64,000 nucleotides of DNA from Selaginella tamariscina (Eukaryota; Streptophyta; Lycopodiopsida; Selaginellales; Selaginellaceae): positions 1 through 64,000 of the forward strand of contig PUQB01000653.1 in the NCBI GenBank assembly GCA_003024785.1, given 5' to 3'. The translations under genes and the position numbers were made by a program. Within the stretch, counting starts at the first letter, position 1; each line of letters starts with the position of its first letter. Positions 1 to 64,000 of the stretch are shown here, in pieces. A model generated the notes under the pieces. The model was not told the origin of the DNA. It saw nothing but the letters and a program-made list of their open reading frames with translations, and made no database searches.

Positions 1-1248
1 AGAGTGTTTTGCAATCTCCACATCCTTAAAATGAGTATTCCATATATTGTTGAAGGTACCAGTGCAGATTGCTTGCAGCCCCATCAAATTGAGGCACTTG
101 TTCACATGTTACACAGCTTCAATTGAGTGTAGATTGAAGGCAAAACCTTGAGATTTTCCCTGACCCCTGCATTTGTGGTTCGGCATTTGTGAGGCATCCT
201 ATTTACATTTGCTTCCACAAAAGCCTTGAGTATCTCTATGGCTGCCATAATGTGAAAGCGGGTTTTGACCAAGCAAGTGTTCCCATGTACTGAGGTTCGC
301 GCTCCATCTAGCCACTCATCCCTCTAATGGTAGAACATGGTCTTTGGGATCCCGTATATATAGTGTACCAAGCTTTGAAGTAAATGGCTACCTTATTAAA
401 TACCATGGATGTACTCTGATAACTTGTGTTCGAGGCCATTCCATCAATACACCCAGTTAGTGCAGCATATACAAACTCATGCCTTTGCTTTTGGGTGAGC
501 ATACGAAAGACATGTCTACATTGGGTAATTTCATTCCGGTCTACCATCTGACAACACTTCTTCTTGTAGCAGTCAATTGTGGAAATGCTCGTAACACTTT
601 TGAAGATGTAGAATCCATCTTGACCCTCTTGCTGAAACTTGCAGGGAAAGATTTACAACCCATGAATCGCCTTTTTCTTACAATAGACCAATGCAAGGAA
701 CCTTTTCAAATATGAGTTGTTCTTCCGGGTTATTATTATTGAAATCCAACCCAGAATATGTTGAATCATCTTGTTGTCTTAATTTAGATGTTCACCACCT
801 CACGAGGGATCTAGGATGCAATGTGCCATTAGGTGAAACCTCTGTCACAACTACACCCATAAAGTCGGACCCTAATTTTCTTCTGACTACTTCCATTGGA
901 TTTATAGCTATGATGCCTCTCCCAACCTCAATCTCATGAAGAAAGAGAATCACATCATCCATCACAGCAGGCAAGCCATCATCTGGTAAACTCGTGCTAC
1001 TATTTGTTTGTGACTCTACACATTCTATGTCAGCCTTGACTTCATCCAGTTTCCACAATACAGGAAACCCTCCTCAAATTCCATTCCCGGAACCTCAACA
1101 TGCTTGTAAATGGTGTTCACCCATACGTACAAACAAGATCCTTAGGCAATATTGTAACATGATGCATTATCATCTCGAACTTCCACAGTTTTAATGCCAA
1201 TTATCTCATTGTTCCAAAGAAGACATACTTTATCTCCAGTATTAAACA
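1..1248 (-). pseudogene. Copy 1 gene A: transposase-like gene, 5' part, broken
   Basis: Reads leftwards off the window edge and is the reverse-complement homologue of gene A of copy 4 (61435 onward). The presumed start ATG lies near 1246, in the same context (AGACAATATG) as in copy 4. Readable pieces include the segment with HEIEVGRGIIAINPME (792-1058) and the Cys-rich segment NEITQCRHVFRMLTQKQRHE (308-547). The frame changes just after FKAWYTIY, where copy 4 continues with IPKTTFYRRRDEW. The leftmost 300 bases match the part of copy 4 up to KDVEIAKHSS. The catalytic half would lie outside the window. It is a decayed copy of a gene inferred to encode a DNA-transposon recombinase. Confidence 0.75.
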
Positions 1249-1399
1249 TATTGTCTTGAACATAAATAATTGTGTTATTTATGATATTTGTTTATGCAAT
1301 ATTTTTAAGAAATCTGAACTGCAGTTGCTTAATAATATGCATGTGCAATAATACATAATTATGTATAAAGATAATATCTCATGCTTCATTAATACAACT

Positions 1400-2080
1400 G
1401 ATGGGCGGGATTAATCCCGCCCACGACTCTTTCCGATGAGGAACGGTGGGCAGGATTAATCCCGCCGCCGACTCTACCCCTTCGGAGTGAGTGGCGGGAT
1501 TAATCCCGCTGATGAAGCTACCCCTTTGGAGAGAGTCGGCGGATTAATCCCGCCGCAGGATCTTCCTCGTCGGAAAGAGGCGGCGGGATTAATTCCGCCG
1601 CGAACTCCCTCCAACAAGGAAGTACGGCAGGATTAATCCCGCTGCCGGATCTTCCTTGTCAGATTAATCCCGTCCACAACTCTGACGACGGGGAATAGGC
1701 GACGGGATTAATCCCACCCACAATTCTCTCCGAAGCTATGATTTCAAAGAGATCTCGAGATAAATCCTGCCCATAAATATTTAAAATAGGGAAGTGGTGG
1801 CGAGATTAATCCTACCACCCCTTCTCTGCCTTCTAAAATGATTGGCGAGATTAATCCCGTTGACAACTCTTTTTAATAAATTCAGGTAACTTTTTATCAG
1901 TTGAGAGAGTTATCGGCGGGATTAATTCCACCTCTCTTTTTAAGAGGCTGAGAAGCATTATCCAGACTAATTCTGTCATAGCTATTAAAGAGATGGTGAT
2001 GGATTAATCCCGCCGCCTCTTCGAAGAAGCGAAAAAAAAAATAACCGGATTAATCCCGCCGTCCTGGCTAACCGAGAATA
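1400..2080. repeat. Palindrome array of copy 1, A-proximal
   Basis: About 14 to 15 copies of a dyad-symmetric core, ideal form GGCGGGATTAATCCCGCC, spaced about 35 to 60 bp. The spacers are partly self-complementary (stems such as GACTCT...AGAGTC). Cores nearest gene A are almost perfect; those around 1740-2000 are decayed (GAGATTAATCCTACC, GGGATTAATTCCACC). The array starts about 150 bp upstream of the gene A start, the same position as in copy 4. Confidence 0.9.
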
Positions 2081-3240
2081 TTACGTTAGAAGTATATTTA
2101 AACAAGATAAATCCTTAACGGAATATTTTGTAATCCTAATGCATTCTTAAACCCCTAAATTCTAAATTTAAGAGAGAATGTAAGAGAGTGAATTTTATAA
2201 CTATATTTTAAATTTGTTTATAATATTTGCTTATAAACAACACTGAAGGCGCCGTGCTTCCTATAAACAATAGCGCACCCAATTTAATGTTGCCCCTGAG
2301 CTGATCACTAAGAAAAAAAAGAAAATTTGAAGAGTGAAAAATAAAGAAATAAAAAAACCCTTGCCAAAGAAAGAACCAAATCTGAATTTGAGTGCAAAAT
2401 TAAATGCATTTTCAAATTTACATGTCAAACCGACAGAAATTCAAATTTTTTGAAAAGAACAGAAAATAAAATTTAATATGAGTTGAAACAAATAACCGAC
2501 AGTTTAATAATATACTCTCCAATTCCAATGAGTGTTTTAAAATTGCATTTAATGTCAATAATTAATTTACATTTCCTACTATTAATGAGATATTTTTTTA
2601 TTATTTTCTTAATATTGAAAGAATATTTCAATATTAAACCTGATTATCAAAATTAAATTAGTCTTATTCTTAATTATTTCAATAATTATTCTACATTTGT
2701 ATATATTAATGGATTTTCTCAATTAATTTGTTATTATTTCAAGAATATTCCTATGTTAAACCTTATTATCAATATTAAATTAATAATATATTTAAAATTA
2801 TATATAACTATATTTAGATAAATGATGTATTATTATATATAATTTAAAATATATTCATAGTGGTATATTAATATCATTTTCTTAATTACTTGAGTAATTA
2901 ATCTTCTTTATATTAATGGGATATTCTTTATTATTTTCTTATTATTCCAAGAATATTTCAATATTAAACATGATTATCATAATTAATTTAGTTAATTATT
3001 TTAGTACTTGATCTACATTTGTATATATTAATGGGATTTTCTCAATTAATTTCTTATTATTTCAAGAACATTCCAATGTTAAACCTTATTATCAATATTA
3101 AATTAATATATATTATTAAAACTATATATGGCTATATATTAAATAAAATCATATATTACTATGTATAATTTAAAATATGTTCATAGTGTGTTTATTAATA
3201 TTTTTTCTTAATTATTTGATGTTACATATATAAACACAAT
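2081..3240. other. AT-rich block of the element centre
   Basis: No gene seen. The block is strongly AT-rich, with many runs such as ATTATTTTCTTA, and corresponds in inverted orientation to 59345-60430 of copy 4 and in the same orientation to 36240-37330 of copy 2 and 49270-49810 of copy 3. The segment 2100-2460, including AACAATAGCGCACCC and GCTGATCACTAAG, is well conserved between copies 1, 2 and 4 and might be a leader or promoter region. Confidence 0.7.
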
Positions 3241-4110
3241 CATAAATTTATATATACACGTGCACACGCATTAGAAGCACTTACAGAGACACATATGCAC
3301 ACACATGCACATTGCCTTAAACCAAACTTGAGAAATTATATGTTGCTTCTTTATTAAAAAACATCATGTTCAATGCATGTATGATCTATATGTACTCAAT
3401 CTGTGTATGTAACACATTGAATTTACACATGTAATATATATGTATGTCTGTGTGTATACACGTGTGTATGTATATGTGTATTAATATATGCAATGTGTAC
3501 GATTTTTATTTGTTAACACTCTCTCTCTTCTCTCATACATACATAGTGTCACCATGCATAATCCCTTCTCTCATACATGCATGATCATGATCCATAATAT
3601 GTAGCATGTCTCTCTTCTCTCATACATACACACTATGCATGATCCATAATATATATTGATGTTACAATATTAAACCCTAAACCCTAAACCCTATGTAAAC
3701 ATTGAATTTACACATATAATATGTATGTATGTCTGTGTATACACGTGTGTATATATAGTGTATTAATATATGCAATGTGTATGAATTTAATTTGTTAACA
3801 CTCTCTCTCTTCTCTCATACATACACACAATACATGATCTATGTTAATATGTACTGTCTCTCTTCTCTCAAACATACACACCATGCATGATCCATAATAT
3901 GTACTCTGTCTCTTTAATATTATGTACTAATATTTATGTATGTCTATGTGTATAATAACACTGTGTATATATGTATTGCTACACGTGAAACTTTAACACT
4001 CATGGACACACACATGTTAAACCCCTGCATGATTTATATTCTTGGGGTTATGTGATACACCCACGCACACGCACACGCACACGCTAATAATATAAAAAAG
4101 AATATTCATT
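3241..4110. repeat. TG/CA-rich repeat tract with interstitial telomere units
   Basis: Degenerate tandem blocks contain the phrases CATGCATGATCCATAATATG and TCTCTCTTCTCTCATACATA, repeated several times. Three plant telomere units (CCCTAAA) lie at about 3673-3693. The homologous region of copy 4 (58040-59340) has the same elements in inverted order. No coding capacity is seen. Confidence 0.8.
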
Positions 4111-4290
4111 CAGGGCAAATCTATCTTTTATTCTTTTAGGGTTTTAAGTATATTTTAGAAGGAATATTTCTTTTATTCTTTTTAGGGTTTAAGTATATTT
4201 TAGAAGGAATATTGATTAGGGTAATATATATTCTATTCTTTTTAGGGTTAGGTATATTCTTAGGGTTCAAGAAGTAAGGTGGCTCACACA
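4111..4290. repeat. Tandem repeat of about 60-65 bp containing TTTTTAGGGTTTA
   Basis: Three successive units each contain TATTCTTTTTAGGGTTTAAG followed by an AGAAGGAATATT-like segment. The same tandem block occurs at 38330-38460 (copy 2) and, inverted, at 57905-58040 (copy 4), so it is a fixed part of the element centre. The half-telomere phrase AGGGTTTA appears in each unit. Confidence 0.75.
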
Positions 4291-4427
4291 GGTGAGATAT
4301 CTCTTTCTCTCTCACATGCACACTCATGAGTTTATTTATTTATTTTTATTCATATATACATTTATATGTGTGTATCTTAAAATATATTATCTATCTCTCA
4401 CACACACACGCACACTCCTATACAATA

Positions 4428-4519
<92 letters not shown>

Positions 4520-5585
4520 TGTGGTGTGTGTGTGTTGTGTATAATTTATTAATTTATTAATTTTTATCTCTTGCACACACACGCACACTCCTGTTTTCGT
4601 ATGATTTTATTTGTTTCGTTCACACACATATACACACGATACACATACACACATATATATATCTATATACATACATATATTATGTGTACCAGTATCTGTA
4701 TAATTCTATTTATTTATCTATCTCTCGCACACACACGCACACTCCTATACATATATATATATATATACACACACACACATAAATATATGTGTGTGCGTGT
4801 ATCTGTATATTTTATTGATTTGTTAATTTTATCTCTTGCACACTCCTGTATATATATGTGTGTGTGTGTGTTTGTTTATTGTATGATTTATTTGTTTCGC
4901 TCACACACGCATACACACGATATACACATACACACACACATATATAATATATATCTATATACATATATACATACATATATTATGTGTACCAGTATCTGTA
5001 TTAATTCTATTTATTTATCTATCTTTTGCACACACACGCACACTCCTATACATATATATATATATATATAATATAATATTATTATATATATAATATATAT
5101 TATACACACACACACACACATAAATATGTGTTGTGTATCTGTATAATTTATTGATTTGTTAATCTCTCGCGCACACACACACACGTATATATGTGTGTGT
5201 GTGGTTTGTTTTATCTGTATGATTATATTGTTTTGCTCACACACGCATACACACGATCATATAATCCTATTACATATATACATACATATTATATGTACCA
5301 GTATCTATATAATTTTATTTATTTATCTATCTCTCGCACACACACGCACCACTCTTGTATTAACATATACATTTACATAAAAATACATATACATATACAT
5401 ATATATGTGTGTGTGTGTGTGTGGTGTGTGTGTCTATGTATAATTTAATTTATTTAGCACACACATACGATATCATATACATATGTGTGGTGTATCAGTA
5501 TAATTTTATCTGATTTGTCTATCTCTGGCACACACACGCATTCTCCTACACACAATATACATATAGATGATATATGTGTTGTAGC
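4291..5585. repeat. Compound TG/CA/TA minisatellite
   Basis: A higher-order repeat whose unit joins CTCTCGCACACACACGCACA, CTCCTATACATATATA, a (TG)n tract and a short TATCTGTATAATTTTATT spacer, repeated several times. At 4436-4550 a (CA)n-(TA)n-(TG)n run is an almost perfect hairpin. Open frames here are low-complexity (HTHTHT, CVCVCV) and are not genes. It is equivalent to 38570-38915 in copy 2 and 57280-57880 in copy 4. It ends abruptly at the retrotransposon R1 junction. Confidence 0.85.
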
Positions 5586-6110
5586 GCGGGAAATTATGTG
5601 TGTGCACCACCACGGAATGCTAATTCATATGACTATCCACAAAGATCGTATAATGGGGAACGCAGAAATGGAAATGGAAGGAGATTTCCCCGTGAATCCG
5701 GAGCATTTTATCGGCAAGTAATAATACGGATGTACCACGCAGAGGACAGCCTTTGTTACCAGCTCCGGCACAGTTAGGACCACCGTTATTACCACCAATA
5801 CCACCTCCACCAGCATTACGAGGACAGAATCCGAATGTGACATGTTTTAGATGTGGAGAAAAAGGACATTATTCTACTGAATGTAATCGACTTAACAATA
5901 TTCGCTGTTACACATGTGGGAGTTGGGACATTATTCACCAGAATGTCCACAACGTGAATTTAACACCGGAACATCATCCACTGAACCAGCGACACGGAGA
6001 ATTGAAGTTCAACAAGAGATGACTTACCAGATGAGTATCAAGAACAAAATTTCGAGTGTAAATGGGAGCAAGATGCAGAACTACCCTCAACTGAGACGTA
6101 TGCGGTAACA
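5586..6110 (+). pseudogene. R1 gag C-terminal part with two zinc knuckles
   Basis: A basic stretch rich in Arg, Asn and Gly (around 5600-5715) is followed by a Pro-rich linker and the CCHC knuckle CFRCGEKGHYSTEC (5843-5884). A second knuckle follows at about 5905-5945, readable as CYTCG and then GHYSPEC after a one-base frame change. Two knuckles of this kind mark a retroelement nucleocapsid that packages RNA. The capsid part is missing at the 5' side. Confidence 0.8.
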
Positions 6111-6389
6111 CGAGCCAAGCGAGTACGAATGGAGCCAAACAAAGAGGAACCAATACGCAAGAATTGGGAGAAAGAAAAGGCTACAGTACAACGAGTAACT
6201 GATCAAATTCAGAAAATAACAAGGGGAAAATCAAGACTCGATGATTAATGAAATAGCACGCATTCACAGCAATCTACATCAACAGTACCACTTGGAGATC
6301 GTATTGTTGCGGTGATTCTGCAACAACCTGTACAGTTAACTATAAGGAGTTACTGACATTAGCACCATTTTTACGAACACAGATAACAA

Positions 6390-7040
6390 ATGCTTTGGAT
6401 CAGTAATATTCAAGGCGATACAAGTCAGGTAGGAGTGAATACCACGGAAGTTCTTACAGATGAGAAGGACTGGGATGAGGAGGTGCCAATGATTACGGCT
6501 CGAATTGGTAAAAACAATATTCAGAATATACCTATTGATGGAGGTTCAGGAGTCAACATAATTGAAGAACAGATTGCAAACAATTGGGACTTGGGCCTAT
6601 TGAAAATGCGCCTTTCTTGGTACGGATGGCTGATCAGAGGAAAGTAAGACCCATTGGTATAATCAGATCTGTGTGTATGGAAATTGCAGGAATCAAGTTT
6701 AAGGTGTCTTTAGTCGTATTACGTATCGAGCAGACTAGTAAACCATACCAAATATTGTGGAAGACCATGGTTAAGGGATGCAAAGTACGACACAATTGGG
6801 AGCATGACGAAATGGTACTCTATAAGAGTGGACGAGAAGCGGTTGTTCGAACGCAGCAGAAGAAACCAATAGGACGACCGACCCGACCATTGCAAATGGA
6901 GGATTTCGACTGGCATTACGGTTTGAACAGGGAAGAAGAAAAACTCCTATTCGAAAGTAATCCAGACCTCATAGAGATAGCACAAGCGGATTTATACCAG
7001 ATGACGCCAAGAAGAAAACATGGAGAAGACAGTAACTAGT
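6390..7040 (+). pseudogene. R1 aspartic protease region
   Basis: The frame from 6390 contains the retropepsin-like motif PIDGGSGVNII (the usual DSG/DTG triad is DGG here), preceded by VPMITARIG, and continues after a frameshift near 6600 with NAPFLVRMADQRKVRPIGII, typical of the flap and C-terminal side of plant Ty3 proteases. A linker follows with DFDWHYGLNREEEKLL. The protease would process the Gag-Pol polyprotein; the frameshift makes it inactive as it stands. Confidence 0.75.
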
Positions 7041-7239
7041 GATCAACAACACCACACATGAATACTCTTGGACTAACGGATAAGTTTAAACAACCTGTGC
7101 AGCAGCAGTACAATTCGAGACGGAGATGAACAAAGGATACGTACTCAACAAAAACTGGAAATTACTACGAATGAGAAGACTGAAGAAGTTGAAATTAAAA
7201 CAAGTGAATATGGACCACGAAAAGTACGAATAGCAGTTG

Positions 7240-8821
7240 ATCTCGAGCCGGAATACCGAAGACAATTGATAGCAGTACTACGTCAAAATGCAGATGTTTT
7301 TGCATGGAGCTACGAGATCTTAAGGGAGTTCCACCTACGATTTGTACTCATAAGATAGAATATTACCACATGCAGTTCCGAGGAAACAGCAAGCATATCG
7401 AATGAATCCAACATTTTTAGCGAAAGTGAGAGAAGAAGTGGACAAATTATTACAGGCTGGATTCATATATCCAATTGAAAACCGCAATGGTTATCACCAA
7501 TAGTCGTAGTCCCAAAGAAGAATGGCAAATTACGTATCTGTGTCAATTATAAGAAGTTGAATGATGTAACGAGGCGAGATACATACCCAATACCATTCAC
7601 CGAAGAATTGTTGGATACAGTAGCAGGACATGAAATGTATTCTTTTCTGGATGGATTTTCAGGATACAACCAAGTTCAAGTAGATCCTGAGGATCAACCG
7701 AAAACGGCATTCATCAGTCCTTGGGGTACATATGCGTATCGCGTGATGCCTTTTGGGCTATGTAATGCACCATTTACCTTTCAACGTTTGGTTAGCGAAA
7801 CATTCCGGGATTATTTGACCACGTTTATGAAAGTTTTCTTGGATGATTTCAGTATTTATGGAGCACAAGATATACACTGGACTGTTTAGAAATGTTTTGG
7901 GAAATGCCGATTGAACAATATAGCTCTTAATCCGGAGAAGTGCGTGTTTTCCGTGAGATCAGGGATTTTGCTTGGACACATTATCTGCAAGGACGGAATA
8001 ATGGTGGATCAAGATAAAATCAAAGTCATACAAACAATGCAACCACCTAAAGACGTAAGTGGAGTACGACGGCTTTTAGGGAAGATGGGATATCATCGAA
8101 GGTTTATCAAAAATTATGCAGCAATAGCGAAGCCATTAACAATGCTTTGAGGAAAACACAACCATTCAAATGGGATGCGGAATGCGAACAGAGTTTCAAT
8201 ACACTGAAGCAGGCATTAATGAAGGCTCCTATTTTAGCGAGTCCAAATTGGCAACAGGAGTTTCATGTACAAGTGGACGCATCGTCATACGCTATCGGAT
8301 GCATATTAACGCAAACCCAGGAGGATGGGAAAGATCGACCATTATATTACGCAAGTCGACGATTAGCACCTGCAGAAGAAAATTACACGACTACGGAAAA
8401 AGAAGCTCTCGGAATGGTTTATGCAGCAAAGAAATTTCGACATTATTTGCTTGCAAACAAAGTCAAGTTCATTGTTGATCATCAAGCTTTGACACATTTG
8501 CTAAGCAAGACTAAGCTAGAAGGAAGATTAGTACGCTGGTTTTTATTATTACAGGAGTTCGATTTTCAAATCATTCACAAACCAGGCAAATTACACCAAC
8601 AAGCAGATTTCCTAAGTCGATTACGAATGAACGAAGAAGGTGTTGGCGTGAATGATGAATTACCAGATGCTAACTTATTCCAGGTACAACAGGAACAACC
8701 ACCAAAGCATGGAAATTACGAAGGATATCTGCAAGATATTGAATATTTCTTAACTACTGGAACAGCACCGGTTAAGTACGCAACAACGCAGCAGCGCAAA
8801 GCAACTCGTATTACGATGTAA
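7240..8821 (+). pseudogene. R1 reverse transcriptase and RNase H
   Basis: RT landmarks in order: the priming-strand region with VVVPKKNGKLRICVNYKKLN (about 7504-7562), SFLDGFSGYNQ, FGLCNAPFTFQRL, and the catalytic FLDDFSIYG (about 7840-7860). The thumb region continues with GHIICKDGIMVDQDKIKVIQ and RRLLGKMGYHRRFIKNYA. RNase H follows at about 8260-8600 with VQVDASSYAIGCIL (first Asp), TTTEKEALGMVYA (Glu) and VDHQALTHLLS (Asp). Frame changes occur near 7889 and 8150. This enzyme would copy element RNA into DNA. Confidence 0.88.
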
Positions 8822-8831
8822 GCCATACTGC

Positions 8832-10030
8832 ATGGTGTCAGGTATACTATATAAGAAAGGCAAAGATGAAGTGTTAAGGAGGTGTGTACCAATGGAGGAA
8901 GTGCAGACCGTATTACGGGAAGCTCATTCTGGAGAACATGGTGGACATTTTGCAGGAACATTAACAGCACGAAAAATATTACAGTCTGGATTATGGTGGC
9001 CCACGTTATTCAAGGACGCTATCGACTATTGTCAAAAGTGTTTGAAGTGCAATGAACACCAACCAGCTCCACATCATCAAGTACAACCATTGCATCCAAC
9101 GGAACCATTAGCTCCATTTATGAAATGGGGAATGGATTTCATGGGACCAATCAATCCTAAAAGTAGCAAGCGGAATCAATATATATTGGTACTCACGGAT
9201 TATGTTACTAAATGGGCAGAGGCTATCGCATTACGGATTGTCCGCAATACGGGTAGCTAAGTTTATCTACGAGAATATCGTAGTACGATTTGGCGCTCCA
9301 ATGGAACTTATCAGTGATCAAGGAACTCATTTCGTCAACAACGTCATCAAAGTACTTTGCAACAATATTTGGTAAAACATTACACCTCTACTGCGTATTA
9401 TCCACAAGGAAACGGACAGGCAGAGGCTACCAACAAAATACTGAAGACCGTACTAACCAAGATAGTAAACACTAATCGTAAAAACTGGGATGAAAAACTT
9501 CCATCAGCATTATGGGCATATCGTACTACGTATAAAGTGGCACAAAGTTTACTCCATTTCAACTTACATACGGATTGGAAGCAATTACGCCTATAGAGTA
9601 TATCATACCATCATTACGGATGTCACTTGAATACGGCATTGGGGAAGCAGAGCAAGTTAAGCAACGGCTACTACAACTAGAAAAACTTGATGAAAAACGG
9701 CAACAAGCAGTTTTTAATATACAAGCTATACAAACGTATTAAGGCATGGCACGATCGATTACGACGAGTACAACGACCTATTCCGAGTCGGAGACATGGT
9801 ATGGCATTATCAAGGGAATCTTCGACCGATTGGTCATAAATTCAAGTCCAAATGGCATGGACCATATATAATTACCGACATACGAGATAACAATACATGT
9901 CATTGATGGATACAACAAGGTTATACTTACTACGAATACAATCGAATACGGAAATATACAACTAACAAGCCAGCAGAAGATCTCGACAATGACCGGAATA
10001 CGAAGGCACGATACGACGGACACAGAATAT
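8832..10030 (+). pseudogene. R1 integrase
   Basis: The zinc-binding HHCC domain is visible in 8900-9060 ([11 protein letters not shown] ... [11 protein letters not shown]). The DDE core follows: MDFMGPINP and [13 protein letters not shown], then after a frameshift near 9255 ELISDQGTHFVNN and YYPQGNGQAEATNKIL, with the catalytic Glu in QAEATN. A C-terminal GPF-like segment (GDMVWHYQGNL ... KWHGPYIITDI, about 9790-9885) follows. No chromodomain follows. At least three frameshifts disrupt it. Confidence 0.85.
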
Positions 10031-10445
10031 CGTATTAAACACTAACACGGAATACGATCAAAATCGTAACTCGGAAGAAAGACAAGGAAAAATGTGTGGC
10101 CAGCTGGAGAGTCGACGTCAGCAGAATCTTCTCGAAACATCAACAGAAAGTCACACGAGCGAAGGACAGAATCCAAGAAAGCGACAAGTCCGAGGAATGC
10201 AAAATCCAATGATGAGATATTTCCTGTCAAATCTATCGAAAACCAAGGAAATTACACACACAACCAATCTGATTTCACACGTGGACATGCAGAAATGACA
10301 GACCATAAATTCCGGAGTATAAGTTAAGGGTACTCGGCCGCCAGCACTCATTAGGGTTTCAAAATTCTTCCTTAGTTTCTTCCTCATTTCCAACTTCGAA
10401 TTTTTCTTTTCTTTCTTCTTTTCTTCTTCTATTTCAAGGGCGCAT

Positions 10446-12208
10446 ATGGAATCCATGGATGAGTATACAGATACGACAAGCACTTCGGCAACAGGGGTCA
10501 ATGCGATTCCCAATCGGAGCCAGCGGTCAATTCCACTTGCGCCAGTGCTCTATCGGATTGTTCGTCCAGCACCAACACTGATTTCGGACATTCGCGAATG
10601 GATTGAGAGGATGCAGCTGGAGCGATATTTCGAAATATTCGTGCACAAGCGATTGGACCAACAAGGGGAACATTTGGTCGATCAGGCGATTAAGGCGTAT
10701 CTACCACAATACAAGGCTTTGCAACTACAGGGTGGAGCATTTGCGTTTTCAAGTAAGCTCATTCGCATCTGTTTCAATTTCCAGAACCAGATATTTCTTA
10801 TGATCCATTCCTCAAGTCCATACATATGTTCATCATTACACCGATAACATGGACAAGTTTCGGCAAAAGCAAAAGACGGCGAATGCGGCACCAACATCAA
10901 TCCTGCGAGAACCGCATAAGGGACGTATTAAGGCTATTACAACTGCCTTTGCTTTCCGCAAACGCCAGCAGGATTCAACAAGGAGATCGGGTATGTTTAT
11001 CACCAATCTGAGCAGGGACAGAGACCGGATTGGGGGGAACTAGTCGTAGTAGGGCTACTACGGGAGTTGAACACGTGCACAACCCGAAAAGGCAAGGACA
11101 AGGAAACGACGTATTTCCAGTGCTACATCATATTCTCACAAGTCTCAACATTACGTATGCGGACTTAGCACCCGAAGGTACACCGGTAATTACGTCGCGA
11201 ATAGGTTTTTGGTTAGGTCTAACGAATCAGTATCCTGATAATGTGTTTGATGTCCGTAATTTGGATGCGCCACTACCAACAAAACAAAGAAGCGACCACG
11301 TACGCAATCGAAGCTAGAGGAGCCGCAAAAAAGGAGCCCGAATCGTAATACTTTTGGATGAGGACGAAGGGATGATCAAGTATTGCAGCGGAGACCATTA
11401 CCACGAGGAGATCAACGGAGAATGCGAAATAAGCCGACAGCATCAACTTCTGTACCACATACGACAGGATGGTACAGTACTACAGATCACAATACGGCTA
11501 CAGGACCGAGTTCCACACAACCCATGGAGTATGACGATTCTGTGCCATTCACCAGTACGATCCTCCCGTAGTTCCGTCGCCACCATCGTACACCATCAAA
11601 GTACGGCAGGTACATCTACTCATATCATACCCCTCAGGTGAACCTCCAGCGCAGCATGTACGGGAGTCCACAGTACGACATTCAGGACAAGAACCGAATT
11701 CGGCAGAACCGACACCTGGACTATCTACCAAGAACGACAACGAATACGATAAAGAGGAGCACCCGCAACAGCCCTATTCACCGATACAACAGATGGGTCA
11801 TCACGCTTCGGATCGACAGGAGCGCGATATCTCGAGGAGTTCGAAGCGCACTCGTGACCAGACAGCTTCACCCGGACTGCCACCACAAGACCCACCACAG
11901 GATACAGACTGTTGAAGGTCAGCTCTCTCATCTTCGCAATGTCTTTGATGGTATTACGCAAGATAGCACTTCAACGCGCGGAAGCTACTTTCAGTCAGCA
12001 GCTTCATGACCGTTGCAACACGCTTGACAAGCAGTATTTGGAGCAGTCGAATATCATACGCCGGTTGTACGATCAAAACAAGGTACTTATGGACACAGTG
12101 CATACACTAGTTGATCAAGTCCGTAGTATCCATGAGAAGATCAGTGACTTCAACCCGGCAGCAACACCAACATCGGATGACGCGGACGTGAAGAGAATCT
12201 CAAGTTGA
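10446..12208 (+). pseudogene. R1 extra 3' ORF region of unknown function
   Basis: Between integrase and LTR are about 1.8 kb of sense-strand coding-like sequence in pieces: 10446-10847 (starts MESMDEYTDTTSTSATGVNA), 11030-11317 and 11912-12208, the last predicted coiled-coil-like (QRAEATFSQQLHDRC ... LVDQVRSIHEKI). The first ATG sits just after a pyrimidine-rich run (about 10364-10437) ending TTTCAAG, which looks like a 3' splice acceptor. Athila elements carry an extra, env-like ORF at this position and some plant Ty3 elements carry other ORFs; I see no clear membrane segment, so the function is unknown. Confidence 0.5.
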
Positions 12209-12285
12209 AGAGCTTCATCAGTTCTATGTGCGCACATGCGGGCACATCGTAAGGTTGCATCGGGGCGATGCAACACTTCCAGTTT

Positions 12286-12292
12286 GGGGGGA
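12286..12292 (+). other. R1 polypurine tract
   Basis: The purine run GGGGGGA directly precedes the LTR start TGTTAG, the position and composition of a plus-strand primer for reverse transcription. Confidence 0.8.
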
Positions 12293-12883
12293 TGTTAGGA
12301 GCATAGTTAGACATTAGTAGAATTTCTTGTTATTTCATGGGCAATATAATGGGAAAATATCAAAAACAATATATATTGTGGAAAACCGAGAGTGGAAAGG
12401 ATATATCGGAGTACGAGTTACTGATGCACCACCGCAATACGGGCGTCACGCAATACGGTAGCAGCAGAGTACGGCATTTATGGATAAGGATAAGGAGTTA
12501 TAGTAACCGAATGGATAAGGCTAGGAGGCAGTTGTGATAACTGCTAGTACGGGATCTAGAGTACGGGTATAAATACCAGATTAGGACTAGAAGGGCATCC
12601 CGAGTACTGTTATTTTGTATCATGTGCCAGGGCATAATATAAGTTTCCTTTTCTCTCAATACGTCTATCTCTTACTCATATTTCTGTGATGTAGTATACT
12701 GTTCTTATTTTCCAGTACTGTGACGGGATCCATAGTACTGCTACCTACTATACACTTTGCCATCCTTACCCTTTTTTGACTTTCTGATGTCTGATTACGT
12801 CCTTAACTTCCGGTAGACCCTTAGTACGGGTTTATTGATGTCAATCCTATCATGTACGGAGGGTAGGAAATTATGGGTTAACA
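12293..12883 (+). repeat. R1 3' LTR
   Basis: Begins TGTTAGGAGCATAG and ends GGGTTAACA, giving TG...CA ends and about 591 bp. It lies immediately after the polypurine tract. A TATA-like region and GTATAAATACC are near 12567. Downstream the host sequence returns to TG/CA-rich element-centre DNA. The matching 5' LTR is not in the window. Confidence 0.75.
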
Positions 12884-13446
12884 CTCACACACATATTGTA
12901 TGTATATATATATGTTTATATGTATTTTATAAGTTTTTATATTTTTTTATTTATCACACACACACATGCTTGAAATGGTGGCTGCCACCTTTCTAGAAGC
13001 TTAAAAGGTGTGGCCAGATTAATCCGGCCACCCTTTTGGTGGCGGGATCCTGCCACCATTTCTTGGAGCCCTAAAAGGTGGCCAGATTAATCCGGCCACC
13101 CTTTTGGTGGCGGGATCCTGCCACCATTTCTTGAAGCCCTAAAAGGAGTGGTCGGATTAATCCAGCCATCCTTCGGTGGCGGGATTAATCCCACCACCTT
13201 TCTAGAAGGCTTTAAAATGGTGGCGGGATTAATCCCGCCACACTTTTATATATACATATACAATATATATGTGTGTTTATCTGTATAATATAATATATTT
13301 ATCTATCTCTCGCACACACACTCATGTATATACATATACATATATATGTGTGTGTATGTATATGATATGTACTATTTAATTTATTTATGTATCTCTCGCA
13401 TAGATACACACACACACATGTATACATATATATATATGTGTGTGTG
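12884..13446. repeat. Copy 1 centre continued: B-proximal palindromes and minisatellite
   Basis: Minisatellite DNA at 12884-12965 and 13250-13446 surrounds a short palindrome array (12975-13245) of about six cores such as GTGGCGGGATTAATCCCGCC. The two longest units (GGTGGCGGGATCCTGCCACC, with flanks) are near-exact tandem duplicates at about 13015-13140. This is the counterpart of the second array in copy 2 (38920-39760), so R1 and R2 both inserted into the centre of copy 1. Confidence 0.8.
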
Positions 13447-13994
13447 TGTTAAGCCACATCCAGGAACAAGGAAGTGAGCAGGATTCTTAGAACAAGGAAG
13501 CTTGACTCAGAAGCATGACAAGGAGCAGGATAGGGAGCAGGACAGGGAACTGGAGTAGGACATGAAGGAGCAGGACAGGAAAGAACAAGACAGGAACTAA
13601 GAACCAGGAACAAGACAAGAGTAGGAGCAAGGAACAAAACAAGACAAGATTGATCGTAAAAGAATAGTGTTGATAGTAATAACAATTAAGTCGGAGCTTT
13701 TATGCTCATAACTCCAAGCTAATCTGGTCATGAGTCTAATCTAGTCATGAGCTAAAAATAGTGACCCTTATCCTCTAGGCATATCCTATAATATCCTATA
13801 GGCATATCCTGTAGAAATATCATGTAGGTATATCATGTAGGAATATCCTACAGGTATATCTTGTAGGTATATCTTATAGGCATATCCTGTAGGAATATCC
13901 TGTAGTATATCCTACAAGCATATCCTGTAGGTATATCCTATAGGCATATCTTGTAACCTGTATCCTATCATGCATCTTGTATCGCGTCGTGATA
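13447..13994 (-). repeat. R2 3' LTR (left)
   Basis: On the minus strand it starts TATCACGACGCGATACAAG and ends ...TGGCTTAACA; about 548 bp. The usual TG start is TA in both LTRs. At 13776-13960 it contains an internal minisatellite of about 14-16 bp units (TATAGGCATATCCTG and variants). The internal purine-rich AGGGAGGAAGTG lies next to its start and is a likely polypurine tract. Confidence 0.8.
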
Positions 13995-14390
13995 GCACTT
14001 CCTCCCTAAGGACGAGTTCCAGGAGTCTTGGGACCTGGTTTAATAGGATAACGCCGATGGAAAGCAGCAACTTTGGAAGAAACATGAAGTAAGTTGGATG
14101 TAGGTTCCCAAGTGCGATCGGTAGGCAAATAACTTTTCCAATCCACTAAGTATTAAAGTTGGCGGCGATGAAGATGAGAATCAAGGATGGCTGCAACTTC
14201 ATACTCAGGTTCACCGTCAATGACCACAAGACGGGGAGGAGAACAAGCACGACCAGGAAGAGAAGAAGGATGATACAGCTCCAACAAAGAAGTGTAAAAC
14301 ATAGGATGAAGTTTCACCGTAGATGGTAACTCGAGTTGGAAAGCTACAGGATTGACCTTAGCCGCAATCCTGTAAGGCCCAATCATTGAA
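13995..14390 (-). pseudogene. R2 integrase C-terminus with chromodomain
   Basis: Minus-strand frame from 14386 reads GPYRIAAKVNPVAFQLELPS and LHPMFYTSLLELYHPSSLPG, the standard C-terminal tail of Ty3 integrases, followed by DGEPEYEVAAILDSHLHRR, the start of a chromodomain. After a frame change it continues SNLLHVSSKVAAFHRRYPIK and stops just before the LTR. Chromodomains tether integration to modified histones. Confidence 0.8.
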
Positions 14391-15460
14391 AATCCAACTT
14401 AAAAGAAGGCTTTTGGTGCGAATATGCCGACAAAGAAGCCAAACGAGATCACCAATCTTGTATGCAGGTGCCAGTTGACGATGAGCATCAGCATGACGTT
14501 TGTATATTCTTGTGCCTGTTGAAGATGAACTCGGAGATCCTCCTGTACCTGACGAAGATGTTGGAGACGGTCTTGTACTGCAGGAGCAGAAGAAGGAGAA
14601 GCAGGAGGAGCAAAGTCAAAACGTGGATGGTAGCCTGTAAGAGCAAAGAAAGTGTCTGGCTATAGATGTGTGAATGGAGTTGTTGTAGGCAAACTCTGCC
14701 ATTGAAAGAAGGTCCAATTAGTTGTCCTATTGATAACTGATGAAGCAGCGAAGATATTGCTCCAAGGTCTGAATCGTGCGTTCTGATTGCCCATAATTTG
14801 TGGATGATATCTTGAAGAAAGGTCCGCTTTAACCTGTAGACTCCGGAGAAGTTCTCGCCAAAACTTGACATAAATTGTGGGCCTCGATCAGAAACAATGC
14901 TCTTAGGAAGACCAACTGTGTCAGAATACTTCGCGGATCACCAACTCAGCAGTTGTTTGGCCTGTAGCAGTCTTATGACATGGTAGGAAATGAGCCTGTT
15001 TGGTGAAATGGTCAACCACCACAAGAACTGCATCAAATCCATGAGAAGAAGAAGAAGATCTGTGAGGAAATTCATAGAAATGGATCTCCAAGAGCAGAAG
15101 GAAAGGAAGAGGACGAAGAAGACTAGAGGGCACGTGATGAGGCATCTTTGACCTATTGTAGTGTCACAACTCCATACAAACTTGTCCACAAAACCTTGCA
15201 ACCCAGGCCATCAATAGTTGCGAGTCACCAACTCAACTGTCTTGGCCACACCAAAATGTCCTGTAGTCGGGTATCATGACAATCCTGTACCACACGAGTC
15301 CTGCAAACACCAACAGGAATGTACAGAAGACCTTCCTGGTACAGGAGTCTGTCCTGTATGGCAAACAACTTGTAGTTTGTACGAGAATTAGAGGAAGAGG
15401 AACTTGCGATGTCAAGACTAATGTGTGAAAACACATTCCTTCCAAGTCATCTATAACCAA
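14391..15460 (-). pseudogene. R2 integrase, zinc finger and core
   Basis: Minus-strand pieces: an N-terminal region with LLYIPVGVCRTRVVQDCHD (15225-15434) and the core with FDAVLVVVDHFTKQAHFLPC and TATGQTTAELVIREVF (14921-15145). Part of the core between about 14500 and 14900 is readable only in scattered frames (for example KFWRELLRSL-like context). Multiple frameshifts. Confidence 0.75.
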
Positions 15461-16445
15461 CTACAAACGGATGTCCTGTAGGAGTGTGGAATTACTAGAG
15501 CCTGATGAACTTGTAGTGCTACAAGCCGAAAGTCGATCAGGACCCAACAAACACTGCTTTTGACAGTCATATGCAGGATCGTCCAGGGTCGGTGCAAGGT
15601 AAGAGTGCCTAGAGAATGCATCCGCCTTGCCATTTCAAAAACCAGGCATATAGATGATGACGAAATCAAAACATGATAGAACTCCGCCCACCTAGCCTGT
15701 CACCGACTAAGAACTCGAGCCATTTAAAAATACTCCAGGTTCTTGCGATCCATAAGAACTTGTACAGGATGCACAACACCTTCCAAAAATGCCACCACTC
15801 CTCGAATGAATCCACAATGGCCTTAAGTTCCTTGTTATGAATCTCGTAATTGATCTCTACTGAAAGAAACTTACGAGAGTGAAAAGCTACAGAATGAAGC
15901 AACTTGTCATATAAGCAGCTTGTCATGAGCCGCTTGGTCCTTGGAGAAAATCAAAGTGTCATCGAGGTAGATTACCACAAATTGGTCCAAGAAGTCACGA
16001 AAAATGTCGTTCACCATGTGTTGGAACACGGCTGGGGCATTGGTAAGTCCGAAAGGCATCACCATACTCGAAGTGTCCATACCTTCTACGAAAGACAGTC
16101 TTCCACTCATCGCTGGACGAATTCGTACAAGATTGTAAACCCCTCGTAAGTCGATCTTCATGAACACCTTTGCTCCTTACAGCCGATCGAGAAGTTCCGG
16201 GATCAATGGCAACGGGTACCGGTTCCGAATGGTGACTTAATTTAAACTTCTGTAGTCCATAACCAAACACAAACTCCCATCTTTCTTCTTGACAAAGAAG
16301 ATAGATGCTCCTGTAGAGGGGACTTTGAGTGACGAATGAAGCTAGATGTCAAGTTTTCCTCGATGTACTGACGAAGAACCTCCAATTCTGTAGGTGACAG
16401 TGCATAAATTAGTCCAAACAGTGGAGTCTTTCCTTCCACAAGATC
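15461..16445 (-). pseudogene. R2 reverse transcriptase and RNase H
   Basis: The RT is readable as KIDLRGVYNLVRIRP, VMPFGLTNAPAVFQHMVNDI and the catalytic [14 protein letters not shown] (15907-16167); upstream finger motifs lie at 16242-16439. RNase H follows with [20 protein letters not shown] and [16 protein letters not shown] (15666-15926). The YLDD form of the active site is common in chromoviruses. Frameshifts occur between segments. Confidence 0.85.
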
Positions 16446-16969
16446 GATTGGATAGTCGTATGACCTATGAACAGGAAGAACTGCAGCCTTGTGCTTGTTA
16501 AAAACGTTCTGAAAGGAGTGATACTTGAATGGTAGGGAAGAAGGAGGAGAAGAAGAAGGAACAGGAGAAAGAGATTTAAAAACAGGGAGTCGGATACAGG
16601 AAAGGTAAAAGAGGACGTAGGAGTTACTTGGAAGGCAAAAAGATGAAAATGAGCAAGATTACTGGCAAGTTCATGTATGGTAGTAGTAAGAACTCGGAGA
16701 GGAGAAGGAGGGAGCTGTGATTGAAAAAGAGGAAGGATCTTGGGGGTGGAACAGAAGAAGAGTAATGAAAAGAGGTAGGATTGGGAGAAACATGTGTGGA
16801 TATGACAAGTGTACAGGATTGGAAGAATCCTGTACAAAAGTCTGTGGATGCACAGGAGTGAGGAGAGCCTGTGAGTGTGCTGATGAACCAATAGGAGGTG
16901 GATCCTGTTGAAGAGGAATCTTCGACATTGATACAGGATTGGAAGAACCCTGTACAGGAATCCGCAAAC
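16446..16969 (-). other. R2 linker between protease and RT
   Basis: Ser/Pro/Leu-rich minus-strand frames of low complexity. Short duplicated phrases (ACAGGATTGGAAGAA at about 16813 and 16932) indicate local tandem duplication. No conserved domain is seen. Confidence 0.5.
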
Positions 16970-17545
16970 TTACAAGAGTGGAGAGAGCTTGTAGATGTGC
17001 TGAGGAACTGACATGAGGTGAATCCTATTGAGGAGGAGAGGAGTCTTCAACACTGATACAGGAACAGGCACAGTCAATCCTGTAGCTTGTACTACCTTAG
17101 ACACTAAGGATGTATCATGCACACAGGAAGGTACATGATTGATCCTGGTTGCCGGAGAGGAAAACGTGAGTGTCCTAGACCTCCAGTCAATCTGAGGATT
17201 TACAACAATGAACCAAGGCATGCCCAAAATGATGAGAGTCGACCGAGTCTTGATCAAGTTGAAGGAAATCGAATAGTTGAATGCAAGAAGAGGTTTGGTA
17301 CCATGGGTAACTACGCCAAAAGCAATCAGACGACCATTGGCCAGCTCTACAGGAACTACACGCTTCAACTTCACCACCGGAATGCCATGTTGAGTTGCAA
17401 AAGTGTCATCCATAAAGCATGCATTTGCACTAATGTTTAACAAGGCAAACTCCTTGAGCTCTCGATTATTAAGATGAATATGTATAGGAAACTTGAGTGA
17501 TGGAATGGTATGAGCAGCACTAATGGAGCCTGCACCTATGTCCAA
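16970..17545 (-). pseudogene. R2 aspartic protease
   Basis: The 191-codon minus-strand frame matches the retropepsin-like domain of plant Ty3 elements: LLNISANACFMDDTFATQHG at the active site, VVPVELANGRLI, and the C-terminal LIILGMPWFIVVNPQIDWRS. The expected DSGA catalytic motif reads NISA here, so the catalytic Asp is replaced by Asn and the enzyme should be dead although the frame is open. Confidence 0.85.
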
Positions 17546-18520
17546 CTTCGCGCTCCTAGACGAAGTGAATATTAAAGTTTTCTAACTGAACTTTAACTTC
17601 AACTTCACGCGTCTTGAACTTCCTGGCTTTAATAGGACATTCCACTGCCTTGTGTCCTGCTTCACCACAATACAAACATAGATTTTCACTGCAGCGACGT
17701 TACTTCTCAGCAGCGGAAAGTGAGCCACGCTTGTATTTCTCAACCTCCATAGGAACTACTTTAGAAGGTGTCGCAAGAGTATGTACCACAGTTGCAGGAA
17801 CTGCTGATGGGATTTTTTTTGACGACGCTCAAACAAGCGGTTGTCGTAGAAAAACGGCTTGTTACATGATCTCCACTAATGTTTGCGCATCCGATAACGT
17901 AAGGAGAAGGTCCTTTATGTCATCCTCAACCCAAAACGAAAATGTTCAATCAATGCAATCTTGTTCCATGGAATGTTCGTGAAAGTTGCTGAAATTCGGA
18001 TGCATAAACAGAAGCTGGTCGGGATCCTTGTGTGAGCTTGCGTAACTTCGTGCATGCGGAATGGTACTTGTTGGGATCTCCAAAGCAGGCTTCAAAGGCA
18101 CCACAAATCCTTCAAAGTCTTCCATCAATGGGTTGTCAGCTCCAGCAAAGGGGCAACCCAAGCCCGTGGAGATCCAACTAGTAGGGATGCCAAAAGGTCA
18201 ACCTTTTGTGCATTAGTCAAGTAGCGGCGTGGTTGCATGCGGATCAAAAGCATGATCTGATTCAGGAACACTTGGAAATCAGCACGATTGCCATTGAACT
18301 TTTTTGGCATGCTGATCTTTGGCTTCAAAGAAGTGTTCGATGGAGAGAAACCACGGATGCTTGAGAGAGAGCCTGCGTACAGCCTTGGAGGATGCATCAG
18401 CAGCTGCATGCGCCACGTTGGTGGAACCTTACAGATCTGTGACCACTTGGCACAAAGTGGCCAGTTCATGAAGCAACATTTGGTGCTCGCGTTGAAATTG
18501 CTCAAATCGGCCATGATCTA
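17546..18520 (-). pseudogene. R2 gag
   Basis: The N-terminal frame (18125-18514) contains PKKFNGNRADFQVFLNQIML, LIRMQPRRYLTNAQKVDLLA and SPRAWVAPLLE, a classic plant Ty3 capsid segment. The frame shifts into MEDFEGFVVPLKPALEIPT (to 17946), and the nucleocapsid knuckle CLYCGEAGHKAVEC is at 17637-17678. Gag would form the particle and bind RNA. It is broken by frameshifts around 18130 and 17950. Confidence 0.85.
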
Positions 18521-18596
18521 GGAAAACGAAGGAGAAGAATCAAGGAAAAAAAAAGTAATTGGAAATCGGAAAGCTATGAAAGTAATTATTATCAAA

Positions 18597-19088
18597 TGTC
18601 AAGCCACGATCCAAAAACAAAGAAGTGAGCAAGATTCTAAGAACAAGAAAACTTGACTTAAAAGCAAGACAAGAAGCAAGACAGGAACTAGAGCAGGACA
18701 GGAACTGGAGCAGGATAGGAACTAGGAACCAGGAACAAGACAAGAGTAGGAGATAAGGAGCAAGACAAGATAAAAAAAAGACAAGACAAGATTAATCTTA
18801 AAAAGACTGGTATTAATAACAACTGATTGTACAACAATTAGGTCGGAGCTTTTATGCTCACAACTCCAAGCTAATCTGGTCATGAGTCTAATTTGGTCAT
18901 GAGCTAAAAAATAGTAACCCTTATCCTCTAGGCATATCCTATAGTATATCCTATAGGCATAATCCTGTAGGAATATCCTGTGGGTATATCTTATAGGCAT
19001 AATCTTGCATACATATCCTGTAGGTATTTCTATAGGCATATTTTGTAACCCGTATTCTGTATCATGCATCCTGTATCGGGTCGTGATA
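18597..19088 (-). repeat. R2 5' LTR (right)
   Basis: Related along its length to 13447-13994 (plus-strand ends TGTCAAGCCACGATCC and GTATCGGGTCGTGATA), but about 56 bp shorter, mainly because the internal GGCATATCCTGTAG minisatellite (about 18930-19050) has fewer units. Clear divergence between the LTRs points to an old insertion. Confidence 0.8.
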
Positions 19089-19284
19089 ATATATATAATA
19101 CTTTATCTCTCTTAAATGTATATGTATGTGTGTATTTGTATATATGTAATTTCTTTATCTCTCTCTCTCACACACACAAGCATGTGTTTGTGTGACAAAT
19201 AAAAAATATAAAAAACTTATAAAATATATATAAACATGTATATACATACAATTGAAGTGGTGGTGGGTTAATCCTGCCACCCCA
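19089..19284. repeat. Minisatellite and one palindrome half of copy 1
   Basis: TG/TA-rich DNA including CTCTCTCTCACACACACAAG, followed by one decayed palindrome (GGTGGTGGGTTAATCCTGCC, about 19257-19278) immediately abutting gene B sequence. Confidence 0.7.
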
Positions 19285-19885
19285 ATGATGCTGATTTCAG
19301 ATGTATTGATACAGTTGTTCACTTAGTTATTAAGAATACGCCAAATAATTTCAAACTTTAAATGACTAGCTAGGCATTTGTTTTCACTCCAACGAGCCTG
19401 AACCACCATCAGAGGGACGTATTCAACAATGTACATTATCCAAACATTACAAGTCAAGCTGCATTGAGCATTGTCAAATTGATCAGGGGTCCGCACAATG
19501 ATGCATGGATTTTTTACTACTGCACTAGCGAATTCGTCTTGGAGTGTTACCTTCGGATACATGTGTGTTTGCCGTTGAAAAGGATAAGACCATGGTCAGG
19601 ATTTGAACAAGTAGATAGAGAGGTTCTTAACTGACTACCTTAACAAACCCATATAAGAGTATTTAGGAAAATTCCCTCCCGAGAAGTGCAATAGCTCTGA
19701 AAAGGAATTTGGTTCAATATTGGAGTCTAAGAACGATCTTGAACCAAATATTACACTAGAAGTTATCTCAAGGAGTACATAACATTCACTTACTCTATTG
19801 ACCATGAAAACATCAATAGAAGAAACGGAAAATTTTGAACGATCTTCCAAGCGGTTAAGACATTTTTCACCTCACTCAAAAGGTA
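19285..19885 (+). pseudogene. Copy 1 gene B: 3' fragment, broken
   Basis: Plus-strand match to the 3' third of gene B (copy 4, 55250-55900 inverted; copy 3, 50165-50770). It covers the segment from CIDTVVHLV, through the methyltransferase-like region, to VEKDKTMV (about 19572-19600), and the acidic tail with SEKEF. Stop codons occur, for example right after NFKL. The front two thirds of B are absent: the sequence joins a palindrome directly. No gene C follows. Confidence 0.7.
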
Positions 19886-22286
19886 ACAGCGAATTCACTT
19901 TTTACAATCAATTTTGTACTTTTTCAAAACACCACCAGCTAACATACCTTTTGATCGAAATAATGTGAAAACCAAGAAACTCAACATATATCTAGTGCCT
20001 CAATTGGTAATCTCTAGATATCATGTGTCTTAACTAACATGTTCTTAAGAGCATAACAATTAGGTTTATTCAATAATTTATAACTCCTTTTATTTCACTA
20101 AGTTCAAATATTAAATTTTAAAACTTAGTTCCCACAATAAGAATCTCCCTGAACTTGTAATACTACATGCCTTTGTAACATTATATTCATTTCCAACTCT
20201 CTCAAACTAATTATGTAAATGTTCCCCTAACACTATACCATAATATAACATTTTCACTAATTCAAGCAATTAGTGTGTTTGACAAGCATTTTTAAATTAA
20301 TTCATATTCAATGAATAGTTGCATCTTTTGATATTGATACATTCAAGCTAACATATATCAACTAACTTTTAAATTCTAAAATTTTCGACAAGTTATTACA
20401 TTTAACAAATATGACTTTATAATCGTATCAATTTATCAAAATGCAAAGGTTGTATTATGAATATGGATTTGCTTGAAATGATCGGATTTGAAATGAAAAT
20501 ATAATGCTACTTCAGTATTTCGAAGAACTGTTCAAGGACTAAGAAAAATCATGAATTAGTGTATGATTTATCTAATTAATTTAGTAAGATAAGATTTTCC
20601 ACACTAATATTATTATGACACCAAAATGCCATATTAACCTCATGTTTCAGTTATATCCCATAATTTAACAAAAATTTCCCAAACATAAGTAAGATATTTA
20701 GTTTAATACGTCGAATTAAAATACGCCACTCATTTTGGACACCTTGTAATCCTACAAAGTACCACATTACTTCCTAAGCAATGTATTGAGAAACTCTTCC
20801 CCATTTTTTAACTAACTTAAAACTGCATTTCAAACTACAACACTAAGGTACCACTTATCAAAGTGTTGAACTCAAATCCGTTTGAGTCTTTATATCCCAT
20901 GAGTATAGCCACTCCATGTGGTCCTAACTAAGTTGCAATATTAAGTGCTCCAATTTTAATATTTAGCAGATATTATACTATATTTTGTCAAGTCATTTAT
21001 TACTAATTTTAAAAAGATTGTCACAAATACTTCCAAAGTCTAAAGTATAAATATCTCAATAGTTAAGGTGATAGGAACCTTATGTTATCAAATCGGATAT
21101 CAAACCATATGCTAAGAAGGGAGACCATCTTCTTAAGTTAATTTAGTAACTTATCATTGTACTTTCATGAATATTGAACCAAATTTAAAGAACATTATCA
21201 ATCCTTAAGATAAAAACCAACACTGAACCCAAGCACATCATCAAACCTTGAGTCAAGAAAAGTTTCACTTTTTGATATTTCAAATGACCAAAGATACATA
21301 CTATGTGTTCTTTGAGTGCCCACATTTGCAACCATGATATAAAGTTGAGAAACTAACTTTTTAAATAACTGTATTCGACTTTAAGATGAAGTCGATACTG
21401 AAAAGTAACATCGACTTTTAAATCTAGATGAATACCGGCTTTGCTAAAGAGGTACCTGCACCAAAACCTTTATATACTCAAACATTTTCGCATCATGGAC
21501 ATTATCAACATACTTAATAAACTTAGCAAGTTTTCTTACTTAGTTTTTGAGTTCTCAATTTAATGCTCTTGTTAATTAAGGAATCACCCTTGTTTAAGAG
21601 ATTAAACTAATCATTCCCCACAACAACATTATAAATTTTAAGCTTAAAGAGTTAATAACAAAATGCATAAGTGTACACTCTTTTATACTAAATAAACTGA
21701 AAATGTAAACATATATTTTTAACATTTCTGTTTCTGGTAGATCACACCATCTACCCCAAAACTACACTGATAAGAATACAATATTAAATCCCCTTAATGC
21801 CATAAATTATCATCCATTTCTTTCTCAAATTTATATGAGATAACTCTATAATCGAGTTAGTCAAGCTAGCTAACTTGAATATAAAGTGTGTGCTTACAAC
21901 TAACTAAGGTTTTAAGTTATACTTGTTCAAATTAAGTGACTTGGACTTAATAAACTATTCCACCTAATGTTACTTGCTGTTAGTGTCATCAAAATATTGG
22001 ACAATGCTTTAATTACATTGGATCTTCAAACCAACTGCTTAACATATTCATTAAATATTAATATCTGACTTTCCATTATACTATAAGTTTAACACCATAC
22101 TTTTGATCAAAATGTGGTGTTTATTTTCATGTTTGAATATGCTCTTTATCTAAAGTCAAAGATGCACATTTGAACATAATTCTTTCTCCATTTAAACTAT
22201 TGCCAAAACTGATATTGAGTCTTGACCTAAGACAAAACTCAATGGACATTATCATGTTTCAATTCATGTGTTTGTTAAAAGTAAAA
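19886..22286. other. AT-rich interval without recognised gene
   Basis: No long open frame, no motif and no obvious tandem repeat in 2.4 kb. It is probably decayed repeat DNA. I see no similarity to the other copies' gene C, which would be expected here if copy 1 were complete. Confidence 0.5.
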
Positions 22287-22596
22287 AGTTAGGAGCATAG
22301 AACATCCTATTATGTAGAGAATAAGGTAGAAAGGTTCATATGAAGCAGGGAAGGAAAGGCTATGAAGGAAGAAAACCCTTACGAGAGGAAAAGGGGAGTG
22401 TAAGGAAAAGAATGATGTGGCAAGAGGAAGAGTAGTTAAGGGTAGTTAGGGCAAGTGAGAGAGGGTTTGCACAAGAAGTTTCAATAGGAGAAAGAGTCTC
22501 CACACTTTGTTCTCTTGTATTCATGTTAGAAATGAAGGTGCATATTATAAGATCTTGTGTGTGTGGTATGTATATTTCCAATGAATGGATCTAACA
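22287..22596 (+). repeat. R3 candidate LTR
   Basis: Starts AGTTAGGAGCATAG, very like the R1 LTR start TGTTAGGAGCATAG, and ends CTAACA, complementary to TGTTAG. Length would be about 310 bp. It is followed by retroelement-like sequence with zinc knuckles. No second LTR was located, so the call is tentative. Confidence 0.4.
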
Positions 22597-22665
22597 AGGC
22601 AATAGCCAAAATTCATTTTTGCCCTTAACTTTGGAGACAGTCATTGTGGCACTGGGAAAATGTGA

Positions 22666-22720
<55 letters not shown>

Positions 22721-24430
22721 AGAGTTAATATAAGGAAGTGTATAGCCTTTCTTGATGGTTGAGAGAAAGGAAATAATTAAATAGGAAAAGGTGAGTTTTC
22801 ATTTGATGACCATGAAAAGATTTCGCCATTGCAATGTTAACATTCATTGAGAAGAGAGATTAAAGTGATCAATTGATCAGAATTTTCATTCTGAAAATGG
22901 TTCATAAGGTATAAAGCCGAATGTGTATAGGAGAAGTAGAGCCGGATGTGTATAGGAGAAGGAATGAATAGAACCTTGGAGAAATCATCATCCTGATTTA
23001 GCATTAGCTGATCAGAGGAATCAAAGGTAGGCCAATAGAGTGACTACCCAACAAAAACTTGAATTTAACGAGAATAAATGTCAAAATATCCTTGGGAAAA
23101 TAATAGAGGATATTGCATAAATAATATAGAAATATGAGGTTGATCCAAAAAATTGGAGGCAATATCAAACAGCTGATTTAAAGGAGACTGTGAGAGGAAG
23201 GGAAGGAGTGCATGTTCATATCTTGAGAAGGATCTCATGAGAACTTTCGGAGAGGAAGGTGTAAGAGGAAGTACACTAGAGCAAAGAATTATTTCATATA
23301 TGACACTCTTCCCGGGAATGTTTGGGGGTAAGGTAATGTATCCCACATTCTTTGTAGGAAAGAAAGAGAATCTGAAAAAGATATTTACAACAGTTTGAAG
23401 AGGTAGTAAAATTATATAAGGTGATAGATGTAGAAAAGCTATTATATTTCCACATACATTAAAAGAAAATGCCTCTAATGATATTACGATCTTGAAAAGA
23501 AAATTAGAGAGGATTATCAGAAGGTTATTGATGCTTTAAGGAATATTTTAAAAAGGAGGAATTACATGAGGAACATTTAGAGAAGTTAAGAACCATAATG
23601 ATAAATAAATATATACACCGTTTTAAAAAACATGAAAAAAGTGTAAAGCATATGTAAATATGGATGCCTTATTACAATTGTATAAGTAAGGGTTGCTAAA
23701 TCATATAGAGATTTAGCACTCACTATTACTGAAAGGATAAAAAGGATTTTATTAATCAATTAAAAATAATGATAAGAAGAGAAGGCATATGGAAAAGATT
23801 ACAAAGGAAAGTTGAAAATATAAAAAAGAAAAATCCTTTAATGAAGAAAGGAAGTTAATGTAGTAAAGGTTTAATAAATATCTAATAAATGAAAAAGCCG
23901 ATGAAAACTTTAAAGGGAATGATAATTAATAAGGAGATAAAGGCAAAGATATGATGTACTAAATGTAATAATCATGGCCATACAGTAGAAGAATGTAGGC
24001 TGCAACTACCTATGTGCCAAATATGCGGAAAGGAAGGACATCTGGCTCGGAATTATAAACATTTCTTGAATAATTGGAATGTGGCTCATATAGAGAGAGA
24101 GGAGAATAGATGAACGTTCATCTCCTAGAAGGTTCCCACCTAATAGGAACCGTGGGAATGATAGGAATGATTAAGGTTGATAAGGTTATTCAAAACTGGA
24201 GAAAAGGAAAGATGATAATAGTTCTATTATAGACAGTGGACCCCTATGAGGAGAAGATAGGTGACCTGGGTAAAGGCAGTAGTGAATAAAAAGGACGGAT
24301 GAGCTAGAGGAAAAGCAGAATGTACCCAAATCATCTTTGGATATTCAGTTTCTAGCGGTTACATTCACAACAGTGGATATAACTAATGATGTGGTTGTGG
24401 GAATTGCAAGAGAGGTTGATGAGATGGCGT
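22597..24430 (+). mobile_element. R3: relic retroelement gag region
   Basis: Purine-rich sequence full of stops. It is recognisable only by a pair of zinc knuckles at 23955-24062: CTKCNNHGHTVEEC and CQICGKEGHLARNY, the last Cys of the second knuckle being Tyr. The upstream 1.2 kb would be the capsid part. A (TA)n run is at 22666-22719. Confidence 0.55.
22666..22719. repeat. (TA)n microsatellite
   Basis: About 27 uninterrupted TA dinucleotides, a self-complementary tract inside relic R3. Confidence 0.95.
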
Positions 24431-26343
24431 GAGGATCAAAGTTTCCAAGACACCAATTCAACCCACCACCTTTCTAGCCGTCACCGTGATCACACGTAGG
24501 TTTGTATATCAAAGCTATGTACCGTGGTAATGGGTCATAGAGCATGCCAATCCCTGATTTCCATCTGGATGAGGAAGATGTGTGTCTGGTTGACGGTGGT
24601 TTGACCACCATCAAACCACCAACCGGCGCGAATGAGCAACAGGATGGAGCAGCCAAGTAGTGAAGGTACAACAAGTACAGACTAACGACGATAGTTGTCA
24701 GGCAACGCTTAAACCATGCGTAGATCCGTCATTCGAATCAACTACCAAGGTACCCTATACAGCACGTGTGAGGGAGGCAAATAAATGCTACCGACATGAC
24801 TTTATCACAGGGTGGCAGTAGAAGCACCACTCCTAGGAGAACTCTTGCTCACCTGTACACGCACCCTCGTGGCATCCGAGTAGAGGCCATCTCAACACCT
24901 TCCAATGCTCCCGCGGTAAGTCCGGCTCACCGACGCAGACCCCTGAGACTGGACACTACCAACAGCGTCCTGGGGACCATCGAGGCTTCATAGTAGCCCC
25001 ACATATGGCTTGCAAAGTCCCTAACAACCATTTGTGGTGACCATAGAGGGATAGTAATTACACAAGAATGGAGTTCACTGTAGCAAGTAGGGCTGCGGCT
25101 TGAAGGAGAGACCGGAGAGTCGAGATTAACTTGTTTAAATAACTGGAGATTAACGAGTATCAGCTGGCTAGGAGAATGCGTCGGGCTGGTCAAGAGAGGT
25201 TAATGGAGGGCAAAGAGGTACCCCGGTTGTCATAATCAACCCCTACCTCACATACCCGAGGAAACGATGCAAACATCACATGGCCAAACTTCCAAGAAGT
25301 ACAACAGCATCAAAGGTAGTCGCAAGCTTCAGACAACGAAGAAAGGTATAAAGAACCCACAACACATTTGGATGTCATTCCAGGTATAGGAGTCTGTGGG
25401 AATGAACAGCACTTGAACGGGCCAACCCCACCCAGCAATGACCTATGATGCAAAGTGGGATGGATGGTAGAACAATGGAAGCCCTCCACCCCTCTCGACA
25501 TAGGTGAAAGTGATAGATACGATGAGCCTCCACACTGAAGAGCCGAACCCGTGTTCAACAAGTACCCCCAAGGGAGGAAACCCCGCGCAGGAGAACCCAA
25601 GGAGAGGGAAGGCCTGTGCTAGAGGTAGGAATCTAAAGGTGGCAAAGGACCGTGGATGCCCAGAAAGAGGGGAGGAAGAGCCTCATCCGGAAGGCGCCCC
25701 CGCAGGAGAGGGGCACCAATTACTGACAAAACAACTTCTGCACCAAGAGTTCAGCCAATTAGACGATGCAGCAGGCCAGGGTGGATACTTCAGAAGGCCG
25801 GGTTACACATGGGATGATCACCTGTGCAAAGGTGATTGGACGTCGACAAACTGATAGATTGGGAAGAGGCACCAACAAGGGGGTCACTTTGGAAAAGGGA
25901 CGAGGGGATTCTGTCCCAAATCCGCCCAAGCAATCAAGACCGTATTGGCCCGTGAGGGAATTCTACAAGGACGCACAGTAGGGCCACAACCACCATGACA
26001 CAAGGGGATACTGTCTTAAGGTGAGGAGAATCTGCCTTGACAGCCATGACAGTTTCAACATTGTGAGGGGATTCAACAGGGTTGCACAATCATGCCAAGC
26101 CACCCGTTGGATGAGGGAATACCGTCCAACCGTGGTATACCATGCCACCAACTGTCAGGTTGGTTCCGTGAAGGGGGCCCCCAAGGGACAGTTAGGAGGA
26201 GCCTGTCCCTATAACCCACCCTCAACTAGAGGGCAGGGGTGCAAGGGAGAAAAAAGGTATCCGCAGGATACCGGGACGTGGACTACAACATGTCTGAAGC
26301 ATAGGGTCTAGATCAAAGCACCTCCCATGCTCAATAGGATGCC

Positions 26344-26960
26344 ATGGGAATCGATCCGGTGACCTTACTAGCTCGTGCACTCAAACGGATACAGGAGAGC
26401 ACAATAACAATGCCCTTACCTGCATTCCGGGGAGCAAAGGGCGAAGACACAAACCAACATGTACACAACTTCAAGCAGGTATGTAAGTTGAGGAGCATAA
26501 ATTACAATCACAAGAAGCTGAGTGCATTTGCATGCACTCTAGAGAAAAAGGCACACACCTAGTAAATGCCATTCCATGAGGCAAACGAAGGAGCTTGCTG
26601 GGAAACCACACGGAGGGTGTTCCTGAACACCTTCCGAGAGGAAAAGAGCGAGAAAGAGGTAATCCATAAGCTAACGAGCTTAAAGCAAAAAGTGGGAGAG
26701 TCGGTCGACGAATACATAGTTTGCATGCTGGGGTATATCGCCTGGCTAAGGGATGCCCTAGTCGACATGACCAAGAAAATGTGGTACCAAAAGGGACTTC
26801 GGCCAGAGATCCACAAGTGAATCGAGCTAGATGATGATCGGACATTTGATAAGTTACTCTGGTATTCCAAGAAGGCTGAGAAGCAAGAAGCTGAGAAACA
26901 CCAGGAGAAGAAGACGCAAGAGAAATTAGATGCCAAGGGGGCAACGACACCACCGCGGAC
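26344..26960 (+). pseudogene. R4 gag capsid segment
   Basis: After a stop at about 26562 the frame continues with ACWETTRRVFLNTFREEKSE, KEVIHKLTSLKQKVGESVDE, YIVCMLGYIAWLRDAL and QKGLRPEIHK, the pattern of the plant retrotransposon gag domain (W...F...F, L..LKQ..GESV..Y, GL). A Lys/Glu/Gln-rich tail follows. No zinc knuckle was found downstream. Confidence 0.7.
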
Positions 26961-27829
26961 GAGGAAAACCTCTCAGATGTCCCAAACAAAGCCTGCTAGA
27001 AAGGAGAGACAATTGGGAACTAGGGGGCACGAGCAATCACAACAAAGGGAGGCCAGGAGGACCTAACTATAACTCTCGCCCAGTTAGGATACACCGTGTG
27101 TGGGGACAAATATTGTAAGGTGTGTAATGTTTGCGGATCCCATAACACGATGATTGCTATCGACTGGCCAAACTCCTTAGTAATAGGCTACCACATGCAG
27201 CCGTATTGATGGTGGAATGGAAGGCAGAAGGGGACACGAACAAACGGAGGAGTTATGGGTGTAGAACGGAAAGGAACAACCAGCCTTGCAGGAGGTCACA
27301 ATTAGGAGACCGAAGTTGAAGGTCTTGCTCACAGGAGCAGCAGCCCTACCGACTAGGTACGATGACATGGAGAGGCAATTGGAATGTAGGGAGATGACGT
27401 GCACGGTCCTAGATATCATTAATCAAACCCATGCTGAAAGCGCAAGCGCCCAACACAGCAAGAGTGGTGAACGGGAAAACCCTTGCTAACCCACACTAAT
27501 CCCCACACTACAAGCAAACCAAGTACTACTAGGTTGGGACGATGGGATGAGCACAACACCACAGGCCCCCTAGTGAACGAAACAAGTCAATTGCATGTGA
27601 GTAGAACCAGGAGAATAGAAAGGCACCATGAGAAGGCACAAGAAGCCCAACTAGAGCTGAGGATCGAGGCGAATAGCAAGGAAGTAGGAACACCTTGCCT
27701 CGTCTTCAACATAGGAGAGGCCAAGGCATTGACAAGACAAGAAGAGCCACTTATTTCATCCATGTTATACGAGGCTCGGCCACAAGGATCATTTTGGCCC
27801 CGACCAAGAGGCACTGCAACCACAATGGA

Positions 27830-28168
27830 CTTCGTGGACAATGTGCCAATCATTCCGGTTTGGATGGTGAGCCACACAATCAGCGATGTGATTATAGACG
27901 AGGGTCAATAGTGAACATCACGTCAATAAAACTCCATGAGCTGAGTATGCCAACCCTAGAGTTAACTCCCTTCCAAGTATGCATGGAAAATCAAGCCAAG
28001 GTAATACCAAAAGGTATTCTAAGGGCAATAGAAGTCAAAGATCCAAGCTATCAAATTTTGGGTAAACATCATCGTCATCAACATACACACCGGAGGGGAT
28101 TCGACCTGCTTCTTGGTCACCCCTGGCTCAGGGGTGTGAAGGTACAGATTGGGAGCACCAGCAAATAA
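27830..28168 (+). pseudogene. R4 aspartic protease segment
   Basis: Reading across a frame change at about 27900: DVIIDEG, then GSIVNITSIKLHELSM, which together match the active-site region of Ty3 proteases, followed by ILGKHHRHQ and FDLLLGHPWLRGVKVQ, the conserved C-terminal LLG.PWL motif. Broken by the frameshift. Confidence 0.65.
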
Positions 28169-30760
28169 GATTTTGCACCAGAAGGGGACTAAGATCTATG
28201 GCGCAAGGCAAGTTCGGGCACTTGCGCAACGATTTAGTGTCCACTAGGCTCATGCCGCATAAGACGGAAGGACTCCCACCAAGCTAGGCACCATATGGGC
28301 AGGCCAAGGGTCGCAAGGGGAGCACCCGAAGCCCAAAACCATACAAACATAGTGTGAGAGCACAAGGACCGATTCACCAACCACCTTCACAATTCCGAAG
28401 GAGCCACTTGGATGCACCACAACCAGACGACAACGCCATCTAAGTGGGACTGATCCAAGCCCGATAGTGGACTAAACCGACATCCCCATACCAACCCCGG
28501 CCTCAACCGAGAATACCCACAGCCACAGCTGATTAGAGATCAGCTACAAAAATGGGGGAGGGAAGAGCCCCGGCAAGGGCATTCCTTGATAGAAGTAGAG
28601 CACAAAGTCCCAAGTGTGGGACGCACGGGACTAGTGGCAGAAGGCCTTGGTGGGAAGGGATCAACCAAAAAGGCCCTATAGTTAAGACCATGGTAGGCTC
28701 CACTAGACATCATTAGGGTCACAAGGAGTGGCAATGACAGACAAGCATTGTGACAGACAACCGACAGTAACTGTGTAAGGCCAAACATCCACCTAGAAGG
28801 AGCTCAGACCAAAGCACCTCAGGGGAAGGTAGCCACCGGATAGGGAACCCCAAAGGAAGCGTAGCAAGAAGGACAGTGCGGCCAGGAGGAAAACCTCCAA
28901 ACACACATGTAGCCAGCTCATAGGGTCACATGGTCCATGAGGATGGACTACACACGTGAGGCACGTACTACAAAGGCAATGATGGTCAGGCTGCACCATC
29001 ATTGTGTATATGTGCATAGGGATAGCCGCGCCAATCACCTCAGAGGATGTCATGAGGATCGCCACATGGAAGGGGATGTACAATGCAATACTTCAACTAC
29101 CATGATGACATCCGGGATTCACCAAGAGAGCTAGGCAATTCATCCAGTTTGTAGAATTGGTAGCTAGCCAGACCGAACAGAGAGGGATCTAGTTCTACTT
29201 AGGAGGTAGTGCAACCTTCCACATAATGTTTGACGAGATGGGGACAGTTTTCTGACTACTAGAGGACGGCCTCACAATAGAAGAATTCTCAGAGACGGAG
29301 GCACAGAGGTCTGCCACCGCAGGGAACAAGGAGTTAGGGGGCATACAGAAAAGGGAGGATGTGGCCGAGTTCATAAAACTGGTGGCCTTCATGTTCACGG
29401 GAAGAACAGAGAGACAGATCACCATGTGGTTGGCAAAAGCCTCTACAAGGCTTGGGAAGGAGTCACGGTGAACTAGGTTGACTACCTAAAGCAGTACTTG
29501 GTTTTGGCTCTAACTAGTTGAATCTACGGAGTTCGGCCAGGTCTAAGCAAAGACTTTCCATGGCCGACCATATCAGTATCATGACTGCCGATCTAATTGG
29601 TTGAACTACAACTTCAATACTGGCACAGCTCCAGACATGGGAGGAGGAGCGAATCGGAACAGGTTAAGGCAACAAAAGGGAACAACCAAAACCCCTGAAG
29701 TCGACAAAGAAGCAAGCAAGAGGCAATCCCTATCCTGACCAGGAACCACCCAGGCACCGAACAACGGAACCCACACAAGTGGTCCCTCTGGCAATGGGAC
29801 CCCCATTAAATTTCTGTCAGAGATACCCGAACGATCTACTGGGCCACCAGGAGAGAAAGGAGGGTAAATTCGAAGAAGAGACAAGAGATACCTACCAGTA
29901 TTTCCATGCCCACGATTGGTGGGCCTCATTGACTTACCTCAAGCTCGTAGAGGCCTTCGATTAATTAAAGGAAGCAATGGCGGTGTATAACAGCCTCAAC
30001 CTCCCAAATGTGGCAAAGGAACATGATACCATCATAATTAAACTTACAGAGCGATGGTAGGCCGCACGGGAGGACGCCAAAGAAGCTAAGGAGCCCTATT
30101 GTGTAAGGTAATAATAAAGAGGAGGAAGGACGCCAAGGAACTCTTGAGCAAGTTAGCAACAAAACTAGGTAGGTTACAGGGTGAGTACAATACCTTCCAA
30201 AGGCTCCTAGACCATCACCAACATGCTCGCATCCAGGTCATAGCAGAAAAAGAGTGGCAAACTCACTAACTCAGGACTTAGATCGAGCAAAGGAGTAGGG
30301 AGTTCGAAGAAGCCCAAGCAAAATTGGCGGCGATTAGGGAGGAGTTGCACCAACGCACAACTCAACACATAGTAACCAAAACCACACTTGTGGCCAGCCA
30401 AGAGAAATCCCCACTTGGATAGCCAGGGGTGAACGTCGCATTACGGCCAAGAGCAAGGAGGGAGCACAACTCACCCAAAGATCAAGACCCACCCTAGACC
30501 ACTGCCACCGAGTTAGCAAAACACACCCATCGACAAGCCCAATTGCTCGCAACAAGGGAGCAAGAGCTACAATGCTCACACAAGTGAATTCAAAAGCTAG
30601 AGGCTCAAGTAAAACATGCTCAGGAGCAGCAAGAGGCAAGGTTTCATGCAGAGCTACGAAAGGCTACCGAGCTACAGGATGCGATGATCGCCACCCTCAA
30701 GCAAAATCTAGCTGCAACCCCCCTAATTGAGTATGCCAGTAGCTATGAGACCTAACCTCC

Positions 30761-30960
30761 CTTAAGCAGATGTCCAAGGTTTAACACCTTGGTGCAAGCA
30801 TAATCATGCATGCTTGCTAGAGTATCCAACTCCTCAATGTTAAGCTCATAAAACAACCCCAAAGGGTGTGCCTTGAACATTGTACCGTGTGCCATCGAGC
30901 TTAGTATCACATTATTATTTCTCAAGATGTGGGCTATGTTGCCATATTCTCTTAGATTCA
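30761..30960 (-). other. Short unrecognised open frame at R4/R5 junction
   Basis: A 69-codon minus-strand frame (30752-30961, MNLREYGNIAHILRNNNVIL ...). It has no recognised motif and may be part of the terminal region of either flanking relic. Confidence 0.3.
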
Positions 30961-32640
30961 AGAGTTACACCTAGTGCCACGAACATGGCTCACATATGCC
31001 ACCTCTATAACAATTCTATGAATCCTTAGAAAATTCTGTGAATCCTTAGAAACTTGGTAAAAAGAACCTGTTAACCAAGATTCCACGCACACAATTGGAA
31101 AATGACATAGATGTGCCTTGCTTAACTATGAATGCTACTCTTATCTTGACGTGAAGGAAAAGGCTGGAAACGTACCCCAACCTCTAACCCTTAAAACATG
31201 TATTCTAACAAGACCTCCCATGCATAAATTCACCAACATTAAGGGTAGGCTATCCTTATCATCTGGAATTTAAAGCAACACAAAAAAGGTTTATGCATTA
31301 ATAACACAAGCTAGAGCTTACACTAGTAGAAGAATAATGAGCTCAATTACCCAGGAGGAATATACTTGGTGAGTTTAAGCTAATGACCCATTGGCATCTA
31401 AACTTTAACACGAGGGGTTTAAGGCATAGGGTTAGAATTGTAGGGTTAGGTCAGCCCTAAGGATATTTCTACCCATATTCGATATGTCGAATTCACAGAA
31501 AGTAATCATTAACCCAACCGAGACACATACAATGAGAGTAAGAATTTTTAAATGGAAGTGCTAGTTTCACCTAGAGTTTTTTGTAAATACTTAACAATAC
31601 CCGGCTAGACTATCACTACGCACCTAAGTGTACTAAGTGGACGTGTTTCTTCAACACTTAGGGCTTATCGATATAGTTTAATATGTAACAATAGTCAACT
31701 TGTTGAGTTTAACTTGAGGACCGATATGTGGTTGCTATCAAATGCCTAAATAGGCATGAGACTTAAGGTTCTATCTTAAGTCCCCTAAAATGACTATCCC
31801 CGAACCTTAAAGGATAATATGAGTAGACTAAAGGATCATGTCCCAAAGAGGCCTAGACAGGCTCATGCCCTAACCCCACTATAGAAACATGTTTTGCACA
31901 TACCCATATGATAGGGCTAAGGCATCATGACTTACCCCTTGAGGAATCACCCTCATCTGAAAGTACAACCCCTTTAGGGCGACAAGGGGTAAACAAGGAT
32001 AAGGAAAAGGAAAACTAGCATTCTTACCTTTTTTTGCTTTCCTCAACAACCTTTTTCACATGCTCATTGGATTTGGGTGGTATAGCATGTGATAGATCCA
32101 CATGCAACTCAATAAAAACATGGGAGGAAATGCAGCCTTGGTGTCATAGTTTTTAGGTGTCATGACATTTTTAAAAGTGGGGAGTCTTTCATAGTTTTTA
32201 CTATGACTTGATCATTTATTTTGAAGGTTGAATGTTGTTACCTACTGAATTATGTGATAAGCCTTAGGTGTAGAGGAAACAAGCCCGCTTAGTGCACTTG
32301 GGTATTTAGTGATGGTTTGGCCGGGTGTTTACAGTTGGGAGCCTATAAAGAACTTGGGTAATGCTTAACAAACCATTGCCACATTTTATGCTCAGTACCT
32401 GGATAAGCCTAGATCCCACTTTGGTCCAACTCGTGGAACTTGTCGTCGAAAAGGAAGAATGGTATCATGAACCACTAGAATATACCAACTTAATGCTGAT
32501 GCTGGTATATCCAAACACTAGAATATTCTAAGTTGATGCTGATGTTGATATATGCCAATATTAGAATATTCCCTTAGAATATTTTAAGATAAGGAATTGA
32601 TAGTTTAGATTTAGATCTAAAACAAGAAGTATATTTAAAT
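30961..32640 (-). repeat. R5 3' LTR (left), decayed
   Basis: Aligns in the same orientation with 45068-45529 and then 52420-53270. Shared landmarks: the start ACCTAGTGCCACGAACATGG against ACCTTGTGTCATGAATGTGG; AAGTGCTAGTTTCACCTAGA against AAGTGCTACCTTCGCCTAGA; and AAATGACTATCCCCGAACCT against AAATGACTATCCCTGAACCC. The inner end is uncertain, since 32571-32690 resembles the reverse complement of 53335-53520. Confidence 0.65.
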
Positions 32641-34454
32641 TTATACTAGGGTTAAGGTTTCAGCATTCTGGTTTAACAGTAGTAGTTGGCCGATCTGTTT
32701 TAATACTAAATAATTAATATTTTTCTTTTTCTTTTTCTTCTTCTTCTTCTTCTTCATTAAAACGATTCCGCTCATATTCTATTATTGTGGCTTCAACTAT
32801 GACAAAATTTATTCACCAAATGCATCACGTTTTGTAGATTCTCTAATAATTCCCATGTTAATTCACATGTGAAATAACCCTTCCACTTAACAAGATATTT
32901 TCGTTTACATTTTTTGCGGCCCTTGGTGTTTAATATTCTTTGCGTTCAAAATTGATTCAACCTTGAACTTTTTCATATTAATAACTAGCTTTGGAAGGGG
33001 ACAAATTTTTAATATCTCTTCAGATGGTTCATATATTTGTAGAATGGCTCTAGCAAATTTACTAGGAACACATTGTGGATCACGTCCAACTCTTGAGGAA
33101 GATTTAAACTATAGGCCACATGTCACCACTATCAGTGCTAGATGAATCTGATGATACCCATATCTCAAGTATATTCTTGAGAAAAACTTTTCTTTTGATA
33201 AGTTATTCATTCACAAAAGTGGATACTTATTTTTGATGGTTATGGCATTTAACATTTAGTAATCCACACACATTCACAGTGTACCATCTTTTTTATTATA
33301 AACAGGATCACTGCACTATATGTCAATTGCTAGGATGAATATATCTTTGGCTAATTAATTAATTTATGTCAACTTTCTTTTTAATTCCAGTAACTATTAT
33401 GGATTTAACTGATAAGGGGCTCTTCTTGGAAAAGAAGAATCTAATAAAATCTCTATCATGTGATCCACACTTTGACGTGGAAGTAGCTCGAGTGGTAAAT
33501 CTTTTGGCAACATGTTCCTAAATATGTTTAAGACTTCCAAATCTTCAACAAAATTTTTAATTGAGCTTGTTCACATTTACTATGACCTTTCAAGGTCATT
33601 TGGTTTGGATGGGCAAGACCACTTAGTGATGACCTATGATGCAAAGTGGTGGGACAAAGGAAGCCCTCCACCTCCTCTTATTGTAGGTGGATGTGACAAA
33701 CAAGTTTCTGACCATCTTCTATTTTAACCTCACCAGTATCTAAAACCATCATAAGGAATACGTATTCTTAATATTTAACCACCTTACGCAATTGTGTCAA
33801 GGTAAGGAATATAAAATTTCAATCTTTGTTAATCTTAAGCATCGTTTTCTCACCACCTTTCTTTTTTTTTTTAGTATAATATGATTGTCACTTGATCCCC
33901 TCATCTTGACCACATATTTGTGGAACCAATCCATACTCAGCACAAAGTCAAACCCCATTATATTTAAGATAACTAAGTTTAACTTAGCCTTTTAACCCTT
34001 GATTTAGATAAGAATTTCCCTTGTTTTATCATTAAAATTTTGATAACCTTTGCAAAATTGATTCTTATTTCATTCATCCAAATTTAGTTTGAAGTTGTAT
34101 ATCGATACCGTATTGATCATAATTCGGGCTTGGACCTTTTGGAACTTTCTTATCAAATATAATAAAGGGTCAATTTTATCTTAAATAAAAAATAAAACAA
34201 GTTGTGTTTGGCACAATAATATCTCTTTTGATTCTTTTTCTGGACCTTCAAACATCTTATTTTCGACCTTCATCTTTGGTTATAACCTTGAAATGACTAT
34301 GATGCCCAACATTCCTTACCAAAATGACCAACCTTATTGGAATTATAACATTTTAAAGCTCCATATGTAGACTACGAAGGAGTATACTTCGAGGCTAGAC
34401 CCTTGGCATGTTGCGGTGATGGTAAAGCTAACGATTTTTGAAATCCAATAGTTC
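32641..34454 (-). pseudogene. R5 pol and gag remains
   Basis: The minus strand at 33259-33324 reads the RT phrase DPVYNKKDGTL, stop, MCVDY, the finger motif of Ty3 RTs (PV..VKKKDGT.RMCVDYR). Further along the element's 5' side, 34309-34350 reads CYNSNKVGHFGKEC, a nucleocapsid knuckle whose second Cys is Ser. Everything between is full of stops. Gag continues at 44254 beyond the inserted copy 2. Confidence 0.7.
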
Positions 34455-34460
34455 TTATTA

Positions 34461-34530
34461 TGCAAGTTGTAACGTCCCATTTCTTAATAGTTAGTAATTT
34501 TAGTATTTAATTAGTATTTTCTAATATTAA
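34461..34530 (+). repeat. Copy 2 left terminal repeat (A end)
   Basis: TGCAAGTTGTAAC followed by CCCATTTCTTAATAGTTAG. Compared with copy 3 (TACATGTTGTAATTAAAATG, then CCATTTCTTAATAATTAG) it lacks about 19 bp after position 13. Confidence 0.65.
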
Positions 34531-34888
34531 AAGAATATTTTTAAAATATATGTTTGAAGACAGAATATTCTATTTTGTAATCGACCCTTTAATAAATTAT
34601 AGCATTCATGGAATAACATTATAAAAGTAGAAGGTATTAAGTTATATAATATATTATTTAAGATTGTATGGGCCTAATATAAAAATTAAGGAAGAGCATA
34701 AGAGGTATATTATATAAATAATGATGTTATTATTAAAATATTAATATTTAAATATAACATTAATTAAAAATTTGTACTAGTAATAATATATATATCAAAA
34801 TCCTATAATAATATTTGGTACTATTATTAAAGAGTTTATTATAATTATGAAGATTAAATATACGATATTTTATAATTTTGTAATTGCT

Positions 34889-35885
34889 TTAAGCTTCAGA
34901 AAATATACATTCCATTACAGTTTTGTTAGTTGTGAATTTATCAACGCTTCTTGACATCCACCCATATCGAATGGATTTAACATTTATAAAACATGTTAGG
35001 TCTTTTTGATTGGCAAACCATGTTTTCTCTAAGCATCCATTATATCTTTCGCTCTTCTTCTTCATGTCGCCTTTTTTGTGGTTTGAACCATGCAACTTTA
35101 GCTATACTATTTTTTGTGATTATTTTAGGTGTGTTAATAATTTGACCCATCCAAATAGGCTGATTATATGACACATCTGAAGTAATGAGGACCATCATTA
35201 GTTTTTGAAGATCCTTGTAGTAATCAAAGTATGCTTTAAGTTTTTGGTTCCTTTGTTTAACAAAGTGTGGGGTTTGCACTTTCACATCTACTAGCTTTCT
35301 ATGTCGTTTGTACTCATTGATGTCTTCAATCTCTTCTTGCCACCTTGTTTTAGGCCAAAAAGGGTGTTGCAATTATGTATTTATGATAATAGGCCCTTCT
35401 AACTCTCGAACAACAGTCTTCCAATAGTCAACCATGTTTATATAATTCTGAGTAACCAGTTGCCTTATTAAAATTCTTTAGCATCGATTTTTGAACCCAT
35501 GCCACATATTTTTTGATGCCATCAATAATAACCTCTTGTTCCTTGAGCTGGGCACTCAATGAAATAAAAGGTCTGGTTGTCCTTCTGGGAGAAGTGGCTT
35601 TCCATCCTCTCCATTTTTGAAGAGCATTAAGCCCTCTTTTGATAACCATTCTTTTTGATGGTCGTAACTTGTACTACGTAATAAGTATCATCTTATTAGA
35701 GAAAAAGAATTGTAGCAGCACAAGGTGACCAACTAAAGAATCGCTCTCCTCTTTTATATACTTCTTGAGAAACTTTTTGAAGTCTGACACCTCAATCACA
35801 AGCAAAGCACAACATTTTTTAGAGATGCAATTTTCAAAAAGATCCATCATATGCGGTCCACTTATTTTTTTTTTTTTGTAGAGTT
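34889..35885 (-). pseudogene. Copy 2 gene A: 3' part only
   Basis: Minus-strand frames supply the C-terminus of A that is missing from copy 4: SAQLKEQEVIIDGIKKYVAW (35428-35649), WPKTRWQEEIEDINEYKRHR, TPHFVKQRNQKLKAYFDYYK, IWMGQIINTPKIITKNSIAK and VAWFKPQKRRHEEEER (35040-35372), then NQKDLTCFINVKSIRYGWMS (34889-35095). A frame change lies near 35050. The 5' side ends inside the segment just after the GHTHEDID region and joins a GATTAATC palindrome directly. Confidence 0.75.
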
Positions 35886-35904
35886 GAAGACCTTGCTGAA
35901 GAAT

Positions 35905-36230
35905 TGCAGATTAATCTTGCCCATAAATATTTAAAACAAGAAAGTGGTGGAGAGATTAATCCCGCACCCTTTCTATGCCTCCTATAATGGTCGACGGGAT
36001 TAATCTCACCAATAACTCTTTTTAATAAATTTCGTTAACTCTTCATCATTTCAGAGAGTTATCGACGAGATTATGCCGTCACTCTTTTTAAGAAGTGGAG
36101 AAGCATTGCCCGGATTAATCTTGCACGACTTCCATGTTTTAAAGAGTTGTGAGCGGGATTAATCTTGCCACCTCTTCTAAGAGGCAAAAGAGAAATAGCA
36201 GGATTAATCTTGCCACCCCAGTTAACCGAG
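35905..36230. repeat. Palindrome array of copy 2, A-proximal, decayed
   Basis: About seven cores in forms such as AGATTAATCTTGCC and GGGATTAATCTCACC, most with G-to-A or C-to-T changes relative to the ideal core. It is equivalent to 1740-2070 in copy 1. Confidence 0.8.
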
Positions 36231-38569
36231 AATATTAAGTAAAAACAATGTTTAAACGAGATAAATCCTTAACAGAATATAACGTAATTCTAATGGATTC
36301 CTAAACCCTTAAATTTTAAGAAGAGAATGTAAGAGAGTGAATCTTTATAAGTTTTTTTAAATTTGTTTATAATACTTACTTGTAAACAGCATTAAAAGCA
36401 CCGTGCTTTTCCTATAAACAATAACACCCAATTTAATGTCGCTCCTGAGGTGATCACTATCAAGAAAAAAGAAGGTCTGTAGAGTGAAAATTACAGAAAT
36501 AAAGAAACCCTTGCGAAAATAACCGATCTGAATTTGAGTGGGAAATTAAATCATTTTTAAATTTACATGTTAGACCGACAATACTTATGTTAGAATTTCA
36601 AAATTTGAAAATAAAATAAAATAAAATTTAAGATGAGTTGACATAAATAACTGACATTCTGACTTATATACTCTTTAATTTAATAATTTTTATAAATTGC
36701 ATTTAATGTGATTCAAGTGATTCAAGTTATTTAATATTATGAAATTTTAGTAATTATTCTACATTCTTATTATTCCAATATATATTATTAAGTATATATT
36801 ATAAATATATATACTTATACAATAAATAAATTGATATATTATTATGTATCATTTAAATATATTCATAGTGTGTTTATTAATATTATTTTCTTAATTACTC
36901 AAGTAATTAATCTACATTTCTATATTAATGGGATATTCTTTATTATTTTCATATTATTCCAAGAATATTCCAATATTAAACTGATTATCATAATTAAATT
37001 AGTATTATTCTTAATTATTTAGTAATTATTCTACATTTGTATATATTAATGGGATTTTCTCAATTAATTTCTTATTATTTCAAGAATATTCCAATGTTAA
37101 ACCTTATTATCAATATTAAATTAATAATATTATTAAAACTATATATGACTATATTAGATAAAATGATATATTATTATGTATAATTTAAAATATGTTCATA
37201 GTGTGTATATTAATATCATTTTCACTTTAATTCAATGTTTCTTTTGCACATATATAAACACAATAAAAAATTTATATATACACGTGCACACGCATTAAAA
37301 GCACTTACAAAGACACATAATATGCACACACATGCATAAGCCAATGAGTGGATCACAATATAAATAAACATCTAGCTTTGTATTTACAATTTAGAGTTTA
37401 AATCCCAAATCAAACATTTATATTCACACACTCTACACTGGGACTTACATATGTTTAGTGTTTAACTAAATTTATATTAAATAATTAGAAAATGTGCATG
37501 GATTTAGTTTATATTAGTATAAAGATTTTATACTAATATATATATTTGTGCTATGATTGCTTTCAAATGTTTTAATATCATTATGTTATTTTAAGTTAAA
37601 ATTGGGTAAAATTCAAATACATACATATAATTTTAAATATGAGCAAATTATAATTTGCATTTTTAAAATGAAGTTTTTTAAATTAATTGCAAATCAGTAT
37701 AATGATTTGTGATTTTATGTTTATCTACTTGACTATCAACAATTCTTTATGCGTGTTTTCTTGTGTATTTATATACGAATAATAGACTTTTTATATAATA
37801 AAATTTTATAATATAATACTTGCATTGGGTTTAAACCCTAAACTAAACTAGAGATATGTTGCTTCTTTATCGAAAACATCATGTTCAACGCATGTATGAT
37901 CCATATGTACTTAGTCTGTGTGTATGTAACACATTGAATTTACACATGTAATATGTATATATGTCTGTGTGTATACACATGTGTATGTATATATGTGTAC
38001 TAATTTATGCAATGTGTACAAAATTAATTTTTAACACTCTCTCTCTTCTTTCATACATACACACCATGCATGATCCATAATATGTAGTCTGTCTCTCTTC
38101 TCTCATACATACAAATCATGCATGATCCATAATATGTATTGACATAACAATATTATGTACTATGTACATCTGTCTATGTGTATATTATATATGTGCATGT
38201 ATGTGTTGCTACACGTGAAAATTTAACACTCTCATATACACACATATGTTAACTCCTGTATGATTTATATTTTTGGGGTGTATGTGATACACCCACACAA
38301 TTTAATATGATAATATAATGAAAGAATATTCGTTTAGGGTCAATATCTATTTTATTCTTTTTAGGGTTTAGGTATATTCTTAAAAAGAATATTTGATTAG
38401 GGCTAATATATATTTTATTCTTTTTAGGGTTTAGGTATATTCTTAGGGTTTCAAGAAGAAAGGCGGTGGAGAAGCAAGACACAGCGGCGGTGGTGGAATG
38501 TGAGAGCGGTTGTGCCATAGTCAATAGATCTCTCTCTCAAAAGGCGTGGCGGTGTAGTAGGGTTCATTC
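36231..38569. other. AT-rich and TG-rich centre of copy 2
   Basis: 36240-37330 matches the AT-rich block of copies 1 and 4 (including CAGCATTAAAAGCACCGTGC). An interval at 37340-37850 has no counterpart in copies 1 and 4 and looks like an insertion or an old extra segment. 37860-38300 is the CATGCATGATCCATAATATG repeat region and 38330-38460 the TTTTTAGGGTTTAGG tandem block. No gene is seen. Confidence 0.65.
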
Positions 38570-38776
38570 ACACAGGTGAAATCTCTCTCTCTACTCTCAC
38601 ACACACACACTCCTGTGTATATATATCAGTGTGTGATAAAAATAATTATTTATTTATTTTTATTTACATATACATTTATATGTGTGTGTATCTATATAAT
38701 AAAATTTCTTTATGTATCTCTCGCACATATACGCACACTCCTGTATATACATACACATATACATATATTTGTATTT

Positions 38777-38819
<43 letters not shown>

Positions 38820-38915
38820 CTGTATAATTTTATTGATTTATCTATCTCTGGCACACACATGCACACTCCTGTATATACATATACATACATATATATGTAT
38901 ATATATTTGTGTGCG
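38570..38915. repeat. Compound CA/TA/TG minisatellite of copy 2
   Basis: Units contain CTCTCGCACATATACGCACA and a (TG)n run of about 20 repeats at 38785-38817. It is a shorter version of 4291-5585. Confidence 0.85.
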
Positions 38916-39760
38916 CGGATTAACCAAAGGGCGGTGGGATTAATCCTGCCACTCTTTGGTTATCCTCATGGGTGGCAGGATTAATCCAGCCGCCTTCACG
39001 CAGGCACTTTGGTTAGTCTCATGGGTAGTGGGAAGGCCCTGTGTGGAGGGCGGCGGGGTTAATCACGTCGCCCATGGCCTGGGCAAAGCGGCGGGATTAA
39101 TCCTGCCGCTCATGACTTGTGTGTAGGCGGCGGGATTAATCCAGCCAACTGTTCCATGTTTGGTGGGTGAGATTAATCTCACCTTCCCTTTCATGCATGG
39201 TGGGCGGGATTAATCCCACTCCACAGTCATTGAGACATAAAGGGTGGCGAGATTAATCCTGCCGACCCTTTGTCTCAATTAGTATGGGGCGGGATTAATC
39301 CCGCTCACCATGCATAGAAGGGTCGGCGGGATTAATCCGGCCACACTTTATGTCTCAATAAGTGTGGGGCCGGATTAATCCCACCCACCGCCATTATCCA
39401 AACAAGAGTGTTGTGGGCGGGATTAATCCTACCACCCTTCTCTGTTTCATGAATTGGTGAGCTGAATCAATCTCGACCATTTCTGTTTGAGACGAAAAAG
39501 GGTTGCAGAAGTACTATGGCACACCATTTCAGAGGGTGGCGAGATTAATTCCACCATCCCTTCCATGATGGGCGAGATTAATCCCGCCACCCTTCTTGAC
39601 CCTTTGAATGGGTGGGCCAAATTAATCCCGCCTAGTTCTCTCTTAAATCGAGAAGAGTGGTGGGAGTAATCTCGCACACCTTTCAGAGGATCAAGAAGGG
39701 TGGCGAGATTAATCCCGTCCACTTCTTCTAAGACAAAGAAGAGTATGTGAATTTATCAGT
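38916..39760. repeat. Palindrome array of copy 2, B-proximal
   Basis: About 18 cores, many close to GGCGGGATTAATCCCGCC (for example around 39290, 39330 and 39370), with self-complementary spacers. Neighbouring cores share spacer pairs in opposite orientation (CTTTATGTCTCAATAAGTGT against CACAGTCATTGAGACATAAA), so the array is also palindromic at a larger scale. It ends about 120 bp before the gene B start. Confidence 0.88.
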
Positions 39761-39879
39761 GTATTAATTTTGTATATTTGGGTTTATACAAGTGTGTGTG
39801 CGTTTTTATTTGAATTGTATTCATAGTGTATATTATGTAAAAAGACTATTTGATCAAACAAGGAGATTCAGTCATTATT

Positions 39880-42535
39880 ATGGAGTCTTCGTCAAATTCT
39901 GGGTAAGAATTAAATAAAATCTGCTATATTTGGATATGTACTTGAAGAACTAATCATTTTTGTATTTGAATATGGAATTGAGGTAACATTAAAGACAAGA
40001 GGAGGAGATGAGATGGACAAGGGTATTCTGGAATCAACTTGGCCATATTTCAAAATAAACGGGAAGCACATTGGAGCAACTATGGTGGCTGTTAAATTAA
40101 CCTATGTCACATCGCGTGGACAAACAAAACAATGGAAATTAAATTTACTAGTCAAGCACCCGAAAGCAGGCTGTGAACCCAGATTAAATGATGCTCGACA
40201 CATATGCCTTGTTCCATTCAATGTCACGTTCTTAAATCCAGAGGTCGCTAGTTACGATAAATCTCCAGTGGTTTTGTCAACTCTTGGATAATGACGTTCA
40301 CGTTTTCACTAATGATGTCGACCATGGAGTTCTTCTTCAACTTAACAAAAGCCCATCTATGAAAGGGATCCAATGTCTACTTCAAAGATCTCCATACTCA
40401 TCGAGTAGGTGTATTCTCAACAGATATTGCTTCACAATATAAAACATTTACAAGTGGAGCAATTATACCTCTTCTTATTGAAGAAGAACACATCAACATC
40501 ATTAAGGAGATTGAGAGGGTGGCTCAGTCCCAGGTTCTTTAGAAATCACGTTTAATTTATTTAGGAATCTTCAGGAGTTGAAAGAGTGTGTTGAGAACAT
40601 TAGAGCAGCTGCAATCGGGATCATACATGTTGATTTTGATTGTAGAAGAAAATCATTTGTCATTTTGTTAGTTGCACCTGTGACATCCCATATTGCAATA
40701 AGCCAGAAGGAAATAATGTTGGATGATAGGATTTACGAGTGTAGGGTTAAGTATTGCAATGTCAACCCAAACTTTAATTACATGCCACTTAACCAGGAAC
40801 GTGTAGCTAAACTCCTGGAAAAGATGAAAGACGACAATTCTTACACCGTTCCACATAATGCTGTTTTGTGCCCATAGTATGAAAGAAAGAAAGGGATTGA
40901 GATAGTGTGGGTGACAACACTAGAACAAATCACGAAGATTCAGACAGAGAATAAAAAATTAATTAGGTATTACATTATTAGTGGCCAACACACGATAACG
41001 GCAGCCCAACAACTTCTTGATGAACACAATAAAGGGACGATGGCAACAAAACTTTCTGAGCATACCTGTGAAAAGCTGACAAAAAAATTGGCATTTTTAG
41101 CTAAGCTCAATCTCACAACCGAGCAATACCATAATTATTAGTGGAATGGCACGCTGCTGACCAACCACTACAACGGCAAATATGAGAGAAGTTCAAACAC
41201 ATCCGATCCATACGGGAAAATCTTGGGCGACCATAAAGAGTTACTATAGGGAAAGAACAATGCAAGAACTATTGAGTAAGTAAATTGTCTTGGCAAGATT
41301 TATCTCGCCGGTATATTAATCTATCTTTTTTTTTTTAGAGAGTTGAAGAAATTGTAGTAGTTGATTTTGCTCAGGTGGGCGAGAAGGAAACATCTTTTCT
41401 AATAATGTTGATTTCTTACCCCGAGGACAAGATCTTTGCCAAATGGGTGGGGATTATGGAATTGTTTATAAAAAGAACAAGTGATGGGGAGCCCTTAGAG
41501 AAGGCTGCAAAGAAACCCAGTAAGACAGCAAAGGCTAAGTCTGTTCAATCATAAATGATGTAGATAGCGATTTTAAGTTCACATGGTTGAAGCCTTTAAA
41601 TAAAACAACGTTGAAGGAGATGGATGTCTTAGTTGATTTAGTGATTGATGGCAAACTACAAATTAACAACAGCAGCCCCACCTCTTCTTTTCATCTCAAG
41701 GCAATGGATTTGAAGACAGTCAAGCACTTCAAGGAGTGATTGAGAATACACTGTCACAAACTGGGTTGGACCTTGGCTCCAACATACAAAGAGGTTAACA
41801 AATACTTGCATGTGATAGACGATGATATGCTGTCCAATGGGTGAACCAATTGGAAGATTTGGGCATGAATCTATTGCATGCCAATGCCAAAAAGGAAAAC
41901 ATTGCAATGATGCCTTCTCTTATGGCAGTCCTTCAGCAGTGGAGAACCGAGTTGAACCTTATAAAGGAGGATGCTATGAATTATGACAAGCCTTACAAAT
42001 GTTTGTTGTTGGATTCGGAGACGTTATGGGGTATCACTGCTTGTAAGAAACCGTTTCAATTGTTTGTATGGATCAGCGGGTGTCAAAAATCCTTCGCCAG
42101 ATAGGGCACTAGAGGATTTGGTGGAGAAACTTAGTTGTGCAAGCATGTACAGAGAAGGTATTTATTGTTGAATTCATGTTTCACTCTTAATTGATATTAT
42201 GTTCTCAGGTATTTATTTCTCGATTCTTGCTCATGTCACCGATACTTTTGCCTTCCTCTTCGCTAAGAAGAATAGACATCATTGGACAAATTTTATATGA
42301 ATGATGCTATAGCTCTGATGAGGAATCTGGTTCAATGTTAGAGTCTGAGGACAATCTTCAATCAAATATTATACCAAAAGTTATCTCGAGGAGTACAGAA
42401 CATTCACATACTCCATTGACCATGGAAACATCAACAAAAGAAACGGAAGATCATGAACGATCTTCTAAGCGGCTTAAACCTTCTTCGCCTCACTCAGAAG
42501 GTAACACCGAAGAAGAATTGTTAATGAGTTGTTAG
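39880..42535 (+). pseudogene. Copy 2 gene B: ParB-like / methyltransferase-like fusion
   Basis: ATG at 39880 (MESSSNSG), a GT donor at 39903 and a second exon from about 39985. The N-terminal part (40013-40291) has no recognised domain. The middle (40578-41141) looks like a ParB/Srx-type domain: a polar NPNFNYMPLNQERVAKLLEK segment, VPHNAVL, then YYIISGQHTITAAQQLLDEH, resembling the ParB G-x-H/R box. The C-terminal part (41841-42171) has LLLDSETLWG, a possible degenerate DPPY-type motif IV. The motif-I region seen in copy 4 is mostly lost: sequence jumps from FYMNDA to the acidic Ser/Glu tail (42310-42535). Stops at 40291 and 40876 and several frameshifts break it. Role inferred: DNA binding or modification for the element. 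Confidence 0.6.
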
Positions 42536-42734
42536 AGTGGCGACTAGTTGTAAATGTGTAACATAAGGCATTTTTGTATATTTCGTTTATATTTGTATAG
42601 AAAAAATATTCTCAAGGATTAAAGAAGCTTTTAGTTCAAACATGAGTCACACATTAACAAGGTAAATAATATATCTTGATAATTATAATGCCAGCTAACT
42701 AGCATTTTATAAATGTAATGAAACAATTAAGAAC

Positions 42735-43761
42735 ATGGATTTTCAGCATTAGCATGAGGTAAGAGAGGGGTTGGCAAAAATTTCTTGTGCACATGTCAGA
42801 ATGACAGAGTTCATATAGGAAATGGATAATAATGCAACTCAAAACATTCTTACCATGGGGACCACTTCAATTTTTGCATCACTAGTTCTATTGTCTTTAG
42901 TTCCCAAATCACTTTCTTCAACACCTGTAATATCTGAATCTTGTAAGATAATGTACAAGTAAATGATGAAAGGATAAGGAACAATATAGCGTCAACATAT
43001 AAATGTGAAAGGGACCAAACAAGTGAGTTGCAAAGCATTCGAGAGGCAACGTTACCCCTTGTTACCCATGGTCATATTGTGTTGTTGGATGTCAATGGTG
43101 TTTTGCTTCATTAACAAAGGCCTGAGGATAGAAAAAAAAAGAAATCAAACAAGGAGATTTCATTCTTTGTTATGGTAAATTTCAATATGATATCATTTTT
43201 CGCCTAGGGTTGGACTGTCTTTTTAAGGAGATGGGTGCACTTGTGGGGATTTGGTCATGCATGCAGATTCACAACTTGACACAGCTGTTGAATTTGCTTA
43301 AGAAACATTATAGTGTTGTAGAAGAGGTAATTCGTAAAGATTGGATTTTTGACCAGCGAATATGTTATAAACCTCTCGAATTTTACAATATAAAAAAGGA
43401 AAACAAGCCATACTTCTTCAAGAATGAAAGATTTATTGGGCTTCATGGGGATCAATCAATTAAGGATAATGAAGAATGCACATGTCTTAGTGGTAGACGA
43501 CTCTCCTCAAAAGGCTATGCTCAACCAAAACATTGCTTGTATCCATTTAATCACTTTCGATCCATATTCTAATATTAATACTATGGATGAGCTAGTGAAC
43601 TACTTGGATACGTGCCTTAGAAAGAAGAATCTCGAAAACTTTTATGAGCAATATCCACTATATCAAATATTTTCTAACGCTTTTTTCTTGTGATTTTTGA
43701 ATTTTATAAAATAAAGGAGAGTAACTAAGCACTCTACAATATTAGGAATGTCATGTTTTAG
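42735..43761 (+). pseudogene. Copy 2 gene C: FCP1/NIF-like phosphatase, broken
   Basis: A small first exon MDFQH (ATG 42735; TGG to TAG change soon after) precedes GTAAGAG. The main part has HGHIVLLDVNGVLLH (stop follows at about 43110), LGLDCLFKEMGALVGIWSCM, EEVIRKDWIFDQRICYKPLE, VVDDSPQKAMLNQNIACIH and MDELVNYLDTCLRKKNLENF, ending at the TAG near 43761. This is the FCP1 homology fold of HAD phosphatases. It lies about 200 bp after B, same strand. Confidence 0.75.
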
Positions 43762-44174
43762 ATAAACCTTTATGTAGTCTTGTTCTTATCACAGCTTATG
43801 TATCAACAAGGATGACAACTCTAACTAATTCGTAAGAGTGTTAGGTGGTGGTAACAACATAGAGATATTGATCAAAATGATTCGATTAATCCGGAGAGTG
43901 ATGACTTAAACAAAATGAAGAGATTTCTTTGTATGGTTAAGAAGAAAGTATTTAAAAATATATTAACATGTTGATAAAGAATGATTACATTTGTAATTAT
44001 GTTTGATAGTATTTTTTAATTATTATAAACTATTTTTAGAACGAAGAATAATATGAATATTCTAAGATATTTTAGGAATATTCCTTACTAAGGTTATTAA
44101 AGAATTAATTTGTTAATTAATTAATATTTAAGACTTAATTATATATTAATTAAATAATTAATTAATAGCTAAAA

Positions 44175-44247
44175 CTTAAGTATTAATTAGTAATTTATTT
44201 TATATTCCCATTTTCATGTATCATGCCCATTTTAGTTACAACGTGCA
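44175..44247 (-). repeat. Copy 2 right terminal repeat (B/C end)
   Basis: The reverse complement begins TGCACGTTGTAACTAAAATG, continues GGCATGATACATGAAAATGG and is almost identical to the copy 4 end at 53526. Its first 20 bases match the A end of copy 3 with only transitions. Confidence 0.8.
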
Positions 44248-44253
44248 TTATTG

Positions 44254-45053
44254 GTGTGTTTGAAAACTTTGAACTAATGATAAAAGGAGTTGCACTTTGA
44301 ACTAACAATGATTGAGTCAACTTTATTGAACTTTTTCACCCAAATGTTGGAGGATAACTCCCTGGTTTAAATTTTAGTTCATTTCCTTTATTATATTAGT
44401 CTTTCAACGACAGTATAAGAAAACACCTTTTCAGTTGCCTCTTGATAATTTCAATACTTCCTTAGCATGTACCTTAGAATCTCCCTTTAAGTCTTATCAT
44501 TTAAGTCTTATGATTCATGAAGCAATTCGAGCTTCATTATCACTCATATTAGGATCAAATGCCATACACTTTCGAATTGATAAACATAGTTTACCAAGTT
44601 TCTTGAGGTCCTTACTTACATGTTGTCAAATTAGTATGCAATCACAATCCAAGATCATCTAGTATGTACTAATTTTGTTATCTTCTTTTTCATGCAACTC
44701 AAATTATTTCGATATGCCTATTCACCTTCAACAATATGCCACTAAGTTTTAGCTTTCCCTTGAAAAAATTACTTAGTTCACACAACCTTTTTTGCTTTCA
44801 TATAGAAAGTAGCCTTTGAAGTAAATTCTAATGTCATGCAATCAATTAGTTATCCAAAACTTTATAATCTTTTGAACTCATAAAATACGAAAGCTTGACT
44901 AGCTTGAACTTATTGGGACCATCCCTATCTTCATCTACTAGAGAATATGATTTAGGAGACCTCTCTAAATCTTATTTATTCTTTTTCCATATAGTTATCT
45001 AAATACTGAAACACCTTATGACATTAGGTAGTCCTATTGATTGCAAAGAACTT
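44254..45053 (-). pseudogene. R5 gag remains, 5' side
   Basis: Continues the gag of R5 beyond the copy 2 insertion. On the minus strand around 44450-44640 the sequence reads DLKKLGKLCLSIRKCMAFDP and MSDNEARIA, a capsid-like pattern. Many stops. Confidence 0.55.
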
Positions 45054-45065
45054 GTTTTAATACCA
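45054..45065 (-). other. R5 primer binding site
   Basis: The minus strand reads TGGTATTAAAAC, two bases inside the LTR boundary. The initiator-Met tRNA site usual in plant LTR elements is TGGTATCAGAGC; nine of twelve positions agree and the three differences are transitions. Confidence 0.65.
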
Positions 45066-45067
45066 AT

Positions 45068-45529
45068 TGTCATAATTTCTACCTTGTGTCATGAATGTGG
45101 CTCCCCAAATGTCAACCCTTAAAACCCTTTTATAAAACCCATGAAATTTGACCCATGTTAGGAAGTCATCTCTCAAGAACTCACACCCACAATTCACCAA
45201 GTCCATAGACAATGCTTACCTCATGAGTTAATGTGTGGGTGAGCCGAGCTGTAAGTATTGTTTTTAGTATGCCATAGATGAGGCAGTTGAAGCAAGGCCT
45301 TAACCAATATACTTGTAAAACATGAACTCAAACAATGTCTTCTAAGCTTGTGAGCGAGTTATCAAACAAAAGGAGTTAACTAATTCTTTAACGCAACATA
45401 CTTAGTCTCAGGGCTTAATCTTGTCAATTTTAAGGGTAAGATACCTTGAAGGTGAGATGTACCTGTATTATATAGGAGTGAGGGTGACACAACAAACTTA
45501 AGGGTTGTGACTTAATGACACAAACTTAA
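45068..45529 (-). repeat. R5 5' LTR, first piece
   Basis: Starts (plus strand) TGTCATAATTTCTACC next to the primer binding site and aligns with the beginning of the left LTR at 30961. It is cut by the left end of copy 3; the LTR continues after about 52420. Confidence 0.65.
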
Positions 45530-45610
45530 TACATGTTGTAATTAAAATGAGCATATCTATAGTCCATTTCTTAATAATTAGTTATTTAATTAGCAATTTT
45601 AATACTAAAG
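45530..45610 (+). repeat. Copy 3 left terminal repeat (A end)
   Basis: TACATGTTGTAATTAAAATG then AGCAT. It agrees with the B/C end of copy 4 (TGCACGTTGTAACTAAAGTG then GGCAT) at all but five of 25 positions, all five being transitions. This is the best evidence that A and B/C ends are inverted repeats of one element. Confidence 0.75.
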
Positions 45611-45877
45611 AAATATTCTTTAAAATATATATGTATAAAAAAGAATATTTTTTAGAACATTCTATTTTTATAATTGACCCTTTAATAAATTATAGCATTG
45701 GTGGATAAAAAATTGATAATATTATAAAAGTAGAAGGTATTAAGTTATAATTATTATATTTAAGATTGTATGGGCATAATATAAATGTTATAAAAGTAGA
45801 GGTACATTATATAAATATTTATGTTGTTATTAAATATTAATATTAAATATAACAGTAATTAAAAATTTGTACTAGTA

Positions 45878-45914
45878 ATTATATATATATATATAATATA
45901 TATATATTATATAT

Positions 45915-45971
<57 letters not shown>

Positions 45972-46000
45972 TATATTTATATATTAATATATATATATAT
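45878..46000. repeat. (TA)n-rich microsatellite
   Basis: Nearly uninterrupted TA tract with a few ATTATA interruptions, in the 3' flank of gene A of copy 3. In copy 2 the same place (about 34775-34790) has only a few TA repeats. Confidence 0.9.
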
Positions 46001-46129
46001 GGTCAATCTTTCATATCTTTTTATAAATTTATATAGTTAAGGAAACATTTGGTACTATTATTAAAGAGCTAATTATAATTATGAATATTAAATAAACTAT
46101 ATTTTGTAATTACTTTAAGCCTCAGAAGA

Positions 46130-48560
46130 CATACATTCTCTTATAGTTTTGTTGATTGTTTTATGAATACGTCTTAACATCCACCCAAATTGAATGAATT
46201 TAACATTTATAAAACATGTTGGGTCTTTATAATTAGGAGACCATGTTTTTCTCTAGGCAACCTTTCACTCTCCTTCTCATATCACTCTTTTTGTGGTTTA
46301 AACCATGCAACCTTTTACCATGATGTTTTTTGTAATGACTTTAAATATGTCGATAATTTAACTCATCCAAATAGGCTAGTTATATGACACATCTAAAGTA
46401 ATGAGGGTGATCATTAGTTTTTTATTCTTTTGTTTAATAAAGTGTAGAGTTTGCACTTCCACATCACTACTTCTATGTTGTTTGTGCTTATTGATGTCGT
46501 TTCAATCTCCTCCTACCACTTTGTATTAGACCAAAAAGGATGTTGTAATACAGAACTTGTGACAACATGCCCTTCTAACTTTCGAACAACAATCTCCCAA
46601 TAATTAATCACATGCTTATATAGTTCTGAGTAACCAGTCGCCTTATTGAAATTCTTTAGTATCGATTATTAAACCAATATCACACTTTTTAATGCCATCA
46701 ATAATAAGCTCTTATTCCTTAAGTTGGGCACTCAATGAAATAGGGTCTAGTTGTTTTTTTAAGAGAAGTGGCTTTCCATTCTCTCCACTTTTAAAGAGCA
46801 TTAAACCATCTTTCAGAAACCACTCATGTTCTGATGATTGTAACTTATATTACATAATAGGTATACCATCTCTTGTGGAGAAGAAAAATTATAGTGGCAC
46901 AAGGTGACCAATTAAAGAATCACTCCTTTATTTGATATACTCATTGAGAAACTTTTTCAAGTCTAGCACCTCAATCATAAGTAAAGCACAATTTTTTTGG
47001 AGATGCAAATTTCAAAAAGATTCATCATATGTGGTAAGGTAAGTGCATTTGTTCTTTTGTAGAATTGGAGACCTTGCTGAAGAATGCATAAATATCTTCA
47101 TGAGTGTGAAGAACTTGAGCGTGATTATCTCAAAAACACCTTTGGCAACAAACATTGACAAGTATGCTAGTACATATATAAAAACTAAAAGTAAGTATGA
47201 GCTTGAGAAACCCTTAACTAAAATGATTTACTTATTTTTGTTCTCACATGTAGTATTGTCCATCTGTAAAAACAAATGACAAGGAAGTTTATTTAATGTT
47301 GATGACACTTATATACTATCTAAGCTAGATCCCTCCACTAAATCGGAACTCTCAACAGGGCCATCTGTTTTTTATTTCATATTCCTAAGTAGCCTCAAGT
47401 GCAAATGTGTTCATGAGAGCATTGTGTAAAAGTTGGAGGGGTTGTTTTTCACTTTGAGATCACTCATAAGACTTGTCTGTGAATGGGCTTCAAGGTTTCT
47501 AAAACACATGGCCAATAACCCAATAATAAAATTAAAGTCGCTAGACCAATGTGGAAGTGAAAAGTGTTCATATGATTCACAATCATGTTCATGTGTTAGC
47601 ACACTTATAAATGAAAATCGGAAGTTTCATGACATTTTTAAGGCACTTTGGTGTTGTAACTAGCCTTGGAATGTTGGTCTTTAAATGATCCATCTTGTTA
47701 TGGATCAAGCACATGTATTATGATGGGCAGGACACAAAAGCATGTGGTGTGTATAGTACGGAGATCGACAAGTTTGTTGTGCAATCATGTGGGCCTCCAT
47801 CTTCTTTTCAATGGCAATGATCTCCACCAAGGTTTTTGCACAAGCCTCTACAACTGTATAAGTGTCACACTTGGAAAGCTAGAGTGTTTTGTAATCTTTA
47901 CATTCTTAAAATGAGTATTCCATATGTTGTTGAAGGTATTGGTATAAATTGTTTGGAGCCTCATCAAACTGAGGCACTTGTTCATATGTTCACATAACTT
48001 TAATTGAGTGTAGATTAAAGGCAAAACCTTGAGATTTTCTTTGACCCTGCATTTGTCGTACGGCATTTGTGAGGCATCTTATCTACATTTGTCTCCACAA
48101 AAGCCCTAAGTATTTTTATGGCTGCCATAATGTGAGAGCAAGTTTCGACCAGGTAAGTGTTCCCATGTACTGAGGTGCACACTGGATCTAGTGACTCATA
48201 CCTTCTTTAATAGAACATGGTCTTTGAGATCCCATATATAGTATATCAAGTTTGAAATAGATGGCCACCTTATTAAATACCATGGATGTACTCTGATAAC
48301 ATGTGTTCAGGACCATTCCATTAATACACCTAATTAGTGTAGCATATACAAACTCATGCCTTTGCTTTTGAATGAGTTTATGAAAGGCATGTCTACATTG
48401 GGTAATTTCATTTTGGTTCACCATTTGACAACACTTCTTTTTGTAACAGTTAATCATGGATATGTTAGCAATGCTTGTCAAAGATGTGGGATCCATCTTG
48501 ACCCTCTTGATGGAACTTGTTGGGGTTGATTTGTAGCTCATGAATCTTCTTTTCCTTACT
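46130..48560 (-). pseudogene. Copy 3 gene A: long but mutated
   Basis: Covers gene A from the Cys-rich region to the C-terminus. Readable pieces include MVNQNEITQCRHAFHKLIQK and YQSTSMVFNKVAIYFKL (48188-48649), CGHMNKCLSLM-like sequence (47848-48066), the HFSLPHWSSDFNFIIGLLAM segment (47411-47602) and C-terminal pieces at 46130-46900. The first 190 or so codons are missing: the 5' side joins a palindrome directly after GTTCCATTGGTTC. Numerous stops. Confidence 0.7.
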
Positions 48561-48569
48561 ATAGAACCA

Positions 48570-49260
48570 ATGGAACAAGTGGTGGCATGATTAATCCTAT
48601 CACTTCTTTCCCACCTTATAAAATGGTGGGCAAAATTAATCCTGCTCATAACTCTTTCTGACGAAGAAAATGTGGCAAGATTAATCCTTCTAATGCTTTC
48701 TCACCTCCTAAAATTGTGGGAGGAATTAATCTTCCTCACCATTCCAAGAGGTAGAGAAGCATAAGAGGTTTAGGGCTTGCTATGATATGCCATTTAATGA
48801 AACTACTTTAAGGGTTTAAAAATCCATTATGATTGCACTAGAATTAGTTAAGGATTTACACACATCCCTTTTACTTAAATTTCTTCTCGATTGGGTTATA
48901 GGGATGCTTCCCTGCTTCCTAAAGTGGTGGACAAAATATATCTCATCCACAACTTTCTGAAACAAGGAAGAAGTGGCAAGATTAATCTTGCCACCCTTCC
49001 TCGCCTCCTAGAATGGTGGGTGGGATTAATCGTGCCACAACTCTCTGAAATTAATCCTGCCACCTCTTAATTGTTGCAGAGAGTTGTGAATGGGATTAAT
49101 TCTGCCACCCATTCTAGGAGGCGGGGAAGCATTGGCGAGATTAATTTTGCCACCCTTCTTTGCTTTAGAGAGTTATGAGCGAAATTAATCTTGCTCACCA
49201 TTTTAGGAAGCAAGGAAGGGGTGGCGAGATTAATCCATCACCCATCAAAAACTTTTCAAG
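48570..49260. repeat. Palindrome array of copy 3, strongly decayed
   Basis: About 14 cores such as GGGATTAATCGTGCC, AAGATTAATCTTGCC and GAGATTAATCCATC. CpG steps are nearly gone. Spacers contain CTAGAATGGTGGGTGGG and its complement at about 49006 and 49110, a larger inverted repeat. Confidence 0.8.
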
Positions 49261-49855
49261 ATATTGGCTAATCGAGAATTTTAAGTAAAAGGGATGTGGG
49301 ATAAATCTCTAACGGATTTTACTGAAATGAATTCTTAATTATGTAAGTACTATGCATTTTTAGAGAAAATAAATTTATTTATGTAAACCCTAAATTGATA
49401 AAGAATGAAGAGAGTGAGTTTTTATAAGTAGTTTTAATTTATTTATAATACTTAGTTGTAAACAGCATAGAGGGAGCCGTGCTTTTTTTTTTTATAAATG
49501 ATACAAATAAAGAAACTCTTGTGAGAGATACATATTTGAATTTGAGTGAGAAATTAAAAACATTTTTAATACATGTCAGACTAATAATAGTTATGTCAGC
49601 ATTTAAAATTTTGATATTTTGATATGATAAAAAATTTAAGATGAATTAACATAAGCGACCGACTCTCTGACAATATTTTTTAACAATTAGCATTAGCAAG
49701 TGATTCAAGTTGTATATTTATATAAAATATGAGTAATTATTCTACATTTATTTATAATAGGATTTTCTTAATTATTTCCTATTATTTTAAGAATATTCCA
49801 ATATTAATATGTGTGTTTCCTTGTCGCTGGGTGCAATGCCAACTTACAGTCCCGC
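49261..49855. other. Shortened AT-rich centre of copy 3
   Basis: Matches the first 550 bp of the AT-rich block of copies 1 and 2 (ACAGCATAGAGGGAGCCGTG at about 49463). It stops at AATATTCCAATATTAATATG, where 30 bp of unrelated sequence lead into a gene B fragment. No gene. Confidence 0.65.
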
Positions 49856-49859
49856 CGTT

Positions 49860-50790
49860 CTAAGCGCCGAGGGTACACAGGTATTTGGAAAAATTCTCTC
49901 CCAAAAAGTGCGATAGTTCTGAGGAGGAATCTAATTCAATGTTGGAGTCTAAGAACGGTCCATGTGGGAAACTCTTAGGCGACCACAAAAAGCTACTACA
50001 AGGAAGAACAAAGTGCGGAGTACCGGGTAAGAAAAAGTATTTATTATTTAATTTTGCACACTTAATATCTATGTCTTTAGTATTTATTTCTTGATTTTTA
50101 TTCATGTCATCGATACCTTTGCTCTTATCTTTGCCAGGAAGAACAAACAAATTTTACATGAATAATGTTGATCCCATATGTATTGATACGGTCGTTCACT
50201 TGGTTGTCAGAAATGCAGCAAGCAATTTCAAACTTCCAAATGACTAGCTAGGCATCTGCTTTCGCTCCAATGAGCCTAAACCTCCATCCAATACACCGAT
50301 AGCTGAGAGGGATGTATTTGGCAATGTATGTTATCTAAACATTACAAGTCAGGTTGCACGCAACATTGTCAACTTAATCAGGGGTCCTCACAGTGATACA
50401 TAGGTTTTTGACTATTACACTAAGGGTTCTGTCTTAAAAGAGTGTTACCTTTGAGATACATGTGTGTTTACTATTGAAAAGGATAAGACCATGGTCGAGG
50501 ACTTAAATAAGTGGATAGAGAGGTTTTCAACAAAAATATTTGAAAAAGTTCTCTCCCAAAAAGTGCGATAGTTCAGGAGGAATCCAGTTCAATGTCGGAG
50601 TCTAAGAACGGTCCTGAAGCAAATATCACACTAGAAGTTATCTTAAGAGTATAGAACATTCAATTACTCCACTAACTATGGAAAAATCAGCTGAAGAAAT
50701 GAAAGATGTTGAATGATCTACCAAGCGATTAAAACATTTTTGCTTGACTCATAAGGTAACAACGAAGATGAATTATTAGAGTAATAAATA
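49860..50790 (+). pseudogene. Copy 3 gene B: rearranged fragments
   Basis: An acidic-tail fragment (KCDSSEEESNSM, about 49900) is joined to a mid-gene segment (GKLLGDHKKLLQGRTKCG, followed by a GTAAG donor), then to the C-terminal part from FYMNNVDP through the methyltransferase-like region and VEKDKTMVEDLNKWIER (about 50475-50525), then a second acidic tail (50560-50770). The tail segment is thus duplicated at 49880-49970 and 50545-50620. Not functional. Confidence 0.65.
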
Positions 50791-50959
50791 ATTATAAATG
50801 AGTGTCACATAAGGCATTTGTATATTTTGTATATATTTGTACAGAAAATAAATTCTCAATGATTAATGAAGCTTTTAGTTCAAACATGGGTCACACATTA
50901 ACAAGGTAAATTGACAATTATAAGGCCAGCTAATAATCATTTTACAGATGTAATAAAAT

Positions 50960-52010
50960 AGTCAAGAACAAGGATCCTTAACATTGGCATGAGGTAAGAG
51001 AGGGGTATGGCAAAAATTACTTGTGCTACATGTCAAAATGATAGAGTTCTGTACAACAATGTAGCTCAAAACATCATCACTATGGAGACCACTTTTACTG
51101 GCAAGTTACAAAGGAATTTATTGTTGAGGTTGTTGAACCACCATCTTTAACTTCTTTAATTTTTGCATCATCATTTTTATTGCCTTTGTTCCTAAAGTTC
51201 TTATAATATTAAATCTTATAAAGATGATGGACAAATAAATGATAAATAGATCAGCAACAATATAATGTTAAAAGATAAATGTGAAAGGGACCAAATGAAT
51301 AAGTTGCAAACCATTCAAAAGGCAACATTGCCCCTTATTACCCATGGCCATATTGTGTTACTAAATGACAATGGGGTTCTACTTAACAAAGACATGAGGA
51401 CAAAGAAAGAGAAATCAAACAAGAAATTTTCATTCGTTTTCATGATAAATTTTAATATAATACCATTTTTTGTCTAGGGTTGGACTATCTCTTTTAAAAG
51501 TAAAGGAGATGAGTGCACTTGTGGGAATTTTGTCATGCATGCAATTTCAAAAATTGAGATCATTGATGAATTTGCTCAACAAGCACTGTAGTGTTGTAGA
51601 AAAGGTGATTCATAGAGATTAAATTTTTCAACGAATGTGTTATAAACCTTTCGAATACTACGATATAGGAAAACAAGCCATACCTTTTCAAAAATGAAAA
51701 ATTAATTAGGTTATATTGGGAGATTAATTAGTTAAGGATAATAAAGAACGCACACATCTTAGTGGTAAATGGCTCTCCTCAAAAGGTTATGCTCAACGAA
51801 AACATTGCTTATATTCATTTAATCATTTTTGACCCATATTTTGATATTAATACTATGGATGAGTTAGTAAACTACTTAGACACTGCCTGAGAAAGAAGAA
51901 TCTTGAAAAGCAATATCCATCATTTAAAGCATACCCTAATGCTTTTGATTTTGAGTTTTATAAATTAAAGAAGAGCAACTAGGCACTCTACAATATTATT
52001 ATTAAGGAAC
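50960..52010 (+). pseudogene. Copy 3 gene C: FCP1-like, decayed
   Basis: Matches C of copies 2 and 4: HGHIVLLNDNGVLLNKD (51265-51477; the nucleophile Asp is Asn here), MSALVGILSCMQF, and MDELVNYLDTA-like sequence near 51855. The first-exon ATG is AAG. Frameshifts and stops throughout; ends near 52010. Confidence 0.65.
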
Positions 52011-52419
52011 TTCATTTTTTAAATAAGCCTCTATGCCTTTATCACATTACATATTAACAAAGATGGCAACTCTTAATTACATTTGAAAGTGTTAGGTGGT
52101 GGCAACAACATAAAAATATTGACCAAATAATTTGATTAATCGAGAGGGTGATGACTTAGTCAAAATTAGGAGATTCCTTTGTATGGTTAAGAAGAAAATA
52201 ATTATAAATAGATTGATAGGTTGATAAGGAAATGATTTCATTTGTAAATTATGTTTGATAATATTTTTTAATTATTATAAAATATTTTTACACTCAAGAA
52301 TAATATGAATATTTGAAGATATTTTAGGAATATTCTTTACTTTATGATTATCTTGTTAGAAATATTAATTATTTTATTATATAAATATTCTCTCTATGTA
52401 TTTCAAGTTGTAATGTTTA

Positions 52420-53520
52420 TTAAGTGTATATTGACATGAAGATTATATTTTCATCTCTTTGAACCCAAGAAATCTCACTAGATCATTTATACCTAAGTTA
52501 TGTGACAAAGAGACCCCTCCTTATTTTCCTATTTGAGTAAGTGGGCTAGCATTGAGTGTTAATGTTTTATATTTATACTTTGGGCCTATCTCTATACCCT
52601 ACCCTAAACCCACCGGGGGTTAGGGCAACCCGAGGGGTGTTCCTAACCCATATTGACATTTTAAATTTGCCTAAGTCACCTAGAAAACCTACGTGGACCT
52701 AACAAGGACATAAAAACCATGGAAAGAGTTTTCTAAAAGATAAGTGCTACCTTCGCCTAGAATTTCTTAAGGTATTGGTGACAACTGGCCGTATTACTTT
52801 TAAATACTTAAATGCACTAAGTGAGGTTGTTTTTCACTATACATCACCTAATTTCGTATGTGACAATAGTCAACTCCAAAGTAAAAGTAAAGATCATAAT
52901 AAAAACTATGACACATGGCTGCCAAGTGGCCATCTAACGTCAATACCATGTGTGAGTAACGCTAGGTCTTTCAAGATGACTATGAAGTCTGATTCAAATG
53001 TCCAAATAGGCACCAGATTTAAGATCGTACCCCAAGTCCCTTAAATGACTATCCCTGAACCCTAGAGAATGACATGAATAGACTTTAGGATCTTATCCCA
53101 TGAGACTTATATAGGCTCATCCCCTAAACCCACCAAAAAGATGTGTATCATATATACCCCATGATAAAGGGAATTGTCACTTAGTTCTTAAGGAATCATC
53201 ATCATTCAAGAGTACAACCTCTTGTGTTAAGGCCAAGGCCTATAACAGATAATGAACATAATCTTTTGTGGAAAAGAAATGAAGAAGATGTACTAATTAC
53301 TTATTATTATAAAAGATCAACCAATAATTGATGTTGAACCAAAATATTGAAACCCTAACCCTAGCCTCCTTAATATATTAGAACCTAGAATCCCTGGACC
53401 ACCAGTATAAATTTAAATAAGAACCTATGATTCTTAATATGTATATGAACTTCTGATTTTAGATCTAAATTTAAACCTCTTTTTTAGATTTAAATGTGGA
53501 CTACTGATTCCTTATCTTAT
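52420..53520 (-). repeat. R5 5' LTR, second piece
   Basis: Continues the LTR interrupted by copy 3. AAGTGCTACCTTCGCCTAGA (about 52741) and AAATGACTATCCCTGAACCC (about 53043) match the left LTR. First plus second piece give about 1.55 kb, close to the about 1.6 kb of the left LTR. The last 185 bp (53335-53520) match the left LTR area only in reverse complement. Confidence 0.6.
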
Positions 53521-53525
53521 AATAA

Positions 53526-53600
53526 TGCACGTTGTAACTAAAGTGGGCATGATACGTGAAAATGGGAATATAATAATTACTAAATTAATACTTAAGTTTT
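53526..53600 (+). repeat. Copy 4 terminal repeat (B/C end)
   Basis: TGCACGTTGTAACTAAAGTG, GGCATGATACGTGAAAATGG, then AT-rich DNA. Matches the copy 2 right end with very few differences. Confidence 0.8.
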
Positions 53601-54000
53601 AATTATTAATTAATCATTTAATTAATATGTAATTAAGCCTTAAATATTAATTAATTAATTAATTAATCCTTCAATAACCTTACTTAGTAAGGAATATTCC
53701 TAAAATATCTTAGAATATTCATATTATTCTAAAAATAGTTTACAATAATGAAGAAATACTATCAAACATAATTACAAATGAAATCATTTTCTTATCAACA
53801 TGTTAATTTTTTATAAATACTTTCTTCTATCATACAGAAATCTCCTCATTTTGTCTAAATCATCACTCTCCGGATTAATCAAATCATTTTGGTCAATATC
53901 TTGATGTTGTTGCCACCACTAACACTCTCACGAATGCAATTGGGAGTTGCCATCCTTGTTAATACATAAGATGTAATAAGAGGTCTGCATAAAGGCTCAT

Positions 54001-55044
54001 CTAAAAATGACGTTCCTTAAGAATAATATTATAAAGCGCCCGGTTGCTATCCTTCATTTTATAAAATTCAAAATCACGAGAAAGAAAAGCTTCAGGAAAT
54101 GTATGATACGGTGGATACTGCTCACAAAAATTTTCGAGATTCTTCTTTCTGAGGCACGTATCCAAGTAGTTCACTAGCTCATCCATGATATCGTATCAGA
54201 ATATGGATCGAAAGTGATTGGATGAATACAAGCAATGTTTTGGTTGAGCATAGCCTTCTGAGGAGAGTCGTCTACTACTAAGATATGTGCATTCTTCATT
54301 ATCCTTAAGCGACTGATCTCCCCATGAGTCCCAATTATTCTTTCATTCTTGAAGAAGTATGGCTTGCTTTCCTTTCTTATATTGTGAAATTCGAGAGGTT
54401 TATAACATATTCGCTGGTCAAAAATCCAATCTTTACGAATCACCTCTTCTGCAACACTACAATGTTTCTTAAGCAAATTCAACAGCGGTGTTAAGTTATG
54501 AATCTGCATGCATGACCAAATCCCCACAAGCGCACCCATCTCCTTAAGCTTTTGAAAGAGACGATCCAACCCTGGACGAAAAATAATATCATATCGAAAT
54601 TTACCATGACAAGGAATGAAATCTCCTTGTTTGATTTCTTTTTTCCTATCCTCGGGCCTTTGTCGATGAAGCAGAACACCATTGACATCCAACAACACAA
54701 TATGGCCATGAGTAACATGAGATAGCGTTGCCTCTTGAATACTTTGCAAATCACTTGTTTGCTCCCTTTCACATTTATCCGTTGCCACTATCTCGTTGCC
54801 TATCCCTTCATCATTTAATTGTACATCATCCTTACAAGATTCAGATATTGCATGCGCTGAAGAAATTGATTTCGGAACTGAAGCCAATAAAAATGATGAT
54901 GAAAAAACTGAAGTGGCCCCATGGTAACGATGTTTTGAGCTGCATTATTATCCATTTCCTGCATGAACTCTGTCATTCTGACATGTGGCACAAGAAATTG
55001 TCGCCAAACCCCTCTCTTACCTCATGCCAATGCTGAAAATCCAT
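54001..55044 (-). pseudogene. Copy 4 gene C: FCP1/NIF-like HAD phosphatase
   Basis: A 237-codon minus-strand frame (54887-54174) opens at a TTG codon just before a likely splice acceptor (TTATTGGCTTCAG). A small ATG exon, MDFQHWHE, lies at 55044-55021 followed by GTAAGAG, so the true 5' structure is spliced and unresolved. Domain: DVNGVLL at residues 67-73 of the frame (nucleophile Asp67; the usual second Asp is Asn69), FRPGLDRLFQKLKEMGALVG (103-122), KP at 163-164, and VVDDSPQKA (204-212, metal-binding Asp pair). A frameshift at about 54190 separates the tail MDELVNYLDTCLRKKNLENF, ending at 54001. The DxN variant is typical of a plant HAD group with LDLNGLL motifs; substrate unknown. It lies about 200 bp behind B. 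Confidence 0.75.
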
Positions 55045-55245
55045 GTTCTCAATTGTTTCATTACATCTGCAAAATGATAATTAGCTGACCTTAAAATTAT
55101 CAAGGTATATTATTTACCTTGTTAATGTGTGACCCATGTTTGAACTAAAAGCTTCATTAATCCTTGAGAATTTATTTTCTGTACAAATATAAACGAAATA
55201 TACAAAAATGCCTTATGTTACACTCATTTACAACTATTCGTCACT

Positions 55246-57255
55246 CTAAGAACTCATTAACAATTCTTCTTCGCTATTACCTTCTGAGTGAGGCGAAGAA
55301 GGTCTAAGCCGCTTGTGAGATGGTTCAGATCTTTATCTTCTATTGATGTTTCCATGGGTAATGGAGTGTGCGAATGTTCTGTACTCCTCGAGATAACTTC
55401 CGGTCTAATATCTGATTGAAGTTCGTCCTCAGACTCCGACATTGAACCAGATTCGTCTTCAGAGCTATCGCACTTATCTGGAGGGAACTTTCTCAAATAC
55501 TCCTTTATGGATTCGTTGGGGTAGTCAGTTGAGAACCTATCTATCCACTTGTTCAGGTCCTCAACCATGGTCTTATCCTTTTCAACGGCAAATCACACAT
55601 GTATGCCGAAGGTAACACTCCTTCAAGACGGACCCCCTAGTGCAGTAGTCAAAAACCCACGCATCACTGTGAGGACCCCTGATCAAGTTGACGATGCTCC
55701 GTGCCGCTTGACTTGTGATGTTTGGATAACGTACATTGCCGAATACGTCACTCACCTATCGGTGTATCGGATGGAGGTTCAGGGCCGTTGGAGTGCAAAC
55801 AGATGCCTGGCCAGTCATTTGGAAGTTTGAAACTGTTTGGCGCATTCCTAACAACCAAGTGAACAACCGAATCAATGCACTTCGGATCAGCATCATTCAT
55901 ATAAAATCCTGTCCAACGATGTTTATTCCTCTTGGCAAAGGAGAAGGCAAAGGTATCGGTGACATGAGCAAGAATCAAGAAATAAATACCTGAAAACGTA
56001 GATATCAGTCAAGAGTGCAAGTATGAATTCAATAATAAATACCTTCTTTGTACATACTTGCACGGCTAAGTTTCTCCACCAAATCCTCTAGTGTCCTGTC
56101 TGTCGAAGGATTTTTTGACACCCGCCGATCCATCACGAACAATTGAAACGGTTTCCTACAAGCAGTGATGGTACCCCATAAAGTCTCCGAATCCAACAAC
56201 AAACATCTGTAGGGCTTGTCGTGATTCGTAGCATCCTCCTTTATAAGGTTCAACTCGGTTCTCCGCTGCTGAAGGACTGCCATAAGAGAAGGCGTCATCG
56301 CAATGTTCTCCTTTTTGGCGTTGGCGTGCAATAGATTCTTGCCCAGATCTTCCGATTGATTCACCCATTCGACAAGCATATCATCATTTGTCACATGCAA
56401 ATATTTGCTGACCTCTTCGTATGTTGAAGCCGAAATCCAACCCAGTTTGTGGCAGTGTATTCCCAACCACTCCTTGAGTGCCTGACCGTCTTCACTCCAT
56501 TGCCTTGAGATGAAAAGGAGAGGTGGGCTGCTGTTATTAATTTGTAAGAAATCAACATCATCAAAAAGGATGTTTCCTTCCCGCCCACCTGGGCAAAATC
56601 AACTGCTACAATTTCTTCAACTCTCTGAGGAAAAAGACAGATTAATATACCGGCGAGATAAATCCCGCCCAAACAATTTGCTTACCCGGTAGTCCGCAGA
56701 TTGTGTATTCCCTGCAGTAGCTCTTTATGGTCGCTAAAGAGATTCCCACACGGCTCGCGTGTGTTTGTTCTTCTCCCATATTTTGCTGTTGTAGTGGTTG
56801 GTGTCTGCAACATCCCATTCCGCCGATAACTTATGGTACTGCTCGATTGTGAGATTCGGCTTCGCTAAAAACGCCGATCTTTTCGTCAACTTCTCACGGG
56901 TATGCTCGGAAAGTTTTTGTTGCTATCGTTCCTTTGTTGTGTTCGTCGAGAAGTCGTTGGGTGCCGTTATTGTGTTGGCCATTAATGATGTAGTACTTGA
57001 TTGATTTTCTATTCTCCGTCTGAACCTTCCTCATTTGTTCTGGTGTTGTGATCCACACTTTGTCAGCGCCTTTGTTTCTCTCGTAGTATGCGCACAAAAC
57101 AGCATTATGTGGAACGGTGTAAGAATTATCATCCTTCATCTTCTCCATGAGCTCAACTACACGTTCCTGATTGAGTGGCCTGTAATTGAAGTTTGGGTTG
57201 ACGCTGCAATACTTAACCCTACACTCGTAAATCCTATCATCCAACATCATTTCCT
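55246..57255 (-). pseudogene. Copy 4 gene B: ParB-like plus DNA methyltransferase-like protein, 5'-truncated
   Basis: The first readable part (57250-56894) has MLDDRIYECRVKYCSVNPNF, NYRPLNQERVVELMEKMKDD, VPHNAVLCAYYERN and YYIINGQHNNG, a ParB/Srx-like pattern. A candidate 51-bp intron (56685-56635, GTAAGC...CTCAG) follows. Then WLGIHCHKLGWISASTYEEV, NLLHANAKKENIAMTPSLMA and YRCLLLDSETLWG (56466-56029), a second intron with a GTATTT-like donor, and DTFAFSFAKRNKHRWTGFYM (55978-55748). The end has SQAARSIVNLIRGPHSDAWV, FDYCT, VLKECYLRH and DKTMVEDLNKWID, matching the C-terminal motif X/I half of beta/gamma N6/N4 methyltransferases (KP..L...LI...VLD.F.G...L...EKD). An acidic Ser/Asp/Glu tail follows. 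Frameshift near 55600; the 5' side joins a palindrome half. Confidence 0.6.
56635..56685 (-). other. Candidate short intron of gene B carrying the palindrome
   Basis: GTAAGC donor and TTCCTCAG acceptor on the minus strand. It contains GGGCGGGATTTATCTCGCC (56652-56670), a near match to the array core. Copy 2 has the same motif at 41292-41309. At 51 bp it is short for a plant intron. Confidence 0.45.
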
Positions 57256-57549
57256 TGTGGCTTGTGGATTAATCCCGCCACTACACACACACACACAGAT
57301 ATATATATGTATATGTGTGTGTAGGAGAGTGCGTGTGTGTGCGAGAGATAGATAAATAAATATGTGTATATGTATATCGTGTGTATGCATGTGTAAAACA
57401 AATAAAATCATACAGATAAACAAACACACACACACACACATATATATATAACAGGAGTGTGCGTGTGTGTGCAAGAGATACAATTAACAAATCAATAAAA
57501 TTATACAGATACACACACACACACACATATATATAGATAAATAAATAGA

Positions 57550-57580
<31 letters not shown>

Positions 57581-57880
57581 ACACAGATATATATATATCT
57601 GTGTGTGTGTGTATATATATATATATATGTGTGTGTATATGTATACGAGTGTGCGTGTGTGCGAGAGATAGAGATCTATAGAGAAGAGAGAGAGAGAAGG
57701 AGATATATATATATATCTGTGTGTGTATATGTATACGAGTGTGCGTGTGTGCGCGAGAGATAAAGATCTAAATTATATTATTAAGATACACACACATATA
57801 AATATATGTGAATAAAATAAATAAATAAACTCAGAGGAGTGTGCGTGTGAGAGAGAGAGAGATCTCACCTGTGTGAGAGA
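57256..57880. repeat. CA/TA/TG minisatellite of copy 4
   Basis: Inverted counterpart of 4291-5585. It includes GTGTGCGTGTGTGCGAGAGA repeated at least five times with (TA)n and (TG)n interruptions. One palindrome half (GTGGATTAATCCCGCCAC, 57265-57282) is all that remains of the B-proximal array. Confidence 0.85.
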
Positions 57881-59344
57881 GAGAAGGAGATTTCGCCGCC
57901 GCCTTACAAACCTTAGGAATATACTTAAACCCTAAAAGGAATAGAATATATATTAACCCTAATCGAATATTTCTTCTAAGAATATACTTAAACCCTAAAA
58001 GGAATAAACTATAGATTCGCCCTAAACAAATATTCTTTCATTATATTATCAGCGTGTGCGTGTGCATGGGTGTATCACATACACCGCAAGAATAAATATC
58101 ATGCAAGGGTTTAACACGTGTGTGTCCATGAGAGTGTTAAAGTTTCACGTGCAGCGATACATATATACACACATAGTATTATACACATAGACATACATAC
58201 ATATTAGTACATATTAATATTAAAGAGATAGAGTACATGATCATGTATGGTGTGTATGTATGAGAGAAGAGTGATAATACATATTATGGATCATGCATGG
58301 TGTGTATGTTTGAGAGAAGAGAGACAGTACATATTTACATGGATCATGCATGGTGTGTATGTATGAGAGAAGAGAAAGAGTGTTAACAAATTAAATTCAT
58401 ACACAATGTCATTGCATATATTAGTACACACATATACATACACACGTGTATACACATAAACATACATACATATTACATGTGTAAATTCAATGTGTTACAT
58501 AGGGTTTAGGGTTTAGGGTTTAGGGTTAGGATGGATCATGCATGGTGTTTATGTATGAGAGGAGTGAGTGTTATACACAGATATACATTATACATATTAC
58601 ATAATATTGTAACATCAGTACATATTATGGATCATGCATGGTGTGTATGTTTGAGAGAAGAGAGACAGTACATATTTACATGGATCATGCATGGTGTGTA
58701 TGTATGAGAGAAGAGAAAGAGTGTTAACAAATTAAATTCATACACAATGTCATTGCATATATTAGTACACACATATACATACACACGTGTAACACATAAA
58801 CATACATACATATTACATGTGTAAATTCAATGTGTTACATAGGGTTAGGGTTTAGGGTTTAGGGTTAGGATGGATCATGCATGGTGTTTATGTATGAGAG
58901 GAGTGAGTGTTATACACAGATATACATTATACATATTACATAATATTGTAACATCAGTACATATTATGGATCATGCATGGTGTGTATGTATAAGAGAAAA
59001 AGAAATGCTACATATTATGGATCATGTCATGCATGGTGTGTATGTATGAGAGAAGGGATTATGCATGGTGACACTGTGTATGTATGAGAGAAGAAATAGA
59101 AGAATGAATCGTACACATTGCATATATTAGTACACATATATACATACACACGTGTATACACACAGAGATACATATATATTACATGTGTAAATTCAATGTG
59201 TTAGAGTATATATAAATCATACATGCGTTGAACATGATGTTTTTCAATAAAGAAGCAACATATAATTTCTCAAGTTTGGTTTTAGGGCAATGTGCATGTG
59301 TGTGCATATGTGTCTTTGTAAGTGCTTCTAATGCGTGTGCACGT
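57881..59344. repeat. TTTAGGG-containing repeat region of copy 4 with tandem duplication
   Basis: The 60-65 bp CCCTAAAAGGAATA block lies at 57905-58040. From 58280 a unit of about 341 bp is tandemly duplicated (second copy from 58621, partial third from 58960). Each of the two units contains three or four TTTAGGG telomere units (about 58500-58527 and 58841-58868). The same region in copy 1 (3241-4110) has only one telomere patch. No gene. Confidence 0.85.
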
Positions 59345-60430
59345 GTATATATAAATTTATATGTGTTTATATATAATATATGCAAAACAAACATCGAATA
59401 ATTAAGAAAATAATATTAATATACACACTATGAACATATTTTAAATTATACATAATAATATATGATTTTATCTAATATATAGCCATATATAGTTTTAATA
59501 ATATATATTAATTTAATATTGATAATAAGGTTTAACATAGGAATATTCTTGAAATAATAACAAATTAATTGAGAAAATTCTATTAATATATACAAATGTA
59601 GAATAATTACTGAGATAATTAAGAATAAGACTAATTTAATTATGATAATCAGGTTTAATATTGGAATATTCTTTCAATATTAAGAAAATAATAAAGAATA
59701 TCTCATTAATAGTAGGAAATGTAAATAATTACTCGAGTAATTAAGAAAATAATAATAATAAACAGACTATGAATATATTTTAAATGATACATAATAATAT
59801 ATCAATTTATTTATTGTATTAGTGTATATATATATATAATATAAACTCAATAATATATACTTGAATATTAAGAATGTAGAAAACATTACAAAAATTTCGT
59901 AATATTAAACAGCTTGAAGCACTTGAATAACATTAAATGCAATTTAAAACACTCATTGGAATTGGAGAGTATATATGTCAGACTGTCGGTTATTTGTTTC
60001 AACTCATCTTAAATTTTCTTTTCTGTTATTTCAAAAATTTTGAATTTCTGACATAAGTATTATCAGTCTGATATGTAAATTTGAAAATACATTTAGTTTC
60101 CCACTCAAATTCAGATCTGGTTTTTTCTCCGGCAAGGGTTTCTTCATTTCTTTATTTTTCACTCTTCAAATTTTCTTTTTTCTTCTTAGTGATCAGCTCA
60201 GGAGCGACATTAAATTGGGTGCGCTATTGTTTATAGGAAAGCACGGTGCCTTCAGTGCTGTTTACAAGTAAGTATTATAAATAATTTAGATATATTTATA
60301 AAGATTCACTCTCTTACATTCTCTCTTAAATTTTAGAATTTAGGGATTTAGGAATGCATTAGGATTACAATATATTCTGTTAAGGATTTATCCCGTTTAA
60401 ATATACCTTTAACTTAATATTCTCGGTTAG
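59345..60430. other. AT-rich block of copy 4
   Basis: Inverted counterpart of 2081-3240. The conserved stretch at 60160-60300 (AGTGATCAGCTCAGGAGCGA, then GGAAAGCACGGTGCCTTCAG and GTAAGTATTATAAATAA) resembles a transcribed leader with a splice donor near 60266, which could join the acceptor before gene A at 61428. No open frame. Confidence 0.6.
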
Positions 60431-61295
60431 CTAGGGCAGCAGGATTAATCCGGCCATTTTTTTTCACCTCTTTGAAGAGGTGGTGGGATTAATCCTGCCA
60501 CTATCTCTTTCATAGTTATGCCAGAATTAGTTCGGGCAATACTTCTCCGCCTCTTAAAAAGAAGGCGGCGAGATTAATCCCGCCGATAACTCTCTCAACT
60601 GATAATGATTTACTTGAATTTATTAGAAAGAGTTGTCGACGGGATTAATCTCGCCAACCATTTTAGAAGGCAGAGAAGGGGTGACGGGATTAATCTCGCC
60701 AATACTTCCTTTTTAAATATTTGTGAGCAGAATTCATCCCGAATCTCTTTGAAATTATAGTTTCGGAGAGAGTTGTGGGCGGGATTAATCTCGCCGCTTA
60801 TTCCCCGTCGTCAGAGTTATGGGCGAGATTAACCCGCCGCTATTCTCCGTCGTCAGTGTTGTGGGCGGGGATTAATCCCGCCCCCTCTTCCTCGTCGGAG
60901 GAATTTGCGGCGGGATTAATCCCGCCGACTCTCACAGACGAGGAAGATCCGGCGGCGGATTAATCCCCGTACTTCCTCGTCGGAGGGAGCCGCGGCGGGA
61001 TTAATCCCGCGTACTTCCTCGTCGGAGGGAGCCGCGGCGGGATTAATCCGCCGTACTTCCTCGTCGGAGGGAGCCGCGGCGGATTAATCCCGCCGCTTCT
61101 CCGACGAGGAGATCGGCGGGATTAATCCCGCCGGTACTTCCTCGTCGAGGGAGTCGCGCGGATTAATCCCGCCGCCTCTCTCCACGAGGTAGTCGCGGCG
61201 GGATTAATCCCGCCGACTCTCTCCGATGGGGTAGAGTCGCGGCGGGATTAATCCCGCCGACTCATCTGAAGGGTAGAGTCTGCGGCGGGGATCAT
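60431..61295. repeat. Palindrome array of copy 4, A-proximal, near-perfect
   Basis: About 17 cores. From 60868 to 61255 most are perfect GGCGGGATTAATCCCGCC or lack one base, with a regular spacing of about 40-45 bp. Spacers repeat CTTCCTCGTCGGAGGGAGCC or CTCTCTCCGATGGGGTAGAG, partly self-complementary. The four units around 60960-61090 are near-identical tandem duplicates. Cores distal to gene A are more decayed. The array ends 140 bp upstream of the gene A start. Confidence 0.92.
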
Positions 61296-61434
61296 TATTA
61301 AAGCATGAGATATTATTTTTATACATAATTATGTATTATTGCACATGCATATTATTAAGCAACGCAGTTATGATTTCTTAAATATTGCATAAACAGATAT
61401 CATAAATAACACAATTATTTATGTGCAGGACAAT

Positions 61435-64000
61435 ATGTATAATACTGGAGATAAAGTATGTCTTCTTCGGAACAACGAGATAGTTGGCACTGGAACTGTG
61501 GAAGTTCGAGATGATAATGCATCATGTCACAATATTGCCCAAGGATCTTGTGTGTACGTATGGGTGAACACCATTTTCAAGCATGTTGAGGTTCCTGGAA
61601 TGGAATTTGAGGAGGGTTCTCCTGTATTGTGGAATTTGGATGAAGTCAAGGCTGACACAGAATATACAGAGTCACAAACAAACAGTAGCACGAGTTTTCC
61701 AGATGATGGCTTGCCTGCTGTGATGGATGAGGTGATTCTCTTTCTTCATGAGATTGAGGTTGGGAGAGGCATCATCACAGCTATAAATCCAATGGAAGCA
61801 GTGTCAGAAGAGAAACTAGGGTCCGACTTCGTGGGTGTAGTTGTGACAGAGGTTTCACCTAATGGCACTTTGCATCCTGGATCCCTCGTGAGGTGGCGAA
61901 CATCTGAATTAAGACGGCAAGATGGTTCAACATATTCTGGGTTGGATTTCAATAATAACAACCCGGAAGAACAACTCATATTTGAAGAGGTTCCTTGCAT
62001 TGGTCCTATTAAGAAAAAGGCGATTCATGGGTTGCAGATCTTCCCCTACATGTTTCAGCAAGAGGTGAAGATGGATCCTACATCTTCCGAAAGTGTTACG
62101 AGCATTTCCACGATTGACTGCTGCAAGAAGAAGTGTTGTCAGATGGCAGACCGGAATGAAATTACCCAATGTAGACATGTCTTTCGTACGCTCACCCAAA
62201 AGCAAAGGCATGAGTTTGTATATGCTGCACTAACTGGGTGTATTGATGGAATGGCTTCGGACACAGGTTATCAGAGTACATCCATGGTATTTAATAAGGT
62301 GGCCATCTGCTTCAAAGCTTGGTACAGTATATACGGGATCCCAAAGACCACGTTCTACCGTCGGAGGGATGAGTGGTTAGATGGAGCGCGAACCTCAGTA
62401 CATGGGAACACTGGCTTGGTCAAAACCCGCTCTCACATTATGGCAGCCATAGAGATACTCAAGGCTTTTGTGGAAGCAAATGCAGACAGGATGCCTCACA
62501 AATGCCGAACCACAAATGCAGGGGTCAGGGAAAATCTCAAGGTTTTGCCTTCAATCTACACTCAATTGAAGCTGTGTGAACATGTGAACAAGTGCCTCAG
62601 CTTGATGGGGCTGCAAGCAATCTGCACTGGTACCTTCAACAACATATGGAATACTCATTTTAAGGATGTGGAGATTGCAAAACACTCTAGCTTTTCCAAG
62701 TGTGACACTTGTACATCATTGAAGGCTGCAGAGGCTTGTGCAAAAACCTTGGTGGAGATCACTGCCATTCAAAAGAAGATGGAGGCCCACATGATTGCAC
62801 AACAAACTTGCCGGTCTCAGTACTATGCACACCGCATGCTTTCTGTGTCACGCCCATGACAAGATGGATCATTCAAAGACCAGCATTCCAAAGCTCGTTG
62901 CAACACCAAAGTGCCTTGGAAATGTCATGAAACTTCCGATTTCATTGACAGTGTGTGCTAACACATGGACACGGTTGTGAGTCATATGGACACTTTTCAC
63001 TTCCACATTGGTCTAGCGACTCCAATTTCACTATTGGGTCGTTGGCCATGTGTTTCAGAAACCTTGAAGCCCACTCACAGACAAGTCCTATCAGTGATCT
63101 CAAAGTGAAGAAAAAACACCTTCAACCTTTACATAATGCTCTCATGAACACGTCTGCACTTGAGGCTACTTGGGAATATGAGAGGCATTGTCAGACCTGC
63201 ACAAAAAACAGATGGCCCTGTTGAGAGTTCAGGTTCAGTGGAGGGATCTAGCTCAAATAGCTCAGTTTTCTTATGGTTGGTCACACTCATGAAGATATTG
63301 ATGCGTTCTTTAGCAAGGTCTCCAACTCTACAAAAAGGACAAGTGCACTTACGTTACCACATATGATGAATCTTTTTGAAAACTGCATCTCCAAAAAAAG
63401 TTGTGCTTTGCTTGTGATTGAGGTGCCAGACTTCAAAAAATTTCTCAAGGAGTATATAAAAGAGGGGAGTGATTCTTTAGTTGGTCACCTTGTGCCGCTA
63501 TAATTCTTTTTCTCCATATGAGATGGTATACCTATTATGCAGTACAAGTTACGGCCATCAGAGCAGGAGTGGTTACCGAAAGAGGGGTTAATGCTCTTCA
63601 AAAGTGGAGAGGATGGAAAGCCACTTCTCCCAGAAGGACAACCAGACCCTATTCCATTGAGTGCCCAGCTCAAGGAACAAGAGGTTATTATTGATGGCAT
63701 CAAAAAATATGTGGCATGGGTTCAAAAATCGATGCCAAAGAATTCTGATAAGGCAACTGGTTACTCAGAACTATATAAGCATGTGGTTGACTATTGGAAG
63801 ATTGTTGTTCGAGAGTTGGAAGGGCCTACTGTCACAAGTACAGAATTGCAACACCCTTTTTGGCCTAAAACAAGTGGCGAGAGGAGATTGAAATGACATC
63901 ACTGAGCACAGACGACATAGTCAGTAGTGATGTGGAAGTGCAAACCCCACACTTTGTTGGACAAAGGAACTAAAAACCTAAAGCATACTTTGATTGCTGC
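61435..64000 (+). pseudogene. Copy 4 gene A: transposase-like protein (GHTHEDID family), 3' end outside window
   Basis: ATG at 61435, just after a likely splice acceptor (TTATGTGCAG), opens 474 codons to 62859. The N-terminal 75 residues (NEIVGTGTVEVRDDNASCHN, CVYVWVNTIFKHVEVPG) resemble the plant DUF8039 type. A Cys-rich segment follows (IDCCKKKCCQMADRNEITQC), then YGIPKTTFYRRRDEW, RMPHKCRT and FSKCDTCTSLKAAEACAKTL. After a frameshift near 62855 come KMDHSKTSIPKL, HFSLPHWSSDSNF, and VGHTHEDIDAFFSKVSNS (about 63274-63327), the hallmark of DUF7869-like, probably RNase H-fold, proteins. Then VIEVPDFKKFLKEYI, and in a further frame YKLRPSEQEWLPKEGLMLFK to 63896. Copy 2 supplies the C-terminus. 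Frameshifts make it inactive as read, though few repairs separate it from a full frame. Confidence 0.72.

Follow-up and report, generated by a model that had tools for sequence, protein, structure and literature searches.

The locus raises the question of whether three genes that recur together four times within it form a mobile element and, if so, of which kind. In the window (the whole stretch of 64,000 nucleotides analysed, which is the start of one contig) self-comparison reveals four collinear copies of one unit, with gene A in reverse and genes B and C in forward orientation around a repetitive centre; the mean identity of chained blocks is 74.9-85.0% across the six copy pairs. The original prediction had proposed four such copies, in this gene order and with different deletions in each. 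The collinear blocks bear this out: the limits of copy 2 (34460/44248 versus the proposed 34461-44247) agree within one base, and the order is right for every gene that a copy retains. Gene C is missing from copy 1, the 5' part of A from copy 2 and the 5' part of B from copy 3, while copy 4 has lost both the 5' end of B and the array of palindromes found on the B side of other copies. None of the four window copies has all frames intact.

Copy 2 (34460..44248) keeps both ends, with termini ATGCA...TGCAT, and is flanked by the target-site duplication TATT on its left (34456..34459, + strand) and right (44249..44252, + strand). Only the 3' part of its gene A is left, in broken frames (34892..35910, - strand), beside a remnant of the A-side palindrome array (35949..36214, 4 sites); here and in the other window copies, sites were counted with up to 4 mismatches from the consensus palindrome GGCGGGATTAATCCCGCC. 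The B-side array (38933..39719) holds 17 sites, and genes B (39914..42530, + strand), in which an N-terminal module is followed by a region with IISGQHTITAAQ, and C (42833..43690, + strand), a NIF/HAD phosphatase gene, both have broken frames. Copy 3 (45529..52389), with a mean identity of 75.6-79.3% to the other copies, keeps its left terminus and is eroded on the right, where the last homology is at 52389. Its gene A (46100..48575, - strand) contains many stops and retains a DNxxxENKN segment that is absent from copy 4; a remnant of the A-side array (48975..49240, 4 sites), the 3' part of gene B (50030..50774, + strand) and gene C (51154..51863, + strand) follow.

Copy 4 is inverted (53525..64000), extends to contig position 64773, beyond the window end at 64000, and has TATT at both sides when read in the orientation of the element. 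Its gene C (54177..54944, - strand) is open over 256 aa and matches PF03031 (NIF, E 2.6e-10); gene B without its 5' end (55260..57268, - strand) has broken frames; the A-side array (60438..61258) has 15 sites; and gene A (61393..64000, + strand) is open over 488 aa and then broken, with a DUF7869 match at 63261-63500 (E 1.3e-18). Copy 1 (1..19893) has its A side off the contig and yielded no gene C, and its homology ends at 19893, past the end of gene B. It contains an A-side array (1404..2060, 12 sites), a B-side array (13012..13239, 5 sites) and the 3' part of gene B (19284..19893, + strand), and its length is inflated because gypsy-type insertions lie inside it, represented by a reverse transcriptase with RNase H (7479-8818, + strand) and a weak protease match (16973-17581, - strand). 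Differences between the window copies are spread almost evenly over the three codon positions in the main A frame and in the C frame (e.g., 23/23/23 and 29/24/27), and an excess at third positions is confined to two segments of B (7/12/28 and 12/13/21) and one of A (5/3/13). The near-even pattern in the main A and C frames shows that the window copies have mostly decayed without selection.

The prediction that the copies descend from one mobile unit can be judged from their ends. The termini resemble ATRCAWGTTGTAACTAAAATGGGCATG on the A side and, read inward, ATGCACGTTGTAACTAAARTGGGCATGATAC on the C side, with variants, so that the ATRCA..GTTGTAAC type (ATGCA..GTTGTAAC) stands at both ends in opposite orientation. 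Seven copies from the window and from other contigs (named here by C and a number) have both ends and span 9.8-14.9 kb. If ATGCA...TGCAT marks the limits of the element, five of the seven are flanked by perfect target-site duplications of 4 bp; among mismatched pairings the count is 4 of 42. The duplicated sequence is TATT in window copies 2 and 4, ATTG in C501 and C1259, and TTAT in C225, whose end, affected by small deletions, was read by hand. No 4-bp duplication was seen in C841 and C1140. The binomial chance of at least five in seven at the mismatched-pairing rate is 1.4e-4, a lenient figure because the ends were set by eye before the count.

The element in C501 has inserted into the gene A of a second copy, which permits the empty-site comparison that the original prediction had called for. 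When its flanks are joined they agree with the uninterrupted gene A of C841, which has ATTG once, in 49 of 60 bases; none of the other five copies compared at this site exceeds 45 of 60 in the ungapped test, and window copy 2 runs through the insertion place with one ATTG (35418-35450, read by eye). In C671, the C-side flank is the centre of another copy. In the parts examined no flanks are common to the copies outside the termini; the window self-comparison gave one short dispersed match (31738-31974 versus 52994-53223, 72%), whose distances to copies 2 and 4 differ. The inverted termini, the duplication of fixed length and the empty site identify the unit as a terminal-inverted-repeat DNA transposon that inserts by a cut-and-paste type of movement. 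A segmental duplication of the host locus, in which three adjacent host genes were copied jointly without self-driven movement, would fit the closeness of the four copies on one contig, the host-like type of phosphatase C and the 93.5% identity of copies 1 and 4 in the main A frame, but is rejected as highly improbable because of the sharp common termini, at which the element alignments in the window end, the duplications in five of seven copies and the nested copy with its empty site, and matches across many contigs also speak against it.

The extent of the family was assessed in the host assembly (300.7 Mb, 1391 contigs). A 1-kb gene B probe matched in all 40 places scored, itself included, the other matches having 84-88% identity; these 40 places are a lower bound because the loose first pass gave 2426 candidates. 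A search for DUF7869 gave 4250 loose candidates, of which 150 were scored, with 300 matches; the matches listed were all above the cut-off, and none of 14 control genomes had any. An open frame of at least 1,047 aa was found in 8 among the matches listed, a figure not taken as a tally of intact genes because in C225 it fits two open parts and an intron. Of the ten copies retrieved with gene B as anchor, A lies on the expected side in six (one contig ends before A would be reached), C is present in nine, and a terminus probe matches on the C side in eight. A second sample avoids selection by B, being drawn from the list of DUF7869 matches at hand-counted intervals of about 15 rows; its ten rows gave nine A-anchored stretches, among which B has the expected place and orientation in seven, C alone is present in one, and neither is present in one. 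C225, which had been picked beforehand from the DUF7869 list, contains the entire unit. In the parts examined, the three genes are found together elsewhere in the genome, as the original prediction implied, and the element occurs abundantly in the host.

If the unit is a transposon, then the role of the genes that travel with gene A has to be explained. The phosphatase assignment of gene C holds (PF03031, 40.7 bits, E 2.6e-10, cut-off 21.8 bits); NIF-type enzymes often act on the tail of Pol II. The proposed ParB/methyltransferase-like character of gene B has no statistical support. Among Pfam families B has no match to a methyltransferase or to ParB, the latter being absent up to E 10, and its only matches, to PH_BUD3_C (E 0.0039) and Rhomboid_N (E 0.0081), are below the cut-off. 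When the whole of B was aligned with 23 bacterial and phage proteins in hhalign, the score of 21.0 was equalled by 2 of 20 shuffles. For segments, 5 of 100 shuffles attained the profile score of the ParB part; in a control against the methyltransferase part, 11 of 100 did. The score was attained by 5 of 100 for motifs IV to I, and for the part around motif I by 53 of 100. B does resemble the bacterial and phage ParB-methyltransferase fusions in short segments, with IISGQHTITAAQ standing at the ParB box and VFDYCTRGS where motif I would be; it differs from them in that shuffles attain its profile scores and in that the place where DPPY is expected reads DRRV, by eye, in eight of nine copies. 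Neither Pfam, PDB sequences and tblastn against phages nor hhalign with the whole protein and with segments gave convincing support for this identity. A complete B frame was found in none of nine copies, and the predicted structure of the middle part of B, with a pLDDT of 40, is too poor to be informative.

The relatives of the proteins were sought more widely. Read-through versions of A and B had none at E 0.001 in a set of 5.8 billion proteins, in a search that requires shared 5-residue words and a set that seems poor in such eukaryotes. NCBIfam gave no match above the cut-off, PHROGs none that was convincing, and Rfam and tRNA scans no matches. There was no sign of a virus origin: a 488-aa stretch of A and a 124-aa stretch of B had no relatives among the viral contigs searched.

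A comparison within the element was more informative. The N-terminus of B resembles the second N-terminal module of A with a z of 8.25, a score attained by none of 1000 shuffles; judged from this alignment, A and B have an N-terminal module in common. A Tudor/SH3-like module at these N-termini would be a small five-stranded barrel; among the folds listed in the fold comparison, no DNA-binding barrel stood clear of the others. The shared module bears on the possibility that A is the sole gene of the element, with B and C being captured host genes kept as passengers only. C looks like an ordinary NIF phosphatase, and some copies lack C or have a broken B, as one might expect of passengers; nevertheless, we regard this explanation as unlikely, since B has the module in common with A, a palindrome array precedes B as well as A, and a gene opposite the transposase is also reported, in the excerpted account, for the algal transposon Sola1-1_Ec32 (PMC12477816).

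The assignment of the unit to a superfamily depends on gene A, which the original prediction had called transposase-like. Its catalytic part matches DUF7869 (PF25273) with 67.7 bits and E 1.3e-18 in one open frame, and a read-through gene assembled from copies 3 and 4 reaches 89.2 bits (E 3.5e-25), against a curated cut-off of 26 bits; this match is in keeping with the predicted character. Gene A is complete in one of seven copies, that of C225, where two open parts joined over a 54-nt GT-AG intron encode 1,021 aa; the same reading is broken in the six others. None of the tools applied assigns a transposase function to DUF7869, and literature searches returned no account of this domain or its motifs. 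The motifs LLQMDNCAGENKNR and SFLMVGHTHEDID in gene A may supply acidic catalytic residues, and we infer that A is a DDE-type transposase.

Several superfamilies can be compared with these properties. Mutator-like elements have long inverted ends and duplicate about 9 bp of their target, neither of which is seen here, and piggyBac and Kolobok duplicate TTAA, where we find TATT (two copies), ATTG (two) and TTAT (one). En/Spm (CACTA) elements have CACTA ends and a 3-bp duplication, and their protein TnpA binds short repeats that are arrayed close to the element ends. The second N-terminal module of A has a weak match to Transposase_23 of En/Spm TNP1 (E 0.019 and 0.061, under the curated cut-off), and one could therefore place the unit in a different superfamily that makes duplications of 4 bp, such as one with an En/Spm-related transposase and altered ends. 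We consider this rather doubtful: the ends are not CACTA, the duplications are of 4 bp and not 3 bp, the match of the catalytic part is to DUF7869, with none to a named En/Spm domain, and the arrays lie in the interior beside the gene starts instead of near the ends. En/Spm itself is rejected on its ends and duplication length. Sola elements, by contrast, are said, after Bao et al. in 2009, to make 4-bp duplications, the length found in the present unit; a literature search on Sola target sites found nothing.

The original prediction had held that the arrangement of the genes is not known from any described transposon. This was overstated. Sola1-1_Ec32 of the brown alga Ectocarpus, 21.5 kb long, is described as carrying a gene with ParB-like and DNA methyltransferase domains opposite its transposase (PMC12477816). 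Like the present unit it is a large DNA transposon with an accessory gene on the strand opposite the transposase, and because of this similar layout the present element looks like a variant and not a wholly new kind (PMC12477816). The two also differ: our unit measures about 10-15 kb, and it possesses a HAD phosphatase and palindrome arrays, neither of which is mentioned in the excerpted description of the algal element (PMC12477816). The ParB and methyltransferase domains described for the latter find no statistical support in B (PMC12477816). Accessory proteins are reported from green and red algae as well. Literature searches found no transposon with ParB and NIF and no report of ParB with fern. 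The proposal of a new family is fair: the transposon family is real, its elements are large and abundant, and its internal organisation is unusual.

Part of this organisation, the paired palindrome arrays and the module common to A and B, was absent from the original prediction. The window holds 52 sites within 3 mismatches of GGCGGGATTAATCCCGCC, where 0.02 are expected. Arrays of this 18-bp palindrome lie upstream of both A and B in all seven copies in which both sides of the centre are present (C1140, C501, C1259, C1281, C841, C671 and C225; up to 4 mismatches). The A array has 13-18 sites and starts 111-117 bp upstream of the A frame, and the B array has 10-23 sites and ends 392-427 bp upstream of the B frame; where only the B side was counted, it has 19 sites in C673, 21 in C448, 17 in window copy 2 and 5 in C716. 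Neighbouring sites are spaced by 43.3 bp on average (median 44 bp; 240 distances of 26-60 bp, pooled from 11 sequences). Isolated sites also occur within the coding part of B. A literature search on the palindrome returned an unrelated paper only, and the paired arrays are a new observation of this analysis.

The arrays could be a host satellite or an array of sites for a host transcription factor, in which case they would not be read by proteins of the element. The half-sites may somewhat resemble host factor motifs, and the binding of an element protein to the palindromes is itself putative. Against this, nearly all sites in the stretches examined lie within elements, where they keep fixed positions upstream of A and B. 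The A-anchored stretches point the same way: seven of the nine have 3-28 sites, and the two that have none both lack B. An origin of the arrays in the host is possible, although we think it the less probable reading.

We prefer, and consider likely, the reading as a large terminal-inverted-repeat DNA transposon that probably belongs to Sola, with A as transposase, B as a partner that binds the arrays, and C as passenger or helper. The element works like a Sola-type transposon and probably is one. In this transposon the DUF7869 protein A would excise the element and reinsert it as a DDE-type transposase, and broken copies may have moved in trans. B would have co-evolved as a partner and would bind the palindrome arrays before A and B, either by itself or together with A; this binding might tune the two divergent promoters or shield the element from silencing. 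The phosphatase C, passenger or helper, may act on transcription or chromatin proteins.

A more specific version can be put forward tentatively, and we would not call it probable: A and B, through their common and possibly Tudor/SH3-like module, would read both arrays at the promoters and form a parS-like or anti-silencing hub, with the phosphatase as a third component. In Arabidopsis, the VANDAL/Hiun elements are of the Mutator type, and their anti-silencing protein VANC recognises short motifs repeated within the element that encodes it. The present element may resemble VANDAL/Hiun and VANC in its working only, that is, in an element protein that would read the element's own repeats.

Through termini, duplications and an empty site, the Pfam orphan DUF7869 is tied to mobile DNA. 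The element may extend the observation of an algal Sola transposon with a ParB-methyltransferase gene to another host, or it may be a degenerate version of that arrangement. If the hub of A, B and arrays is real, a eukaryotic DNA transposon would possess a self-addressing system of control that is new, and the abundance and clear layout of the element make it a testable case of self-control in large DNA transposons with divergent partner genes.

The copy at the start of the window (copy 1, 1..19893) carries two gypsy-type insertions. The first (5600-12980) includes a gypsy-type reverse transcriptase with RNase H at 7479-8818, and the second (13447-19047) includes a weak match to a protease at 16973-17581 and direct repeats (13447-13891 and 18597-19047) that are 79% identical and contain arrays of the 13-bp TATCCTGTAGGCA type. 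The stretch at 24000-31700 has the appearance of a further insertion, and none of the three ORFs examined in it matched a Pfam family. Its G+C content is mostly 0.47-0.52, whereas its surroundings are AT-rich, and A strongly exceeds T compared with these surroundings.

Elsewhere in the host assembly, two fetched copies adjoin or interrupt other members of their own family: the one from C671 (L027/L028) borders the centre of another copy, and the one from C501 (L015/L016) lies inside another copy's gene A. At C169:426574-431074 (L049), upstream of a DUF7869 locus, genes B and C and the palindromes are absent at the expected distance, and this locus may represent a truncated element or one of another kind. 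Within its coding part, gene B has a single palindrome-like site at 41292 and at 56652 in the window, and such an internal site is also found near position 10800 in six fetched copies.

Copy 1 and the inverted copy 4 (53525..64000) are unevenly alike: the main gene A frame is 93.5% identical between them, whereas one gene B segment is 81.7% identical. This unevenness could reflect gene conversion or a mosaic copy.
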